Below are positions 1-64,000 of a DNA stretch of 64,000 nt, in pieces; position 1 is the first letter of the stretch; each line of letters starts with the position of its first letter. This stretch comes from Nocardioides panacis (GTDB lineage: Bacteria > Actinomycetota > Actinomycetes > Propionibacteriales > Nocardioidaceae): NCBI RefSeq assembly GCF_019039255.1, contig NZ_CP077062.1:2170001-2234000 (forward strand). The letters run 5' to 3'. A model generated the notes under the pieces. It was not told the DNA's origin and searched no databases. It saw nothing but the letters and a program-made list of their open reading frames with translations. A program made the position numbers and the translations under genes.

Positions 1-703
1 ACGGGACCAGGAGCGGCAGCGTGATGGAGCGGAACGTCCGCCACGTCGAGGCGCGGTCGAGCTTGGCAGCCTCGTACAGGTCCTTGGGGATCGAGGACAG
101 ACCGGCGAGCAGGAAGAACGCCACCAGCGGGGTGGTCTTCCAGACATCGGCCACGACGACGGCGTTCAGCGCGAGAATCGGGTCGCCCAACCATGCCTTG
201 TACTCGTCGAGCAGACCCAGCTGGGTGAGCACGCCGTTCAAGGCGCCGTACTGGGCGTTGAAGATGCCCTTCCACATCGCTGCGTTCACGATCGTCGGCA
301 CCGCCCAGGGGATGACGACGATGGCTCGGAACAGCCACCGACCACGGAGATCGACGTTGAGCAGCGCTGCCAGTCCGAGGCCCAGGAGCAGCTCGAGCCC
401 GGTCGACACGATCGTGAAGTACAGCGTCCGAGCCACGGTCGCCCAGAACCCCGGATCTGTCAGCACGGCCGTGTAGTTGTGCAGTCCGACGAACGGGGTC
501 TCGGTGGCCAGTGCCGAGTCCACTTGGAAGAAGGAGATGATCAGCGTGCGCAGCACCGGGTAGATGATGATCCCGAAGACTGCGAGTGCCGCCGGCATCA
601 GCATCCAGAACGCCATCCGGTTCTGCTGGGCCGCGAGCTGACTCTTCCGCGATCGCTTCTCGGGAGTACGAACGGGCGTCCGCGGTTGCGCGGTCGTCGT
701 CAC
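1..703 (-). CDS. Sugar ABC transporter permease (MalF-type), 3' end outside window
   Basis: This is an inner-membrane subunit of a carbohydrate ABC importer. The visible part is the N-terminal ~234 residues. A short basic N-terminus is followed by a hydrophobic helix (MAFWMLMPAALAVFGIIIYP), then further membrane segments. Near the window edge lies the EAA loop (YEAAKLDRASTWRTFRSITL), which contacts the ATPase. The start is a GTG five bases after the stop of the binding-protein gene, so the two are translationally coupled. The gene runs off the left edge, and the second permease presumably follows there. The sugar cannot be read from the sequence. Confidence 0.88.
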   Translation of the reverse strand, partial: MTTTAQPRTPVRTPEKRSRKSQLAAQQNRMAFWMLMPAALAVFGIIIYPVLRTLIISFFQVDSALATETPFVGLHNYTAVLTDPGFWATVARTLYFTIVSTGLELLLGLGLAALLNVDLRGRWLFRAIVVIPWAVPTIVNAAMWKGIFNAQYGALNGVLTQLGLLDEYKAWLGDPILALNAVVVADVWKTTPLVAFFLLAGLSSIPKDLYEAAKLDRASTWRTFRSITLPLLVP

Positions 704-707
704 CTCG

Positions 708-1999
708 TCACTCCTTGTTTGCGGCTGCGACGGCGTCGTCGAGTGCCTCCTGGGGGGACTTCTTGCCCAGCAGGGCGTTCTGGAGCTCGACCTGCAGCGC
801 CTGCGAGATGTTGTTGTAGCCGGGAACCGGCGGCCGCAGGATGGTCGACTGCAGGGCCGTCTTGTAGGCATCGAAGACCGGCTTGTTGGTCGCCACGATC
901 TCCGGCTTCTCGAAGCTGGCCTTCCAGTTCGGTGCGCCGCTCTTGATGAACTTCTCCTGGTTGGGCTCGCTCGTCAGGTACTCGATGAGCTTCCACGCGG
1001 CGTCCTGGTTCTTCGACCTGCTGGCGACGGAAAGGGCCATCGCGCCGTTGACGCCGGGACGCTCACCCGTCGGTCCCTCCGGGGTGGGAAGCACGCCGTT
1101 CTCGCCGGCGATCTTGGAGATGCTCGGGTCGTTCAGATCGCGGTACGTCGAGTCCCAGTTCAGCGAGAACGCCGTGTCCCCCCTGCGCCATCGACTTGGA
1201 GACGTCATCTTCCAGGAACGTAGTGGAACCGGGGTTCGACAGACCCTCGTCGAGCGTCTTCTTCATCCAGGTCAGGGCTTCGACGCCGGCCGCGTTGTTG
1301 ACGTCGAGCTTCCCGCCATCGTCGGTGAAGCTCCCTCCGAACGCGCCCAGGACCTGTGCGTAGTCGCAGATCAGGGCCTCAGCCTGAGCCCAGCTCCAGG
1401 AGATCGGGTACTTGGAGACGCCCTGCTGCTTCATCTTCCGGGCCACCTCCAGAACACCGGACCAGGTGTTCAGGTCCGCAGGGGTCGCGCCGACCTTCTT
1501 CAACATCGCGGAGTTGTAGTAGAACAGCTTGGTCGACGGACCCCACGGCACGCCGTAGTACTTGTTGTCGTACTCCGCGGTGTTCAGGGCGCCCCCCGAG
1601 CATCTCGCTCTTCCAGCTGTCCGGGAAGCGCTTGGTCACGTCAGCGATCAGACCCTTCGACGCGAACTCGGCCGGCCAGATCACGTCGATCAGCTCGACG
1701 TCGTAGGTGCCGGCCGCAGCCGAGGTGACGATCTTGTCGTGAAGGGCCTCATAGGAGACGAACGTCGGCTTGACCTTGATCTTGGGGTTGTCCTTCTCGA
1801 AGGAGCTGATCATCTGACGGACGTCGGACTCGGAGTATCCCGCCTGCTTCATGAACAGGGCGTTGATGGTTCCGGTGCCAGAACCCGCCTCTCCCTTGCC
1901 GCCGCCGCCGGCGCCGGTGACGCTGCACGACGAGAGGGTCAAGGCCAAGGCGGCGACACCTGTGGCTACGGCCCGTCGGGCCGTTCGGGTGAGCTTCAT
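708..1999 (-). CDS. Sugar ABC transporter substrate-binding lipoprotein (frameshifted as read)
   Basis: This is a family 1 extracellular solute-binding protein (MalE/UgpB-like) feeding the permease downstream. It has a signal peptide and lipobox (LALTLSSCSV), and helices typical of sugar binders (DAAWKLIEYLTSEPNQEKF, PGYNNISQALQ). The gene is readable only in three frames. The frame slips at C6 runs 1592-1597 and 1178-1183, each by one extra base. Removing both gives a continuous ~429-residue protein of normal family length. The slips are probably sequence errors. It lies between the kinase and permease in one minus-strand operon. Confidence 0.85.
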
Positions 2000-2025
2000 C
2001 GGGTTCCTCCACGGTTGTCGTTCAC

Positions 2026-2933
2026 TTAGGGCCTCGAGGGCTCGAGCGGGCTGACCAGGTGGTGCGCGATCTGCAAGGCGCCCATGACGGGCGGGACAGT
2101 CAAGAGCTCCAGACGGAGCTCAGGGTCGTAGGTGCTGAGGTGGTGAGCCACCGATCTGAACAGCCGTGGTTGGTTCGTCACGACGCCACCTGCCGCCACC
2201 GCTGTCGTCCCCAGTGCTCCCCGCGCCCGAGCCAGGGCAAGGTCCCGGGCCAGGCGCTCGGCCGCGTCTTCGATGACACCGAGAGCGATCGCAGACCCGG
2301 AATCGGCGCACTCGAAGACCAGCCGGGCCGGCTCGGCCCACACGGCGATATCAGCGGTGGCTGTGATCTTGATGGAGAGGTCGACCTCGTGGTCCACCTT
2401 GAAGTGGGCCAGGAGAGCCTCGATCAGTCCGTCGCGAGGCCGCCCCTCGTCGACGGCCCGCAACACTGCGCGGACAGCCTCGCGGGTGATGCCCGGGGCG
2501 CTGCCGTAGTCATCGAGCAACCATCCGTGGCCCCCCCACATAAACCGGATTCCCTGCGGCATCACGACCAATGACGATCGAACCGGTGCCGACGATCAGG
2601 CAGATCGCCGGCTCCGGACCGTAGGCCGGTGCGAGCAGCTCGGCGTCGTTCACCACCCGCAACGGCCCTTCCCACTGACCCCGGACCAGGGCGTCGAACC
2701 TCGCCACCAGCTCCGCCGAATCACAACCGTGGGCACCGATGGCCAGCGGCGTCCTTCCCGGGTCCGGCACGTCGTCGCGGAAGAGGCCGAGCAGCCGAGC
2801 CACGTTTCCTGCGCCGAAGAGGCCGGGCTGCTGCTGCCAGGTCGACGTAGCCACGACTCGGTGGTCCAACGATCCGTTGTCCTCGAGCGCGAGGTGGGTC
2901 TTGGTTCCCCCCAATGTCGATCCCGACGAACAT
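2026..2933 (-). CDS. BadF/BadG/BcrA/BcrD-type sugar kinase, N-acetylglucosamine kinase-like (frameshifted as read)
   Basis: This is an ASKHA-fold ATPase that probably phosphorylates the sugar imported by the downstream ABC system. The corrected N-terminus MFVGIDIGGTKTHLALED is the phosphate-1 motif. A second ATP segment follows (CLIVGTGSIVIGRD), then GGHGWLLDDYGSA, matching the GGxGxxLxDxGS motif of BadF-type N-acetylglucosamine kinases. One extra C in each of the runs 2907-2912 and 2531-2537 breaks the frame. The corrected length is about 301 residues. It is the first gene of the operon. The amino-sugar substrate is inferred from the family only. Confidence 0.75.
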
Positions 2934-3417
2934 TCAGACCCTCTCACTACTTCTTTCCACTCACACCAATAACAAGTGCGCAAAACGCTAGGTGGGACTG
3001 ACAGACGTTGTCAAGGGCTTTCGGGGCGCCCAACAAAGTCGGAGAAGGGGTCTCCGCGGTTGGCTCTCGCGGCTTCGCAAGGGTGTCGACCGGAGAGGCG
3101 GTTCAGCACTCGCGTCCGATTGCCGCCAGAGCCCTAGCGAGGTGAGCTGTGATCTCTGGCGGGAGGCGAACGACTATCGCTCTCGTCCGTCCCCGCCTGT
3201 TGACACTGTCTGTGGCCCGTCAGAACTGCCAGTCACGGGTGGGTGAGCAGTAATCGGGCTTCCGACCTGGTCGGTGTCCGATTACTGGGCTGGCCGGCGA
3301 GCTCCACCTGAGCAGTCATCCTTAAGGTCGCTGACCAAGTCGTGATGATTGGGAACTGGAGCGCACTGGCGACGAAGCCGCACTGCGGCTGCCGGCCGAG
3401 GCCGCGTACGCGGGTAT
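2934..3417. other. Intergenic region between the kinase operon and the amidase
   Basis: I see no convincing gene here. The short open frames lack family motifs and ribosome sites. The part next to 2934 is AT-richer than its surroundings and should hold the minus-strand promoter of the kinase operon. A purine-rich ribosome site (GAGAGGG) sits just before the kinase ATG at 2933. No clear operator palindrome was found. Confidence 0.4.
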
Positions 3418-4704
3418 TCAATGCTGCGTCCCCCGCAGGACTGCAGAAGCCACTTTCAGCAACGAATGGTCCTCCCCCGGATGACCCACGAACTGCACCC
3501 CAATGGGCAGCCCGCTGGGCCCAGCGAGCAGTGGCAAGCTGATGGTCGGGGTGCCCAGCAAAGTCCACGCCCGGCAGAAGATCGGGTCACCGGTGTAGGA
3601 AAGCCCACGTGGCGCCTCTCCTGTGACGGCAGGGGTCAGAATCGCGTCCAAGTCGCCGAAGGCACGAGAGAGCAGACTGCGACACTCTGAGGCGGTCGTA
3701 CGAGCACGGACGTAGGCCTCGCGAGGCTGGGCACTCCCCCGGCGAAGCACTTCCTTGGTCGAGTCGCTCAGCAGGTGTGGGTCTCGGGCCAGCTCGTCGT
3801 GAAGAGTCTCCGCGACCTCACGCTCCATGATTGCCGCGTGCGCTGGCACCAAGTCCGCGAAGGATGGAGGAAGCGTCGTCTCGACGACCTCGAACCCGGC
3901 AACTGCGAGCTCTTCTGCGAGTGCCTCCAACCCATGCATCACTGTTGGATCGGCCATCTCCCAGTGGGAGGTGCGGACAAAACCGATCCGGACTGGGCCC
4001 GCACGTCTTTCCGGTCGATTGCGACGGGGACTCACCACGCGCGCGCACCGGTACACCAGTTCGATGTCCCGGACGGTTCGTGCGAACACCCCCAGCGTGT
4101 CCAAGGAGGGGCTCATCACCTTGAGGCCAGCTCTGTCGAGGGCACCGAACGAAGGCTTGAATCCGACGACCCCACAGAAGGCGGCCGGCCGGATGACCGA
4201 TCCTGCGGTTTGGGTCCCGATCGCCGCAGCGACCATGCCGTCGGCCGTGGCCGCGGCCGAGCCACTCGAGGAACCTCCTGGGGTGTGGGCCGCGTCCCAC
4301 GGGTTGGTAGTGGGGCCTGGCTCGAAAAGTGCGAACTCGGTGGTCACGGTCTTGCCCATGACCAATGCCCCAGCGGAGTTGAGTCGGGTCACAAGGGCTG
4401 CGTCCCGCACGGGCCGGCGCCCGGCATAGATCCGTGAACCGAACTCGGTTGGGTAGTCGGCGGTATCCATCAGATCCTTGATGGCCAAAGTCATGCCCCG
4501 CAGCGGGGACGATGTCAGCCCACGATCTAGTTCCTCCGCACGCTGCCGCACGAGCAGGGGGTCGTGATGGGCAAAGGCGTGAACCACCGGCTCGCGAGTT
4601 CGGATTCGGTCGAGACAGGCGGTCGCGATCTCGGTCACCGAGGCGTCCTTGTCCCGAACGGCTGCGATCGCCTCTGCTCCGGTGAGGTCGGACAGCTCTG
4701 TCAT
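3418..4704 (-). CDS. Amidase signature family amidohydrolase
   Basis: This is a cytoplasmic amidase that hydrolyses an amide to an acid and ammonia. The Ser-cisSer-Lys triad is visible: Lys in LAIKDLMDTADYPTEFGS (near residue 75-80), the glycine/serine-rich stretch TPGGSSSGSAAA, and the nucleophile region GTQTAGSVIRPAAFCG. The C-terminal segment (PTISLPLLAGPSGLPIGVQF) is also typical. At 428 residues it is slightly shorter than the usual 450-500. It is the last gene of the amide-scavenging operon, 64 bases after the M20 peptidase. The substrate is unknown; the context favours small amides or N-acyl amino acids. Confidence 0.92.
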   Translation of the reverse strand: MTELSDLTGAEAIAAVRDKDASVTEIATACLDRIRTREPVVHAFAHHDPLLVRQRAEELDRGLTSSPLRGMTLAIKDLMDTADYPTEFGSRIYAGRRPVRDAALVTRLNSAGALVMGKTVTTEFALFEPGPTTNPWDAAHTPGGSSSGSAAATADGMVAAAIGTQTAGSVIRPAAFCGVVGFKPSFGALDRAGLKVMSPSLDTLGVFARTVRDIELVYRCARVVSPRRNRPERRAGPVRIGFVRTSHWEMADPTVMHGLEALAEELAVAGFEVVETTLPPSFADLVPAHAAIMEREVAETLHDELARDPHLLSDSTKEVLRRGSAQPREAYVRARTTASECRSLLSRAFGDLDAILTPAVTGEAPRGLSYTGDPIFCRAWTLLGTPTISLPLLAGPSGLPIGVQFVGHPGEDHSLLKVASAVLRGTQH

Positions 4705-4768
4705 CCTCGTTCGCCGCCGTTCGACGTGGGGTGGAGTCGTGACCTGCCGCTCGGCTCTGTTCGAGTGG

Positions 4769-5908
4769 TCACTGCGCCTGCGCCTGCGAGGCTGATCGGA
4801 GGAGGTCGGTGTAGATCGCCGTCGCTGTGCTGATGTCGTCCACCTCGCACCACTCGTCCACCACGTGCGCCTGGTCCGGCGATCCCGGGCCGCAGATCAC
4901 GGTCGGCACGTCCCCGAAGGCTTTGGTCAGGACGCTGGCGTCAGTGAAGAACCGGGCAACCGGCGGTGAGTCCGACAGGGCGATGTGGCGAGAAGCGATC
5001 GTGCGGACGAGGCGCACCCAAGGGTTGCCCGGTGCGGTGTAGACGGGCGGGAGGCTGAGCATGGGTTCGACGGTCGCCAACTCGTGGAGAAGCTCCTCGA
5101 GCTGCGCGGGGATCGCGCCGGCATCCTCCTCGAAGGCTGTGCGGAAGTCCAGCTGGGCGGTGGCGAAGTCGGGAACGATGTTGCGAAGGACGCCGCCGCG
5201 GATCCGTCCGGTGTTGAGGGTCCGCCGGCCGAGGACTTCGTGGGTGGTCGCCGTCTTCGCGGCCCAAGCATTGACCCGGCTCAGAGCCTCGACCAGCTTG
5301 TCGATGGCGTTCTCGCCCAGCTCGGGCGTGGAGCCGTGGCACGAACGTCCGTGGGACAAGAGGTCCAGCCACAGCGCACCTCGATGACCGAGCATCGGTT
5401 GGTTCGACGTCGGCTCAGCGATCAGGAGGAAACAACTGTCGGGCAGCAGCCCACTCTCCCGCGTCAACGCAGCAGCCCCGAGACTGCCGACCTCCTCCTG
5501 AGCGGTCAGCACGAGCGCAAGAGGTACCGCGTCGGGCGGGGGCGACGCGGCGTAGTCCTCGGCAGTACGGACCATGGCCGCGACGCCGGTCTTCATGTCT
5601 ACCGCACCCCGCCCGTACAGACGGGTGCCTACGACATCGGCCGCGTGCGGGTCGGCGGTCCAGTCGTCCTCTACGACGGTCACCGTGTCCAGATGTCCGG
5701 AGAGGCACAGGGCGGGTCGCCCCGGGTCTCCCCACCGGGCCACCAGGTTCACGTGCTCGTCGGCGTAAGCGTCCACGGTCACGGTGAATCCGGCTGCCTC
5801 CAACCGGTCCGCTAGCAGCTCGGCCACCCGCGGTTCGCCGCCGCTCTCGGGCGTGCTCGGCAACCGGATCAGCTGCTGGGCCAGCTGCAGGCCGGATTCC
5901 GACGTCAT
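4769..5908 (-). CDS. M20 family metallopeptidase (ArgE/DapE type)
   Basis: This is a zinc-dependent deacylase or peptidase of the ArgE/DapE/CPG2 group. Metal-site motifs are LCLSGHLDTV (His and the catalytic Asp), LYGRGAVDMKTGVAAM (bridging Asp) and TAQEEVGSLGA (catalytic Glu pair). The dimerisation lid lies in the middle, and a C-terminal region contains the last His. The start MTSESGLQLAQQL overlaps the asparaginase stop as ATGA. It reads in the same frame as the asparaginase N-terminus, so the raw sequence shows a false 730-residue fusion. It probably releases amino acids from N-acyl or peptide forms brought in by the importer. Confidence 0.88.
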   Translation of the reverse strand: MTSESGLQLAQQLIRLPSTPESGGEPRVAELLADRLEAAGFTVTVDAYADEHVNLVARWGDPGRPALCLSGHLDTVTVVEDDWTADPHAADVVGTRLYGRGAVDMKTGVAAMVRTAEDYAASPPPDAVPLALVLTAQEEVGSLGAAALTRESGLLPDSCFLLIAEPTSNQPMLGHRGALWLDLLSHGRSCHGSTPELGENAIDKLVEALSRVNAWAAKTATTHEVLGRRTLNTGRIRGGVLRNIVPDFATAQLDFRTAFEEDAGAIPAQLEELLHELATVEPMLSLPPVYTAPGNPWVRLVRTIASRHIALSDSPPVARFFTDASVLTKAFGDVPTVICGPGSPDQAHVVDEWCEVDDISTATAIYTDLLRSASQAQAQ

Positions 5909-6961
5909 CGGGCGGGTCCGTCCGCACCTCGGCCCAGGACTGCCACGCCCTCCAAGAACAACTGTCGCGCCGACGTCTGATCGCGGCTCGCGAGGCATGC
6001 CAAGAGAAGCAGCCTGGTCTTGGCTGCGCTGAGCGCGCCCGCACCGACGACGCCGAGGTCGGCGAGGTCCGTTCCCCCACCGAGACCTCCGTAGACGGCC
6101 CAGGTGCCGCCGTGGGGGACGCGCGTGGAGACCGCCACGACTACATCGGCAGCGACCAGGTCGATGAGAACGGCGCGCACGGCAGTTGGCACGTGTCCGA
6201 GTCCGAAGCCGTCGATGACCAGTCCCCGGGGGGGATGTCGCGTCGATGAGGCCCCGCGCCGCGCGGGCGGACATGCCACTGTAGGCCTGGAGGATCGGCA
6301 CGTCGTCAGGGCGAGACGTCGCGCCGACGGATCCACCCGGCACGGTCCAACGGGGCAGCCCATCGCACGTACGACGAACCTCGCCGTCCGGGTCCAGCGT
6401 GGCAACCGGCGCCGCGCCGTTGGAGAAGGCGGCCGTGCTCTGGGTGTGCCACTTGCGCGCCCAGCGAGCCGCCTGCAGCACCCCGTCCAGGCAGACCACG
6501 ACCCCGAGACCGCGCAGCCCAGGACTGGCGGCTGCTCTCAGGGCCGACCGCAGGTTGTTGGGGCCGTCCGGCGACACGTCATCGGCAGCCCTCATCGCCG
6601 CGGTGAAGACGACCGGCTTCTCCGTGTCGACCAAGACGTCGACTAGGAAGGCAGTTTCCTCCAGCGTGTCCGTACCGTGGGTCACCACGACCCCGGATAC
6701 ATCGTCTCGGGCAACGAGCTGCGCGACCGTGGCCGCGACGTCCCACATCAGGGGCGGGTCGACGTTCCAGCTGTTGACTCGCGCAAGGTCGATGATCGAT
6801 CCGACGAGGGCAGAGCTGTCCTCGCCCGTGCTGCGCACGAGATCCTGCACGGAGAGGACGGCGACCACGCCCGCCAGCTCGCCGTCGTACAGGGAGGCGA
6901 TGGTCCCGCCGGTGGCGACGACGGCGACGCGAGCAGCGCCGGCCCGGGTGTCAGACGCCAA
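5905..6961 (-). CDS. L-asparaginase family protein (frameshifted as read)
   Basis: It hydrolyses asparagine, or a related amide, to aspartate and ammonia. The N-terminal threonine motif is VVATGGTIASLYDGE and the second active-site motif is VTHGTDTLEETAFLV. The frame breaks at the G7 run 6228-6234, one base too many. After correction it continues through GLVIDGFGLGHVPTAV to a stop overlapping the M20 start, giving about 351 residues, normal for the family. There is no signal peptide, so it is probably cytoplasmic. It overlaps the upstream ATPase gene by 11 bases. Confidence 0.88.
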
Positions 6962-7652
6962 GATGCTGCTCGACTTCCCCGCTGGCCATGAGCTCCCTGA
7001 CCGGGCCGTTGGCGACGATACGGCCGCTCTCCAGGATCAGGCAGCGCGTCGACATCCGGGTCACCATCGGGACGTTCTGCTCGACCACCACCGTGGTCAG
7101 TCCCTCGTTGCGGTTGATCTCCTTGATGTCGTCGGCAATCTGCTGCACGAGCATGGGCATGATGCCGTCCGAGGGCTCGTCGAGCAGCAGGATCCGAGGT
7201 TCCGTCATCATGGCCCGGGCGATGGCGAGCATCTGCTGCTCTCCCCCGCTCATCGTGCCCGCCCGCTGCTTGGGTCGCTCAGCCAGGCGAGGGAAGTATT
7301 CGAGCACCTCCTGGAGGCGTCCCGCTCGCACCCGGCCGCCCGCGGCCAGGCGCCCGAGCTTGAGGTTCTCGGTGACGGTGAGGTCCGAGAAGACCCCACG
7401 GCCCTGCGGGACCACGGCGATCCCGTGCCGGGTGCGTACATGGGCCGATGCCTTCGTCAGGTCCGTGTCGCCGACTCGTAGATGTCCTGACCGGATCTTG
7501 AGAAGACCTGCGAGGACGCGGATCAGGGTGCTCTTGCCCATGCCATTGCGGCCGAGGACCCCGAGGATCTCGCCCTCCTCGACCGACAGCGAGAGGTCGT
7601 GGAGAACGACACCTCGGCCGTAGCCTGCAACAACGTTGCTGACCTGCAGCAT
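6951..7652 (-). CDS. ABC transporter ATP-binding protein, LivF/UrtE-type
   Basis: This is one of two ATPases of a branched-chain amino acid/urea/amide-type importer. Walker A is GRNGMGKST, the signature is MSGGEQQMLAIARAMM and Walker B is ILLLDEPSDG; an H-loop region follows. At 233 residues it is normal for LivF/UrtE. It overlaps the previous ATPase by one base (TGATG), so translation is coupled. Its neighbours (amidase, asparaginase, nitrilase) suggest the cargo is an amide or urea-like compound rather than leucine. Confidence 0.93.
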   Translation of the reverse strand: MLQVSNVVAGYGRGVVLHDLSLSVEEGEILGVLGRNGMGKSTLIRVLAGLLKIRSGHLRVGDTDLTKASAHVRTRHGIAVVPQGRGVFSDLTVTENLKLGRLAAGGRVRAGRLQEVLEYFPRLAERPKQRAGTMSGGEQQMLAIARAMMTEPRILLLDEPSDGIMPMLVQQIADDIKEINRNEGLTTVVVEQNVPMVTRMSTRCLILESGRIVANGPVRELMASGEVEQHLGV

Positions 7653-8377
7653 CAGCCCATCTCCTCACCCAGGTAGACCGCACGCACTTGTTCGTCCCGC
7701 TCGACGGTCGCCATGGAGCCCTCGGCGATGACCTCGCCGAGATGGAGAACGGTGACGTCCGAGTTCAGCGAGCGGACGAAGCCCATGTCGTGCTCGATGA
7801 CGATGGTCGAGACGCCGTTGTCAGCGACGAGGCGAGCGATCAGCTCAGCTGTCTTCGTGGTCTCGTCGGGGCTCATTCCGGCGGTGGGCTCGTCGAGCAG
7901 CATGACCGTGGCCTGCCGTGCCACCAGCATCCCGATCTCGAGCCATTGGGTGCGCCCGTGCGGTAGGTGAGCGGCTCGAACCTGAAGCGCGTCGGCAAGG
8001 CCCACCTGCTCGGCGACCTCAGCGACCGCCCGCGACACCTTGCCGCGGCGAGCGCCGGTCGCGAGCACGGGGATGGTGAGGTTCTCCGTGACGGTGAGGT
8101 CCGGGTAGAACGAGGGTCGCTGGAACTTTCGGACCATGCCCATCTTGGCCACCCGGTGCACCGGCCACCCCGTGACGTCCTTGCCGCGGAAGACGACCTT
8201 CCCGGTGTCGGGTCTGGTGTGACCCGACAGCATGCTGAGGAAGGTGGACTTCCCAGCCCCGTTCGGCCCGACCACGCAGCGGATGCTCGACTCAGCGAGG
8301 CTGAGCGAGACGTCGTGGTTCGCCCGGACACCACCGAACGTCTTCGAGATACCACTGACCTCAAGCAACTGGTTCAC
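7652..8377 (-). CDS. ABC transporter ATP-binding protein, LivG/UrtD-type
   Basis: This is the second ATPase of the importer. Walker A is GPNGAGKST and Walker B is VMLLDEPTAGM. The stretch THLPHG...QWLEIGMLVAR replaces the usual LSGG signature. That QWLEIGML pattern is characteristic of urea-type UrtD proteins rather than classical LivG. The length is 241 residues. It overlaps the permease gene end by 17 bases. The UrtD-like signature supports urea or short amides as cargo (inference from family resemblance). Confidence 0.93.
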   Translation of the reverse strand: MNQLLEVSGISKTFGGVRANHDVSLSLAESSIRCVVGPNGAGKSTFLSMLSGHTRPDTGKVVFRGKDVTGWPVHRVAKMGMVRKFQRPSFYPDLTVTENLTIPVLATGARRGKVSRAVAEVAEQVGLADALQVRAAHLPHGRTQWLEIGMLVARQATVMLLDEPTAGMSPDETTKTAELIARLVADNGVSTIVIEHDMGFVRSLNSDVTVLHLGEVIAEGSMATVERDEQVRAVYLGEEMG

Positions 8378-9423
8378 GGCGACGTCCTTGCAGGTATGGG
8401 GGAAGCCGCAGGAGGGAACCGATGAGGCCGCGGCGGAAGAAGACGATCACGAGGACGAACAACACACCGAGGATCAGCTGCCAGTACTCCGGGATGAGCG
8501 AGTTGAGCGCGTTGCTGAGGATCGAGATGCCGATCGCCCCGATCAGCGCACCGATGAAGTAGCCCCGTCCTCCGACCGCGACCCAGACCACGACACTCGT
8601 GGAGAAGAGCACCCCGCCCAGGCTGGGAGAGACGAAGCCGGTGTCGGTTGCGTAGAACCCGCCCGCGAGGGCTGCTGCGGCACCGGAGATCGCGAAGGCA
8701 ACAGTCTTGTACAGCGCCGTGTTGTATCCGAGAGCCCGGGTGCGCTCCTCGTTCTCGCGGATGCTGACCAAGACCTGGCCGAAAGGCGACCACTGGAGGA
8801 AGCGGAACCCGAGGTATGCCAACAGGGTCACCGCGAAGGCGACGTAGTACATCGCGAGGTCGCCCTTCAAGGAGACGCCGAGCCCGAACAACGAGAACGT
8901 GACCCGCTCGACGTACATCCCGTTGAATCCGCCGGTCAGGCCGGACTGCGAGTTGGCCACGACATAGACGATCGTGGAGATCGCGAGAGTCACCAGCACG
9001 AAGTACGAGTCGCGCACGTTGGCGCTGAACAGGAAGTAGCCGACACCCCCTGCGATCGCCGCGGCGAGCAGGACGCCGAGCAACAGACCCAGCCATGGTC
9101 CGGACGGTCCGCTCACTTGCTTGAGCAGGATTCCGAAGGCGTAGGCACCGACTGCGAAGAACGCACCTTGCCCGAAGCTCACCATCCCCCCCGAATCCCC
9201 AGAGCAGGCAGAGGGTCATTGCCAGCACCCCGAAGAGCATGTACTGGGGCAGGATGAACACCGGGTACCCAGTCACGACGTAGGGGACGTAGAACAAGCC
9301 GATGAACGTCAGGACGGCCAGTACGTTCTCGGGCCCCGCCCAGCGCAAGATCCGTCGTCTCTGATTCGTCGGCTCGACAGAACGGTCGCCGGCCGCTTCT
9401 CTGTGTGTCGTCAGCTGCTTCAT
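8361..9423 (-). CDS. ABC transporter permease, LivM/UrtC-type (frameshifted as read)
   Basis: This is the second membrane permease of the importer, about 353 residues after correction with roughly nine to ten membrane helices. It starts MKQLTTHREAAGDRS, overlapping the LivH-type stop as ATGA. A C7 run at 9186-9192 carries one extra base and splits the conserved family motif, which rejoins as LWGFGGMVSFGQGAFFAVGA. The rest (GAAAALAGGFYA, FIGALIGAIGISIL) is typical. The slip is probably a sequence error. Confidence 0.88.
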
Positions 9424-10274
9424 CGTCGCCCCAGGATTCCGACGGGTCGGAAACGCAGCGCCACCACGGCGAGCGCGAAGACGACCGTCTGGGCAAACAC
9501 TTGCTGGGTGAAGAGGGCGAAGATGGAAGTTGCACCACCGATGAGAGCGGACCCCACCAAGGTGCCGCCGACGATGGCGCCCAGGCCGCCGACGGTGACC
9601 ACGAAGAAGGCTCGCACCAACCACAGCGTTCCCATGTCCGGCTCGATGCTGAACATCGGCGCGATCAGCCCTCCGGCCAGGCCGGCCATCGCTGCGCCAG
9701 CCACGAACACCCCGCGGTACATTCGCGGCGCGTTGACTCCGAGCATCAAGGCCATCTCCCGGTTCTGGATCATCGCGCGCACGCGGACCCCGACATTGGT
9801 GCGGTAGAGCAGCACACCCATGGTCGCGAGCAGCAGCATGGTCACGAGGCAGACCACTGCCTCATACCTGCCGATCCCGACCTGTCCCAGGGAGAAGGTC
9901 CCGGGGATGGGGTTGCGGATGTTCTTCAGGGTGGATCCCCAGACGATCTTGATCAGCTCGGTGACGACCAGGTAGAACCCCCAGCTGATCAGCAGCGTCT
10001 CGAAGGACTGCTCGTAGAAGTGCCTGATGATCAGGACCTCGAAGACAAGCCCAATGAAAGCCACGCCAGCGGTAGCTGCCAGCACTGATAGGGCAAAGGG
10101 CACTCCCGCGCCGGACAGGGACCAGGTGAGGTAGGCGCCGAGGGCCAGCATCGCACCGTGACCCATGTTGATGACGCGGACAAGACCGAACACCACGGCG
10201 AGTCCCAGGGACACCAGGGCCAGCACCAGGGTCGAGGACACGATGTCGATCAAGAGGGAGAAGAAGCCAGCCAC
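9420..10274 (-). CDS. ABC transporter permease, LivH/UrtB-type
   Basis: This is the first membrane permease of the importer, with about eight helices. The motifs VFGLVRVINMGHGAMLALGA and GGLGAIVGGTLVGSALIGG are hallmark LivH/UrtB sequences. I chose the GTG at 10274 because it follows the binding-protein stop by six bases. An upstream start at 10310 would overlap that gene and add a non-membrane leader. The frame is intact over 284 residues. The cargo is inferred from the neighbouring amidohydrolases. Confidence 0.9.
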   Translation of the reverse strand: MAGFFSLLIDIVSSTLVLALVSLGLAVVFGLVRVINMGHGAMLALGAYLTWSLSGAGVPFALSVLAATAGVAFIGLVFEVLIIRHFYEQSFETLLISWGFYLVVTELIKIVWGSTLKNIRNPIPGTFSLGQVGIGRYEAVVCLVTMLLLATMGVLLYRTNVGVRVRAMIQNREMALMLGVNAPRMYRGVFVAGAAMAGLAGGLIAPMFSIEPDMGTLWLVRAFFVVTVGGLGAIVGGTLVGSALIGGATSIFALFTQQVFAQTVVFALAVVALRFRPVGILGRR

Positions 10275-10279
10275 GGCGG

Positions 10280-11558
10280 CTAGGCCTTCGACAGCGGCAG
10301 GTTGTCGCACTGGGCGACTTGCGGCTCCACCGACTCGACGCTATGGACGACCTTGAACATGTCGTCCGGGCTCGTCCAGTTCGGCTGAGCCTGCACGAGG
10401 TACGACGGGAGCACCGCCTGGTGGTCCTCTGCGCGCATCGTCAACGAACCCTGAGGTGCGCCGTCGAACGTCATGCCCTCGAGGGCCGAACGCATGGCGT
10501 CAGTGCTGACCTCACCGGCCTTCTCGATCGCCTTGGCGGTCATGTGCGCCGCGTTGTACATCGCGACGCCCACAGTGTTCATGATGACGTTGGGGTACTT
10601 CTCAGTGACCTTCTTCCGGAACGCCTCGTTGTTCGGCGTCTTGATGGACCAGAAGTAGTCGAAGCTGACGTAGTCGCCCTCGGTGGCATCGGGTCCGATG
10701 CCGGACGTGGCTGCCTCTTCGTCGTCGACAGTCCAGACCACGAGGTCCTTCTTCATCCCCGCTGCGGCGAGCTGACGACGGAAGTTGACGGTGTCCGACC
10801 CGGTGAGGGTGAGGAAGATGACGTCGGCACCTGAGCGGCGGATCTGAGCCAGGACCGACCCGTACTGGGGGGTGTTGAACGGGATGTAGACCTCCCCGAC
10901 GGTGGATCCCCCGAGCTCCTGGAGCTTCTGCTTGGTGAGTCGGTTGGTCTCTCGCGGCCAGACGTAGTCCGAACCGATCATGAAGAACTTGCCGCCGTGC
11001 TTCTTGACGATGTAGTCCATGTGGGGCCACACCTGCTCAGAAGGCTCCGGGCCGAACATGAACACGTTCGGGTTGCAGACGCCGGGATAGAACTTCTGGC
11101 TCTGACCCTCGTAGAAGGTGGGGTACAGCAGGAGCTTGTCCGCCTGGGTGGCAACCGGAGCCGCGGCGTTGCGCTCGGCGCTGCTGAAAGTGCCGGCCAG
11201 GAAGTCGACGTTCTCCTCGCGCACCAGCCGGTTGGCCTGCTCGGTCACCACCTGCGGCTCGGTCTTGGAGTCGGCGATTACCAGCTCCCACTTTCGGCCG
11301 AGCGTTCCTCCCGCGGCATTGATCTCGTCCACGGCGAGCTCGAAGCCGGCCGAGTGAGCCTTGCCGTAGACCGTCCAGGCGCCACTCAGCGGCGAGATCA
11401 CACCGACACGAATCGCCCCGCTGCTCTTCCCGCCGCTGCCCCCCCGACGACTTGGGCGCGCATGCGGACAAGAGCGAGGGGGCGGCGAAGGCGCCCGCAC
11501 CGAAGAGGCTTGCCTTGAGCAGGGACCGACGATCGATCCCGTTGATGGGTGTGGTCAC
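10280..11558 (-). CDS. Urea/amide-type ABC substrate-binding lipoprotein (frameshifted as read)
   Basis: This is the periplasmic-binding component of the importer, of the type I fold used by AmiC, UrtA and LivK. The N-terminus has RRSLLKASLFGAGAFA and a lipobox LLSAC, so it may be Tat-exported and lipidated. The mature part begins IRVGVISPLSGAWTVYG and contains ADSKTEPQVVTEQANRL. A C7 run at 11439-11445 with one extra base separates the signal region from the body. The corrected length is about 425 residues. The AmiC/UrtA resemblance (SSAERNAAAPVA, LYPTFYEGQ) fits an amide or urea ligand. Confidence 0.88.
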
Positions 11559-11610
11559 GCGCTGACTCCTTGGTAGAGCGAAGGTCGATGGATCAGAGAT
11601 GAGCGGATGG

Positions 11611-12481
11611 TCAGGCCCCGGAGGTCAGGACGCCGTAGGTCTCGGGCCGTCGGTCACGCAACGGCTGGGTTAAAGTCGTTCCAGTTGCGGGCGACTCGCG
11701 CCATACCGAGATCGAGATCGGCGTAGAGGATCTCCTCGTCGTCGGGGGAGGCCGGCCCGGCGAGCGGCCATCCCGTGTAGCTGACGATGACGCTTTGGCC
11801 GTTGAACGGTTGGCCGCGCTCCGTCCCGACCCGGTCCGCCGCCGCGATGTACACGGAGTTGCTGTGCGCGTTGGCCTGCGCCAGGACGGTGGCCATCGCG
11901 GGCGAGCCCTCGGCCTGACCCGGAATCGGAACCCAGTTCGTGGGAATGCAGATGATGTCGGCCCCCCGCAGCGCGCAGGCCCGATAAGCCTCGGGGAACC
12001 AACCGTCGTAGCAGATGAAGGTCGCGATGCGTCCGATAGCGGTGTGAAAGACCGGGAATCCGAGGTCGCCGGGCTCGAAGAAGAGATTCTCGCGGTTCCA
12101 GAGATGCACCTTGCGGAACGTCCCGATGTAGCCGTCCGGGCCGATGACGATGCTGGAGTTGAACAGCTGCTCGCCGGCTCGCTCACAGATCCCGGCAACC
12201 AGGTAGACACCGCGCTCGCGACAGAACGCGATCCAGGACGACGACGCCGCACCGGTCGGAATCTCCTCGGCCGCTGCCTGGGCCTCGCCCCTGGTCTCGA
12301 AGACGTAGCCCGAGTTGCACAGCTCCGGCAGGACGAGCAGCTGAGCCCCGCCTCGCACAGCCTCCTCGCACAGCTCCAGGGATCGCGCGAGGTTCGCGGC
12401 GTTCTCACCGACTTTCGGCTCCATCTGGATGCAGGCGACTCGCACCTGTTCGGAAGCCGGACCGTTCTGCGCCATCTGCAT
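11611..12481 (-). CDS. Nitrilase-superfamily amidohydrolase (3' end frameshifted as read)
   Basis: This is a carbon-nitrogen hydrolase with the Glu-Lys-Cys triad visible in LVLPELCNSGY (Glu), GTFRKVHLWNRE (Lys) and ATFICYDGWFPEA (Cys). It probably converts an amide to acid plus ammonia. As read it stops at 11654 after NDFNPAVA. A one-base slip near 11665 would continue it as NPPLRDRRPETYG to a stop at 11611, which matches the usual C-terminus of such enzymes. It is the first gene of the operon, just behind the LacI-type operators. Confidence 0.88.
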
Positions 12482-12492
12482 CTCCGTCCTCT

Positions 12493-12526
12493 GGAATCGT
12501 TTTCAGGAATATATGGAAACGATTCC
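12493..12526. promoter_or_regulatory. Two LacI-type operators between the nitrilase operon and lacI
   Basis: GGAATCGTTTTC (12493-12504) and GGAAACGATTCC (12515-12526) form an inverted repeat. Each half is itself a near-palindrome around a central CG, as in LacI/GalR operators. Their centres are 22 bp apart, about two helical turns. They sit 12 bases upstream of the nitrilase start and 74 bases upstream of lacI, so one dimer pair could control both directions. Confidence 0.75.
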
Positions 12527-12599
12527 GCCAGGTCAATAGACTGTCCGAAGTTCGGTGGTTCCCGTCGTCGAACGCGCAGCGGAAGGGTATGAAGGCGGC

Positions 12600-13661
12600 A
12601 TGGCGGCCACACTGAAGGACATCGCTCGTGAAGCAGGCGTGAGCCTGTCCACGGCGTCTCGCGTGCTCTCTCACGCACGCAACGGAGGTGACCCGGAGAC
12701 GAGCACGGCAAAGCGGGTTCTGGCCGTGGCAGCCCGTCTGCAGTACGTGCCGAACTTGTTCGCGGCCAGCCTCCGGACGAACCGCACCCACATGCTGGGG
12801 GTACTGGTCCCGCATCTGACCGACGTGGTGCTGAGCACCATCTATGAAGGCATCGACGAGCAGGCCTCTGCGTCGGGCTACCAGACCGTGGTGGCGAACT
12901 CGATGGATGAGCCACACGAGCACCGACTGCGTGCCGAGCGGCTCCTCCAGCGCGGAGTCGACGGCCTGATCTTCGGCGACGCCCAGGTCAGCGACCCCTA
13001 CCTCGACGAGCTGACCCTGCGGAAGGTGCCCTTCGTCCTCGTGAGCCGCCGGCACCACCCCTACGACTCGGTCACCTGTGACGACACCACAGGTGGCCGC
13101 CTGGTCGGGAACCATCTTGCCGACCTCGGCCACCGCGACATCGCGATCGTCGCGGGCCAGCCCTACGCGTCCACGGGTATCGATCGAACACAGGGGTGTC
13201 TTGCGGCTCTACGCGAACGGGGCATCGAGGTGTCCCCACAGCGCATCGTGCACTCGGGTTTCGACCCGCGGGCCGGCCACCTGGCTGCCACCCGGCTGAT
13301 GGCTGGATCGTCCCGGCCCACGGCCATCTTCGCGGTGAACGACATGACCGCGATCGGCGCGATGGGAGCCCTGCGCGATCTCGGCATCAACGTCGGACGC
13401 GACGTGGCAGTCGTCGGGTTCAACGACATCAGCATCGCAGCCGACCTGCCCACGCCACTGACCACCGTCCGCAGTCCCCTCAAGGAGATGGGCGCTGCGG
13501 CGGCAGATCTACTCGTGGAGAAGCTGAGCGATGCGACGGACACTTCGCACTCGTCACCCACCGAGAAGAGACTCCAACCGCAACTCATCGTGCGGGAGTC
13601 GTCCGACGTATCCATCGACTCGCGGTCCCTGCGTGTACAGCGCAGTGCGAAAACCGTCTGA
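12600..13661 (+). CDS. LacI family transcriptional regulator
   Basis: This is a repressor of 353 residues from the ATG at 12600, chosen because the helix-turn-helix (ATLKDIAREAGVSLSTASRV) follows at once, as usual for LacI. The hinge region ends with YVPNLFAASLR. The sugar-binding-like core has LGVLVPHLTDVV, FVLVSRRHH and FAVNDMTAIGAMGAL. It is divergent from the amide operon and faces the two operators at 12493-12526, so it probably represses that operon and itself. The inducer is unknown. Confidence 0.92.
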   Translation: MAATLKDIAREAGVSLSTASRVLSHARNGGDPETSTAKRVLAVAARLQYVPNLFAASLRTNRTHMLGVLVPHLTDVVLSTIYEGIDEQASASGYQTVVANSMDEPHEHRLRAERLLQRGVDGLIFGDAQVSDPYLDELTLRKVPFVLVSRRHHPYDSVTCDDTTGGRLVGNHLADLGHRDIAIVAGQPYASTGIDRTQGCLAALRERGIEVSPQRIVHSGFDPRAGHLAATRLMAGSSRPTAIFAVNDMTAIGAMGALRDLGINVGRDVAVVGFNDISIAADLPTPLTTVRSPLKEMGAAAADLLVEKLSDATDTSHSSPTEKRLQPQLIVRESSDVSIDSRSLRVQRSAKTV

Positions 13662-13781
13662 CGCACGGCGCCGGCGTCATCTCTTCGCTGGGCCGGGACA
13701 CGGCGGGCATGGCGCGGCGGGCCTTGCGCTGGCAATCAACATGTCGGTGACTTTCATCGCCCACAACGGAATTCTCGGCCT

Positions 13782-14150
13782 TCACCCCGACGCGGGGCCC
13801 AGGACAAGACCAGCCACCCCGGCGGCCAACGCTGCCGGATACGCGACCACTACGGCGAGTTGAGGAAACAGTGTCTCTGATGCGACCCAGGTCAGCCCGC
13901 CGCACAACACCACCGGCGTCACGAGGCCGACCGCGACCCACCATGGCCAGCTCGCCACGAGCACCGCGTATCCCGCTGCAGCAACGAGGACGCAGCAGGA
14001 GATACCGACGAACTCCCGGCCCAGTTGTGCGTCGGCGACTGCCTCTGCGGTTGGCTCGAAGTAGATCCCGGCCAGTAGGCCGCGGAAGAGAAGAACAAGC
14101 GCGCCGAACACAGCGACTGCCCACGGCACCTTCAGCACTACCGCTTGCAT
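13782..14150 (-). CDS. Small four-helix membrane protein of unknown function
   Basis: This is a 122-residue protein with four hydrophobic segments (around residues 8-28, 46-66, 68-88, 95-118) and almost no polar loops. A strong ribosome site (GAGGAGGTGT) precedes the ATG, which supports it as real. No conserved family motif is recognised. It stands alone between lacI and the peptidase E-like gene. Confidence 0.65.
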   Translation of the reverse strand: MQAVVLKVPWAVAVFGALVLLFRGLLAGIYFEPTAEAVADAQLGREFVGISCCVLVAAAGYAVLVASWPWWVAVGLVTPVVLCGGLTWVASETLFPQLAVVVAYPAALAAGVAGLVLGPASG

Positions 14151-14615
14151 CAGGGCACACCTCCTCAGTTCGCACGCAGAACCAGACCTTCTAGCTCAGG
14201 TTGGATGGTGCCTGCGCTGCCGCGGCAGTCGCATCCGTGTTGGTACTCAGTCTGCCCTGAGCCTGCCTCAGCAGGGCCGCAGATACCCGACGACACTTGC
14301 CAGCCACGACCCCCGAGACTCCACTCCTCGCCGCCACCGCTGGAGGCACGCACATGCCGGTGTCTGTGCTTAGGCGACGTGAGTCTTCCGCCGCGATCGG
14401 GTGTCCGGCCGATCACACGGAACCGAGGCTCACCAGTCAGCCCGATGTGCTTGCATGCGAAGGTCCCGCGAGAATCGTCTAGCGGGAAGTCGAATCCAGA
14501 GGTAGGCGTTCGTTGCAGAGGTGAAGGGGTGGACCGCAGGGCTCTTCGAGATAGAGCCCGATGATGACCGTCCGATCGAACACCCCACCAGTCCGCGCTC
14601 GAGCAAGGAGCCGTC
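14151..14615. other. Intergenic region, no gene seen
   Basis: No open frame here has motifs, a ribosome site or a clear coding pattern. The left end holds the leader of the minus-strand membrane-protein gene. The right end holds the AAGGAG ribosome site of the next gene. Confidence 0.4.
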
Positions 14616-15275
14616 TTGAAGTTGCTACTCACATCCGGTGGCGTTAGGAACACGAGCATCCGAGGTGCCCTGGTCGACCTGCTAGGCAAGCCGATTTCCG
14701 ACTCCACCGCCCTCTGCATCCCCACGGCGCAGTGGGGCCATCCGAGCTGCGGGCCGGTTTCGGCGCGGGGTTTCGTCAGCGGTGCGGCCCCGTGGGGCAG
14801 CCTGACGTCGATGGAGTGGAAGTCGCTTGGCCTCCTTGAACTGTCAACGCTGCCTACGATCGGCAGGGAGCGATGGATTCCATGGGTGGAGGCTGCCGAC
14901 GTGCTGCTGGTCGACGGCGGAGACGCGACGTATCTGTGCCACTGGATGCGCGAATCCGGGATGGCCGACCTGCTGCCGTCGCTGAGTGACATGGTCTGGG
15001 TGGGCGTGAGCGCTGGCAGCATGGTGATGACGCCTCGGATCGGCGCGGACTTCGTGCAGTGGCCGTCAGCGCCGGACGACCGCACCCTTGGTGTCGTCGA
15101 CTTCTCGATCTTCCCGCACCTGGACGTCTTTCCGGAGAACACCATCGAGGAGGCTAAGCGCTGGGCCAGGCAGATCGGCGGCCCGGCGTACGCGTTGGAC
15201 GACGAGACGGCCATCAAAGTGGTCGACGGCGCCGTGGAGGTCATCACCGAGGGACGATGGAAGATGTTTCCCTGA
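14616..15275 (+). CDS. Peptidase E (S51)-like class I glutamine amidotransferase-fold protein
   Basis: This is a 219-residue protein of the dipeptidase E group. The nucleophile serine lies in WVGVSAGSMVM, with the preceding strand LLVDGGDATYL. A later FSIFPHLDVFPEN segment carries the candidate catalytic histidine. It starts with TTG, supported by an AAGGAG site five bases upstream and by alignment of KLLLTSGG to the family start. It probably cleaves Asp-X dipeptides or a related substrate; specificity cannot be read. Confidence 0.85.
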   Translation: MKLLLTSGGVRNTSIRGALVDLLGKPISDSTALCIPTAQWGHPSCGPVSARGFVSGAAPWGSLTSMEWKSLGLLELSTLPTIGRERWIPWVEAADVLLVDGGDATYLCHWMRESGMADLLPSLSDMVWVGVSAGSMVMTPRIGADFVQWPSAPDDRTLGVVDFSIFPHLDVFPENTIEEAKRWARQIGGPAYALDDETAIKVVDGAVEVITEGRWKMFP

Positions 15276-15317
15276 CAGCCGCGGAAGGGGGCTCGGCGCT
15301 GCTCGCCTGAATCCACG

Positions 15318-15887
15318 TCAGGATCGAGGGAGGACCGTGAGGACTCGCTCGATGTGGTCGTGGAACTCTCGCATGAAGTCCGCCAGGAACGTCGCGGTCG
15401 AGTCGTCGGTCACCTCGCCGTTGTCCGTGAACAGACCGGGCCTGAAGGTGATGTAGGCCTCGGGCGCGGTCATCTGACGGGCGTTGCAGAAGCTCAGCAC
15501 GGCGCGGAGACTTTGCTGTCCCACTGCGGTGCCGATCTGCCCTGGGGAGGCACCGATCACGGCCGCCGGCATGTGGTCGAAGGAGTTCTGCCCCCACGGT
15601 CGTGAAGCCCAGTCGATGGCGTTCTTCAATGCACCCGGGATCGAGCGGTTGTACTCCGGGGTGACGAACAGAACCGCTTGGGAGGCGGCGATCGCGGCCT
15701 TCAACGCCTGGGCCTCCGCGGGGTAGTCGCTGTCGAAGTCCGGGCTGTACAACGGAAGGCCTCCGATGGGCAGCTCGGTGAACTCCAAGTCCTGCGGGGC
15801 CAGCCGGAGCAGGGCCCGGCTCAGGACCCGGTTGATCGACGTGGACGAGAGGCTACCGACGAAGTAGCCGACCTTGTACGTGCTCAT
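15318..15887 (-). CDS. NADPH-dependent FMN reductase (flavodoxin-like)
   Basis: This cytoplasmic flavin-binding reductase has 189 residues. The FMN phosphate loop is GSLSSTSINRVLSRAL, followed by the second signature FVTPEYNRSIPGALKNAIDW, as in SsuE/ChrR-like proteins. The start is the ATG at 15887 with an AGGAGG site seven bases upstream; the longer frame adds an unrelated leader. It converges on the peptidase E-like gene with a 42-base gap. Its role (quinone, azo or FMN reduction) is not determined. Confidence 0.92.
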   Translation of the reverse strand: MSTYKVGYFVGSLSSTSINRVLSRALLRLAPQDLEFTELPIGGLPLYSPDFDSDYPAEAQALKAAIAASQAVLFVTPEYNRSIPGALKNAIDWASRPWGQNSFDHMPAAVIGASPGQIGTAVGQQSLRAVLSFCNARQMTAPEAYITFRPGLFTDNGEVTDDSTATFLADFMREFHDHIERVLTVLPRS

Positions 15888-16164
15888 GCCGTCCTCCTGG
15901 GATCGCGAGCAGATGCGGCTAGGTAGGACCACAGGGAAGTCCCGCTCCCTTGCAGGGTTCCAGACCTCGTCCGGTTTCGATACCCCTCGAGATGACCGTC
16001 GCCGTCGTCATCCGCAGCCGGGGTGTCACCTCCGCGACCCCCGACACGGGCTTCGACCGAAGACCGAATCTGACGGCGAAGGCCTCGGCCAGGCGGTTCG
16101 AACGCGGCCGTAGGCTTCGCTCGTCTTCCGCACCTACGAGTCTCGCTCCACCCTGTCCTCAGCG

Positions 16165-16600
16165 CTACTCTGCCCGGAGCTCGCTTGAGTCAGGGCTGCC
16201 GAGGTGGACCGGCAGAACATCGTCCTGATCGTTCATGTCGCCAGTGATGACCCCTGGTTGTCCGATGGCGTGAAGGCGGCGAACGGCATCCACCTCTCGG
16301 TTCACCGCCATCGTGCGCCACGCACCCTGGCGGGGGTAGCGACGCGTGTCCGCCGGGTTGTGAAGTTTCGGGATCGTGAGCGTCTCGGCGATGTCGACGG
16401 CATGCCTGTCGAGCAGCTCGATGCGTCCGCGGGTCCGTTCGGGGCCGGATGCCATCTCCGGACGTCCGGTTCTCCGTGCCGTCGTAGGAGCTGGCATCTC
16501 CACGATGCGAATGCCGGCCGGGAGGTGACGTCTGCGATGGCTGTCCGGATGCGCTCGGCCAGCGTCTGCTGGGCGGACTCCATCGCGGCGGAGCATCGGT
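16165..16600 (-). pseudogene. Decayed endonuclease/exonuclease/phosphatase (EEP) family fragment
   Basis: The minus strand keeps the family pattern HNPADTRRYPRQGAWRT, then GQPGVITGDMND, where GDMND is the metal-binding motif of EEP enzymes. The N-terminal half and the C-terminal catalytic motif are missing or out of frame. A diverged copy of the same region occurs at 52850-53120. Shared nucleotide stretches include accggcagaaca and the run around gttcatgtc. Confidence 0.65.
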
Positions 16601-16737
16601 GTGGTGGGAGCTGATGCCAGCTCGCATGTCGAAACCGTGCAGTGTGCGATTTTGTCGATCCACTCGACAGTGACGACGCCACGACGGTCGGCGTGTTTGC
16701 GGATCCAGCAACGCCAGAACCCTTGCCTCCGGTGTCT

Positions 16738-17637
16738 TTAAAGGAAACACGCCTGTGTCGTGAGGATGCGGTCCCCAGGGTAGTTCCGCCAGCCTGAGGC
16801 GGCCCTAAAGAGGTAGGTGGTCTCTGCGGCGACCTGGCAAGTTTCTCCGTTGTCGCCGCTGTACTGGAAGCCGGCGACTAGGTATCCGGCGCTGCCGGCA
16901 AGTCCAGGTATAAGCAAGTTGACGAGCGGCGGAGATGGCGGCAGCTCGTACCAGCCAGGAGCGCCTGCCGAATACGCCTTCCACGTCGAGGTGAACTTGA
17001 TTGAAGAGGTCCCGTTCTGGATCACGATCAAGAAGACGCTCACGGCTAGTAGGCCGCCGTCACGGGTGTAGGCGGTGGGCATCCGCATGCCCCGCTCGGT
17101 GAGGTAGTCGAAGTGTGCTGCGTCGCAGACGGCAACTCCAACGGTGCATGTTCCCGCTGTGCCGCAGTCGGTGAACGCGCGCTGTGCGAAGCTCTCAGCG
17201 AGTGGCTTCGTCGGTACTGCGGCTCGTGGAACTGGCGTGGCCTTCTGGATGTTGCGCTGCGGCGATGGGTGCTCCATGAGCCCGGCGTGGACTTCGCACT
17301 GGCGGTGGAACATGTGTTCGAGGACTGACCAGGCGACGCACCAGTCTGTTCCGGTGCCTCCGTAGACGGTGTCTCGACCGGAGTTCCCGTCGATCACGTC
17401 GTTGCCTGATCCGGCGCAGATCAGGTCATTGCCTCTGTTCCCGAGGACGCGGTCATTGCCGGCACCTGTCCAGATCACGTCATGGTGTCTCGTTCCGACG
17501 ATGTTGTCGGCTCCTGCAGTTCCTGTGATCGTGGCTCGCTGCCCGTGGCAGCGATGTTTGGTGAGGGCCGTCGCAGTGGGTGTCACCAGCGCGGAGATGA
17601 GCAGGGCCAATGCCAAGAACTGAGCGAGTCGCTTCAT
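16738..17637 (-). CDS. Secreted RTX-like calcium-binding repeat protein
   Basis: This is a 299-residue exported protein. Residues 1-25 are a signal peptide (FLALALLISALVTPTATA). Residues 35-95 carry nonapeptide-type repeats (GAGNDRVLG, GSGNDVIDG, YGGTGTD), which bind calcium in RTX proteins. The C-terminal 180 residues are a cysteine-containing domain I do not recognise. There is no type I secretion neighbour, and the Sec signal explains export. A broken paralogue lies directly upstream on the same strand. Confidence 0.82.
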   Translation of the reverse strand: MKRLAQFLALALLISALVTPTATALTKHRCHGQRATITGTAGADNIVGTRHHDVIWTGAGNDRVLGNRGNDLICAGSGNDVIDGNSGRDTVYGGTGTDWCVAWSVLEHMFHRQCEVHAGLMEHPSPQRNIQKATPVPRAAVPTKPLAESFAQRAFTDCGTAGTCTVGVAVCDAAHFDYLTERGMRMPTAYTRDGGLLAVSVFLIVIQNGTSSIKFTSTWKAYSAGAPGWYELPPSPPLVNLLIPGLAGSAGYLVAGFQYSGDNGETCQVAAETTYLFRAASGWRNYPGDRILTTQACFL

Positions 17638-17649
17638 TTCCTTCTCCTT

Positions 17650-18077
17650 GCTTGAGTGTTACTCCATCAAGGACGGCCCTCGCCCTAACGGGCCGAGCAG
17701 CCGGACCGACCGACGCAGCAGACAGGGCAGCCCGGGCCTTCAACCGGAGCGCGTTCCGTGCGGCCCGGGGTAGCTGCGGGATGGGCGGTCCCCCGCTGGG
17801 CATGTGCACCTCGCACTGCCGGTGGTACATGTCAGCAGCTTTGGGGGCGACGCTGAAGTCGCTGCCGGGTCCGCCGTAGACGAGCTGTCGCCTTCCCCGC
17901 ATCGCGAAGGACATCGTCGTGCTGCCTACCCACAAGGGTGGCGCGGTGCCTGGCACAGCGTGGCACCGACGACGCCGACGCCGACGCAGTCAGCGCAGGA
18001 AGTGCGGACACCGCGGCCGCCACACCCACCAGAGCAGCGATCGTGCGGCTGCGTCGAAACCGTTGGAACAAGCGCAT
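17650..18077 (-). pseudogene. Truncated paralogue of the RTX-like protein
   Basis: It starts with MRLFQRFRRSRTIAALVG and a signal peptide (VSALPALTASASA), then CARHRATLVG, matching the mature start of the neighbouring gene (CHGQRATITG). After a frame change near 17910 it resumes as VYGGPGSDFSV...MYHRQCEVH, parallel to VYGGTGTDWCV...MFHRQCEVH downstream. Most of the calcium repeats and the C-terminal domain are missing. It looks like a tandem duplicate that lost its repeat block. Confidence 0.65.
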
Positions 18078-18719
18078 GTGCGCGCCCCCTGCGAGATCCG
18101 CCCCCCCACGGGGGAGTCTCATCCCCGTGGCAGACCAGGGCCATGCCTGCATCGGGGGGTCGGTGCCGTGCACACGGCACTGTGTGGCCGGTCTCGCTAC
18201 TCACCGACGCGTTCGCGCATTCAGGGGCGGCTTCCCGTCAAGGATCAGCTCAGCAAGGCACGGCCATGGCGGACCTGGACCAAGACGCCCTGGCCGTCGG
18301 CGTGCTTAAGGGCCTCCACGCCACGTCAGTACAACGCCCAGTCCCCCGCCTCGAGACGTCGATGAACGTGTAGAGGGACGCGGCAACCGGGGATAGCGGA
18401 ACACGTTGCCCGCCCCATCGAAAGTCAGCACGAGCACCTCGCCAACACTCGATCGGCTCGCCTAAGGCGTGGGCCCTTCCGCAGGGTGTCGCGTCCGCGC
18501 GGTCGAACGCAGAGCACATCCATTCGCGATCGTGCAGATCGCGTTCCCGCTACACCGTCTTTCCGCTGCCTTCGCCTCGCATCCGGAACGCGACACCACC
18601 TTTGGCGGCGGGAAACCTTTCTTGTGGACGCACCGCCGCTTCTCGGCGGCCCGGTCCCGGCTCAACGACATCAACCTGTTCGCCGTGACCCGGACTCCGA
18701 GCGGGGAAGCACTCACGGC
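18078..18719. other. Intergenic region, no recognisable gene
   Basis: Several open frames cross this stretch, but none has family motifs or a convincing ribosome site. One plus-strand frame (18469-18816) looks mildly protein-like around FGGGKPFLWTHRRFSAARS, but it runs into the MFS gene on the other strand. I treat it as decayed DNA. Confidence 0.4.
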
Positions 18720-19997
18720 CTACGCCGCGGAGCTGTGGCATTCGCCATCTTCAGACATATTGCTGGCGCCACGCTCGGCCGCGGACAGCCGCTCAGGCAC
18801 CGCCCGGGCGAGGTAGCGCCAGGTCACCAGTGCGGCCCCCAGCGAGATCGCCGCGCCGATGCGGATGGCGACCCGGGCCCCGTGGGCCTCCGACATCCAC
18901 CCGATGAGCGGCCCACTGACCGGCGAGGTGCCGTTGATCGCCATGATCAGCAGCGAGACCATCCGTCCGCGGACCGCGGCGTCCGACTCCAGCTGCACGA
19001 GGGAGGTCGCCAGCGCTCGGAAGGTCGTGGCGACGGCGCCGAGGACGAACATCGCCACCAGCGCCAGTCCGGTCGAGGGAGCCAGTGACACGAGCCCCAG
19101 CACGACGGCGAACACCGTCCCCGCGGCGAGGAACGTGCGCGGCACCGCCACCAGGATCCCGGCCAGCGACAAGCTGCCGACGACGGCACCGGCACCCATC
19201 GCGGCGAAGAAGTACCCGATCATCGCTGCATCCGAGGAGAACTCCCGAGCCAGCAACGGCACGGCGGTGTTCCACTCGTAGGCGACCAGTCCGGTGACGG
19301 TCATCAGCAGCAGGGTCGCCGCGATCACGGGGGTACGCCGCGCGTAGGCGACTCCCGAGCGCAGAGCCCCGCGTTCCTTCGGGCGGATGTCTCGCGGCCT
19401 GATCTCGTCGGCCCGGATCCGGGTCAAGGCCATGACCATGACGAGGAATGAGAGGACGTTGAAGAGGAATGTGGCCGCGACTCCCACGGAGCTGATTGCG
19501 ATCCCCGCCGCCGCCGGCCCCAGGATCTTCCCGGCGTTGAACATGGTGGCGTTGAGCGTCACCGCGTTGGTGACGTCCTCGGTCGGCACGACATCGGCGG
19601 CAAAGGTGTGGCGCACCGGCTTGTCGAACGCCTCGACGACGCCGATCACTATGGCGAGCAGCATGATCACGGGCACCGTGGCCCGATCGACCAGCACCAG
19701 GAGGCCCATCGCCGCTGCCGGGACCGCCGCCGCCCAGTTGGTCCAGAGCAGCATCCGGCGGCGATCGATGCGGTCGGCGATGATCCCGGCCCAGGGCGTC
19801 AGCAACAGCGTCGGTGCCTGCTGCAGCCCGACGGTGACGCCCAGCAGCGTCCCGGACCCGGTGAGGTCGAGGATCAGCCACGCCTGGGCGACCTTCTGTG
19901 CCCAGGTGCCGACGGTCGAGACGATCTGACCGGTGAAGTAGAGCCGGTAGGCGCGATGGCGCAGGGACCGGAAGGTCGTCGACACGTAGCGGCTCAT
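18720..19997 (-). CDS. MFS exporter (EntS-like, 12 helices)
   Basis: This is a membrane efflux pump of 425 residues. The MFS signature between helices 2 and 3 is GIIADRIDRRRMLLW, and the N-terminus (FRSLRHRAYRLYFTGQIVS) is typical of EntS/DHA3-type drug and siderophore exporters. It overlaps the marR stop as ATGA, so the two are co-transcribed and the pump is probably under MarR control through the palindrome at 20428-20450. The substrate is unknown; efflux of aromatic substrates of the adjacent region is plausible. Confidence 0.9.
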   Translation of the reverse strand: MSRYVSTTFRSLRHRAYRLYFTGQIVSTVGTWAQKVAQAWLILDLTGSGTLLGVTVGLQQAPTLLLTPWAGIIADRIDRRRMLLWTNWAAAVPAAAMGLLVLVDRATVPVIMLLAIVIGVVEAFDKPVRHTFAADVVPTEDVTNAVTLNATMFNAGKILGPAAAGIAISSVGVAATFLFNVLSFLVMVMALTRIRADEIRPRDIRPKERGALRSGVAYARRTPVIAATLLLMTVTGLVAYEWNTAVPLLAREFSSDAAMIGYFFAAMGAGAVVGSLSLAGILVAVPRTFLAAGTVFAVVLGLVSLAPSTGLALVAMFVLGAVATTFRALATSLVQLESDAAVRGRMVSLLIMAINGTSPVSGPLIGWMSEAHGARVAIRIGAAISLGAALVTWRYLARAVPERLSAAERGASNMSEDGECHSSAA

Positions 19998-20422
19998 CGG
20001 GGGGCGCCGAGCTTGGCCAGCGCGCTGACGGCGTCGAACAGGCGGTCCTGATCATCGGAGTCGAGCGTCTCCACCCGGTCCCGGAGGTAGTCGTTGGAGC
20101 GCTCGGCGAGGTGGGCCAGCAGGGTACGCCCGGCCTCGGTGATGGAGACGATTCCGCTGCGGGCGTCGAGGTCGTCGACGGAGCGCGAGGCCAGCCCCTT
20201 GGCTTCCAACGTGGCGACCAGCCGGGTGACGGTCGACTTGCCGATCTGCTCCCGCCGGCCGAGCTCCCCGAGCCGGAAGGGACCGTGACGGTCCAGCGCG
20301 AACAGCGCCGAGTACTGCGACGGGGTGATCTCACCCGACCCCGCGCTCTTGCGCAGCTTGCGCTCCAGCCGGATGACCGCCAGGCGCAGCGCGTCGACCT
20401 CTTCGGGGCTGTGGGATGCCAT
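19994..20422 (-). CDS. MarR family transcriptional regulator
   Basis: This is a winged-helix regulator of 142 residues. The recognition region is LGELGRREQIGKSTVTRLVA and the wing is SRSVDDLDARSGIVSITEAG. The start is the ATG at 20422; the open frame extends far upstream only because of high GC. A perfect palindrome begins six bases before the start codon, consistent with autorepression. It is divergent from the ferredoxin reductase gene and coupled to the MFS exporter. Confidence 0.92.
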   Translation of the reverse strand: MASHSPEEVDALRLAVIRLERKLRKSAGSGEITPSQYSALFALDRHGPFRLGELGRREQIGKSTVTRLVATLEAKGLASRSVDDLDARSGIVSITEAGRTLLAHLAERSNDYLRDRVETLDSDDQDRLFDAVSALAKLGAPR

Positions 20423-20427
20423 GGTCC

Positions 20428-20450
20428 GATAGTACGCGATGCGTACTATC
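20428..20450. promoter_or_regulatory. MarR operator palindrome
   Basis: GATAGTACGC (20428-20437) and GCGTACTATC (20441-20450) are perfect inverted repeats around GAT. The site lies immediately upstream of marR and 57 bases before the divergent reductase gene. Its size and position fit a MarR dimer site. Confidence 0.8.
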
Positions 20451-20479
20451 AACGTCGTTCGTACACTCCTATGGTTCAA

Positions 20480-20490
20480 TGGTATGACCA
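20480..20490. promoter_or_regulatory. GntR-type operator upstream of ferredoxin reductase
   Basis: TGGTATGACCA matches the operator series found at six other promoters of this region (see 45015, 41030, 32852, 29446, 29610, 50564). It lies 16 bases before the reductase ATG, so binding would block ribosome access or early elongation. Confidence 0.55.
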
Positions 20491-20506
20491 TACTGAGGAG
20501 GGTGAC

Positions 20507-21737
20507 ATGGCGGATGCGGGATTCCTGATCGTCGGAGCCAGCCAGGCTGGCGCACAGCTGGCTACCTCGCTGCGGGAGTTCGGGGCGACCTGCCCGATCA
20601 CCCTCGTCGGCGCGGAGGAGCATCTCCCCTACCAGCGGCCGCCGCTGTCGAAGGCCTACCTGTCCGGGAAGGTCGAGGCCGACTCGCTCTTGCTGCGCTC
20701 GGCGGCCTACTACGCCGAGCAGGGCATCGACGTGGTGACCGGCGAGTGGATCGAGGACATCGACCTCGCCGCGAACGGTGGCCGTGCGACCAGCGCCAGC
20801 GGACGCACCTTCGACTTCGACGGTCTCGCCCTCACGGTCGGCGGCACCCCACGGCGTCTCCCCGTCCCCGGCGCGGACCTGGGCAACGTCTTCTACCTGC
20901 GTGACCTCGCAGACGCTGCGGCGCTCCGGACTGCGCTCGGGGCCGCTCAGCGCGTCGTCGTGGTCGGTGGCGGCTTCGTCGGACTCGAAGCCGCCGCGGT
21001 CGCCAACGACCTCGGCAAGGACGTCATCGTCGTGGAGGCCCTCGACCGGCTCATGGCACGCGTCGTCGCCCCGGTGGTCTCGCAGTTCTACCTGCAGGCG
21101 CACGAAAGCCGCGGCGTTCGTGTCCTGCTCGACACCGGTGTCGTCGGCCTCTCCGGCACCGGCACGGTCTCGTCCGTCGAGCTCTCCGACGGATCCAGCC
21201 TGGCCGCCGACATTGTCCTGGTCGGCATCGGCCTGGTCGCGCACACCACCCTGGCCGAGCAGCTCGGCCTCGAAGTCGCTGGCGGCATCGTCATCGACGC
21301 ACACGCCCGCACCAGCCGGCCTGCCGTTGTCGCCGCTGGCGACTGCACTGCGCTCCGCTCGGAGGACGGCCCGCTGCGCATCGAGTCGGTCGCCAACGCG
21401 ATCGCCCAGGGGCGCGCCGCCGCAGCCACGCTCGCCGGGGTCCACGACCCCCCTGTCCGCGGTTCCGTGGTTCTGGTCCGACCAAGGCGACATCAAGCTC
21501 CAGATCGCCGGTCTCAGCTCCGGATACGACGACGTCGTGCTGCGCGGCGACCCGGAGAGCCAGCAGTTCTCCGCGCTCTACTACCGGGAGGGCCGGCTCA
21601 TCGCCATCGACGCGATCAACGCGCCCCGCGACTACATGGCCGTCCGGAGGATTCTCGAGGGTGACGGCTCCGTGCCCCGCGAGGTCGCCGCGGACGTCAG
21701 CGTCCAGCTCAAGACCCTCGTTCCCGCCCGCGCCTGA
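20507..21737 (+). CDS. NAD(P)H:ferredoxin/rubredoxin-type FAD reductase (frameshifted as read)
   Basis: This flavoprotein should pass electrons from NAD(P)H to a 2Fe-2S ferredoxin, as in BphA4-type reductases. The FAD site is FLIVGASQAGAQLATSL with PYQRPPLSKAYLSG; the NAD site is VVVVGGGFVGLEAAAVA; the second FAD segment is AVVAAGDCTA. The C6 run 21448-21453 has one base too many. After it the C-terminal domain continues (VPWFWSDQGDIKLQIAGLS) to 21737, giving about 409 residues. The likely partners are the ferredoxin at 50215 and the Rieske oxygenase at 48846, about 28 kb away. Confidence 0.88.
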
Positions 21738-22012
21738 CCGGGGGCCCGGCGACCTCCCGTGCGTCTTCGCGCTCGACCTGGACACCGCCCGCCCGGACTA
21801 CACCCTGCTCCGGTCGGTCGCCGAGGAGCCGTGCCCGTCGCCGAGCTCGATGCACCGCGCTGTTCGTGCACTCGACGCCGACGTCGCGGGGGCACTCGAC
21901 CGGACCACGAGCTCGCGTGGGACCGCCGACTGGTCGTCATCGACGGCATCGCCGTCACGCTCCTCGACCGATGACCCCGATCCTCTGCCCACCGACCAAG
22001 GAGGCTGCCGCA
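21738..22012. other. Gap between reductase and small gene, possible broken small ORF
   Basis: Plus-strand frames look locally coding: VFALDLDTARPDYTLLRSV in one frame, then HELAWDRRLVVIDGIAVTLL ending at 21974 in another. Joining them needs one missing base near 21905. No family is recognised and no ribosome site is clear, so I do not call a gene. An AAGGAGG site at the right end serves the next gene. Confidence 0.3.
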
Positions 22013-22284
22013 TGAGTGGCGATCACCCACCCGTCGAACCGCGTGCTCAGTTCGTCTACCACCACTGGATGGAGAGCACCGGCGGCCCGATCCACACCCC
22101 GCCCCTCCAGCTCCACGACTACAGCGAGCAGGCCGTCAACGCCAACGACCAAATCGAGTACACCGCCGAGGAGCCCGCGATCCGCGCGATGTTCGAGCGC
22201 GAGCTCGCCGCGCGAGGACTGACCTCGCTGATGAGCGACGAGCTGTATGCCGCTGCTCCGACCAAGAAGGAAGTACGAGCATGA
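22013..22284 (+). CDS. Small protein of unknown function (90 aa)
   Basis: The start is an ATG eight bases after a strong AAGGAGG site, and it overlaps the next gene as ATGA, so it is translated in the operon. The sequence is soluble and acidic, with an aromatic/His-rich start (FVYHHWMESTGGPIHTPP) and an amphipathic C-terminal helix. I do not recognise the family. Its place between the reductase and the dehydrogenase suggests an accessory or small subunit in the same pathway. Confidence 0.7.
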
Positions 22285-23165
22285 GTGTTGGACTGATCGG
22301 GCTCGGGGCCATGGGGTTACCGATGTCGAGGAACATGGTGCTCCGCGGGCACACGGTCGTCGGCTACGACGTCGCGGCAGAGCGCCTGGCCGCGGCCGCC
22401 GATGTCGGCGTCGAGCCTGCCGGGTCGCTCGCCGAGCTGATGGACGCATGTGACGTCGTGCTGGCCTGCCTGCCGACCGACGAGTCGATGGTCGCGCTGG
22501 GGCACGACGCGGTGCCGCACATCCGGGCCGGCCACTTGCTGGTCGTCACCGGCACGCACAGCCTCGCGGTCATGTCGACCCTGGACCGGCTGTTCCGCGC
22601 CGCCGGGGCGAGCGTCGTCGACGCCCCCGTCGTCTTCGGTGGCACCAACACCGCCAACGGCACGCTCGTCTCGCTTCTGGGCGGCACCGAGACCGATGTC
22701 GAGCGGGCCCGGCCCGTCGTCATGGGCTACAGCAAGGACGCCGAGCACGTCGGTCCCCTGGGCGCCGGGCAGGTCGCCAAGGCCTGCAACAACTACCTGC
22801 ACTGGGTGCACTCGGTCTCGAACTTCGAGGCTCTCGCGCTGGCCAAGCGCTACGGGGTGGACGCCGAGAAGATGCGCCAGGTCCTGATGAAGTCGCCGGG
22901 CGACAACGGCACCCTGCGTAACTTCGACCGATACCGGTTCACCTGGCACGAGAAGGACATGGACCTGGTCCTCGACCTCGCGCAGGACGGCGGGCTGATG
23001 CTGCCGATGGCCGCCCAGACCGATCAGCTGGTCAAGTCGATCACCCAGGGCGAGGTCATCAGGTTGCTCGGCGACGAGTCGTGCGTATACCTCGGTCAGA
23101 CGGTCACCGCGCGCGCGGCCGGTGGCGTCGGAGACCTGGATGCGCTTCCGAGAGCGAGACGATGA
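22281..23165 (+). CDS. 3-hydroxyisobutyrate dehydrogenase-family oxidoreductase
   Basis: This NAD(P)-dependent beta-hydroxyacid dehydrogenase has 294 residues. The dinucleotide site is VGLIGLGAMGLPMSRNM, the substrate-binding GTNTANGTLVSLLGG sits mid-protein, and the catalytic lysine is in GQVAKACNNYLHW. It oxidises or reduces a 3-hydroxy acid such as tartronate semialdehyde, 3-hydroxyisobutyrate or an aromatic catabolic intermediate. It overlaps its neighbours on both sides as ATGA. The adjacent class II aldolase suggests the two act in sequence. Confidence 0.92.
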   Translation: MSVGLIGLGAMGLPMSRNMVLRGHTVVGYDVAAERLAAAADVGVEPAGSLAELMDACDVVLACLPTDESMVALGHDAVPHIRAGHLLVVTGTHSLAVMSTLDRLFRAAGASVVDAPVVFGGTNTANGTLVSLLGGTETDVERARPVVMGYSKDAEHVGPLGAGQVAKACNNYLHWVHSVSNFEALALAKRYGVDAEKMRQVLMKSPGDNGTLRNFDRYRFTWHEKDMDLVLDLAQDGGLMLPMAAQTDQLVKSITQGEVIRLLGDESCVYLGQTVTARAAGGVGDLDALPRARR

Positions 23166-23896
23166 CGACCCCCACGGACGTAGCCATCACGGAGGCGACG
23201 CTGCGCCGCGACGTAGCAGCCTGCAGCCGGCTCCTCGTCGCCGAGGACATCCTCAACTACAGCGGCCACGTCAGCGCCCGCCTTCCGGGCCGCGACGCGT
23301 TCCTCATCCAGCGAACCCACGACGTCCGCGCGTTCCTCGACCCCGAGCGCCTGCTCGTCGTCGACTTCGACGGCGTCGTCGAGGAGGGCGACGGGAAGCC
23401 GCCGTCGGAGCGGTTCATCCACGCCGAGATCTACAAGGCCCGGCAGGAGGCGCAGTCGGTGGCCCACTTCCACCACGACCCCACGACGATCTTCGCCGCC
23501 GTCCCGACCTTCCCGCTGGTGCCGGTGAAGAACCACTTCGCACGCTGGGTCGGCGGGATCCCGGTCCACCGCGACTCCTCCCACATCGACAACCCGGAGA
23601 AGGGTCGACAGGTGGTCGAGACGCTGGCCGACCGGGATGCGCTGCTGCTGCGCGGCCATGGCCAGGTGCTGCTCGCCGAGAGCGTGCGCGCGGTCTTCAT
23701 CGACGCCGTCCATCTCGTCGAGAACGCCGGCGCGCTGACGCTGGCCGCGCAGCTGGCAACCGTCGAGCCTCTCAGCCAGGCCGAGCTGGACCACTTCCTG
23801 GAGACCTTCGACCGCCCGAAACACGTCGAGAAGCTGTGGAAGTACTACGCGCAGGTGGCGGCAGCCCGTGGCGTGATCCCCGCGGAGTGGATCTGA
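23162..23896 (+). CDS. Class II aldolase/adducin family protein
   Basis: This metal-dependent aldolase or decarboxylase fold has 244 residues. Zinc ligands are in VAHFHHDPTT and LLLRGHGQVLL; substrate-phosphate-type positions are YSGHVSARL and GKPPSERFIHAEIY. The family includes fuculose aldolases and aromatic-acid decarboxylases. Absence of a sugar kinase nearby and the aromatic context favour a decarboxylase or aldolase on a carboxylated intermediate. A second, divergent member lies at 25583. Confidence 0.9.
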   Translation: MTTPTDVAITEATLRRDVAACSRLLVAEDILNYSGHVSARLPGRDAFLIQRTHDVRAFLDPERLLVVDFDGVVEEGDGKPPSERFIHAEIYKARQEAQSVAHFHHDPTTIFAAVPTFPLVPVKNHFARWVGGIPVHRDSSHIDNPEKGRQVVETLADRDALLLRGHGQVLLAESVRAVFIDAVHLVENAGALTLAAQLATVEPLSQAELDHFLETFDRPKHVEKLWKYYAQVAAARGVIPAEWI

Positions 23897-23919
23897 CGCT
23901 CTACCCAGACGGGCATCGG

Positions 23920-23950
23920 GAGCGGGCGACGGAGGGTCCGTCACCCGCTC
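23920..23950. terminator. Hairpin between convergent genes
   Basis: GAGCGGGCGACGGA and TCCGTCACCCGCTC form a 14-bp stem with one mismatch around a GGG loop. It sits between the stops of the convergent aldolase and monooxygenase genes. No U tract follows on either strand, so it may act as a weak or Rho-assisted bidirectional terminator. Confidence 0.6.
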
Positions 23951-23963
23951 GTTCAGGTCGCGT

Positions 23964-25586
23964 TCAGTCGGCTGGGCCGTGGCCGGTGGCGCGTGCCGCC
24001 AGCCCGGCCGTGTCGGCCGGGACGGCCTGTCCACGCCACACGACGTGCAGATCGGGTCGCAGCAGGAAACGTGTCCGCCCCTCGAGCACCGCGGTCGCCT
24101 CGGTGTCGAGCCGGTACGTCGCGAGCGGCGCGCCGAGTCGCGCGAACTCCCCCGCCAACGCCTCGTCCGCGGGTGTCAGCGCGTCCGTGTGCAGCAGCGT
24201 GTACTGCCGGCCGAGGTCGTCCTGGAGCGGACTCCCGTCCCGCAGCCACACGTGCGGGAACCGTGCGCCCGGCCACGTGGAGGGCGTGTAGGCGAACGCG
24301 TCGGCGTCCGGCTTCTCCCCCGCCTCCTCAACGACGAGGGGTGAGCCGTCGTAGCGGTACCCGCACTCGATGCCGAGCAGCTCGTTGCTGATCCGGTGCG
24401 CCTCGTCGGCGACCTCGACGAGGCGCGCCCGGGCGGCGGCTCCCTCGGGGGTGTCCTGCGCCATCACCGGCTCGTACAGGTCACGCCACCTGCGGCGGCC
24501 GACGGTGGCCTTGGTCGAGGAAGCGACGTTGCGAGCACCGACGAGGCGGCGCTCGGTGTCGTAGGAGGCGAGCAGGTGCGGGCCACCCCAGCCGTGGATG
24601 GTGCCGGCCAGCTTCCAGGCGAGATCGACCGCGTCGCCGGCACCCGTGTTCATGCCCAGGCCGCCGGTCGGGATGACCAGGTGTGCCGAGTCACCGGCGA
24701 GGAACACCCGGCCGGCGCGATAGGTGTCTGCGACCATCAGCCGTTGGGTCCACGTGCCGACGTAGAGCGTCTCGAAGTCGATCGGCACTCCCGCGATCTC
24801 CTCGAAGAGTGCAGGCATCTCCTCAGCCTCGACGGTCGCGTGCAGGGAGAAGTGCTTGGTGTCGTCCTGGACGATCAGGAAGGTGTGGCGATCGTCGGCG
24901 AAGTGGTAGTGCCGCCCCTTGCCCACCTTGATCCGCTCGAACAGGTCGTCGCAGCGGAACAGCGCCTGGCGCATCTCCAGGCGCGACTCACCGCGCAGCT
25001 CGACGCCGAGCTGACGCCGTACCGTGCTCGAACCGCCGTCGCAGCCGACCAGGTAGTCGGCCTCGACCTCCCGCATGCCGTCGGCGGCGCGGACCTGCGC
25101 GACGACGCGGTCGCCGCGCTCCTGGAACCCGACCAGCTCGTTCCCGAAGGAGACCGTCACGCCCGACAGGTTCTCGGCGACGTCCTTGAGCACGGGCTCC
25201 AGGGTGTACTGCGAGATGAGCTGGTACGGCTCGAGCGGCAGCGACCCGTCGTTGGTCGCCCTGCCGCGCGCCTTGAGCTCGTTGACGGACGGATAGGGGT
25301 GGTGCAGCAACGGGGGGTGCTGGAGCGTGGTCGTACAGATGAAGACGTCCATCGGGAGGTCGTTGTCGAGGCCCGCCGACCGGATCCGGTCCGCGATACC
25401 CGCCCGGCGGAAGTTCTCCATGGTGCGCGCGTTGCAGCGCTCCATCTTCGGCAGCTTCCCCAAGGTCGCCCGCTTGTCGATGAGCTCGCACGTGATGCCC
25501 TGCTGCCCGAGCTCGACGGCGAGGGTCAGGCCGACCGGACCGCCGCCGACGATGAGGACCCGGGGGCGGCTGACGCCCCCGCTCAC
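23964..25586 (-). CDS. FAD-dependent aromatic monooxygenase (PheA/MhpA-type)
   Basis: This is a class A flavoprotein hydroxylase of 540 residues. The FAD site is [17 protein letters not shown], the DG motif is [16 protein letters not shown], and the GD motif is [16 protein letters not shown] with [18 protein letters not shown]-terminal thioredoxin-like domain follows. The GTG start overlaps the upstream aldolase stop as GTGA. The family hydroxylates phenolic rings (phenol, resorcinol, 3-hydroxyphenylpropionate and relatives). The substrate here is unknown but should belong to the same pathway. Confidence 0.93.
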
Positions 25587-26317
25587 GCTGTCGCCCGCGC
25601 GAGGTCCTGGTAGTAGCGCCACATGGCCAGCGCACCCGCCTTGCCGCCGGCCGACCCGAGCTTCCGGCCCGGGTCGTCCATCTTCGAGATCTCGTCGGCC
25701 TCGGCAGCGGTGATGGTGCGCGGGGAGCCGATCAGGCGGGCGCTGTAGTTCATGTCGGCGACCTCCTTGAGCTGCAGGGTGCGCACTGCCGCCTCCTCGA
25801 TGCTGTCGGCGACGACGGCGACGCCGTGGCCGCGCATCAGGACGGCGTTGCGGTCGCCGACGAACTCGGCGAAGTCCTGGCCGCGCGCGTCGTCCCGGAT
25901 GGTCAGGCTGGAGTCGTAGACCGGCAGGCCCTCGACGGCCAGGGCGGCACCGCGGCCGTACGCGCCGTAGATCGGCTGCACGTCGAAGCCGCACGTGGTC
26001 AGCAGCACGGCTGACTGCGGGTGCATGTGGATCACCGACTGCACGTCGGGGCGCAGCTTGTAGAGCCAGGTGTGCAAGAAGCTCTCGCTCGGCGGGCGCA
26101 GGCCGTCGCGGCCCTCGATGAGCTCGACGTCGAGGCTGACCCGGATGATGTCGCTCGCGTCGGTGAACCGCAGACCGACCTCGTCGCGGCCCTTGCCACG
26201 GATCAGCATCGCGTCGCCGTCACGGACACTGACGTGCCCGAAGGTGGCATGCGTGGCATCTAGCACCCCGAGGACGCGACAGGTTGTTGCGAGGCGTTCC
26301 ATCAGTTCTGGATCCAC
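25583..26317 (-). CDS. Class II aldolase/adducin family protein (second copy)
   Basis: This 244-residue member has metal ligands in [11 protein letters not shown] and [10 protein letters not shown], and [12 protein letters not shown] as the conserved helix. I chose the GTG at 26317 because a GAGGAG site lies six bases upstream and the family start aligns there. The copy at 23162 has a different ligand context (HFHHD), so the two are not a recent duplication. It is translationally coupled to the flavin monooxygenase. Confidence 0.88.
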
Positions 26318-26435
26318 GAACTTCTCCTCACGCGTGGGCAGGCGTGCAGTGATTGACGTCAGGCATGACGGGACCGATCCACCGCGCACCCGGGCGGGCG
26401 ATGCTCGGCCCCGGCCCGACAACGGGCCCTGGTGC

Positions 26436-27569
26436 TCAGCCGATCGGGACCAGCGCGAGCTTGTCGGCGGGCAGCTTCACGAACACCTTCGTGCCGGCCT
26501 CCAGCGAGAGGTTGGGCAGCGACCGCACCCGGATCTCGAGCTTGCCCACGTTGACGAGGTGGTCGACCGCGTCGCCGAGGAAGGCACGGGTTCCGACAGT
26601 GCCCTCCAGGACGTTCTGCAGGTCCGCCGGGCGCTCGGTGCAGAGCTGGATCGCCTCGGGACGGATGGAGACGGAGATCTCCGTGCCTGCCGGCACCGAC
26701 GCCCCGAACGCCAGGTGGAGCTGGCCCTCAGTCGTGTTCACGACGTAGTTCTCGCCGCTCTGGCTGAGGACGTGACCGAGGATGAAGTTGGAGCTGCCGA
26801 TGAACTCGGCGACGAATTTGCTGTTCGGGTTCTCGTAGATATCGCGCGGCTTCCCCAGCTGCACCACCTCTCCGGCCCGCATGACCGCGATGTTCGAGGA
26901 CAGGGACAGTGCCTCGATCTGGTCGTGGGTGACGTAGATGGAGGTGATGCCGAGGTCGCGCTGGAGGCGCTTGAGCTCGTAGCGCAGCGACTCGCGTAGC
27001 TTGGCGTCGAGGTTGGACAGCGGCTCATCGAGGAGCAGGAGCTCCGGCTCGATGACGAGCGCACGGGCCAGGGCCAGACGCTGCTGCTGACCGCCGGAGA
27101 GCTTGGTGGCCTGCCGCTCGGCGTACTGACGCAGCTCCATGACCTCGAGCACACGCTGCACCCGCTCCTCGATGTCGGCCTTGCTCAGGCGCTCGCTGCG
27201 CGGCTTGACCTGGAGCGGGAACGCGACGTTGTCGAAGACGCTCATGTGCGGCCAGATGGCGTAGGACTGGAAGACCATGCCGAGGCCACGGCGGTTGGCC
27301 GCGAGGTTGATCGGCTTGGCCTTGCCGCCCGCGGCGAACAGCGTGCGTCCCTTGACCTCGATGCGGCCGCTGTCGGGCCGCTCGAGGCCCGCGATGGAGC
27401 GCAGGGTGGTCGTCTTGCCGCAACCTGAGGGACCCAGCAGGGTGAACATCTCACCCTGCTGGACGCTGAGGTTGACGTTGTTGACCGCGAAGACCTTGGC
27501 GCCCTGCGAGCCGCCCTTGCGGGCCTTCTCACCGGGGTACGACTTGACGAGGTTGCTGATGTCCAGCAT
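26436..27569 (-). CDS. ABC transporter ATP-binding protein, FbpC/PotA-type
   Basis: This is the ATPase of an iron/polyamine/organic-acid-type importer, 377 residues. Walker A is LGPSGCGKTTTLRSIAG, the signature is KLSGGQQQRLALARAL and Walker B is LLLLDEPLSNLDAKLR. A TOBE domain follows from about residue 280. An insert after YPGEKARKGGSQGA is unusual. It is 39 bases behind the fused permease and belongs with the binding protein at 31647. Confidence 0.93.
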   Translation of the reverse strand: MLDISNLVKSYPGEKARKGGSQGAKVFAVNNVNLSVQQGEMFTLLGPSGCGKTTTLRSIAGLERPDSGRIEVKGRTLFAAGGKAKPINLAANRRGLGMVFQSYAIWPHMSVFDNVAFPLQVKPRSERLSKADIEERVQRVLEVMELRQYAERQATKLSGGQQQRLALARALVIEPELLLLDEPLSNLDAKLRESLRYELKRLQRDLGITSIYVTHDQIEALSLSSNIAVMRAGEVVQLGKPRDIYENPNSKFVAEFIGSSNFILGHVLSQSGENYVVNTTEGQLHLAFGASVPAGTEISVSIRPEAIQLCTERPADLQNVLEGTVGTRAFLGDAVDHLVNVGKLEIRVRSLPNLSLEAGTKVFVKLPADKLALVPIG

Positions 27570-27608
27570 GAAAATGGGTCCTTATCTCTTTATGCGAAGA
27601 CTCGAGGG

Positions 27609-29360
27609 TCAGTCCTGCTGGAGGCCGACCTTGGCCCCGAGCTTGTAGGCGATGGAGACAAGCACCATCAAGATGACGACCATGAAGACGCCGAGGGCGG
27701 CGAGGGTCGTGAACTTGCCGTTCTCGAACTGCTCCCAGATCAGGATCGAGAGGAGCTCGTTGCCGGAGCTGTAGAGGAGGATCGAGCTCGAGAGCTCGCG
27801 GAACGACACGACGAAGATGTAGATCCAGCCGGCCAGCAGGCCCGGCATGAGCAGCGGGAGCAGCACGCGTCGGAAGATCTGCCACCAGGTGGCGCCGCTG
27901 ACGGCGGCCGACTCCTCGAGCTCGGTCGAGATCTGCTGCATCGAGGTCACGGCGTATCGCATGCCGTAGGGCATGTAGCGGGTGCAGTACGCGATCAGGA
28001 GAATCCAGATCGTGCCGTAGATCGCGATCGGGACGCGTAGGTAGACGAACTGCAGGGACAGACCGAGCACCAGCCCGGGGATGACCAGCGGCGCGAAGGA
28101 CAGCAGGTCGAGGATCTTGCGTCCTGGGATGTTGGAGCGGACCACGATCCAGGCCGCGATGGCCATGAACAGCATGACCAGGGTCGCCGATCCCACACCG
28201 AGGAGCAGCGAGTTCTTCAGCGCGGTGGTCGCCTTCGACATGTGCATCAGGTCGATGTAGTTGTCGAAGTTCATGGACTTGAACGCCGCCACCGAGGGCT
28301 TCTGGTAGTAGGGCAGCAGCGACGTGTAGACGAGCAGCAGGAGCGGCAGGATCACGGTGAAGACGAAGTAGCCGATGATCGCGCCGCCGGCGACCGGGCG
28401 CCACTTGCCCAGCTCGATCGGCCGGGGCCGGAAGCCCTTCCCGGTCACGGTCTGGTAGGCCTTGGCGCCCTTGCTGAGCAGATGCTCGACGAGCATGCCC
28501 AGTGCAGCGATCGCGAGGAGGCCCAGCGCGAGTGCCCCGGCACCGTTGAAGTCCTGCGGATACGTCCGCAGCATGAAGTAGATCTTGCTGGTGAAGACGT
28601 AGATGCCGTTCTGGAGCCCCAGCAGGGCCGGCACCTCGAAGCTCTCCAGCGAACGGACCATCATGATCAGCACGCTGGCCGCGATGGCCGGACGCAGGAG
28701 GGGGACCGTGATCCGGCGGATGACCGTGAGCCGGCTGGCGCCGGACATCAGAGCCGACTCCTCGAGCGAAGGGTCCTGGGCGCGAAAAGCGGCCACCATG
28801 AAGAGGAAGGTGATCGGCGAGAGGTGCAGGCCCTCGACCCAGACCATCCCCCAGACCGTGTAGATGTTGACCACGGAGCGACCGAAGAGCGGCTCGAGCA
28901 CGAAGTTGACCAGGCCGATGTCAGGGCTCGCCAGGAAGATCCACGCGACGGTGTAGAGGATGCCCGGGATCACCAACGGGATGATCGACGCGGCGAAGAA
29001 GAGTCCCTTGAACGGCACGTCGGTCCTGACGTTGAGGAACGCCAAGCCGGTGCCGACGACGAGAGACAGGACCGCGGACCCGACCGCGAACCAGATCGAG
29101 TTGCGCATCATCTCGAGCGCGTTGTCGTCGGTGTAGGCCCGCTCGAACCCGCCCAGGGTGAAGGCATTGGTCGTGCTGTCGAGGAAGGTGCCCTGGATCA
29201 GGAACCACAGCGGCACGATCGCGAGGTAGGCCACCACCACCGCCACGACACCAAGAATCAGGACCTTGGGCGTGGGGATGAATCGACGTCGCGAGGCGGC
29301 CGGCGCTCCCTCATCGGTGGAGCGAGGGGTCGGCGTCGGCGTGACGGTCACGATGCTCAC
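27609..29360 (-). CDS. Fused ABC permease, FbpB/ThiP-type (12 helices)
   Basis: This 583-residue permease has two homologous six-helix halves, as in iron(III) transporters. Each half carries an EAA-like loop: ESALMSGASRLTVIRRITVP and EESAAVSGATWWQIFRRVLL. It is upstream of its ATPase and starts 86 bases before the operator at 29446. The matching binding protein is separate at 31647. In this family the ligand can be ferric iron, phosphonates or aromatic or organic acids; here a pathway substrate is plausible. Confidence 0.93.
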   Translation of the reverse strand: MSIVTVTPTPTPRSTDEGAPAASRRRFIPTPKVLILGVVAVVVAYLAIVPLWFLIQGTFLDSTTNAFTLGGFERAYTDDNALEMMRNSIWFAVGSAVLSLVVGTGLAFLNVRTDVPFKGLFFAASIIPLVIPGILYTVAWIFLASPDIGLVNFVLEPLFGRSVVNIYTVWGMVWVEGLHLSPITFLFMVAAFRAQDPSLEESALMSGASRLTVIRRITVPLLRPAIAASVLIMMVRSLESFEVPALLGLQNGIYVFTSKIYFMLRTYPQDFNGAGALALGLLAIAALGMLVEHLLSKGAKAYQTVTGKGFRPRPIELGKWRPVAGGAIIGYFVFTVILPLLLLVYTSLLPYYQKPSVAAFKSMNFDNYIDLMHMSKATTALKNSLLLGVGSATLVMLFMAIAAWIVVRSNIPGRKILDLLSFAPLVIPGLVLGLSLQFVYLRVPIAIYGTIWILLIAYCTRYMPYGMRYAVTSMQQISTELEESAAVSGATWWQIFRRVLLPLLMPGLLAGWIYIFVVSFRELSSSILLYSSGNELLSILIWEQFENGKFTTLAALGVFMVVILMVLVSIAYKLGAKVGLQQD

Positions 29361-29445
29361 ATCGCCTCCATTGTCAGTTGGGCCCGAAGGACGTGTGCGG
29401 GTGACATGCGAAAGCTCCTCGAAGCTACGGCCGGCTCTGGAATAA

Positions 29446-29456
29446 CGGTAAGACCA
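29446..29456. promoter_or_regulatory. GntR-type operator upstream of the ABC permease
   Basis: CGGTAAGACCA lies 86 bases before the permease start on the divergent gntR/ABC intergenic region. It shares the GGTnnGACCA core with the other sites of the series. Confidence 0.5.
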
Positions 29457-29609
29457 TTAGCACAACATGTGTAGCACATCACACCCACGATGAGAAGTCC
29501 GTCACGCCCGATCAGCTGCCCATCCGGCGATTCGTGGGAAAAAGTTACCTTCCGACGCACTGGAGCCGCGGGACACTCCCCGTGAGGCCGCGAGCCGCTA
29601 TACATTGAA

Positions 29610-29620
29610 CCGTTAGACCA
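29610..29620. promoter_or_regulatory. GntR-type operator upstream of gntR
   Basis: CCGTTAGACCA lies 35 bases before the gntR ATG and carries the TTAGACCA half shared with 41030 and 32852. It suggests autoregulation. The left half is degenerate. Confidence 0.45.
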
Positions 29621-29655
29621 TTCTGGCCGACCCGCAATGTCTCGAGGTAGAACCC

Positions 29656-30399
29656 ATGACCGACGTACGGAGCACGGAAGCCGACCTGTTCAAGCGGGTC
29701 ACCGTCGACCGGGTGTCACAGGTCATCGTCGACCAGATCAAGCTGCTGGTCCGCGAGGGCAAGCTCTCCAACGGAGACCGCCTGCCCAGCGAGCGCGACC
29801 TGTGCCAGCGCTTCGGGGTCAGCCGTGTGACGGTCCGCGAGGCCCTGCGGGTGCTCGAGGCCGGCGGCCTGATCCAGATCCGTGTCGGCGCACGTGGCGG
29901 CGCCTTCGTGGCCTCCCCCACCAAGGAGCGGCTCGGCGAGGGCCTGGCCGATCTGATGACGCTCTCCCCCCTCACCCCTGCCGACGTCACCGAGGCCCGG
30001 ACCGTCATCGAGGTCGGGATCCTGCCGTTCGTCGTCGAGCGGGCCACCGAGGCCGACATCGCCAGCCTGCGCCAGATGGTCGAAGAGGGCTACGACGCCC
30101 TGCGCCGCAAGGCCTACACGATGAACCTCTCGGCGGCCTTCCACGTCGGCGTCGCGGAGTGCGCGCACAACCCGGCGATCGAGATGCTCGTGCAGAGCTT
30201 CCACGGCCCGATGCTGCTCTCGCTGCGCCAGGCCCAGCTGGTCGCGCCCGCCATGGGGCGACGTGGCACGGAGGAGCACGCGGCCCTGGTCGACGCCATC
30301 GAGGAGCGCGACGTCGAGGCCGCGATCAAGGTGATGACGACGCACCTCGGTCGCACCGCCGGCCTGGTCCGTGACCTCGACCCCGGCCAGCAGGTCTGA
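29656..30399 (+). CDS. GntR family regulator, FadR/FCD subfamily
   Basis: This is a 247-residue repressor. The winged helix (residues 15-80) contains LPSERDLCQRFGVSRVTVRE and ALRVLEAGGLIQIRVGARGG. The C-terminal all-helical FCD domain has metal or ligand positions in VTEARTVIEVGI, FHVGVAECAHNP and EEHAALVDAI. Known FadR-type sites have a TGGTC-n-GACCA core, which is what precedes six other transcription units here. It is the probable master regulator of the aromatic region, with a pathway acid as effector. Confidence 0.93.
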   Translation: MTDVRSTEADLFKRVTVDRVSQVIVDQIKLLVREGKLSNGDRLPSERDLCQRFGVSRVTVREALRVLEAGGLIQIRVGARGGAFVASPTKERLGEGLADLMTLSPLTPADVTEARTVIEVGILPFVVERATEADIASLRQMVEEGYDALRRKAYTMNLSAAFHVGVAECAHNPAIEMLVQSFHGPMLLSLRQAQLVAPAMGRRGTEEHAALVDAIEERDVEAAIKVMTTHLGRTAGLVRDLDPGQQV

Positions 30400-30417
30400 T
30401 CCCTCCTCGGGCGGCCC

Positions 30418-31566
30418 TCACGACGAGGGCTTGACCCAGCGTCCGAACGGCGCGGCCATCAGCGCGCCCGTCACCATCATGGCGGCACCGATCGGGACGA
30501 CGGCCACGAGGCCGGCCGTGACGAGCGGTGCGACGAAGAGCGAGGCCGCCCGCCAGACACCGGTCGCGGCGATCGCCTCGCCCCGCTCCTCCTGGTGGAC
30601 CGCGTCGCTGGCCAGCGCGGGACCGAGGGTCTGCAACGCCCCGGCAGCGACTCCCGAGACGGCCAGGGCCGCGCCTGACAGCACGCTCGAGCCGGCGACC
30701 CAGCCCATGACGGCCATCGAGGCGCCGGTCACGGGCGTGCTCAGGCGCATCACGCGCAGCGCGCCAGCGTCCTGGTCCACGTGCCGGACGAGCCAGGCGC
30801 CGAGGATGGCCGACGCGTTGGCCGTGGCGACCAGGACCCCGACCGTCAGCGATCCGTGCCCGGCCTGGACGAGCGCGATCGCGACGTACGAGCCGAGCAG
30901 CCCACGCCAGGCACCGGCCGTCACACCTGCGTAGCAGGCCTCCCAGACACCCGGGCGCGCCCACATCCGCCCCGGCCGCCGGTTCGGGATCCTCTTGAAC
31001 GGCGGGAGCCGATCGAGGCGGAAGGTCGGGAACAGCGCCAGGACGGCGACGACCGCCGAGGCGAGCAGCGCGACCCGCGCGTCGTCGCCGATCAGGAGAC
31101 CCGCCACGACCGGTCCCGCGAGCAGGCCGAGGTTCCCGATCAGGTTGACCGAGGCGAGCGCCGCGATCGAGGAGCCGTCGCCACGGACGACGTGGGTCTG
31201 GCTGCCGGTCCAGAAGTAGGCACGGGCCACACCCTGCAGGAGCTGCGCGGCCACGAACACGGCCACGTGGCTGCTGATCACGACCAGGACGCACGAGGTC
31301 GCGAGCACCCAGCACGCGACCGCGATGATCACCCAGTCGGAGACGCGGCGCATGACGGAGCCCAGCACCATGCGGCTGGTCATCTGCGAGACCGCCGAGA
31401 TCGCCGCGAGCAGACCGACCGCGACCGGCCCGTAGCCCACGGCGATCGCCTGCAGAGGCAGCGCGACGGAGGCGGCGCCCAGCGCGAAGGAGAAGGCCGC
31501 GTTGGCCGTCGCCACCCAGGCCCCATCCGCCTGGAACCGCGACTGCCGGCTCGACGACCGGGTCAT
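30418..31566 (-). CDS. MFS transporter
   Basis: This is a 382-residue, roughly 12-helix transporter. The loop after helix 2 (SRMVLGSVMRRVSDW) replaces the canonical GxLaDrxGrr motif, so it is a divergent member. It lies inside the ABC cluster between the binding protein and gntR. It may export a pathway intermediate or import an alternative substrate. It is separated from the upstream binding-protein gene by a strong hairpin. Confidence 0.85.
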   Translation of the reverse strand: MTRSSSRQSRFQADGAWVATANAAFSFALGAASVALPLQAIAVGYGPVAVGLLAAISAVSQMTSRMVLGSVMRRVSDWVIIAVACWVLATSCVLVVISSHVAVFVAAQLLQGVARAYFWTGSQTHVVRGDGSSIAALASVNLIGNLGLLAGPVVAGLLIGDDARVALLASAVVAVLALFPTFRLDRLPPFKRIPNRRPGRMWARPGVWEACYAGVTAGAWRGLLGSYVAIALVQAGHGSLTVGVLVATANASAILGAWLVRHVDQDAGALRVMRLSTPVTGASMAVMGWVAGSSVLSGAALAVSGVAAGALQTLGPALASDAVHQEERGEAIAATGVWRAASLFVAPLVTAGLVAVVPIGAAMMVTGALMAAPFGRWVKPSS

Positions 31567-31598
31567 GGGGTGATCCCTTCGAGGTGGGGGACGTAGCT

Positions 31599-31630
31599 GC
31601 GCCCCGGCTCGCTGCAGCGAGCCGGGGCGC
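31599..31630. terminator. Perfect 32-base palindrome downstream of the binding-protein gene
   Basis: The sequence from 31599 to 31630 is self-complementary; one arm is GCGCCCCGGCTCGCTG. It lies 17 bases past the binding-protein stop. Flanking TGATCCC (31570-31576) and GGGATCA could extend the stem. No U tract follows, so it may stabilise the binding-protein mRNA end and reduce transcription into the MFS gene, as often seen for ABC binding proteins. Confidence 0.65.
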
Positions 31631-31646
31631 GGGAGGGATCAGACGA

Positions 31647-32759
31647 TCACTTGTCGCTGACCTTGCCGCCTTCGAGGATGTCGGCGTACAGGTCGTCCCA
31701 CTTCTTGGCGTTGTTGAGCATCTCGTCCTCGTCGACCTCGATGGTCTCCAGGCCCGCCAGCGGGTCGTCCGCGCCCGGCACCGAGCCGATGCGGTAGGCG
31801 TCGGCGATGTCCTTCTGGCCGTCGGTCAGCAGGTAGTCCGTGAACAGCATCGCCGCCGCCGGGTGCTTCGCCGTGCCGAGCAGGCCGGCACCGTTCGGCC
31901 GGATCACGATCGGCTGGGCGGGCGGGTTGGCGTCGGTGCGCCACGCGATCGGGCGGCCCTCCTCCGTGCCCTCCTGGACCGAGTGGGTGTACATCGAGAG
32001 CCCGGCGGCGAACTCGCCGGCGGAGAGCAGCTCGGCCTGGACGGTGTGACCCTTGACGATCTTGGCGTTGGCGGCGATCTTCTTGAAGAGGTCGGTCACC
32101 TCCTGCTCGCTCTTGCCCTGCTTGAGGTAGTAGTTGAACATCGCGGAGAACCAGTCGACGTCTCCGACCTCCATCGAGATCTTGCCCTTCCACTTCGGGT
32201 CGGCGAACTGCTCGAGCGAGGTCGGGATGTCGGCACCCTTGACCTTGTCGGTGTTGTAGGCGATGGCGAAGGCGTTGAACCGGTCGGCGGTCCAGGTCTC
32301 CTTCTGCCCCTCGGGGCGCACCGCGTCCCGGTACTCACCCTTGTAGGGGTAGAAGAGTCCCTCCTGGCCGATGACGTTCAGCTCACCGGAGTTGGTCTCG
32401 ATCAGGTCGGCGCCCGCGAAGCCGGCCTTCGACTCCTGCAGGATCCGCTGGAGGACGGACTCGGAGTTGCCGCGGTAGACGTTGACGTCGATGTCGTACT
32501 TGTCCATGAAGCCGTCGACGATGGCGTCCATGTCGGTGTTGGAGGTGTAGAGCGAGACCTCACCCTCGTCCTGCGCGGCCTTGAGCAGTCCGTCGGCCCG
32601 CTCCTGGCCGGTCATGCCGTTGAACTTGTCGAAGACCGCCTTGGCATGGCTGTCGACCTTCTCCTTGGCACCGGCGCCCGAACTGGCGGTGGGGCTTCCG
32701 CAAGCGCTGAGGACGACCGCCATCACGGCGGCCGGGATGATCAGGGCCTTCTTCTTCAT
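31647..32759 (-). CDS. ABC substrate-binding lipoprotein, FbpA/iron(III)-type
   Basis: This is a 370-residue lipoprotein with signal and lipobox MAVVLSACGS. The body has VSLYTSNTDMDAIVDGFMDK, typical of the family 1/6 binding proteins that feed FbpB-type permeases. I chose MKKKALII as the start because the longer frame adds a hydrophilic leader before the signal peptide. Tyrosine-rich iron ligands are not evident, so an organic acid rather than Fe(III) may be bound (inference). It has its own operator at 32852. Confidence 0.9.
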   Translation of the reverse strand: MKKKALIIPAAVMAVVLSACGSPTASSGAGAKEKVDSHAKAVFDKFNGMTGQERADGLLKAAQDEGEVSLYTSNTDMDAIVDGFMDKYDIDVNVYRGNSESVLQRILQESKAGFAGADLIETNSGELNVIGQEGLFYPYKGEYRDAVRPEGQKETWTADRFNAFAIAYNTDKVKGADIPTSLEQFADPKWKGKISMEVGDVDWFSAMFNYYLKQGKSEQEVTDLFKKIAANAKIVKGHTVQAELLSAGEFAAGLSMYTHSVQEGTEEGRPIAWRTDANPPAQPIVIRPNGAGLLGTAKHPAAAMLFTDYLLTDGQKDIADAYRIGSVPGADDPLAGLETIEVDEDEMLNNAKKWDDLYADILEGGKVSDK

Positions 32760-32851
32760 GGTTTCTCCCAGAGCTGTTCGCCAAGGCCGGTGGGCCCCGC
32801 CGGACTGATGGTTAGTCCGATACGAGATGGATATCACAATGTGCGGATCAA

Positions 32852-32862
32852 TGGTTAGACCC
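32852..32862. promoter_or_regulatory. GntR-type operator upstream of the binding-protein gene
   Basis: TGGTTAGACCC lies 93 bases before the binding-protein start. A second palindrome, GGACT...AGTCC (32802-32818), lies between it and the gene and may be a second site or part of the promoter. Confidence 0.5.
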
Positions 32863-32894
32863 ATCGCCGGATTTCGCTGATTTGATCGTGACAA

Positions 32895-34115
32895 TCAGTC
32901 CAGACGTCTAGCACCGCGCACCAGTTCGGCGCCGAGACCCACGGCTGCGGCGCGGGGCACGGACCGGTCGCCGAGGGCCGCCACCGCGTCGGCCACCCTC
33001 CCACCCTTCGCGGGCGCCGCCCGGAAGGCTCGACGGGCCCACAGGGCCACGGTGGCGGGGTCCTCCTCACCCAGGTCGCGCACCTGGCGCAGCCACGCTC
33101 CTTCCTCAGCCCGGGTGGCAACCGGCAGGCTTACCCGCACCGGCTCCTGCGGCCCGACGCCGAGGGCCGCCCAGATCTGCGCGGCGCTGGTCGCGGTCCC
33201 CCCTCGGTCGAGCAGGAGCCCCCGGACCCTCTCTCGGAAGACGTCGCCAGTGAGGGAGCTCCGGACCGATCGGTACAGCTCCGCGTGCTGAGCGGGCCCC
33301 GCGACCTCGGCCAAGCCGGCCGTCGCGGCCAGCGTGCGCGGATCGTCTCCTGGCAAGCGGACAAGAGGCGGGGTCTGGCGACGCGCGTCCAGGTACGGGT
33401 CGGCGTCGTGGCCGAGCAGGCCGCGGCACGTGAGCTGGCCGAGGAGCTCGGCGAGACCCTCGAAGGCCCCGACGTCGGTCCAGGCAGCTGGCGAGACGAG
33501 GTTGCCGAGCCACTGGTGTGCGGCCTCGTGGGCCAGGACCGCCATCCGCCGGACGGGATCGGCGGCGAGGACGCGTTCGGAGAGCAGCACGCACCCCGGA
33601 TGCTCCATCGCCAGCCACGGCGCGTCCGGCACCAGCACCTGCGCGTAGTCACTCCCCCACGGCGCCGAGCCACCGAAGAAGTCGAGCAGCCAGTCCAGTG
33701 CGGCGCGGGTCTCGGCGAGCAGGTCTCCGAGGTCGGCGTCCAGAGACGAGCGTGCGTGGACGACGACGCCGGCGGCCGCCGCGGCCCGCCACGGCCCCGC
33801 GGCGAAGCCGAGATGGTGACCGGCGAGCAGGGCGCCCGCCGGAGGCGTCACGGCCACGGGCGCACCGTCGACCACGAGAGCCGTCGGCATCAGGTCGTCG
33901 GGGCCGCTGACCGGCCCGAGCAGGTCGGCGGCCCCGCCGAGGGCACCGCTGAAGACGACGTACGCCGCACCGTCGGCGGGATCGGTCCATCGGGTCAGCC
34001 CCCACGGACCGTCGCCGCGGTAGCCGACCTGCCGACGGAACCGGGCGCCGTCGACCGCCACGTCCACCCGGGCCTCTTCGGCGCCCAGCTGCACCGTGAT
34101 CGTCCGCATGGGCAC
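32895..34115 (-). CDS. Compact M1-family metallopeptidase
   Basis: This is a zinc aminopeptidase-like protein of 406 residues. The zinc motif is HEAAHQWLGNLV, with the distal Glu in FEGLAELL at the right spacing (HEXXH-x18-E). The exopeptidase motif reads LAMEHPG instead of GAMEN. It has no signal peptide and is less than half the usual M1 length; the C-terminal helical domain is short. It is the last gene of the cupin/EutA/MFS operon (8 bases after the MFS). What an M1-like peptidase does in an aromatic cluster is unclear. Confidence 0.78.
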   Translation of the reverse strand: MPMRTITVQLGAEEARVDVAVDGARFRRQVGYRGDGPWGLTRWTDPADGAAYVVFSGALGGAADLLGPVSGPDDLMPTALVVDGAPVAVTPPAGALLAGHHLGFAAGPWRAAAAAGVVVHARSSLDADLGDLLAETRAALDWLLDFFGGSAPWGSDYAQVLVPDAPWLAMEHPGCVLLSERVLAADPVRRMAVLAHEAAHQWLGNLVSPAAWTDVGAFEGLAELLGQLTCRGLLGHDADPYLDARRQTPPLVRLPGDDPRTLAATAGLAEVAGPAQHAELYRSVRSSLTGDVFRERVRGLLLDRGGTATSAAQIWAALGVGPQEPVRVSLPVATRAEEGAWLRQVRDLGEEDPATVALWARRAFRAAPAKGGRVADAVAALGDRSVPRAAAVGLGAELVRGARRLD

Positions 34116-34123
34116 GAGTGTCC

Positions 34124-35359
34124 TCAGCCGACCGGGACCTTCGTGCGGTCGGGTCCGCTGTAGCGGCGGACCGGGTTGTCGCGGGCGAGCATCGCGGTGA
34201 TGTAGCTCAGGGTGATCCCGGCGCCGACCGTCAGCGCGATTGCGGGGCCGAGTGCGCCGGCGAGCGCACCCACGAAGGCGTCACCCATCGCCGGACCACC
34301 GCGCGAGGACATCTGGTAGATCGAGCTGACGCGACCGCGCAGCTCGTCCGGGGTCTCGATCTGGACGGCGGCGTGCCGGATCGAGGTGGCCAGCGCGTCC
34401 GCGACGCCGAGGCAGAGCGCGGCGACGAGGGTGAGCACGAACGAGCGTGACTGCGCCAGAACGACGTCGGCGAGGGCGAAGCCGCCGGTGGCCAGCAACA
34501 GGACTCGGCCGAGCTGCTGGCTGCGGCCGAGAGCCTTGACGATGCCGTAGGTGGCCAGCACCGCGCCCGCCGACGGGGCGGCCGCGAGCAGGCCGTAGCC
34601 GCGCGGGCCGACGTCGAGCACGTCGAGCGCGATCGCCGGCAGCAGCACCCGGTAGGCGCCGAAGATCATCGCGGAGAGGTCCAGCGACATCAGCAGCAGG
34701 ATGATCCGCTGGCCGGCGACGTACCTCGCGCCCTCGGCGATCGCCCTCAGGATCGGCGCGTGCTCGCGGTCGACGTGCTCGGAGGGTGTTCGGACGAAGA
34801 GGAGGACGACGATCATCGCCGCGTAGGTGGCCGCGTCGACCGCGTGCACCACGCCCGGTCCGCCGGCGGCGATGAGCAGGCCGGCGAGGCCGGGCCCGAC
34901 GAGGACCGCCACCTCGCGGGCGGGGTTGACCAGGGCGAACGCCTGCGGCAGCTGCTCCTTCGGCACCATCGAGCCGATCAGCGCGGCGCGAGTCGGGTTG
35001 TCGAAGGTCGTCGCCGCCATCGAGAGCAACGAGGCGAGCACGACGTGCCAGGCCCGAACCTGGTCGGTCAGGGTCAGGACGGCCAGCACGAGGGCGACCA
35101 GGCCGCCGGCGGCCTGGGACATCTGGAGCAGCCGACGCCGGTCCATCCGGTCGGCCAGCGCTCCGCCGACCGGGCTCAGCACGAGGACCGCGACACCGCC
35201 GGCGGCGCCGACGAGGCCGGTCGTCGCCAGCGAGCCGGAGAGCTCGTAGACCTGGTAGAGGCTCGCCGCCATCGCACCACGGGTGCCGATCTGGGACAGC
35301 ACGACGCCGGCCAGGTAGCCGGCGAAGGAGCGGTTGCGCAGGACGCCGCTGACGTTCAC
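34124..35359 (-). CDS. MFS exporter (DHA3/EntS-type)
   Basis: This is a 411-residue transporter with signature GGALADRMDRRRLLQMSQAA after helix 2 and a second loop DELRGRVSSIYQM. I chose GTG at 35359, 13 bases after the EutA-like stop, because NVSGVLRNRSFAGYLAG matches the usual family start. It resembles the MFS at 18720. It is part of the six-gene minus-strand operon from 40944. Confidence 0.9.
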   Translation of the reverse strand: MNVSGVLRNRSFAGYLAGVVLSQIGTRGAMAASLYQVYELSGSLATTGLVGAAGGVAVLVLSPVGGALADRMDRRRLLQMSQAAGGLVALVLAVLTLTDQVRAWHVVLASLLSMAATTFDNPTRAALIGSMVPKEQLPQAFALVNPAREVAVLVGPGLAGLLIAAGGPGVVHAVDAATYAAMIVVLLFVRTPSEHVDREHAPILRAIAEGARYVAGQRIILLLMSLDLSAMIFGAYRVLLPAIALDVLDVGPRGYGLLAAAPSAGAVLATYGIVKALGRSQQLGRVLLLATGGFALADVVLAQSRSFVLTLVAALCLGVADALATSIRHAAVQIETPDELRGRVSSIYQMSSRGGPAMGDAFVGALAGALGPAIALTVGAGITLSYITAMLARDNPVRRYSGPDRTKVPVG

Positions 35360-35372
35360 AGGCGCCCGCCGG

Positions 35373-36873
35373 TCACGAGAACAGGAGCGACTTGATGACC
35401 ACCGGCACGACCCCGGGCGGGTCCAGGAGCTCACCGATGTCGATGAAGTCGAGGTCGCCGAGCTCGACGCCGTCCACCGAGACGATGCGGCGCTCGAAGC
35501 CCAGGTCGACGCTCAACAGCCGTCCGACCAGCTGGCCGACGTCACCGTCGATCGCGAGCGTGAGCGGCTCGTACGACTCCCCCCGCCGCGTCCTGGATGC
35601 CCAGGGCGAGCTGCTCGAGCGCCGCGTAGGCGGGTAGGCCCTCCCAACCGAACCCGATCGCGATCGGGTCCGCCAGGTCGACACCCCGCATCTCGGCACC
35701 GCGGCGCACCGCTGCGGCGATCGTCTCCCGGTCCGCGGTCGCACTGTCGACCTTGCCAAGGTGCACGACGGGCAGGTTGTGCACGGGCAGCACCGAGGGG
35801 TCGCTGATGTGGATCGTCTTGCCGCTCACCTGCACGGTGTACTGCGAGGCACCGATGACCGTCGCCCGGATCCGCTGGCCGGCATCGATCGCCGGGATGT
35901 CGGCCCGCTCGCCCAGCTGGCGCACGACCTGGGCGGCGAGCTCGGGGGCGATGTCGCCGTAGTCGCCGGTCTCGTGCCCGAAGACGTACTCCGAGACACC
36001 GCCGGAGAAGGTCAGGTACGCCGGGGTCGCCGTGCGGTCGATCCGCGTGGTCAGCTCGAGCGACTTGCCGAGGGCGTCGGGCTCGGCCCCGAGGATCTCG
36101 TCGACGGCGACCTGGGCGAGCCGCTCGCAGATGCGGCGCCGGACCTCGGGGTCGGCCGCTGTCTGCGGGGTGAGCTCGACGCCGAGGTCGTCGGCGACGA
36201 GCCGGGCCGAGTCGTCGATCCGGGCCCACGCGCCGGTGCCGTCCTGCGCGAGCAGCCGCCCGCCCACGGCGAACGCCGCGACGTCGAGCACCTCCCCCGC
36301 GTCGATCAGGGCGAGCTTGGTGGTGCCGCCGCCGATGTCGACGTGCAACCCGGTCTCGCCGCGCCGTCGCGCGAGCCCGGTCGCTCCCGAGCCGTGCGCG
36401 GCGAGCAGGCTCTCCAGCTCGTGCCCGGCACTGGCGCAGACGAACTTGCCGGACTGGCTGGCGAAGAGCTCGTCGATCGCCCGCGCGTTGGGACGCTTGA
36501 TCGCCTCACCGGTGAGGATGACCGCACCGCTGTCGACGTCGGCCGCGGTCAGCCCGGCGGCACTGTAGGCGTCAGCGATGAAGTGCGACAGCTCGTGGGC
36601 GTCGATCATCCCGTCCTCGCGGAAGGGGGTGTGGATGATCGACGAGGTCCACACGACCTGGCGATCGACCACCTCGAACCTGCTCGACAGGTCGGTGGTG
36701 CGGCGTCGCAGCACCACCTTCGCGAAGAGCAGGTGGGAGGTCGAGGACCCGATGTCGATACCGATCGTCAAGAGCTCGAGGGTGTCCTGCTCCTCGATCA
36801 GCTGAGCGATGGCCGCGGCTTCGTCCTCGGTGATCCCGAGCTCGTGGTAGTGGTCGAAGTCCAGGTCGTGCAC
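35373..36873 (-). CDS. EutA-like ASKHA ATPase, copy 1 (frameshifted as read)
   Basis: It belongs to the family of EutA, the reactivating factor of ethanolamine ammonia-lyase. The ATP motifs are LTIGIDIGSSTSHLLF, HVDIGGGTTKLALI and FSGGVSEYVFG. EutA-specific blocks also appear: LTGEAIKRPNARA, YTVQVSGKTIHIS and VVPVVIKSLLF at the end. The C6 run 35579-35584 has one extra base; after correction the protein is about 499 residues. It starts GTG, four bases past the bicupin stop. No ethanolamine ammonia-lyase genes are in the window, so the client enzyme is unknown. Confidence 0.88.
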
Positions 36874-36877
36874 GGGC

Positions 36878-38089
36878 TCAGACCGCCGGGCCGGTGGACT
36901 CCGGCGTCCGGATGACGCCGCTCAGCTCGGACTCGGGGATCGCCAGGACGGCCGGCTCGTCGAAGATGTCGCCCATCTGGGACGGGACGCCGGTCTTGGC
37001 GCACTCCTCGAGGAACTTGCGGTGCACGCGCGGGTCCTGCTCGTCGTACTCGATCTGGCGGCCGCCCTTGGAGACCGAGACCGCACCCTGGCCCTCGGCG
37101 CTCTTGCGACGCAGCGAGATGAAGGGGTAGCGGCGGCTGCCCAGGCTGCACGCCACGTAGCGGGCGGGCTGGTCGGCGGTGTTGAAGTGCTGGTGGAACA
37201 TCCAGAACGGCGGCGTGTACATGATGCCGTGACGCCAGGGCAGTTCGACGAACTCGTCGTCGGCTTCGTACCACAGCAGCGAGTATCCGGAGCCGTCGAC
37301 CGCGTGCACGTGGGTGCCGGCGGCGTGACGGTGGGCCTTCTTGTAGCGGCCGACCGGCATCTGGGACACGTGCGAGTGCATGGTGCCGTCGGCCAGCACG
37401 AAGTTGACGTTCATCGAGCCCTTGCCGCGGCCCTCGAACTCGTAGAGCTTGAAGCTGGTCAGGTCGTGGACGAAGTTCGTCTCCCAGATGTTCTGGACCT
37501 TGGCCGAGTCCTTGTTGAAGGTGTCCAGGCGTCCCTCGCCGTCGAAGTACTTCGGGTCGCCGACCCGGTCGGCGAAGTCGAAGTCGTTCTCGAACACGAA
37601 CTCGAGGTTGTGGTACAGGTTGATCGTCAGCGGCGCGTCGTTGGTGACAGACAGGCGGACCGGCTCCGAGGAGGAGCCGTTGAAGATCTGGTACTTGCAG
37701 TTCAACGGGATCGCGAAGATCGCCTTCGGGCCGAACTCGAAGGTCCGCTGCGTGCCGTCGGGCAGCCAGACGACGGCGGAGCCGTGGCCGGCGAGGACGA
37801 AGAAGAACGCCTCGTAGAGGTGGCGGACGACCTCGGTGTTCTTCCGCGGCTCGACCTCGAGGACGTAGTTGGCCATGAAGTCGCCCATGCCCTTGGTGTG
37901 GGCGAAGCAGCCCCGCGCGCCGTACCGCTCCCACGGGCCGGTCTCCAGCGCGAGCAGGTCGTGGCCGAAGTCCAGGTGGACGGGGATGCCCTCGCCCTCG
38001 GCCCAGTCCTTGTAGGGGTCGACGAGGTATCCGGGCTGCGCCTGGGCGGCCGGGGCGTCGGCGCCCTGGTTGGAAGCAGTCTGCGTCAT
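36878..38089 (-). CDS. Bicupin protein, copy 1 (partner of the EutA-like ATPase)
   Basis: This 403-residue two-domain cupin resembles gentisate-dioxygenase-type proteins. The second domain keeps a likely metal site: HRH at 253-255 (KKAHRHAAGTHVHAVDGSGY) and HQHFN at 299-303. The first domain (RHLYEAFFFVLAGHGSAVVW) has lost most ligands. Databases label such proteins ethanolamine ammonia lyase-activating, from context only. It is preceded by AAGGAGG, and its stop lies four bases from the EutA-like start. It could be a mononuclear-iron dioxygenase or isomerase. Confidence 0.82.
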   Translation of the reverse strand: MTQTASNQGADAPAAQAQPGYLVDPYKDWAEGEGIPVHLDFGHDLLALETGPWERYGARGCFAHTKGMGDFMANYVLEVEPRKNTEVVRHLYEAFFFVLAGHGSAVVWLPDGTQRTFEFGPKAIFAIPLNCKYQIFNGSSSEPVRLSVTNDAPLTINLYHNLEFVFENDFDFADRVGDPKYFDGEGRLDTFNKDSAKVQNIWETNFVHDLTSFKLYEFEGRGKGSMNVNFVLADGTMHSHVSQMPVGRYKKAHRHAAGTHVHAVDGSGYSLLWYEADDEFVELPWRHGIMYTPPFWMFHQHFNTADQPARYVACSLGSRRYPFISLRRKSAEGQGAVSVSKGGRQIEYDEQDPRVHRKFLEECAKTGVPSQMGDIFDEPAVLAIPESELSGVIRTPESTGPAV

Positions 38090-38162
38090 GGAACATGACC
38101 TCCTTGAGCTGTGGTGTGGAACGACGTCAGTGCGCGGCCGCAGTGGAGACGGGTCCGCGGGG

Positions 38163-39698
38163 TCAGGCTCCGCTGCGGCCCAGCGCCGCCGTGGTCGGGA
38201 ACACCAGCGACTTGATCACGACCGGTACGGCGCCCGAGGCGGGAAGCAGATCACCGATGTCGATGAAGTCGAAGGCCTGGAGCGTCAGCCCGTCGACAGA
38301 GATCACCGGGATGGACAGGCCGAGCTCCTGGTTGAGGTGGATGCCGATCAGTCCGCCCACGTCGCCTTCGCCCACCAGCACCAACGGAAGGCCGGTGTCC
38401 GTGCGCTCGGCCATGCCCGCGGCGACGCCACGGCAGAACGCATCGAGCCGTCCGAAGGTGGCGGATCCTTCCCAGCGGTAGCACAGGGCGACCAGCTGGT
38501 CCTTCGGCATCTCGTCGAAGTGCTGCAGCGCCTCGTGCACAGCCGCCGCGATCTCGTCCGCGTCCAGCGTCTCGCTGTGCAGCGGCAGCTGCGGCGTGAG
38601 CACGGGAACGTTGCGCAGCGGGAGGATCGACGTGGGCTCCACGAAGATCGTCGTACCGCTCACCTGCACGGTGTACTGCGAGGCGCCCACGACGGTGGCA
38701 CGGATGCCCTGCTCGGCGACCTGCAGCTCCGGGCCCCAGGTCTCCACCCGTCGACGGATCGCGTCCGCCAGACGGGGGCCGAGGTCGCCGTGGTCGCGCT
38801 GGTCGCGCCCGTAGACGTACTCCGCCACGCCGCCGGAGAACGAGATCGCGTCCGGCACCGGACCCGCCGGCAGCGGGTCCAGACGCAGCAGCTCCGCCGT
38901 CGCCCTCGCCGGCTGCCCGCTCTGCATGGCGGCGAACAGGTGGTCCGCCATCAGGTCGACGAGCCGCGACAACGCCTCAGCGTCGGGCACCTCGCCCATC
39001 ACCAGCGCGAGGCCGGCCTCGTCCGCGAGTCGGCGCGCCGCCTCCTCGATGCGCGTGACGCGGCCGTCCGCGTCGAACGCGATGATGCGCGCGCCGACGT
39101 CGATCGCGGTCAATGCCTCCACCTCGCCGTCCTGGCACACGGCGATCTTGGACGTGCCACCGCCGATGTCGATGTTCATCGTGCGGTTGCGGTTGCGTTC
39201 CGATCGCGCCACCGCACCCGACCCGAAGGCCGACAGCTGGGTCTCCAGCGCGTCGCCGGCGCTGACGGAGACGAACTTGCCCGCGATCTGCGAGAACACG
39301 TCGCCGATGATGCGCGCGTTGCGCCGGCGGACGGCGACGCCGGTCATGATCAGGGCGCCGGTGTCGATCTGCTCCGGCACCACACCTGCCGCGGCGTACT
39401 GCTTGTCGAAGAAGTCGCGCAGCGCGTCGCCGTCGAGCGTGTCGGCATCGCTGTACGGCGTGAGCAGGACATCGGACTCGTGCGTGACCTCGCGCGAGGT
39501 CACCAGGTAGCGGTTGTCGCGACGCTCCAGCACGATCCGCGACAGCACCATGTGCGTCGTGGAGGAGCCGATGTCCACGCCGACGCTGACGAGCCGGATC
39601 TCGTCGTCGACCAGCACCAGGCTGCGCCCACCGCTGGTGAAGATCCGGCCGCCGGCGTGCTCGATCGGCGTCACGTGTGCCGGGTCACTGAATCCCAT
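38163..39698 (-). CDS. EutA-like ASKHA ATPase, copy 2
   Basis: This is an intact 511-residue paralogue of the gene at 35373. Motifs are SVGVDIGSSTTHMVLSR, NIDIGGGTSKIAVC, FSGGVAEYVYG, LMTG-type MTGVAVRRRNARI, YTVQVSGTTIFVE, LPLRNVPVL, FDFIDIGDL and VVPVVIKSLVFPT, all of which align with EutA. It overlaps the bicupin upstream by 14 bases, so the two proteins are made together. It differs enough from copy 1 to suggest each ATPase serves its own bicupin. Confidence 0.9.
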   Translation of the reverse strand: MGFSDPAHVTPIEHAGGRIFTSGGRSLVLVDDEIRLVSVGVDIGSSTTHMVLSRIVLERRDNRYLVTSREVTHESDVLLTPYSDADTLDGDALRDFFDKQYAAAGVVPEQIDTGALIMTGVAVRRRNARIIGDVFSQIAGKFVSVSAGDALETQLSAFGSGAVARSERNRNRTMNIDIGGGTSKIAVCQDGEVEALTAIDVGARIIAFDADGRVTRIEEAARRLADEAGLALVMGEVPDAEALSRLVDLMADHLFAAMQSGQPARATAELLRLDPLPAGPVPDAISFSGGVAEYVYGRDQRDHGDLGPRLADAIRRRVETWGPELQVAEQGIRATVVGASQYTVQVSGTTIFVEPTSILPLRNVPVLTPQLPLHSETLDADEIAAAVHEALQHFDEMPKDQLVALCYRWEGSATFGRLDAFCRGVAAGMAERTDTGLPLVLVGEGDVGGLIGIHLNQELGLSIPVISVDGLTLQAFDFIDIGDLLPASGAVPVVIKSLVFPTTAALGRSGA

Positions 39699-40944
39699 CG
39701 GCCATCAGCTGCTTGTTCGCGTCCCAGTCGATGCCCGCGGGACGCTCGTACCAGGACGGGTCCATGCGGAGCTCGACGCCGTTGGTCTCCAGCAGCGCCT
39801 CGTACTCGGCGCGGACGTGCGGGTCCTCCTGCCAGTACGCGATCGAGGTGCCGCCCTCGTGGAGCTCACGAGCCGTGTAGTCGGTGTGCTTGGTGCCGGG
39901 GGCGCCCGGATCGCGGCCGGGGTTGTGCGGGCCGAACCAGGCACTCAGCCGGAACGGCTCCTTCGACACGCTGAAGTGCTGGTGGTACCAGCGCTGGCCA
40001 CCGGGCGCGGCCGTGATGAAGCCGAACGGCTCGTAGTCGAGGCGCTGGACCTGGTCACCGTTGCCGTCCGCCCAGGGGGTCGGCCCGAGGTGCTCGGGCC
40101 ACGTGTGGGTGTATCCCTTGCCCTTGAGGCAGATCAGGATCGCGGCCGAGGTGTGTGCGTGGGCCTTCGAGTAGCGGCCGTTCTCGTGCTGGGCGATCCA
40201 GTAGTAGAACTGGTTGTCGGTCATGTACGGCTCGACGCGGCGGTAGCCCGGGGAGCGGCGGTTGTCCAGCGGCAGGTCGCAGTCGACGACGTCGGGGATG
40301 AAGTTGGTACGACGCATCGCGAGGCCGCGCACCGGGTCGGGCTCGATCTCTTCGCGGTACTTGAAGAAGTCGTCGGCGCCGCTGAAACGGTCGCGGAAGA
40401 TGAACGGGTTGTCGAACACGGCCTCGACGTTGTTGAGCTGGTTCAGCACGTTGGGCGCCGTGTTGCCGGCCATCAGCACGGCAGGCTTCGAGGTGGCGTT
40501 GACCAGGCGGAACCAGGCGTTCATCGGGATCGAGAACATCGAGCCCTTCTGCCACTCGAAGACGTGCTTGTTGACGTCCCCCTCCTGCCAGACCTCGCAG
40601 GTGCCGCGGCCCTCGACGGCGAGGTAGATCTCCTCGAACATGTGCTTCTCGGGGTTCAGCGCGTCGCCGGCCGGGATCTCGACCACGAAGTGGCCCCACT
40701 TGGTCTCGGTGCCGATGGTCTGGATGTAGCTGCCGCGGCCGCCCTTGCGCTCCCACTCCACCCTCGGCAGGTCGGTCACGGTGCGCACGCCCAGACCGCG
40801 GAAGATCGGGATGCCCTCGGACTCCATGAAGGTGTCGTAGGGCGTGGGCTGCTTCTTGAACTCGCCGAAGCCGGCCCGGTTGTGCTCCGTAGGCTCCTGC
40901 CACACGGTCCCGGTCCCGGTCCCGGTCTCGTCGTCGTTGGACAT
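39685..40944 (-). CDS. Bicupin protein, copy 2 (first gene of operon)
   Basis: This is a 419-residue two-domain cupin. The C-terminal domain has HAH at 262-264 (YSKAHAHTSAAILICLKGKG) and WYHQHF at 319-324, the same arrangement as copy 1. The N-terminal domain (HMFEEIYLAVEGRGTCEVW) is better conserved than in copy 1 but lacks the full HxH. It is the first gene of an operon controlled by the 41022-41040 site. The fold and the neighbouring LigJ/LigK suggest an aromatic-ring or ring-fission substrate. Confidence 0.82.
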   Translation of the reverse strand: MSNDDETGTGTGTVWQEPTEHNRAGFGEFKKQPTPYDTFMESEGIPIFRGLGVRTVTDLPRVEWERKGGRGSYIQTIGTETKWGHFVVEIPAGDALNPEKHMFEEIYLAVEGRGTCEVWQEGDVNKHVFEWQKGSMFSIPMNAWFRLVNATSKPAVLMAGNTAPNVLNQLNNVEAVFDNPFIFRDRFSGADDFFKYREEIEPDPVRGLAMRRTNFIPDVVDCDLPLDNRRSPGYRRVEPYMTDNQFYYWIAQHENGRYSKAHAHTSAAILICLKGKGYTHTWPEHLGPTPWADGNGDQVQRLDYEPFGFITAAPGGQRWYHQHFSVSKEPFRLSAWFGPHNPGRDPGAPGTKHTDYTARELHEGGTSIAYWQEDPHVRAEYEALLETNGVELRMDPSWYERPAGIDWDANKQLMADGIQ

Positions 40945-41021
40945 CAGTGAGCCTCCAGAGGGGTGCGAAGTCGAACGCAGCGCGGCTGCTTGCAGGGCTG
41001 CGGCGCGCGGACAGAGGGTGA

Positions 41022-41040
41022 TGGTCTATAGGTTAGACCA
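41022..41040. promoter_or_regulatory. GntR-type operator of the bicupin/EutA operon
   Basis: TGGTCTA (41022-41028) and TAGACCA (41034-41040) are perfect inverted repeats around TAGGT. The right part, AGGTTAGACCA (41030-41040), matches the operator series. It lies 78 bases before the bicupin start. Confidence 0.65.
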
Positions 41041-41125
41041 ACGACTTGGGTGCTGGCAACCGACCGTCCGATGCGCGCAGGGACCGGGCGCCGGCGGGGG
41101 CAACGCCGCGCCAGCGGCTCGCCCC

Positions 41126-42112
41126 TCAGATGACGAAGCTCTCCAGGGTCTCGTCCGCGAAGAGCTCCTCCGGCGCGAGGAGGCGGGGCGACAGCCCCTG
41201 CGCGTGGTGGTGGCCGAGGAACGTCTCGAGCACGTGCACGTTGGCGTCCAGCCCGTAGGACCAGAAGTCCTCGCCGAGCAGCGCCCGGTCCGCCTCGGCG
41301 TGCTGGATCAGCCAGGGCGACATGAAGCGCAGTGCCGAGGCGTCGAGGAAGGCCGCGTAGGCGGCGTCCTTGGCCTGCAGGAACGCCTTGAACAGTGACT
41401 GTGCGATCCACCGGTTCGCCTCGTAGACGTCGCGGCGGATGGCCACGACGTGCATGATCGGGAAGATCCGGGTGCGCTCGAAGTACTCCCGCTCCGCGGC
41501 GACCGGGTCCGCGAAGAGCCGGCGCACCCGGCCGTCGTCGCGGTGGAACGTGCTCGGGATCCGCGGGCCGTAGAAGGCGTCGATCTCGCCGGCGTGGAGC
41601 ATCTCGGCGAGGGCGCGGCCCTCAGGGATCGGGCTGATGTCGAAGGCGGTGTCGATCGCCCCCTTCTCGATCCTGCCCGGAGACTCCTGCCCGCCGGTCA
41701 GGTAGCTCACCGAGTCGACCGGCACCTGGTGCTCGTCGGCCAGGATGCCGCGGATCCAGACGTTCGCGGTGAGCTGGAACTCCGCGTTGCCGACCCGCTT
41801 GCCGCGCAGGTCCGACGGCTTGTCGATCCCGGCCTCGGCGTTCACGAAGATGCCGCCGTGCCGGAACATCCGCGACGTGAAGACCGGCAGCGCGACGAAG
41901 GGACGTTCGGTGCGGCCGAGCGATGCGGCGTACGACGACAGGGACATCTCCGCCACGTCGAACTCCCGGTGCCGCACCATGCGGAAGAAGGTCTCCTCGA
42001 CCGGGAGGCGAAGGTAGGTCAGGTCGATGCCGTCGGGCCGGACGGTTCCCTCGAGGAGGGCCCGGGTGCGGTCGTAGTCACCGCACGCGAGCGTCAGCGG
42101 CAACCGCCGCAT
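41126..42112 (-). CDS. 4,5-dihydroxyphthalate decarboxylase (Pht5)-like protein, copy 1
   Basis: This 328-residue protein of the Pht5/periplasmic-binding-like fold has characteristic blocks LTLACGDYDRTRALLEGTV, FDVAEMSLSSYAASLG and FVALPVFTSRMFRHGGIFV. There is no signal peptide, so it is a cytoplasmic enzyme rather than a binding protein. Family members decarboxylate 4,5-dihydroxyphthalate to protocatechuate. The start overlaps the LigJ stop by one base. It is the last gene of the dehydrogenase-LigK-LigJ operon, consistent with a phthalate-like route, but the substrate is not proven. Confidence 0.85.
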   Translation of the reverse strand: MRRLPLTLACGDYDRTRALLEGTVRPDGIDLTYLRLPVEETFFRMVRHREFDVAEMSLSSYAASLGRTERPFVALPVFTSRMFRHGGIFVNAEAGIDKPSDLRGKRVGNAEFQLTANVWIRGILADEHQVPVDSVSYLTGGQESPGRIEKGAIDTAFDISPIPEGRALAEMLHAGEIDAFYGPRIPSTFHRDDGRVRRLFADPVAAEREYFERTRIFPIMHVVAIRRDVYEANRWIAQSLFKAFLQAKDAAYAAFLDASALRFMSPWLIQHAEADRALLGEDFWSYGLDANVHVLETFLGHHHAQGLSPRLLAPEELFADETLESFVI

Positions 42113-43140
42113 CAGGCGCTCTCGAGTGCGCCGGCTGCCCTGACCCGAGCGCGGAGCCGCGGGTAGACGCGCAGCGCATTCTCGGTCATCACCTTGGCCC
42201 GGTCGGCGTCCGAGATCGCCGCGGCCCGCAGGTAGTGGAGCGTGTCGTCCCACTCGATGCCGGTCTCCGGGTCCGCGCCGCGGACCGCACCGAGCATCTC
42301 CGAGGCGAAGAGCACGTTGTCGGCCGGCAGCACCTCGAGCAGCAGGTCGATCCCGGGCTGGTGGTAGACGGCGGAGTCGAAGAAGAGGTTCGACAGCAGC
42401 GCCGACGGGTCCTGCCAGCCGTTGCGCACGGCCAGGCCGCGGTAGCGGCCCCAGTGGTAGGGCACCGCGCCGCCACCGTGCGGGATGACCAACCGCAGCG
42501 CGGGGAAGCGCTCGAACACGTCGGAGGAGAGCAGCTGCACGAAGACGCTGGTGTCGGCGTTGAGGTAGTGCGCGCCGAGGGTGTGGAAGTTGGGGTTGCA
42601 CGCGGTCGAGACGTGCACCATCGCGGGCACGTCCAGCTCCTCGAGCGTCTCGAAGACCGGGAACCAGGACTCGTCGGTGAGCGGCTTGCCCGCCCAGGTG
42701 CCGGACGGGTCGGGGTTGAGGTTGACCCCGACGAAGTCGAGCTCGGCGACGGTCCGGCGGATCTCGGCCACGACCCCGGGGATGTTGCCGTCCGGCGTCT
42801 GTGGCAGCTGCGCGACCGGCGCGAAGTGTGCCGGGTAGAGCTCAGCGATCCTGTGCACGAGGTCGTTCGAGGCCTGCGCCCAGGCGATCGCGACGTCGGC
42901 ACTGGGGACGTGGTGCTCCATCGCGGAGGCCTTCGGTGAGAAGATCATCAGGTCCCCGCCGCGCTCGCGCAGCACGCGCAGCTGGTTGCCCTCGACGCTC
43001 TCCCGGAGCTGGTCGTCGGTGACGGGACGCATCGACGCTGCAGCCCTCCCACCGGAGGCGAGTGTCGCGAGCTGGGCGTCCCGGAAGGCCTGCAGCTCGC
43101 CGGGCGCGGTCGTGTAGTGACCGTGGACGTCGATGATCAC
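42112..43140 (-). CDS. ligJ: 4-oxalomesaconate hydratase (LigJ-type amidohydrolase)
   Basis: This amidohydrolase-fold enzyme hydrates 4-oxalomesaconate to 4-carboxy-4-hydroxy-2-oxoadipate in the protocatechuate 4,5-cleavage and gallate pathways. The N-terminal metal motif is IIDVHGHYTTAPGELQAF. LigJ-type blocks include TNQLRLM-equivalent GNQLRVLRERGGDLMIFSP, VGVNLNPDPSGTW, MVHVSTACNPNFHTLGAHYL and LVIPHGGGAVPYHWGRYRGL. The GTG start overlaps the LigK stop as GTGA. At 342 residues it is the normal length. Recognition comes from remembered family sequence, not from a search. Confidence 0.87.
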   Translation of the reverse strand: MIIDVHGHYTTAPGELQAFRDAQLATLASGGRAAASMRPVTDDQLRESVEGNQLRVLRERGGDLMIFSPKASAMEHHVPSADVAIAWAQASNDLVHRIAELYPAHFAPVAQLPQTPDGNIPGVVAEIRRTVAELDFVGVNLNPDPSGTWAGKPLTDESWFPVFETLEELDVPAMVHVSTACNPNFHTLGAHYLNADTSVFVQLLSSDVFERFPALRLVIPHGGGAVPYHWGRYRGLAVRNGWQDPSALLSNLFFDSAVYHQPGIDLLLEVLPADNVLFASEMLGAVRGADPETGIEWDDTLHYLRAAAISDADRAKVMTENALRVYPRLRARVRAAGALESA

Positions 43141-43844
43141 GCGTTGTTCTCCTTCATCCACTCGGCGTGGTCGACGTACCGGATGCCGGCCTGCTCGAGC
43201 ATGGGTCGCATGTTGTTGACGTCGAGGGCGATCTCACCGGCGAGGTAACGGGCCCGGGCCCGGGCTTCCTTCTGCTCGCGGGCCTGTGCGGCGGTCACGA
43301 CAGCGGCCGCGTCACGGCGGGGCACGACGACCACGCCGTCATCGTCCGCAACGATGACGTCGCCCGGGTTGACGATCTGTCCGGCGATGCTGATCGGGAC
43401 GTTGACGTCACCCAGGTTGCCCTTGCCGCAGCCCTCGGCCGAGACGGCCTTCGACCAGACCGGGAAGCCCATCTCGTTGAGGTCGGCCACGTCACGCACG
43501 CCGGCCTCGATGACCAGGCCCCGGACGCCGCGGACCTGGAGGGTGGTCGCCAGCAGGTCCCCGAAGTAGCCCATGTCGCACGGCGCCGTCGGCACTACGA
43601 CGAGGACGTCGCCCTCTCCGCACTGTTCGACGGCGACGCCGATCGTGGTGTTGTCGCCGGGGGCGACGGTGGCCGTGACCGCGTTGCCGGAGACCCGGAC
43701 GCCACGCTGCACGGGGTTGATCGAGGAGCCGAGGAGACCGGTGCGGCCCTGTGCCTCGTGGACGGTGGCGACGCCGAATGCAGCCAGGGCGTCGACGGCC
43801 GCTCGGTCCGCGCGCGGCGGGTTCGTGACGACGACGCCCGTCAC
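43137..43844 (-). CDS. ligK: 4-carboxy-4-hydroxy-2-oxoadipate aldolase (LigK/RraA-like)
   Basis: This aldolase cleaves 4-carboxy-4-hydroxy-2-oxoadipate to pyruvate and oxaloacetate, and usually decarboxylates oxaloacetate too. The fold is RraA-like. Characteristic blocks are FGVATVHEAQGRTGLLGSSI, GDLLATTLQVRGVRGLVIEA (with the pyruvate-binding GD...R), GVRDVADLNEMGFPVWSKAV and NPGDVIVADDDGVVVVPR. The GTG start overlaps the dehydrogenase stop as GTGA, and the stop overlaps LigJ, so product and enzyme order match the pathway. The length is 235 residues. Confidence 0.9.
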   Translation of the reverse strand: MTGVVVTNPPRADRAAVDALAAFGVATVHEAQGRTGLLGSSINPVQRGVRVSGNAVTATVAPGDNTTIGVAVEQCGEGDVLVVVPTAPCDMGYFGDLLATTLQVRGVRGLVIEAGVRDVADLNEMGFPVWSKAVSAEGCGKGNLGDVNVPISIAGQIVNPGDVIVADDDGVVVVPRRDAAAVVTAAQAREQKEARARARYLAGEIALDVNNMRPMLEQAGIRYVDHAEWMKENNA

Positions 43845-44992
43845 CGGACGACCGCCCCGCCGGGCTGACCGATCAGCTCGGGCATCATCGAGACGTGGAT
43901 CGCGTCCTCGTCGGTCTCGCCGGCGAGGACCCGGATGGCGTAGTCGACCTGGTCGATGCCGTAGCGGTGCGTGGCCAGCTTCTCCAGCGGGAAGCGGCCG
44001 GACGCGAGCTGGGCGACCGCGAGCTCGCAGGCGTTGAAGGAGTGGCCGCGGGCGGACTTGATGGTGATCGCCTTCTCGGTGACCTTCTTGACCGGGAAGT
44101 CGGGGAACGCGGCGAGCTCGCCCTGGATCAGCAGCGTGCCCTCGCGGCGCTTGAGCACGTCGATGCCGAGCAGCACGGGAGCGGTGCCCGCACGCGACGT
44201 GCAGTCGAGCACGAAGTCGACGCCACGGCCGGCGGTGAGGTCCATGATCTTCTCGCGCGGGTCCTCGGTGAGGACGTCGACGACGTCGTCGGCACCGAGC
44301 TCACGGGCCAGGTCGAAGCGGACCTTGTCGCGGGTGGTCCCCGAGACGATGATCTGGGCGGCGCCGGCCTGCTTGGCCGCGACGAGCTGCGCGAGGCCCT
44401 GCTGGCCCGGGCCCTGGATCAGCACCGTGTCGTTGTAGCCGACGCCGGCGGTGAGCAGCGCCCACTCGATGCCGTTGGAGAGCGGCATGACGAGGCCGGC
44501 CTGCTCGGGCGTGACCGAGTCCGGGATCCTGTGCAGCACGGCGTTCCAGGGCAGGAACATGTACTCCGAGAAGCCGCCCCACAGGGTGCCCGGATGGTCG
44601 GCCGAGGTGTAGCCGAAGCGGCGGGCGTCCGGGTTGGTGCGCCAGTCGGTGGCCTCGCAGTGGCGGTACTCGCCGATCCGGCACCACTCGCAGTTGAAGC
44701 AGGCGACGTAGTGCTCGACGAACACACGATCGCCCTCCTGGAGGCCGTGCCGGGCCTTGAACCTCTCCCCCGCCTCCTCGATCACGCCGACGTTCTCGTG
44801 ACCCATGATCACCGGGCCCTGGGTGGCCGGGTTGCTCGGCGGGTTGCTGTAGAGCTTCACGTCAGTGCCACAGATGCCCGCGACCTCGATCTTGAGCAGC
44901 GCGGACTCGACATCGATCGCCGGCCTGTCGAACTCGCGCATCTCGGTCGTACCGGGCGCGGTCCTGACCGCCGCGCGCACCTTGTCGCTCAT
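43841..44992 (-). CDS. Zinc-dependent alcohol dehydrogenase (MDR family)
   Basis: This is a 383-residue medium-chain dehydrogenase. Catalytic zinc ligands are in AGICGTDVKLY and VIMGHENVGVIEE; the structural zinc cluster is ACFNCEWCRIGEYRHC; the NAD site is VLIQGPGQQGLAQLVAAKQA. It is the first gene of the LigK/LigJ/Pht5-like operon. A plausible step is oxidation of a side-chain alcohol or a cis-dihydrodiol, or the semialdehyde oxidation normally done by LigC. None of these can be chosen from sequence. Confidence 0.92.
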   Translation of the reverse strand: MSDKVRAAVRTAPGTTEMREFDRPAIDVESALLKIEVAGICGTDVKLYSNPPSNPATQGPVIMGHENVGVIEEAGERFKARHGLQEGDRVFVEHYVACFNCEWCRIGEYRHCEATDWRTNPDARRFGYTSADHPGTLWGGFSEYMFLPWNAVLHRIPDSVTPEQAGLVMPLSNGIEWALLTAGVGYNDTVLIQGPGQQGLAQLVAAKQAGAAQIIVSGTTRDKVRFDLARELGADDVVDVLTEDPREKIMDLTAGRGVDFVLDCTSRAGTAPVLLGIDVLKRREGTLLIQGELAAFPDFPVKKVTEKAITIKSARGHSFNACELAVAQLASGRFPLEKLATHRYGIDQVDYAIRVLAGETDEDAIHVSMMPELIGQPGGAVVR

Positions 44993-45014
44993 CAACTCTC
45001 CTGGATTGGCAGAA

Positions 45015-45025
45015 TGGTCTGACCA
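45015..45025. promoter_or_regulatory. GntR-type operator between divergent dehydrogenase and Pht5-like genes
   Basis: TGGTCTGACCA is a perfect 11-base palindrome and equals the core of the known FadR consensus (TGGTCnGACCA). It lies 22 bases from the dehydrogenase start and 63 from the plus-strand gene, so it can control both. Confidence 0.7.
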
Positions 45026-45088
45026 ACATAACATCATGCCGTGAGGCAGGTCACTGGCTCACCTTCACCCGATCCCCCAAGGAGCGCC

Positions 45089-46021
45089 ATGCGTCACCTC
45101 TCGACCCTGACCCGCGCCCAGGGCGCGAACCGCGCCCTCATCGACGGTGAGGTGACCCCCTCCGGCTACGCACTCGACTTCGCCGACGAGCCGGTCCTGG
45201 TCAAGGGCTTCCGCAAGATGGTGCGGGGGCTCCAGTACGACGTCGCCGAGATGGCCCTGACGACCTACCTGACCGCCAAGGAGCACGGCGTCGCGTTCAC
45301 GGCGCTGCCTGTCTTCCTGGTCCGCGACCTCCATCACGGCGCCACCCAGGTCCTGCGCGACGGACCGGTCAAGACCCCGAAGGACCTGGCCGGCGGTCGG
45401 GTCGGCGTCAACCGGGGCTACACCGTGACGACCGGCGTCTGGGGGCGGGCAGCGCTGGCCGAGGCAGGCCTGGACGTCGACTCCGTGACCTGGGTCTGCT
45501 CCGGGGACGAGCACGTCGCCACCTACACCCCACCGTCCAACGTGGTCTCCGCCCCGGTCGGCAGCTCCTTGGCAGAGCTGCTGTTGGCCGGTGAGCTGGA
45601 CGCGGTGGTTGGTGCGGCGATCGACCACCCCGCCATCGGGCCGCTGATCCCGGCACCCGAGGAGGCCGGCATGGCGGTGCTGCGCGAGCGCGGCGTCCTG
45701 CCGATCAACCACCTTGTCGTCATCCGCGACGACCTGCTCGCCGAGCAGCCCGACATCGCGGTCGCCGTCTTCGAGGCGTTCGCCGAGGCCAAGCGGCGCT
45801 ACGTGCTGCGCATCGGGGAGGGCCTCGCCGAGACCAAGCAGGACCGGCTGCTCGGGCGCATCCTCGCGGAGACCGGCCGGGATCCCCTGCCGTACGGCGT
45901 CGAGCCGAACCGCCGGGTCCTCACCGAGCTGCTCGGCCACGCCGTGGACCAGCACATCCTGACCAGGCCCGTGCGGCTCGAGGACGTGTTCGCAGCGAGC
46001 ACGCTCCGCCTGCACGGCTGA
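45089..46021 (+). CDS. Pht5-like/periplasmic-binding-fold protein, copy 2
   Basis: This 310-residue protein of the Pht5 fold starts MRHLSTLTRAQGANRALIDG. It has the family blocks YDVAEMALTTYLTAKEHGV and FTALPVFLVRDLHHGATQVL, and no signal peptide. I chose the ATG at 45089 for its AAGGAG site. It is only moderately similar to copy 1 at 41126, so the two may act on different substrates. It is divergent from the dehydrogenase operon across a shared operator. Confidence 0.8.
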   Translation: MRHLSTLTRAQGANRALIDGEVTPSGYALDFADEPVLVKGFRKMVRGLQYDVAEMALTTYLTAKEHGVAFTALPVFLVRDLHHGATQVLRDGPVKTPKDLAGGRVGVNRGYTVTTGVWGRAALAEAGLDVDSVTWVCSGDEHVATYTPPSNVVSAPVGSSLAELLLAGELDAVVGAAIDHPAIGPLIPAPEEAGMAVLRERGVLPINHLVVIRDDLLAEQPDIAVAVFEAFAEAKRRYVLRIGEGLAETKQDRLLGRILAETGRDPLPYGVEPNRRVLTELLGHAVDQHILTRPVRLEDVFAASTLRLHG

Positions 46022-46036
46022 TCGCGCACCGCGCGC

Positions 46037-46645
46037 TCAGCAGGCTCGACGCAGGACGCTGACGTCCTCGTAGCGGACGTAGCCGCCCGTGGGCAGCTCG
46101 AGCGCGCTCGCCTGCGCGTCAGTCAGCCCCTCGACGATCTGGCGGAGCATCCGCAGCGTGTTGCCGTGCGAGACCAGCAGCACCGGGTCGCCGGCGTCGA
46201 GCACGCGGAACAGCACCGTCTCGACGTACGGTCTGATCCGTGCGCGTACGTCGGCCAGGCTCTCACCGTGTCCGGCCGCGTCCGCCGGGGGCCGGTCAGA
46301 GATGCCGCGTCGCCAGCGCGCGACCTGGGCGGCGCCGAAGCGCTCCACGGCCGCAGTGCGCGGAAGGCCCTGGAGCGCGCCGTAGTGCCGCTCGTTGAGC
46401 AGCGGCGTCCGAAGCGTCGGGACAGTAGCGGCGCCGCACGCGTCGAGGATGAGGTCGGCGGTGCTGACCGCGCGCGTCAGCACCGAGGTGTGGGCGACCG
46501 TCGGCACGCAACCGTCGTCGAGCAGCCGTCGGCCGACGTCGCGCGCCTGCTCGCGACCCACCTCGGTCAGGGCCACGTCGGCCCAGCCTGCGAACCGATC
46601 GGCAGCGTTCCAGGCACTCTCGCCGTGGCGGACGAGGATCAGCAT
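46037..46645 (-). CDS. Histidine phosphatase / phosphoglycerate mutase-like protein
   Basis: This protein has 202 residues with the phospho-histidine motif LILVRHGESAWNAADRFAGW, the GpmA-like LLNERHYGALQGLPRT and the second histidine in VLLVSHGNTLRMLRQIV. It is about 40 residues shorter than GpmA, so it is more likely a paralogue than the glycolytic enzyme. It starts inside the hydrolase stop (TGATG). It is last in the Rieske operon; a role in pathway regulation or phosphate removal is unproven. Confidence 0.85.
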   Translation of the reverse strand: MLILVRHGESAWNAADRFAGWADVALTEVGREQARDVGRRLLDDGCVPTVAHTSVLTRAVSTADLILDACGAATVPTLRTPLLNERHYGALQGLPRTAAVERFGAAQVARWRRGISDRPPADAAGHGESLADVRARIRPYVETVLFRVLDAGDPVLLVSHGNTLRMLRQIVEGLTDAQASALELPTGGYVRYEDVSVLRRAC

Positions 46646-47493
46646 CAGTGCCGCGCGAGGAAGTCGAGCACCCGCCCCTGAGAAGCGGCAGGCGTCTGCT
46701 CGGCGACCGGAACGTCCCAGTAGTCGGTGTCCGGCAGGCACTCCTGCAGGTAGCGCGCGGCGGATCGCGTGTGCGAGAGGTCCTCGCCCGGCACGATGAG
46801 CGCCGGGACGTCGAGGACCTGCAGGTCCTCCGGCTCGGGGCCGGGGACCGTGTCGCGGTCGAACAAGAGGCGAGCGGTACCGCTCACGATCGTGGCGTAC
46901 CGGTTCGCGTCGGCCGCGGCGTACGTCGCCGCGAAGGCGTCGTCGGTGCGCAGCACGGCCGCCCAGGGACCGACCCGGGGGTCCTTGCTGAAGCCGGCCC
47001 CGGTCTCCCGGGCCAGGGCGACGACCGCGGCCAGACCGTGCTCGGCGACGAAGCCGAGGTGCTGGGTGAAGCGGCGCTGCTGGGCGGCGCGGTAGGTGAC
47101 CCCGCCGGCCGGCGAGAAGAGCACCATCGACCGCACCCGCTCGGGCTGGGCGGCGGCGAGCAGCGCGGCCGTCGAGCATCCGACGCACCCGCCCATGGCG
47201 TGGGCCTGCTCGATGCCGAGGTGGTCCAAGAGGCCGACCGCCTGGGCGACGTACCGCTCCCAGGAGAGCCGCTCGAGGCGGCCGCCGGACTGGCCGGACT
47301 CACGCCGGTCGAAGACGACGCAGGTGTAGTGCGGCGAGAGCGCCTCGATGAAGCCGAGGTCGCGGTAGCGACCGAACGACGTCCAGTTCTCCAGGCTCGA
47401 GTCGAAGCCGCCCGGGCTGAACATCAGCAGGGCCGGGCCCTCGCCGATGGTCTCGTAGCGGGTGCGGATGCCGTCGAGTTCGACGAGGGGCAC
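46645..47493 (-). CDS. Alpha/beta-hydrolase with cysteine at the nucleophile position
   Basis: This is a 282-residue alpha/beta-hydrolase. The elbow reads AMGGCVGCSTAALL, so the nucleophile position (G-x-C-x-G) is Cys instead of Ser, as in dienelactone hydrolases. The acid region is LIVPGEDLSHT. I see no His at the usual C-terminal place (VPVAEQTPAAS). The GTG start follows an AGGAA site. It may hydrolyse a lactone or ring-fission product, or it may be a non-hydrolytic member. It lies between the PanB-like and phosphatase genes. Confidence 0.82.
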   Translation of the reverse strand: MPLVELDGIRTRYETIGEGPALLMFSPGGFDSSLENWTSFGRYRDLGFIEALSPHYTCVVFDRRESGQSGGRLERLSWERYVAQAVGLLDHLGIEQAHAMGGCVGCSTAALLAAAQPERVRSMVLFSPAGGVTYRAAQQRRFTQHLGFVAEHGLAAVVALARETGAGFSKDPRVGPWAAVLRTDDAFAATYAAADANRYATIVSGTARLLFDRDTVPGPEPEDLQVLDVPALIVPGEDLSHTRSAARYLQECLPDTDYWDVPVAEQTPAASQGRVLDFLARH

Positions 47494-47528
47494 GGCCGGT
47501 TCCTTCTGCTCGGTGGGCTCTCGGGTGA

Positions 47529-48359
47529 CTACTTCTGGCCGCGGAGCTTCCGGGCCCCGCGGATGTCGGCGGCGCACTCGACGAGCGCGTCGTAGGCCAC
47601 CCGAGCGACGTTGGCGTAGGTGTCCGGCTCCGTGTCCACCCCGGCGGCGCTGTATCCGATCGCGGCCGTCACCATCCGGATCCGGCCGTCCAGCCACGGT
47701 CCGCCGCCGAAGCCACCGAGGACCGGGATGTCGACCGCGTCCACGACGGCGGGGCCGACGACCGGGCCGGAGTTGGTGAAGTTGAGCGCGACCGCGCCGG
47801 CCGACTCCAGCCGCTTCGCCTCGGCGACCAGCTCCTCGAGCATCTCGTCCGGCACTTGGGCGGTGCTCGCGGCGGAGTACTCCAGGCCGTACCTCAGCGA
47901 GGTCTGCGGCGTGATGCCGAACTGCGGGAAGACCGGGATGCCGGCGCGGGTGACCGCCTCGACCGCCTCGGGGTGGTCGGCGGCACCGTCCAGCTTCACC
48001 AGGTCGACGCCGGCCTCCTTGACCAGCCTGATCGCCGCCTTCACCGCGCTCGCGGTGCCCTCCTGCAACGGGCCGAAGGGGAAGTCCGCGCTGAGCAGCG
48101 CGCGGGACACTCCGCGGCGTACCGCCTTCGCGACGACCAGGATCTCGTCCATCGTGATCTCGAGCGGGTGCGGCTGCCCCCACAGGTTGACCCCGACGGT
48201 GTCGCCGACCGAGACGATCTCGGCGCCGGCACGGTCCGCGAGCTGCGCCATCTGGTAGTCCCAGGCGACGAAGCAGACGCTCTTCTCCCCTGTTGCCTTC
48301 ATCGCCAGCAGGGACCCGACGGTGACCTTGTCGGCCTTGCCGACACCGCTCGCGCTCAT
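47529..48359 (-). CDS. Ketopantoate hydroxymethyltransferase (PanB)-like enzyme
   Basis: This 276-residue protein of the PEP mutase/isocitrate lyase superfamily is closest in pattern to PanB: VTVGSLLAMKATGEKSVCFV, VSVGDTVGVNLWG (metal Asp), LLSADFPFGPLQEG, and VDLVKLDGAADHPEAVEAV with PVFPQFGITPQTSLRYG. Core pantothenate synthesis would not normally sit in such an operon, so this is probably a recruited aldolase acting on a 2-oxo acid. It overlaps the 160-residue partner upstream as ATGA. Confidence 0.85.
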   Translation of the reverse strand: MSASGVGKADKVTVGSLLAMKATGEKSVCFVAWDYQMAQLADRAGAEIVSVGDTVGVNLWGQPHPLEITMDEILVVAKAVRRGVSRALLSADFPFGPLQEGTASAVKAAIRLVKEAGVDLVKLDGAADHPEAVEAVTRAGIPVFPQFGITPQTSLRYGLEYSAASTAQVPDEMLEELVAEAKRLESAGAVALNFTNSGPVVGPAVVDAVDIPVLGGFGGGPWLDGRIRMVTAAIGYSAAGVDTEPDTYANVARVAYDALVECAADIRGARKLRGQK

Positions 48360-48838
48360 GCGCGGGTCGCCCGGAGCAGCTCGACGAGGTCGTCCTCGTC
48401 GGCGGGGACCAGCAGGATCCGCGCGTGGGGACGGAGGTGGAGGAGCGCCTCGCTCGTCAGCGCGCCGGGGGTGACCACCAGCCCCGCGGTCATGATCCCG
48501 CGGACCTTGCACGCGGCTCCGATGGTCGACACTGCCTCGGCGTTGGAGCCCTCGACGGCGACCAGGACGACCGTGTTGGTGTCGTTCAGCACCTCGTCGA
48601 GGTCGACCGGGACGCCCGTGGTCTCGATGAGCGTGTGGCCAGGATCGGCGACGCTGAAGAACCGGGCCTGCCCCCACTCCAGCTCCGAGGCGCGGCGCAC
48701 CATCGCCTCGGCCTCCGGGTCGAGGGCGACGACCCGCGTGTTGCGGGCCGCAGAGAGCGGGTAGTCGATGCGGAAGGCCGCCTCCTTGGCGGTCGTCGCC
48801 TCGGCGCAGCCCCCGGTCGGGGTCGACAGGTTCGACAT
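48356..48838 (-). CDS. Uncharacterised protein coupled to the PanB-like enzyme (160 aa)
   Basis: This is a soluble alpha/beta protein without a signal peptide or membrane segment. Beta-strand/loop features (NTRVVALDPEAEAMVRRA, VVLVAVEGSNAEAVSTIG) look vaguely like an FtsZ- or Rossmann-type nucleotide site, but no family is recognised. It follows the Rieske gene by seven bases and overlaps the PanB-like gene, so the two are co-translated and may form a complex. Confidence 0.75.
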   Translation of the reverse strand: MSNLSTPTGGCAEATTAKEAAFRIDYPLSAARNTRVVALDPEAEAMVRRASELEWGQARFFSVADPGHTLIETTGVPVDLDEVLNDTNTVVLVAVEGSNAEAVSTIGAACKVRGIMTAGLVVTPGALTSEALLHLRPHARILLVPADEDDLVELLRATRA

Positions 48839-48845
48839 CGCAGCC

Positions 48846-50129
48846 TCAGACCGTGGTCTGCGGGACGCCGGGCTTGGCGATCATCGCCTCGCCGATGCCC
48901 TCCACGAAGGACTGGTCGGCCGGCAGCACGATCGCCACCGAGCGGACCTTCTGGTCCTGCGGGCGGTTGCCGACCGGCTCGACGCCCTCCTGCAGGGCCA
49001 GGGCCGCCTTGCGCAGCTTCTGCCGGGCCTTGATGATTCCGGCGTCGGTGGCGACGAGGCGCTCCTTGGTGCGATCGACGACCGGACCCATCGACTCCTG
49101 GAGCGAGGAGTCCTGGAGCGCGATGCCGTGGATGCCGGAGAAGGTCTCGCCGCGACGCTGCGCCTCGCGATCCATCAGGTAGTTGTTGTCCTTGTTGGCC
49201 AGCGGGCGGTAGGCCTCGTCGTTGGCGCTGTGCACGCCCTTGCCGGCGCGCATCGCCTCGAGCTCGGTCTCGGTGAGCTGACGGGTCGGGTGGTAGTCGA
49301 AGCTCCAGGCCCAGCAGTTCTCGTCATCGATCGGCACCCAGAAGTGACCGTGCACGGGGTGGTCGCCCCGCGGCGGGACCATGGTGAAGTTGGGCAGCAC
49401 CCACGGCGTCACGCGCCAGTAGTAGTGCCCTTCCTCGGCGTTGCGGCGAGCGCCGATAAGCAGGCCACCTTCGTAGTCGACGACCTCGAAGGACGGCTTG
49501 AGGTCGGCCTTGTTGTAGGCGTTTCCCCTCGAGCCCTTGAAGAGCGGGTCGGAGTCGAGGTTGCCCGAGTGCAGGAAGCTGACGTGGCTGGAGTCGATGC
49601 CACCCTCGAGCGCCTGGAGCCAGTTGCACTCCTGGACGCGCTTGGAGGTGAAGGCCTGGCCCTCGGGGACGCGGTAGGCCTCCCACTCGGGCAGCGGCGG
49701 CTGCTCCGCCGGGTCACCGAGGTAGGCGAAGAGAACGTCGCCGAGCTTGACCAGCGGATACGACTTGAGCTTGACGTTCGCGCAGAAGCTGCTGGTCTCC
49801 GGCTCGCTCGGGACCTCGATCGCCTGGCCGGTGTAGTCGTACTTCCAACCGTGGTACGGGCAGCGCAGACCGCCCTGCTCGTTGCGGCCGAACCAGAGCG
49901 AGACACCTCGGTGAGCACAGAACTCGTCCATCAGACCGTAGTTGCCCTCGGAGTCCCTGATGGCGATCAGCCGCTCGGAGAGAACCTTGACCCGCACCGG
50001 CGGGCAGTCGTTCTCCGGGAGCTCTTCGGCCAGGAGAACAGGCTGCCAGTACCGGCGGAAGAGCCCACCCATCGGCGTACCTGGCCCGGTCTGCGTGAGC
50101 AGCTCGTTGATGTCGGTGCGAAGCATCAT
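48846..50129 (-). CDS. Rieske oxygenase large subunit, phthalate 4,5-dioxygenase-like
   Basis: This is the terminal oxygenase of an aromatic dioxygenase or demethylase, 427 residues. The Rieske centre is C71-x-H73 and C90-x2-H93 (CAHRGVSLWFGRNEQGGL then RCPYHGWKYD). The mononuclear iron site is in ALEGGIDSSHVSFLHSG. The start (RTDINELLTQTGPGTPMGG) is typical of the phthalate 4,5-dioxygenase group. With Pht5-like, LigJ and LigK proteins nearby, a phthalate or methoxybenzoate-like substrate is likely. It needs the ferredoxin at 50215 and a reductase, probably that at 20507. Confidence 0.92.
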   Translation of the reverse strand: MMLRTDINELLTQTGPGTPMGGLFRRYWQPVLLAEELPENDCPPVRVKVLSERLIAIRDSEGNYGLMDEFCAHRGVSLWFGRNEQGGLRCPYHGWKYDYTGQAIEVPSEPETSSFCANVKLKSYPLVKLGDVLFAYLGDPAEQPPLPEWEAYRVPEGQAFTSKRVQECNWLQALEGGIDSSHVSFLHSGNLDSDPLFKGSRGNAYNKADLKPSFEVVDYEGGLLIGARRNAEEGHYYWRVTPWVLPNFTMVPPRGDHPVHGHFWVPIDDENCWAWSFDYHPTRQLTETELEAMRAGKGVHSANDEAYRPLANKDNNYLMDREAQRRGETFSGIHGIALQDSSLQESMGPVVDRTKERLVATDAGIIKARQKLRKAALALQEGVEPVGNRPQDQKVRSVAIVLPADQSFVEGIGEAMIAKPGVPQTTV

Positions 50130-50158
50130 GTTCCTTCCAGAACGACTAAGGCATAACT

Positions 50159-50177
50159 ATCAGTCCATTAGACTGAT
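50159..50177. promoter_or_regulatory. Palindrome upstream of the Rieske oxygenase
   Basis: ATCAGTC (50159-50165) and GACTGAT (50171-50177) are perfect inverted repeats around CATTA. It keeps the 7-5-7 geometry and ATTAGAC of the GntR series but not the ACCA ends. It may be a variant site. Confidence 0.45.
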
Positions 50178-50214
50178 GGCAAGCAACCTAGGTACTCGAA
50201 CGCAGATCGGACGA

Positions 50215-50539
50215 CTAGGGCTGGGTGGGCGGGACGTCGACCGTCAGGCCGTCAAGGTCCTCGGTCAGCTCGATCTGGCAACCCAGGCGGCTGCCGGCTC
50301 GGCGATCCTCGACCCCGAGGTCGAGCAGGTCGTCCTCGAGATCGCCCGGCTCGCCGACCAGCGCACCGAACTCCTCACGGACCCACACGTGGCAGGTGGC
50401 GCACGAGCTATTGCCCCCGCACTCCCCCCACGATGCCCGGGACGCCGTTGCGCAGCGCGGCGCTCATCACCGAGTCCCCGGCGACCGCATCAACGACCCG
50501 CTGGTCGCCATCGCTGCCCACGTACACGACCTTCGGCAC
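50215..50539 (-). CDS. 2Fe-2S ferredoxin, adrenodoxin-type (frameshifted as read)
   Basis: This is an electron carrier for the Rieske oxygenase. The N-terminus is PKVVYVGSDGDQRVVDAVAG. The C6 run 50424-50429 has one extra base; after it the cluster motif reads GECGGNSSCATCHVW (C-x5-C-x2-C) and the fourth Cys follows in RLGCQIELTEDLDG. The corrected length is about 107 residues. I chose GTG at 50539 because a GGAAGG site lies eight bases upstream. It is the first gene of the segment, upstream of the Rieske gene with an 85-base gap. Confidence 0.87.
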
Positions 50540-50560
50540 TCGCTTCACCTTCCAATTGAC

Positions 50561-50577
50561 TAATGGCCTAACCATTA
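50561..50577. promoter_or_regulatory. GntR-type operator upstream of the ferredoxin
   Basis: TAATGG (50561-50566) and CCATTA (50572-50577) are inverted repeats around CCTAA. The core TGGCCTAACCA (50564-50574) fits the operator series. It lies 21 bases before the ferredoxin GTG. Confidence 0.55.
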
Positions 50578-51005
50578 TGCCTGAGGTGTGATCTGCGTCA
50601 AGCCGACAGACCCAGCTGCCCCCAGCGACCTTCGTCACGCGAAGGTGGACATGCCTGTGTCGCGCACAGCTGCTCAGGCGCTCTCGGGGATGCCGCGTCC
50701 CTCGCGCCTGACGCACGTCCCGCTTCCCAGGTCTCGCCCAGCAACACCACCCGTGAATCTCTGCGCGATCCTTCGCCATAGGTCGTCATCAACCGGGCCC
50801 GTCAGGCGTTCGCCCTCGAGGAGAGCGAGGCACCCGATCATCGTCGCGACATCCCGCTTGGAGACCGGGTTGGGGATGGGATTGATGAGCGTCGAGACAT
50901 GACCCCACGATGCCCCGTAGCGAGACCAGACGCCTGTTCGGCAACTGCCGGATCTGTTGCAGTCCGGGATCTCGCGAGGTGAGTCTTTCCGGCTCCCCTC
51001 TGTTG
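50578..51005. other. Region between the ferredoxin promoter and the IS110 element
   Basis: A minus-strand frame (about 50674-50920) looks protein-like (PVSKRDVATMIGCLALLEGE) but has no recognised family, and it is in frame with the transposase ORF only by chance. It may be the tail of a gene cut by the IS element. Nothing else is seen. Confidence 0.35.
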
Positions 51006-52217
51006 TCAACCGGTCGTCTGAGGCGTCTTGGTTCTCGAGGTCTTCCGGGCTCGGCTGGGCGGTTGTAGCGTCGGTTGTGCGGGTCCGGGAAGTGGCTGAT
51101 CCGAAAGTGTCGATGAGCGGGAGCAGGTCGACCGCGCTGGATTCTTGAGACGCCCCGCAGTGCCCTCCCGGGCCCGCCTCGACGGGCTCAGCCTGCGCGC
51201 GAGCGTCAGCGAGGAGCCTGCGGTAGACGGCATCGGATATCCGACGCTTCAGGCACCGCATGGCCTCCATCCGGGTCTTGCCCGCGGCGAGCTTGCGCCG
51301 GTAGTAGGCCCGACCGGGGGTGTCGAGCCGGACCTGGGTGGCTGCCGCGATGTGCAGCATGTGGTTCAGCTTGCGGTTGCCGGCCCGGGAGAGCCGGTGT
51401 CGGATCTGTTCCCCGGAGGAGACGTCCAGGGGTGCGGTGCCGGTCCAGGACGCGAACCGGTTCCGGTCGGCGAACCGGGCCACGTCGCCGACGTCGGCAA
51501 GGACCCGGGCAGCGACAACCGGGCCGACCCCGGGCAGGTCCATAAGCGTGGAACCACTGGCGATGACCATCTCCTTCAGCTCTGTGGTGAGGGTCTTGAT
51601 CTTCTTCTCGACCGCGACCAGCTCGGCGAGCTGCTCGACCGCGAGGCGGCGCCGGGTCTTGCCCGCCAGGTCCCGCGGCCGCACCGAAGCCAGGATGGCC
51701 TTGGCCTGACCCGTCGTGATGTCCTTCTTCGCCGTGCCCGGCGTGAATTCGGACAGCAGTCTCTGCAGCCTGTTGACCGTCTGGATCCTGGTTCGGGTCA
51801 GTTCCTCACGCCGGTCGGCGAGCATCCGCAGTGCCTCGAGCTCGACGTCGTAGGACAACACACGCAAGCCCCGGGTGCGGACCGCTACTGCTGCGACCGC
51901 GTGCGCGTCGTGGGCGTCGGTCTTGCGGTTGTGGCCGGTGTCGAACAATCGGGCTCGTGCCGAGAGCTTGGCCGGCACGTCGACCACGTGCTCACCGTCG
52001 GCCAGCACAGCCGCTGCGCCAACGGCCGGCCGGCGCCGTTGCTCCCCTCGACCGCCCAGACCCGGTCGGGCCAACGCGACACGGTCTTTCGCATCGCGGT
52101 GTACCCGGGCTTGTCCGTGCTGAACCGGCCGGTCGCCAGCACTGTCTCGTGCTCGTCGACGACCTCGATCGTCGCCGAGAGTTTGTGGGGATCGACCCCG
52201 ATGAACACCTTCGCCAT
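51006..52217 (-). mobile_element. IS110-family insertion sequence transposase (two frame breaks)
   Basis: The N-terminus MAKVFIGVDPHKLSATIEVV and the later Glu and DAHDAHAV residues form the RuvC-like DEDD site. The C-terminal Tnp_20 domain has LMDLPGVGPVVAARVLADVG and GTAPLDVSSGEQIRHRLSRA. A base is missing near 52010. An extra T near 51111 hides the natural end (PLPGPAQPTLQPPSRA). About 1.2 kb is coding. The element has no inverted repeats, as expected for IS110. The non-coding side upstream of the start (52218-52400) is where IS110 elements carry their bridge RNA. Confidence 0.87.
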
Positions 52218-52485
52218 GCCGCACCACCCGAAAGTCCTGAACCAATAGGGATCGCGAGGCGGGCATTGCTGTTACGAGCTGGGCAGTCCCCTCTGGAGCC
52301 ACGCCTCGACACGGCACCCGGCGGGGACGCAAACCGAAATAGAGCCACACCGATCAAGCCGGTGGGCAGCCGCAAAGAGAGCATCCCGCCGAGCGCCTGG
52401 ACCGAGTCTGGCCGGACAGCGGTCCTAACGGAATCGTCTAACAGCCGCCAATCGGCGACAGAGGTCCGCCGACTTGGTGCAGGGC

Positions 52486-52833
52486 CTACTCCTTGGGCTG
52501 CCAGATCCCGAACCGGTTCCCCAGCGGGTCGAGTAGGTGTGCGAAGTAGATCTGGCCGTTGTCCACCAGCGGGACAACGACAGTGGCGCCGAGTGCCACA
52601 GCCCGCTCGAGCGCAGCCGCCACGTCCTCGACATGGACGTAGAAGATCGCCCAGTTGCCCCCGCCCATGTCAGAGGTGTCCCACAGACCCCCATGCGCCT
52701 CGTCCACCATCAGGTAGGGCTGGTCGCCCTGAGGTGTCTCTTCGATCTCCCAGTCGAACAGTCCGCCATAGAAGGCGCGCGACGACGCCGGGTCGGGTGA
52801 GCCGATCTCGAAGTAGTCGATCTTGTTGGCCAT
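52486..52833 (-). CDS. VOC-family (glyoxalase/bleomycin-resistance-type) protein
   Basis: This is a 115-residue single-domain protein with VOC beta-alpha-beta motifs: IDYFEIGSPDPASSRAFYGG, NWAIFYVHVEDVAAALERAV and AHLLDPLGNRFGIWQPKE. It starts with MANKIDYF at 52833, since the upstream leader does not fit the family. It may bind a metal and a small ligand; specificity is unknown. It stands alone between the IS element and the EEP fragment. Confidence 0.9.
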   Translation of the reverse strand: MANKIDYFEIGSPDPASSRAFYGGLFDWEIEETPQGDQPYLMVDEAHGGLWDTSDMGGGNWAIFYVHVEDVAAALERAVALGATVVVPLVDNGQIYFAHLLDPLGNRFGIWQPKE

Positions 52834-52849
52834 GCGCACATCGTGCACG

Positions 52850-53120
52850 CGAGGACCGACAGCCACAACCGAGCAAGCCGAGCCCTTGCCTCGCGACCGA
52901 AGACCCAGTCGATCCTCTTCTCAGGTGCCTCAAGACAGTTCGGACCTGCGACCTGACCGGAACTTGCTTGGGTCAGACCACTCGAGGTGAACCGGCAGAA
53001 CACCCCATCCTCATCGTTCATGTCACCGGTGATGGCGACGGGTCGCCCCGTCGTGTGAAGGTCGCGTACGGCGTCCACCTCTCCGCTCACTGGCAGCATC
53101 TGCCGCCAATGGCTCCATCG
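52850..53120 (-). pseudogene. Decayed EEP-family fragment, second copy
   Basis: It keeps GEVDAVRDLHTTGRPVAITG and then GDMNDEDG, and the C-terminal catalytic motif RIDWVFG, but the N-terminal domain is gone. About 140 bases are similar to 16180-16330 on the same strand, including the accggcagaaca and gttcatgtc stretches. Confidence 0.65.
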
Positions 53121-53350
53121 GATGTACGTCGGCACCGGCCGCGTCCCGCGCATCGCGCACGTCGCGATGGAGTTCGACTCCCACCTCGCCCTCGTGCGCG
53201 CCGGACTCGGGATCGCGCTCGTGCCGAGACTGGGTCGAGCATCCCTCACCGCGGACCTGGTCGCCGTACCAGCCACCGACCCAGTGCCGTCCCGCACAGT
53301 GCTGGCGCTGCACCGCAGGAGCATGAGCGACTCCCGCCGCACAGGCACTC
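53119..53350 (+). pseudogene. LysR-type regulator C-terminal fragment
   Basis: The frame reads RIAHVAMEFDSHLALVRAGL then GIALVPRLGRASL, the effector-domain end of LysR-type regulators (VAAGLGIALVP). No DNA-binding domain is present upstream, where the EEP fragment lies on the other strand. It is a truncated remnant. Confidence 0.7.
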
Positions 53351-53542
53351 CTCCAAGCGATCCGCGCCGAGGGGCGACGCTCCGGACCCCACACGTCGAC
53401 GGCCCACGAGGGACTGCTGAAGTCTGACCTACAGCGCGGTGCAGGGAGCGGTCGTCGGGCCTCACACCTAGGGGTGAACGGCCGTGCGCCCACTTTCCGC
53501 ATTCGCCCAACAGCGGTGTCGTTCCCTACCTAGCCTTGCCCG

Positions 53543-56500
53543 GTGCTGCCTCTCCGCCTGATCGCTCTCGGCCTGACCGGGCTCCTCCTCGTCGCCACTC
53601 CTGCGTCGCCGTCGCTCCTCCTCGAACCTGCCGCGGCGTCGCGGACGGCCTGGACCGGGTCGGTGGACGCCACTGTCGTCGAGCCAGCCGCGGAGCCGCG
53701 CGTCACCGCGGGGAGCTCCGACGACGCGAAGCGCACCAAGCCGCTCGAGGTCCAGGTGCTCCCCGCGACCGAGCTGACGAAGCCCGCGAGCGGAGAGACG
53801 GCCGTACGTCGGCTCGGTGCCGACCTCGTCGATGTCGCGAAGGACAACGGCATGAGCGCGGCCCGGCTCCGCACCACGCTGCGCAACGACGGCACCCTCT
53901 GGGTGGCCCCGACCGGCCAGCTCTTCTTCAAGGAGCAGACGTCTTCCGGGGAGACCTTCGCCGGCGCCGAGGTCGCGCCCGCGTCGGCGCCGCTCGACCA
54001 GACCCTCGACCTGCACAGCCTGCCCGGCTCCAGTCACGTCATCTACCTGGACTTCGACGGCGTGGACATCTCCGCCACGAGCGCCTGGTCGAGCTGGGCT
54101 CACCTTGCGGAGGGCAGGTACGACGGATGGGACCCGATGAACGACGGCCCCGGCTTCTCCGAGCCCGAGCGCACTGCGATCCAGGAGATCTGGGCCCGCG
54201 TCGCCGAGGACTTCGCGCCCTTCGACGTGGACGTCACCACTGCCGACCCCGGTGACGACGCGCTGCGCGAGGACGGTAGCGGCGACACGGCGTTCGGGAC
54301 CCGCCTGGTGGTCACCGACAGCCTCGAGGCGCCAGCGACGCTGTGCGACAGCAACTGCGGCGGTGTCGCGTTGCTGAGCCAGATCGACCGGCCTTCCGAC
54401 GTCGTGGAGCCCGCCTGGGTCTTCGCCGCGCTCAACTCCCAGTCGCCCAAGGCGATCGCCGAGGCCGCCTCCCACGAGGTGGGTCACACCTTCGGGCTGA
54501 GGCACGACGGCATCGACGTCGGGGACGGGAACTGGAGCGAGTACTACACGGGTCACGGGACGTGGGCGCCGATCATGGGCAGCGCCTACGACGCGCCGGT
54601 CAGCCAGTGGTCCAACGGCTTCTACGACGGCGCCACCAACCCCGAGGACGACCTCGCGAAGATCGCCGCGATCGCAGGCAGGCGGACCGACGAGGGCGGC
54701 GACGGCTGGGGGTCGCCGCTGCGCGTCGCCGACGGCACGACGTACGTCACCGACTCCTCCGACGGCGACGTCTACCTGGTCGACGACTGCACCACCGGCG
54801 CCCGTGCGGCCGCGGTCACGACCGGCTTCGCAGCGAACCTCGACGTGCGCCTCACGCTTGCCCGACCCAGCGGCAACACCGCCTCCGTGCTCACGAGCGT
54901 CAACCCCCTGGTCACCAAGGTCGACGAGCGGGACGAGCGTCCCTGGTACGGCGAGAACGGCGCCTACCTCTCCTCCTCCAGCGCCAGCGGGCTCGACGCC
55001 TCGGTGGACGTCCCGGAGGGCGGCCCGTGGCTGCTCGAGGTCCGCGGCGACGAAGGCCTGACCGGTGAGAACGGGGCCAGCGACTACTTCTCCTACGGCA
55101 GCCTGGGCGCCTACCACCTGGCGGTCGAGGGCTGCAGCACCCCGAACGTCGCCCCCGGGCGCCCGACCGGACTCCAGCTCACCCCCTCCGGTGCCGACCT
55201 CGTCGCCACCTGGGCCGCACCGAGCAACGACGGCGGATCGCCGATCACGGGCTACCGGCTCACCCTCAACGGCCAGTCGGCGGTCGACCTGGCCGCGGAC
55301 GTCACCACCTACACCTTCCCCGGCGCTGCCACCCTCAACGCCACCGTGGCCGCGCGCGCGGTCAACGCCATCGGCACTGGCGCGCCAGCGACGGCGACCG
55401 TCAACCCCACCACCGTCCCGAGCCAGGTCACCGACGTCACGGTCGCGACCGAGGGTGTGACCTGCACCTTCGATGGCGGCAACGTCCAGCGTGGCATCCG
55501 GGTGGGTTGGCACGCCCCGGCCAGCAACGGTGGCGCGGCCGTCACGGGCTACGAGCTCCAGCAGCGGGCCGAGGACGGCCAGTGGTTCACGCTCTTCGAC
55601 TTCAAGCCCGCCCTCGGCGTCTCGACCTGCTTCAACCCGGTGGCGGGCGTGGTGTACGACTACCGCATCGTGGCCATCAACGCCAACGGACGCGGCGCGC
55701 CCTACGACTTCGAGGCCCTGCTCAAGGGCCCGCCGGCACGGATCGTCCCGACCGTCACCACCGACCGCGACGCTCGCACGGTGACCGCCACCTGGCAGAC
55801 GCCGTTCGACGGTGGTGAGCCGATCCAGCGGACGCTCCTCACCCTGGCCACCGGGAACTTCTCGCGGTCGGTGGACGTGACGGTGCCGGCGGGCACGACG
55901 TCGTACACCTTCACCGGGGTGAAGACCGGTCCCAAGCACCTGATGATCGCGGCCTCCAACATCTGGGGGCCGAGCGACACGGCGTCGCACGGACGCAACG
56001 TCAACGACGTGCCCTTCACGATGCCGCCGATCTCGCCCGACCCGGGGCCGGTCAACGGCAACGGCATCCGGGCGACCGTGCTCACCAAGAACGTCAGCGC
56101 CAACACCGGCTCGCTGCGGATCTCCTGGCCCGCGGTGGTCCCGACGGACCCGGTGCACGACCCGATTCTGTGGTACGACGTCTGCGTCGACGTCATCGGT
56201 GAGATCTACCTGCCCGGCGGCGCGATCTTCGGCGACGGCACGACCCGCGGGACGGACCTCTGCTACGACCGCACGACGGTCGCGCTCACCGCCGACGCGA
56301 CCGACCAGCCCTACATCGACCTGACCGGCCTCTCGATCGGCGACCACTACGTGACGATCACGCCGGTCAACCCGGGTGGCCCGGCCTTCTTGCCGGCGAT
56401 GCGGCAGGTCAACTTCGACCCCACGGCCATCACCTGCCCGACCTCGTACGCCGTCAGCAACGGGCAGCTCACCTGGACGTGGGAGTGGAGCACGCCCAAC

Positions 56501-57169
56501 GTCAACTACTGGGACGTACGTGCCCGGCAACTGCCCGAGTCGGCGTGGACCGTGTGGGCCGCCGGCCTGCCCTACTACCAGACCGACATCTACCAGCGTC
56601 CCGTCGCCGCCGGCCAGTGGGAGATCGAGGTGACCGCCCACCTGCGCAACGGCCAGGTCGGCGCTCCCGTCGTCTGCGCCGTGACGGTGCCCGAACCCGG
56701 CGTGCCGCCCACCGACCCGCCGACCGATCCACCCACGGACCCGCCGATGGACCCGCCCACCACCACTACTCCGCCTCCGATCACTACCCCGCCTACCACC
56801 ACTACTCCGCCGCCTACCACCCCGGCGCCGCCGACCGTCCCCGCTCCCCCGCCGGTCGTGCGGAAGGCGCCCGGAGCGCCCGCCGCCCCCGGCGCCAAGC
56901 CGGGCAACAAGGGTGGCGCGACGACCGTCAGCCTGAAGTGGTCCGCACCGGCTTCAGCCGGGTCCAGCGCGGTCACCGCCTACGAGGTGATCGTCTACAA
57001 GCAGAGGGGCGGCAAGTGGGTCGTGGCGAGCCGCAAGAGCGTCGCGGCGAGCACGCGGACCCTGGCGCTGAAGCTGAAGACCGGCAGCTACAAGTTCGCC
57101 GTCCGGGCGAAGAGCGCCGTCGGCTGGGGCTCACCGAGCGCCATGTCGAAGGCGGCCAAGCCCCGCTGA
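53543..57169 (+). CDS. Secreted metzincin-like metalloprotease with fibronectin III domains
   Basis: This is a 1208-residue exported protein. A signal peptide (LRLIALGLTGLLLVATPASP) starts at a GTG. The protease region has HEVGHTFGLRHDG at residues 311-323 (HExxHxxGxxHD) and the Met-turn APIMGS. FnIII-type domains follow from about 540 (APGRPTGLQLTPSGADLVAT). A Pro/Thr linker (about 1053-1105) precedes a final FnIII domain. It has no sortase signal, so it is probably released. It may degrade extracellular protein or bind a polymer. Confidence 0.88.
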   Translation: MLPLRLIALGLTGLLLVATPASPSLLLEPAAASRTAWTGSVDATVVEPAAEPRVTAGSSDDAKRTKPLEVQVLPATELTKPASGETAVRRLGADLVDVAKDNGMSAARLRTTLRNDGTLWVAPTGQLFFKEQTSSGETFAGAEVAPASAPLDQTLDLHSLPGSSHVIYLDFDGVDISATSAWSSWAHLAEGRYDGWDPMNDGPGFSEPERTAIQEIWARVAEDFAPFDVDVTTADPGDDALREDGSGDTAFGTRLVVTDSLEAPATLCDSNCGGVALLSQIDRPSDVVEPAWVFAALNSQSPKAIAEAASHEVGHTFGLRHDGIDVGDGNWSEYYTGHGTWAPIMGSAYDAPVSQWSNGFYDGATNPEDDLAKIAAIAGRRTDEGGDGWGSPLRVADGTTYVTDSSDGDVYLVDDCTTGARAAAVTTGFAANLDVRLTLARPSGNTASVLTSVNPLVTKVDERDERPWYGENGAYLSSSSASGLDASVDVPEGGPWLLEVRGDEGLTGENGASDYFSYGSLGAYHLAVEGCSTPNVAPGRPTGLQLTPSGADLVATWAAPSNDGGSPITGYRLTLNGQSAVDLAADVTTYTFPGAATLNATVAARAVNAIGTGAPATATVNPTTVPSQVTDVTVATEGVTCTFDGGNVQRGIRVGWHAPASNGGAAVTGYELQQRAEDGQWFTLFDFKPALGVSTCFNPVAGVVYDYRIVAINANGRGAPYDFEALLKGPPARIVPTVTTDRDARTVTATWQTPFDGGEPIQRTLLTLATGNFSRSVDVTVPAGTTSYTFTGVKTGPKHLMIAASNIWGPSDTASHGRNVNDVPFTMPPISPDPGPVNGNGIRATVLTKNVSANTGSLRISWPAVVPTDPVHDPILWYDVCVDVIGEIYLPGGAIFGDGTTRGTDLCYDRTTVALTADATDQPYIDLTGLSIGDHYVTITPVNPGGPAFLPAMRQVNFDPTAITCPTSYAVSNGQLTWTWEWSTPNVNYWDVRARQLPESAWTVWAAGLPYYQTDIYQRPVAAGQWEIEVTAHLRNGQVGAPVVCAVTVPEPGVPPTDPPTDPPTDPPMDPPTTTTPPPITTPPTTTTPPPTTPAPPTVPAPPPVVRKAPGAPAAPGAKPGNKGGATTVSLKWSAPASAGSSAVTAYEVIVYKQRGGKWVVASRKSVAASTRTLALKLKTGSYKFAVRAKSAVGWGSPSAMSKAAKPR

Positions 57170-57174
57170 GCTGA

Positions 57175-57690
57175 TCAATCACACCGCGTCGCCGGCGCAG
57201 CGGAAGCCGATGTTGCCCAAGGACGACTCGGCGTGTTCGACGAGCGCGCGACGACGCGGTAGCGGTTGCAGTAGCTGTCGTGGCAGAGGCACGACCCACC
57301 ACGCATGACCCGGCGCACCTGGGCGTGGTCCGCGCCTGACGGCTCTACAGCGATCGGGTCGACGAGCCTGTCCGCGCCCGCGCGGTCGGCATCGTCGGTC
57401 TCGCGGAGCGCGGCCGTGGCACCTCTCCCAGACGTTGCCGACGTCGTCGAGGGTGTTGCGCTGGGGAACTCGCCCTGACAGATGTTGCAGCGCCACGAGA
57501 CGTGGACGACGGGGTGGCTCTGCAGGTCGGCGACGCCCGAGCGCGGACCCGCCGGGTGGCGCCAGTCCGGGGCCACGCACCGCCCGCCACCAGCACGCCG
57601 GCGGCACCCCGGAGGATGTCGGCAGGAGCGGCGTCGACGGCGAGGTGGAACACCGCTGACACGCGGTCGCGCGCCGGTGACGGACGCTGT
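57175..57690 (-). pseudogene. Formylglycine-generating enzyme (SUMF1-like) remnant
   Basis: Pieces of the family lie in different frames: HPVVHVSW, then ICQGEFP, NTLDDVGNVWE, and the active-site block RVMRGGSCLCHDSYCNRYRV with both catalytic cysteines, ending LGNIGFRCAGDA. At least two or three slips are needed to join them, none at a clear homopolymer, so this looks truly decayed. No sulfatase gene is in the window. Confidence 0.75.
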
Positions 57691-57870
57691 CGCCTTCACG
57701 AAGGCAGCGACCGCGCAGTGGTCACGGCCTTGGGCCTGGTCGGACACTCCGGCAACGCTGCCGACACGACCTCGCGTCTGTCCGGTTCCACCGAGCACCC
57801 GGACGGGTCACCCACGTTCGCAACCACAGTGCGGAGATCGACCGCGGGCCCGCTAGCTCGCGGCCGACGT

Positions 57871-59190
57871 TCAGGCGAGGGGTGCGCTGACGCGTTCGGG
57901 ATCCGCACCGTGCTGGCTGTTGCGGTCCCTTCCGTGCCCTCCGTGCCAGTCCAGGCACAAGATGGTCGCGTCGTCACTGAGCTTGTTGCCGGTTTCTTCC
58001 AGGACCCGGTCGGCCAGCTCTCGGACTGCCTCTCTGGGGTGCAGCGCCCTGGTCTCGATGATCGCGGCGGCGAGGTCGAGCCCGACAGCGTTTCGTTCGA
58101 CCATGCCGTCGGTGACCAGCACCAGCCGGTCGCCGGGCTGGAGGTCGACTCGGCTTGCGCGGTAAGTCGTGTCACCGAACAGGCCGAGCGGAAGGTGCAC
58201 CGAGAGACTCAACGGCACGGGGCGCGACTCCCGAACCAGGTAAGGCGCAACGTGGCCGGCATTGACGAGCTCCGCCGAGCCGGTGCGCAGGTCCACACGG
58301 CCAATCAAACCGGTGACGAAGTCATCGAGCCCGGTGGCAGCGGCGTGATCGACCAGTGCCTGGTTGGCCGAGGTGACTTGTTCCAGCAGCGACGCGCCCG
58401 CGTTGCGCGCGTTTCGCAGGCTGCCCACGCACAGCGTCGCGGTCAGGGCGGCGGCCACCCCGTGACCCATCGCGTCGGTCAGCGAAAGGTGCAAGACGTT
58501 GCGCGCCAGGTTGAAGTCGAAGGTGTCGCCGGCGATGTCGGCCGCCGGCTCCAACCAACCAGCCAGGGTGAAGGATCCGGCCTCGCAGGTCTGCGGGCCT
58601 GGAAGCAGCCGGTGCTGGATCTCCGCCGACAGGCTCAGCGGACGGGTGCGTTGCCCCCACTCATACAGGTCCGTGTGGCGCCGGTTCGCGATCACGACGA
58701 ACGCCAGCACGTTTGCCAGCCGCGCGATCTCTGTCAGGTCCGCGGCGTCCGGGCGGGCGGGCACCGTCAGTTCCAGGACGCCGATGGCTTCTCCACGCTC
58801 GGTCACCGGTGCGAGCACCAGCCACTGTCCGCCCCCATCGGACGCGGCACGCGTCGGTTCTGGGCCCACGACCTGCACCTGCTGGATGCGGATTGTCTGC
58901 TCGGCCGGTCCACCGTCGAACGGCAGGACCGTCGCGGACTCCTTGAGGACCCGACGCTCCTCGGGCCGGGCCGGGACGCGCAGGCCGGTGCCGTCGGGGG
59001 TGGACAACTCGATGTGCGCCAGACGCACCAAGGCGCGGCCCGACAGGTCGGCGATGAGGAAGGAGACCTTGGTGGCGCCGAGCGCCCGGCCGAGCTCCCG
59101 GGTGACGGTCTCGACGGCCTCGACTGGTGATGCTGCTTCGGCGGCATCCAATGCGCTGTCCGCGGCGTGGAGCCCCGCCTGCTGAGTCAT
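57871..59190 (-). CDS. PP2C-type serine phosphatase with GAF-like domain (RsbU/SpoIIE family)
   Basis: This 439-residue protein probably dephosphorylates an anti-anti-sigma factor. Residues 20-165 are GAF-like (SFLIADLSGRALVRLAHIEL). The phosphatase domain (about 190-420) has PAADIAGDTFDF, LSLTDAMGHGVAAAL and DRLVLVTDGMVERNA, with metal-binding aspartates. A STAS protein with a phosphorylatable Ser lies 0.7 kb upstream on the same strand, so the two could form one stress-signalling module, although a nucleotidyltransferase lies between. Confidence 0.93.
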   Translation of the reverse strand: MTQQAGLHAADSALDAAEAASPVEAVETVTRELGRALGATKVSFLIADLSGRALVRLAHIELSTPDGTGLRVPARPEERRVLKESATVLPFDGGPAEQTIRIQQVQVVGPEPTRAASDGGGQWLVLAPVTERGEAIGVLELTVPARPDAADLTEIARLANVLAFVVIANRRHTDLYEWGQRTRPLSLSAEIQHRLLPGPQTCEAGSFTLAGWLEPAADIAGDTFDFNLARNVLHLSLTDAMGHGVAAALTATLCVGSLRNARNAGASLLEQVTSANQALVDHAAATGLDDFVTGLIGRVDLRTGSAELVNAGHVAPYLVRESRPVPLSLSVHLPLGLFGDTTYRASRVDLQPGDRLVLVTDGMVERNAVGLDLAAAIIETRALHPREAVRELADRVLEETGNKLSDDATILCLDWHGGHGRDRNSQHGADPERVSAPLA

Positions 59191-59340
59191 CCTTGGAGCA
59201 TAAGTCCCCGCGACGCCGGCATGACCCCGAAGTTGAGGCGCCTGCTCTTGCCATCACGGGTAGCTCCTGGTCGACTACAGCCCGCCCAGGTGGCGCTCTT
59301 CTTGAGCGGCTGGATCGGTCTCCCGCGTCCGACTCAGCTC

Positions 59341-59803
59341 CTAGCGGTGACCGCGTCTGCCGGGCAGGGCCGCTTGTCTTTCGGTGAGCGACCACCGTTC
59401 GAGATCGGCCAGAAGATGGCGGTTGCGCGGCCACATCTCGCCAACTACGCGTCGCCGGGATCGGTTCGTCCGCCGCGACCACGGCTGCGAGGTGGCTGCG
59501 ATCGAGGGCCAGGACCTCCAGACAGTTCCCCGTCCAGGCCAGCACCCGGTCCTCGAGCAGCTGGAGCTGCGCCTCCCACCGGCCCTCCACCCGGTCATAC
59601 CCATCGGGCATCACCACGAACAGGTCGATGTCACTGCCCACGGTGCCGTCATGGCGCGCGAAGGAGCCGAAGAGCGCGGCGTGCTGGGGCGCGGGAACCA
59701 GGGCGGCGACAGCGCCGGCGAGCCGTGTCCGCAGCTCGCGTCGGACCGCGACGGCCGCCAGCATCGCGGAGGTCAGCAGGTGCTCGCAGCGCATAGGTCG
59801 CAC
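59341..59803 (-). CDS. Minimal nucleotidyltransferase (MNT type), C-terminus frameshifted as read
   Basis: This is a small pol-beta-fold protein. The active-site motif is ALFGSFARHDGTVGSDIDLF (GS-x9-D-x-D). About 150 residues are visible. In the reading frame of the start it runs on into the RsbU gene. In the next frame it ends with RNRHLLADLERWSLTERQA at 59341, which looks like the natural end. MNT proteins are often antitoxins of HEPN toxins, but no HEPN partner is seen here. Confidence 0.7.
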
Positions 59804-59922
59804 GCGTTCTCGCAGCGACAGGTCAGCCGCGGCATCCCTGACCTGGCGCCAAGCGTGGTGGCGAAGCAGGCGGACTGTTCGGTCGGTCCAATCACCGTCA
59901 GTCCGGCGGAGCTGTGAAGTCC

Positions 59923-60249
59923 CTACTCGATCCCAGTGGCGACGAGGTCCATCACCTTGCGCACGATCGGCTGCACGTCACGTATCTGCACGGCGCATCC
60001 GGCTGCCCTGGCTCGATTCTCGAAGCGAACGAGGTGTGCGCTGCCTGCGCTGTCACAAAAGGTGAGCTGACGCAGGTCGAGATGCACCAGCCTCGCACGA
60101 GCGACATCGATGTTCGCTAGGCAGCTCTGCAACTGATCACGGTTGACGAGGTCAACCTCTCCGCCGATGACGATCGACATCACCTCGTCCTCGGACGTGA
60201 CCATGACGGTGAGGGAACCCATGTCACCGCGAGCTCGGGGCGCGTTCAA
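59923..60249 (-). CDS. STAS-domain anti-anti-sigma factor
   Basis: This is a 108-residue STAS protein. The phosphorylation site is LTFCDSAGSAHLV (Ser in DSAG). I chose the TTG start at 60249 because a strong AGGAGG site lies seven bases upstream; the usual ATG at 60222 has no ribosome site. It probably binds an anti-sigma kinase and is regulated by phosphorylation, with RsbU-like phosphatase at 57871 as the likely partner. Confidence 0.88.
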   Translation of the reverse strand: MNAPRARGDMGSLTVMVTSEDEVMSIVIGGEVDLVNRDQLQSCLANIDVARARLVHLDLRQLTFCDSAGSAHLVRFENRARAAGCAVQIRDVQPIVRKVMDLVATGIE

Positions 60250-60369
60250 ATGTTTTCCTCCTACAAGTGAATCTAGCCCCGAATCCGTACTGACGAACCG
60301 GCCCATGTGGGCCCCCCCGTCGCGCACAAACGGCACCCGGAAGTGCCGAATCGGGAGTCATCGGTGCTA

Positions 60370-60560
60370 TGGACGAAGCTCCGATGCCGGGTCGACCTGC
60401 ACCTGCTCCAACGCGTCGCCGGCCACCAGGATCCCGCGGTCACCGCGGGCTACCTGCCTCCCGACACGACAGCGGTGCTGGCCGCCGGAAGCGCCTTCTC
60501 CCTTTGGTGGTCCGGAATTGGTCCGGAGGACGTCTCCGGCTCCCTCCCCGCAGACCGGTC
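60370..60560 (+). pseudogene. Tyrosine recombinase (phage integrase) C-terminal remnant
   Basis: The frame reads VDLHLLQRVAGHQDPAVTAGY, the AGH...TxxY end of site-specific tyrosine recombinases with the catalytic Tyr. The N-terminal two thirds are missing. It lies just past the 3' end of tRNA-Pro and its terminator, the usual place for a tRNA-targeting integrase. It shows that an element once integrated here. Confidence 0.65.
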
Positions 60561-60572
60561 TCCGGGGAGCAC

Positions 60573-60612
60573 CAAAAAGGGCCCTGACCTGCCGAAACAG
60601 ATCAGGGCCCCT
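60573..60612 (-). terminator. Rho-independent terminator of tRNA-Pro
   Basis: On the minus strand GGGCCCTGATC pairs with GGTCAGGGCCC, with a loop around TGTTTCGGCA, followed by a TTTTTGG tract. It begins six bases past the tRNA 3' end. Confidence 0.85.
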
Positions 60613-60617
60613 CGCGG

Positions 60618-60691
60618 TCGGGCTGACAGGATTTGAACCTGCGACCCCCTGACCCCCAGTCAGGTGCGCTACCAAGCTGCGCTACAGCCCG
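60618..60691 (-). tRNA. tRNA-Pro (GGG)
   Basis: The minus strand folds as a cloverleaf. The acceptor stem is CGGGCTG/CAGCCCG with discriminator A. The anticodon stem CCTGA/TCAGG holds the loop CTGGGGG, anticodon GGG. The T-loop is GTTCAAATC. The 3' CCA is not encoded as a clean triplet. The recombinase remnant lies beyond its 3' end. Confidence 0.93.
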
Positions 60692-60878
60692 ATGCCCGCC
60701 GGATGGTGATGCTCAACCTGCGGGCGGCAGAACCTTACCGCAGCGACCGGGTGTACTCGAACCCGGCCGTCCTCAGGAAGTTCTTCGTGCTCGCAAAGGG
60801 CGTGCATCGACATCTCACAGGGTTCTCTCCGGAAACCCCGGTTGTCTGGGATCACCGCGACCGATCCCCGGAGGAACC

Positions 60879-62192
60879 ATGACCGACCAGTACCCCAGCC
60901 CCCAGCCCTACGGCCCGTTCCCGCAGCCGCCGTCCGGACAGACCCCTCCCCCGGCCCCCGGCCGGCCGCATCGCGCCCGTCGGCTGCTGGCCACGGTCAC
61001 CGCCACCGCGCTGGTCGCCGGCGTCGGCGGCGTGGGCGCCGGCTACGCCCTCGGCCACGGTTTCTCCCGGGGCTCGACGCAGACCGCGTCGGGCACCAAC
61101 GGCCAGAGCAACGTGTCCACCGACGGCTCGGGCGGCATCACCACGATCCCCGGCAACGGTGGCTGGACCTGGTCCGGCGGCTCGGGCGGCATCACCGTGC
61201 CGACCGACCCCTACGCAGACCCCTACGGCGACTCGGGTGGCGGCACGGGCAGCGACCCGTCCACGCAGACCCCGGGCTCCTCGACCGACACCACCGCGAA
61301 GGCGTCCGGCTCGCAGCTGACCGGCCTGGTGCGGATCGTCTCGCAGATGAAGTACGACGGCGGCCGGGCGGCCGGGACCGGCATGGTGCTGACCTCCGAC
61401 GGCGAGGTCGTCACCAACCACCACGTGGTCGCGGGTGCCACATCGGTGAAGGTCAAGGTGATGAGCACCGGCACGACGTACACCGCGAAGGTGGTCGGCA
61501 CCGACACCAAGGACGACGTCGCGGTGCTGCAGCTGGTCGGTGCCTCCGGGCTGAGCACGGTGACGCCGGACACGGACGGGATCGGCGTGGGCGACGCGGT
61601 GACCGCGGTCGGTGACGCGAACGGCACGGTCGGCTACCTGAGCGCCGCCACCGGTAGCGTGGTCGCGAAGAACCAGACGATCACCACCCAGAGCGAGGCC
61701 AACGTCGCCGGCCAGCGGCTCAGCGGGCTGCTGCAGATCAGCTCCGACGTGATCAGCGGCGACTCCGGCGGCGCGACGTACGACGCGGACGGCCAGGTCG
61801 TGGGCATGACCACCGCGGCGTCCAGCGGCAGCAGCGACGTGGTCGGCTACGCGGTCCCGATCGCCAAGGTGCTGCGGATCGCCGCCGACCTGGACAGCGG
61901 GGTCGCGAAGGCGCGCTACGACTACGGCTACCCGGCGTTCCTCGGGATCGCCCTCGGGCAGACCAGCACCACGGTGCAGGGCGTCTTCAAGTCCACGCCG
62001 GCCGCCGCGGCCGGGATCGCCGCGGGCGACACGGTCACCGCGATCGACGGCACCCCGGTGAGCACCTCGACCGAGCTGCGCAGTGCGGTCTCGGCGCACT
62101 CCCCCGGCGAGTCGGTCAGCGTGACCTGGACCGACGCGTCCGGCGCGTCGCACACCCGCAGCCTGACCCTGGTCGACGGCCCGGTGGCGTAG
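60879..62192 (+). CDS. HtrA/DegP-like membrane-anchored serine protease with PDZ domain
   Basis: This is a 437-residue protease. A short Pro-rich cytoplasmic N-terminus is followed by one membrane helix (ATVTATALVAGVGGVGAGYA) and a Gly/Ser-rich linker to about residue 140. The catalytic triad is visible: His in VTNHHVV (near 181-182), Asp in KDDVAVLQLV and Ser296 in GDSGGATYD. A PDZ domain follows from about 350 (AAAAGIAAGDTVTAIDGTPV). It should act outside the membrane on misfolded proteins. It is convergent with der. Confidence 0.92.
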   Translation: MTDQYPSPQPYGPFPQPPSGQTPPPAPGRPHRARRLLATVTATALVAGVGGVGAGYALGHGFSRGSTQTASGTNGQSNVSTDGSGGITTIPGNGGWTWSGGSGGITVPTDPYADPYGDSGGGTGSDPSTQTPGSSTDTTAKASGSQLTGLVRIVSQMKYDGGRAAGTGMVLTSDGEVVTNHHVVAGATSVKVKVMSTGTTYTAKVVGTDTKDDVAVLQLVGASGLSTVTPDTDGIGVGDAVTAVGDANGTVGYLSAATGSVVAKNQTITTQSEANVAGQRLSGLLQISSDVISGDSGGATYDADGQVVGMTTAASSGSSDVVGYAVPIAKVLRIAADLDSGVAKARYDYGYPAFLGIALGQTSTTVQGVFKSTPAAAAGIAAGDTVTAIDGTPVSTSTELRSAVSAHSPGESVSVTWTDASGASHTRSLTLVDGPVA

Positions 62193-62212
62193 CCCTCACC
62201 CGACGTCGGACG

Positions 62213-63565
62213 TCAGCGGCGCTTGCGCTTCTCGCGCGGGCGCTGCTGCACGTGCACGGGGCTGCCGATGAAGCCGAACTCCTCGCGCAGCCGGCGCTCG
62301 ACGTAGCGGAGGTAGGACGCCTCCAGCAGGGCGCTGGTGAACAGCACGAACGTGGGGGGCTCGGTGGCGGCCTGCGTGCCGAACAGGATCTTCGGCTGCT
62401 TGCCGCCGCGGACCGGGTGCGGGTGCTCGGCGACGAGCCGGCCCAGGAACGAGTTCAGGGCGCCGGTGCCGACGCGAGTCGACCAGCCCTGGAGGGCCGC
62501 GTCCAGCGCCGGGACCAGCCGGTCCACGTGCCAGCCGGTCTTCGCGGTGATGTTGATGCGCGGGGCCCACTGGACCCGGACCAGGTCGCGCTCCACCTCG
62601 CGGTCGAGGTAGTAGCGGCGCTCCTCGTCGACGAGGTCCCACTTGTTGAACGCGATCACCAGGGCGCGGCCGGCCTCGGCCACGGCGGTGATGATCCGCA
62701 GGTCCTGCTCGGAGACCGGGTTGGAGCCGTCCACGACCATCACGCACACCTCGGCCCGCTCGATCGCGGTGTTGGTGCGCAGGCTGGCGTAGTACTCGTG
62801 GCCCGACGCCTCCTTGATCCGCTTGCGGACGCCGGCGGTGTCGATGAACCGCCAGACGCGGCCGCCGAGCTCGACGAGCTCGTCGACCGGGTCGACGGTG
62901 GTCCCGGCGGCGTCGTCGACGACCGCGCGGTCCTGCTTGGCGAGCTTGTTCAGCAGCGAGGACTTGCCGACGTTCGGGCGGCCGACGATCGCGACCCGGC
63001 GCGGGCCGCCGACGACCCCGAACGTCTCGGGCGGGGGCTCCGGCAGCGCCGCCAGGATCGCGTCGAGCATGTCGCCCGAGCCGCGGCCGTGCAGCGCGGA
63101 GACCATCTGCGGCTCGCCGAGCCCGAGGTTCCACAGCCCGTGGGCCTGCGCCTCGGCGCGCTGGTCGTCGACCTTGTTGGCGGCGAGGATCACCGGCTTG
63201 CCGGACTTGCGGAGGATCTTCACGACGGCCTCGTCGGCGTCGGTGATCCCGACGTTCGCGTCGACCACGAACAGCGTCGCGTCGGCGATCTGCACGGCGA
63301 CCTCGGCTTGCGCGGCGATCCGCTCCGCGAGACCGCGGGCGTCCGGGTCCCAGCCGCCGGTGTCGACGACGGTGAACGCGCGGCCGTTCCAAGTCGCGTC
63401 GTAGTAGACGCGGTCACGGGTCACGCCGGGGACGTCCTGCACGACCGCCTCGCGGCGGCCGATCATCCGGTTGACCAGCGTGGACTTGCCGACGTTGGGG
63501 CGTCCCACGACGGCCAGGATCGGCACGACGGCAGGGGCGTCGGTGTGGTCGAACTCGGTGGTCAT
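62213..63565 (-). CDS. der: Ribosome biogenesis GTPase Der (EngA)
   Basis: This essential tandem GTPase for 50S assembly has 450 residues. The first G domain is [16 protein letters not shown] with [14 protein letters not shown] and [10 protein letters not shown]. The second is [17 protein letters not shown] with [13 protein letters not shown] and IDTAGVRK. The C-terminal KH-like domain ends RPREKRKRR. It lies 259 bases downstream of cmk, the usual actinobacterial order. Confidence 0.97.
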
Positions 63566-63824
63566 CTGGCTTCCTCTGTGCGGGGTCCCGGGCCTCGCGG
63601 ATGTCGTCGGCGCCGACTACCGGGATCGGCCCCGGGAGCGTGCGACCCGTGCGGGGCCCTCGCGTCAACGAGATGGTCGACGTCGTTGTTCCGCGGATCG
63701 GCCGCGGTGCGTCGTACCTCTGCCTGGGTCCGGGGCCAGGCGTGCTCCCCCAAGTACACCGGAGCGGCGTGCCCCAAGTCGAATCGGCGGGGCCGGCGTG
63801 ACCAACGTCGCGTCGGTACGCCGG

Positions 63825-64000
63825 TCAGCCGCCGGTCGTCGCGCGGGCCTGCTGCACCAGCGCGACGATCTGGTCCACGACCTCGTCGAGGGTGAACGGG
63901 GTGGTGTCCAGGTGCAGCGCGCCATCGGCCATCCGCAGCGGCGCGGTCGCGCGGCCCGAGTCGATCGCGTCCCGGCGGACCAGGTCCTGCTCGGTGGCGG
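63825..64000 (-). CDS. cmk: Cytidylate kinase, C-terminal end
   Basis: Only the last 58 residues are present. ATEQDLVRRDAIDSGRATAP is the conserved CMP-kinase segment (RDxxDSxRxxAPL), followed by MADGALHLDTTPFTLDEVVD to the stop. The gene continues off the right edge. The 63566-63824 gap before der holds no gene. Confidence 0.92.
   Translation of the reverse strand, partial: ATEQDLVRRDAIDSGRATAPLRMADGALHLDTTPFTLDEVVDQIVALVQQARATTGG

Follow-up and report, generated by a model that had tools for sequence, protein, structure and literature searches.

The window, a stretch of 64,000 nucleotides from Nocardioides panacis, carries two bicupin genes that alternate with two genes for ASKHA ATPases of the EutA family. 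In the samples searched these two families co-occur and co-diverge without a link to ethanolamine ammonia-lyase, and the pairing of ATPase and cupin is real and non-random. We read the window as two copies of one module, in which the ATPase would activate or reactivate a metal-dependent bicupin enzyme, probably a ring-cleaving dioxygenase, and we give this reading a probability of slightly over one half. The association of the two families is established; the mechanism we infer. No earlier description of a EutA-cupin pair is among the papers listed from the open-licence literature searched.

Organization of the two pairs

Open reading frames and a Pfam profile search of the window give the order CupA, EutA1, CupB, EutA2 on the minus strand.

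39685..40944, minus strand: CupA, bicupin of 419 aa, partner of EutA1 (Cupin_2 35 bits, cut-off 27.2)
40153..40161, minus strand: HAH of CupA, residues 262-264, two presumed metal ligands (from sequence; aligned position conserved)
39976..39984, minus strand: HQH of CupA, residues 321-323, presumed third metal ligand (from sequence; aligned position conserved)
38163..39698, minus strand: EutA1, intact EutA-family ASKHA ATPase of 511 aa (PF06277 386.9 bits)
39558..39575, minus strand: DIGSST of EutA1, residues 42-47 (D42 and G44 conserved in both EutA clades)
39147..39170, minus strand: DIGGGTSK of EutA1, residues 177-184 (D177 and G179-G181 conserved in both clades)
36878..38089, minus strand: CupB, bicupin of 403 aa, partner of EutA2 (Cupin_2 23 bits, below cut-off)
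37325..37333, minus strand: HRH of CupB, residues 253-255, presumed metal ligands (from sequence)
37187..37195, minus strand: HQH of CupB, residues 299-301, presumed metal ligand (from sequence)
35542..36873, minus strand: EutA2, N-terminal piece (PF06277 300 bits (300.3), profile 2-404)
35373..35759, minus strand: EutA2, frame with the C-terminal piece (PF06277 45 bits (45.1), profile 407-474, frame residues 60-127)

EutA1 occupies one frame, and the two EutA2 frames, which together span 35373-36873, represent a frameshift-split gene whose frame switches close to six consecutive C at 35579-35584. CupA and EutA1 overlap by 14 bases, EutA1 is separated from CupB by 73 bases and CupB from EutA2 by 4 bases. 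Coordinates and PF06277 scores bear out the sequence-only reading, which had described two EutA-like ASKHA proteins, one intact and one with a slip, alternating with two bicupins; the overlap of 14 bases and the gap of four on which it based tight coupling were both measured as claimed. Its claim that EutB is absent also holds, as no PF06751 match was found in the whole host genome, a single-contig sequence (4.90 Mb, 99.96% complete); beyond EutA1 and EutA2 this genome has no PF06277 match at E up to 0.001.

A EutA clade without EutB

In Salmonella the ammonia-lyase requires EutA, which is said to exchange AdoCbl for Co(II)Cbl (PMC9426561). Like this reactivase, EutA1 belongs to PF06277 (387 bits) and the window ATPase gene is coupled to that of its presumed client; EutA1 and both pieces of EutA2 exceed the gathering cut-off of 27 bits. 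Unlike EutA, the window ATPase adjoins a bicupin, not EutBC, in a host genome from which EutB is absent. EutA1 also falls below the cut-offs of all four NCBIfam EutA equivalogs that it matched (318/598, 260/769, 216/952 and 210/799 bits, EutA1 having been scored without an EutB-linked EutA as a yardstick). In a phylogenetic tree, 107 EutA proteins from loci without EutB are separated from 15 EutB-linked EutA proteins with a support of 0.84, and EutA1 falls in the clade without EutB. To our knowledge, reactivation is the only known function in PF06277, and EutA-type reactivases are known for B12 enzymes only.

The ATP-site residues D42, G44, D177, G179-G181, G289 and G290 (EutA1 numbering) are common to both clades, and we take DIGSST and DIGGGTSK to be the phosphate-1 and phosphate-2 motifs, respectively. 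S45 and S46, within DIGSST, are diagnostic of the clade without EutB, as is position 184, which is K in this clade and N in 15/15 EutB-linked EutA proteins. Judging by the residues common to both, the clade without EutB retains the ATP site that it shares with EutA.

The best PDB match of the EutA1 structure model (pLDDT 82.8) in Foldseek is 1hux (E 8.7e-11), the ASKHA activase (component A) of 2-hydroxyglutaryl-CoA dehydratase. The two differ in that identity is 14%, the TM scores are 0.30 and 0.53, and EutA1 reaches 24.8 bits with the Pfam activase family BcrAD_BadFG, below its cut-off of 31.5. Because this best match is another ASKHA protein at such TM scores, it leaves activase, kinase and phosphatase undistinguished. 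The diol dehydratase reactivase (DdrA, PduG) is an ASKHA reactivase of a B12 enzyme as well; neither name is among the 50 Foldseek matches listed for the EutA1 model.

Presumed metal sites of the bicupins

The AlphaFold model of CupA (pLDDT 87.2) has a bicupin fold and the structures it matches best are bicupins, among them 2vqa and 1uw8 (TM 0.42-0.50). The HxH and HQHF patterns reported in the sequence-only reading are present in both window cupins, HQHF at residues 321-324 of CupA and 299-302 of CupB. In an alignment, HxH is conserved in the C-terminal cupin domain but not in the N-terminal one. The His-x-His motif with its further His, together with weak profile similarity, links these cupins to gentisate and 5-aminosalicylate 1,2-dioxygenases, but they differ from the gentisate type in scoring far below the family cut-off, in carrying HxH in the C-terminal domain and in having an ATPase partner. 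CupB reaches 29 bits with gentisate dioxygenase 3bu7 and 25 of 650 bits with the curated model of the MabB dioxygenase, which CupA does not match. Of 45 cupin-family members, 38 reach MabB with an E value of 0.01 or lower (2.3e-9 at best), and the score with 3bu7 is 35 bits. The 476 bits of CupB with the A3 cupin profile are high by construction, because CupB is an A3 member. As the cupins score far below every named family, calling them dioxygenases is a guess based on their fold, motif and pathway.

CupA is 83% identical to a cupin of Microbacterium (L017), the closest relative among the matches listed, and 72-75% identical to the EutA-adjacent cupins of Phyllobacterium (L011) and Sinorhizobium (L012). 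In Phyllobacterium two nickel genes, a NiCoT and a NikR gene, adjoin the pair.

The histidine metal motif is retained in 119/127 cupins, made up of 84/89 from loci, the window included, and 35/38 paralogues (those scored being 20/30, 10/24 and 8/14 of the cupins of genomes G546, G547 and G549). This retention makes an ATPase with a metal-cupin client the best reading. Five cupins immediately upstream of EutA have lost the motif histidines (loci L080, L087, L090, L091 and L095), which suggests that metal renewal may be less than the whole function; a second cupin is present in L080, L087 and L095, in the last as two pieces. Such losses could be understood if the cupin were a small-molecule sensor or lid controlling an ATPase that acts on something else, but with the motif kept so widely we consider this very improbable.

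Co-occurrence across genomes

Across 396 genomes of the host phylum, taken as Actinomycetota from the Microbacterium relative L017, 5 have a full-length EutA that does not adjoin EutB, and the same 5 are those with the cupin family; the cupin was seen in 0/6 genomes with EutB-adjacent EutA; in 190 Alphaproteobacteria both families were found in the same 4 genomes. These sets were chosen independently of the cupin-linked EutA profile, apart from one chosen centre genome in each that carries both families (the host genome G000 for the phylum, G554 for the Alphaproteobacteria). In the 396-genome survey EutA was counted only if near-full-length, at about 300 bits or more; a PF06277 match of some kind, with E no higher than 0.001, was seen in 245 of these genomes and one exceeding the cut-off in 62, partial matches below 40 bits being taken, without individual checks, as other ASKHA proteins. 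At most three PF06277 and four cupin candidates were scored per genome in the phylum set, and at most seven and ten in the Alphaproteobacteria.

A profile of cupin-linked EutA found at least 502 relatives, and the best 80 were examined, a sample that leans to the cupin type because of how it was picked. A same-strand cupin lies within 300 bp upstream of EutA in 54/80 of them, and EutB and EutC were found in 0/80 of their stretches. Among 83 EutA-selected loci the cupin is present in 70 and the next most frequent family in 32, and 10/10 genomes with a cupin-less EutA stretch encode a cupin elsewhere. EutB (PF06751) was matched in 1/25 cupin-type genomes and in 2/2 EutB-type control genomes; the dehydratase large subunit PF02286, client of the diol dehydratase reactivase, was matched in 0/25, which says little since that search was silent in every control genome too. 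The survey that the sequence-only reading had called for, of EutA with bicupins in the absence of EutBC, thus finds both families together in the same few genomes, with 24/25 cupin-type genomes lacking EutB.

The client of the ATPase might be some unrecognised B12 enzyme, with the cupin a mere pathway companion, which would suit the membership of the ATPase in PF06277. We hold this to be highly unlikely given the scarcity of EutB in the cupin-type genomes, the lack of EutB and EutC around the best 80 relatives and the ceiling of 32/83 loci for any other neighbour family. Co-occurrence almost always without ethanolamine ammonia-lyase, the B12 enzyme served by EutA, points to an undescribed ATP-driven upkeep of another kind of enzyme.

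Co-divergence and copy number

The ATPase and cupin trees mirror one another (r 0.92, 63 pairs), and each ATPase is fitted better by its own cupin in 7/7 two-pair genomes; raw identity distances give r 0.91 and again favour the own pairing in 7/7. Within the main class of 52 pairs r is 0.78, against a permutation maximum of 0.27. Pairs were admitted if EutA scored above 400 bits and the cupin was longer than 900 bases and above 250 bits, which excluded genes cut off where a contig ends, and the 63 pairs show two gene orders (58 and 5). Adjacency, genome-level co-occurrence and co-divergence all indicate that the pairing is not random across genomes, and chance or hitchhiking as its source is rejected by the latter two.

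Numbers within genomes are unequal. Fourteen genomes together yield 118 cupin matches against 40 for the ATPase, three of the latter partial, with 6 cupins to 1 ATPase in one genome and 30 to 5 in another; 10 of the 14 were picked for one cupin-less EutA stretch, and cupin rows below 250 bits were excluded. A same-strand cupin lies within 300 bp of 15/40 of these ATPases and is missing from 25/40. The suggestion that each ATPase may serve one cupin therefore stands for adjacent pairs, which co-diverge, and is rejected as a strict rule by the 118 against 40 matches. One ATPase clade matches one cupin clade, but a single ATPase is probably able to serve several of the cupins in a cell.

ATP-dependent hydrolases and carboxylases include enzymes with a catalytic subunit of the ASKHA fold. 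The ATPase and the cupin could likewise together form a single ATP-dependent enzyme, in which the ASKHA subunit uses ATP to activate a substrate and the cupin finishes the reaction, as co-occurrence, co-divergence and the CupA/EutA1 overlap would allow. The unequal numbers make this unlikely, as do the 25/40 ATPases without a nearby cupin, although the genome set leans that way.

Neighbouring genes and a possible mechanism

The following genes, the first in the same strand run as CupA, lie upstream of the pairs.

41126..42097, minus strand: protein without a Pfam or NCBIfam match, presumably 4,5-dihydroxyphthalate-decarboxylase (Pht5)-like (related genes in 12/82 loci)
42112..43161, minus strand: 4-oxalomesaconate hydratase, LigJ-like (392 bits to 2gwg)
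43137..43844, minus strand: 4-carboxy-4-hydroxy-2-oxoadipate (CHA) aldolase (PRK09262 317 bits, cut-off 179; TIGR02798 295.8 bits, slightly below 304.5)
43841..45037, minus strand: zinc alcohol dehydrogenase (ADH_N and ADH_zinc_N)
48846..50129, minus strand: Rieske oxygenase alpha subunit, phthalate-4,5-dioxygenase-like (433 bits to 9ina, 317 bits to 7fhr; relatives in 18/82 loci)

The cupin here would be a non-haem metal dioxygenase that takes the ring-cleavage step in a cluster for aromatic carboxylates, alongside the Rieske oxygenase, the hydratase and the aldolase. As a general role this step is counted against by the neighbours, since a Rieske gene is present in 14/54 loci with a close CupA, and a dedicated part in a phthalate operon is rejected because Rieske, hydratase and Pht5-like genes occur in a minority of loci. 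No conserved third partner was found, the commonest other family, an ABC ATPase, being found in 32/83 loci. An alpha/beta-hydrolase family (26 loci) was considered as the hydrolase of the ring-cleavage product; the one representative compared is instead close to proline iminopeptidases. The single LigB-type dioxygenase match in the host genome lies about 2.4 Mb from the window. A solute-binding protein at 31647-32894 weakly matches both ferric and 2-aminoethylphosphonate binders and is thus uninformative on iron import.

Alternatively, the EutA-like ATPase might use the cupin product as its substrate, as a kinase or another ATP-dependent enzyme would, contact between the two proteins being unnecessary. 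Such consecutive steps would account for genes that co-occur and yet lie apart and differ in copy number. The catabolic neighbours vary so widely between loci, however, that a common cupin product is unlikely, and ATPase clades track cupin clades even for two pairs in one genome. Together with reactivation being the only PF06277 function known to us, this makes the scheme quite improbable.

In the preferred reading, of a metal cupin kept active by its ATPase, the ATPase would bind the cupin, and ATP turnover would open it so that a damaged or wrong metal or a bound inhibitor is released, or metal is loaded, by analogy with EutA swapping spent cobalamin in ethanolamine ammonia-lyase. The earlier proposal of a reactivase or chaperone with its client is upheld in part, by the non-random pairing without EutB and by the metal motif in 119/127 cupins.

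We tentatively suggest, at somewhat less than even odds, that this EutA-family ASKHA clade is an undescribed class of ATP-driven metalloenzyme reactivase that keeps a large metal-cupin family working by exchanging metal that is damaged or wrong, where EutA exchanges cobalamin, with tens of cupins per few ATPases and, from record titles, a span of at least Actinomycetota, Pseudomonadota and Chloroflexota. Annotation would be affected as well: one public record names a cupin-paired ATPase 'ethanolamine ammonia-lyase reactivating factor'. If the suggestion is true, a sister clade of EutA is tied to metal cupins and ATP-dependent enzyme repair reaches a second cofactor chemistry that differs greatly from the first. 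The suggestion would also account for a possible failure of such cupins when they are produced without the ATPase, and would make a cupin family that reaches 30 copies in one genome more tractable.

Organization of the cluster

Four genes at 35373-40944 lie on the minus strand in the order CupA, EutA1, CupB, EutA2, with spacings of -14, 73 and 4 bases. The alternating EutA-like ATPase/bicupin pairs described in the sequence-only reading are both present, one with a 14-base overlap and the other with a 4-base gap.

Genes of the cluster
35373-36873, minus strand: EutA2, PF06277 ATPase in two frames
36878-38089, minus strand: CupB, bicupin
38163-39698, minus strand: EutA1, full PF06277 protein (387 bits)
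39685-40944, minus strand: CupA, bicupin
Upstream of CupA, minus strand: presumed Pht5-like protein
Upstream of CupA, minus strand: 4-oxalomesaconate hydratase (392 bits to 2gwg)
Upstream of CupA, minus strand: CHA aldolase (above the PRK09262 cut-off, slightly below that of TIGR02798)
Upstream of CupA, minus strand: alcohol dehydrogenase
Past a 999-base interval: histidine phosphatase, hydrolase, PanB-like protein, protein of no known family, Rieske oxygenase

The reading frame of EutA2 switches near a run of six C; because each piece still matches PF06277, the break is probably recent or a sequencing error. EutA genes in two pieces also occur in Marinobacter algicola (L047:9998-11497) and in a record titled Deltaproteobacteria bacterium (L081:9510-10979). 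The Rieske oxygenase at the far end of the cluster resembles phthalate 4,5-dioxygenase. Next to its gene, at 48356-48838, is that of a 160-aa protein belonging to no known family, and relatives 32-34% identical flank the Rieske gene in loci L011 and L012. An IS110-family transposase (50674-52350) lies at the same end, which fits transfer of the cluster between phyla.

An ATPase clade without ethanolamine ammonia-lyase

A profile search of the complete Nocardioides panacis genome found no EutB and no PF06277 gene besides those of the window, which agrees, as regards EutB, with the earlier claim that EutBC is absent. EutA1 and both EutA2 pieces score below every NCBIfam EutA equivalog cut-off matched. 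From the at least 502 relatives that a GTDB genome scan gave, we kept the best 80; neither EutB nor EutC was found in these 80 stretches with profiles each built from four haloarchaeal sequences, the EutB profile matching loci L004, L005, L097-L102 and L126-L128. Across 25 cupin-type genomes the link of EutA to EutB has been lost with one exception, a Burkholderia genome (G553, locus L050) that has EutB at C69:18817-20115 and its two EutA genes on contigs C44 and C15.

In a phylogenetic analysis, 107 EutA from loci lacking EutB form a group apart from 15 EutB-linked EutA (support 0.84). The ATP-site residues are common to both groups, while S45, S46, Y82 and K184 (EutA1 numbering) mark the EutB-less clade, K184 being replaced by N in all 15 EutB-linked sequences. 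A structure model of EutA1 (pLDDT 82.8) matches ASKHA proteins at modest TM, the best match being the activator of 2-hydroxyglutaryl-CoA dehydratase.

Pairing of the ATPase with a bicupin

On a Phyllobacterium plasmid, a cupin 72% identical to CupA lies 12 bases ahead of an EutA 56% identical to EutA1, and the same pair is found in Sinorhizobium, S. terangae having a second pair as well. A nickel/cobalt transporter, on the opposite strand, and NikR are right beside the pair of Phyllobacterium zundukense (L011:16509-18111), which may hint at the metal. Within the family of the window's genome, PF06277 genes occur in six of 149 genomes: N. panacis itself, three with a cupin adjoining EutA (L006-L009) and two with EutB adjoining it (L004, L005); L010, a second piece from genome G055, begins at a contig end. 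Among the best 80 of the at least 502 relatives, of which four stretches are cut short upstream, a same-strand cupin lies within 300 bp upstream in 54, elsewhere in the stretch in 12 and nowhere in it in 10, and all 10 of the latter genomes encode a cupin elsewhere. The pair is also present, as in environmental relatives, in two MAGs labelled Bordetella parapertussis (L042) and Klebsiella pneumoniae (L064), species labels that we consider doubtful for this reason.

The sequence-only reading called for a survey of EutA homologues beside bicupins without EutBC, and co-occurrence in two samples not picked by the pair shows that the pairing is non-random. Across 396 genomes from the window's phylum, N. 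panacis aside, near-full-length EutA loci split cleanly, six adjoining EutB (L097-L102) and four adjoining a cupin (L103-L106); by coordinates, genome G223 has a second EutA with a cupin 72 bases ahead. The cupin family was matched at E <=1e-30 in exactly five of the 396, N. panacis and the four with cupin-adjoining EutA, and in none of the other 391 at E up to 1e-30. In 190 Alphaproteobacteria, the class of Sinorhizobium terangae, cupin and EutA are found in the same four genomes, the centre of the sample among them; by coordinates, a cupin on the same strand lies within 300 bases for six of their eight EutA and at 315 for another, and the last has no cupin on its contig. Fisher tests of co-occurrence gave 1.3e-11 and 1.9e-8, respectively, centres included.

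The partners have also diverged together. Tree distances of ATPase and cupin correlate at 0.92 across 63 adjacent pairs, although these share descent, so that independent events are fewer, roughly as many as the few deep classes observed. For 40 of the 63 pairs, the nearest neighbour is the same pair; for 57, no more than three others are closer. Among the 58 pairs that share one gene order, the maximum correlation over 2000 permutations was 0.43. In all seven genomes with two pairs their own pairing is better than the swapped one, strongly in six and closely (1.52 versus 1.41) in the seventh, G003. Raw distances gave a correlation of 0.91, with the own pairing again better in 7/7.

The proposal that each ATPase may serve one cupin runs counter to the copy numbers. 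In fourteen genomes, ten of them picked for one EutA stretch without cupin, there are 40 EutA matches (three partial) versus 118 cupin matches of at least 250 bits, which suggests that one ATPase serves several cupins or that many cupins need none. G545 has one EutA and six cupins. Genomes G546, G547 and G549 (loci L075, L082 and L085, titled Chloroflexota, Dehalococcoidia and SAR202; 1.7-3.3 Mb) have 30, 24 and 14 such cupin matches with 5, 3 and 4 EutA, and their cupins are a large uncharacterised expansion.

The cupin and its possible role

The cupin family stands apart: it scores only 35 bits against gentisate dioxygenase, and 38 of 45 members give weak matches to the 5-aminosalicylate dioxygenase model. 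All four of His 253, 255, 299 and 301 (CupB numbering) are conserved in 84 of the 89 cupins that come from the window and the loci, and likewise in 35 of 38 paralogues of three genomes to which Chloroflexota, Dehalococcoidia and SAR202 records led; this motif argues for metal binding by the cupin. In the alignment, the N-terminal domain lacks a conserved HxH. The five exceptions among the 89 (L080, L087, L090, L091, L095) are each directly upstream of EutA. Three of these (L080:8733-9944, L087:8741-9952, L095:4755-5966) have lost HxH, with Y and P instead, and keep HQH; each of the three loci has a second cupin, that of L095 in two pieces.

Among the genes scanned in 34124-50129, the cupins are the only candidates for ring cleavage between the steps of the Rieske oxygenase and of 4-oxalomesaconate hydratase; the genome's single LigB-family match is about 2.4 Mb away, and dioxygenases of other types were covered in 34124-50129 alone. 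Gene context thus suggests that the cupin would fill this ring-cleavage step. Because neighbouring genes vary among loci, this reading of the substrate is local to the window.

Adjacency, co-occurrence and co-divergence together make it very likely that the ATPase and cupin are a functional unit. Given what this ATPase family is known to do and the kept ATP site, the reading we favour is that the ATPase activates or reactivates the cupin; judging from its family, the ATPase would contact the cupin and repair it at the expense of ATP.
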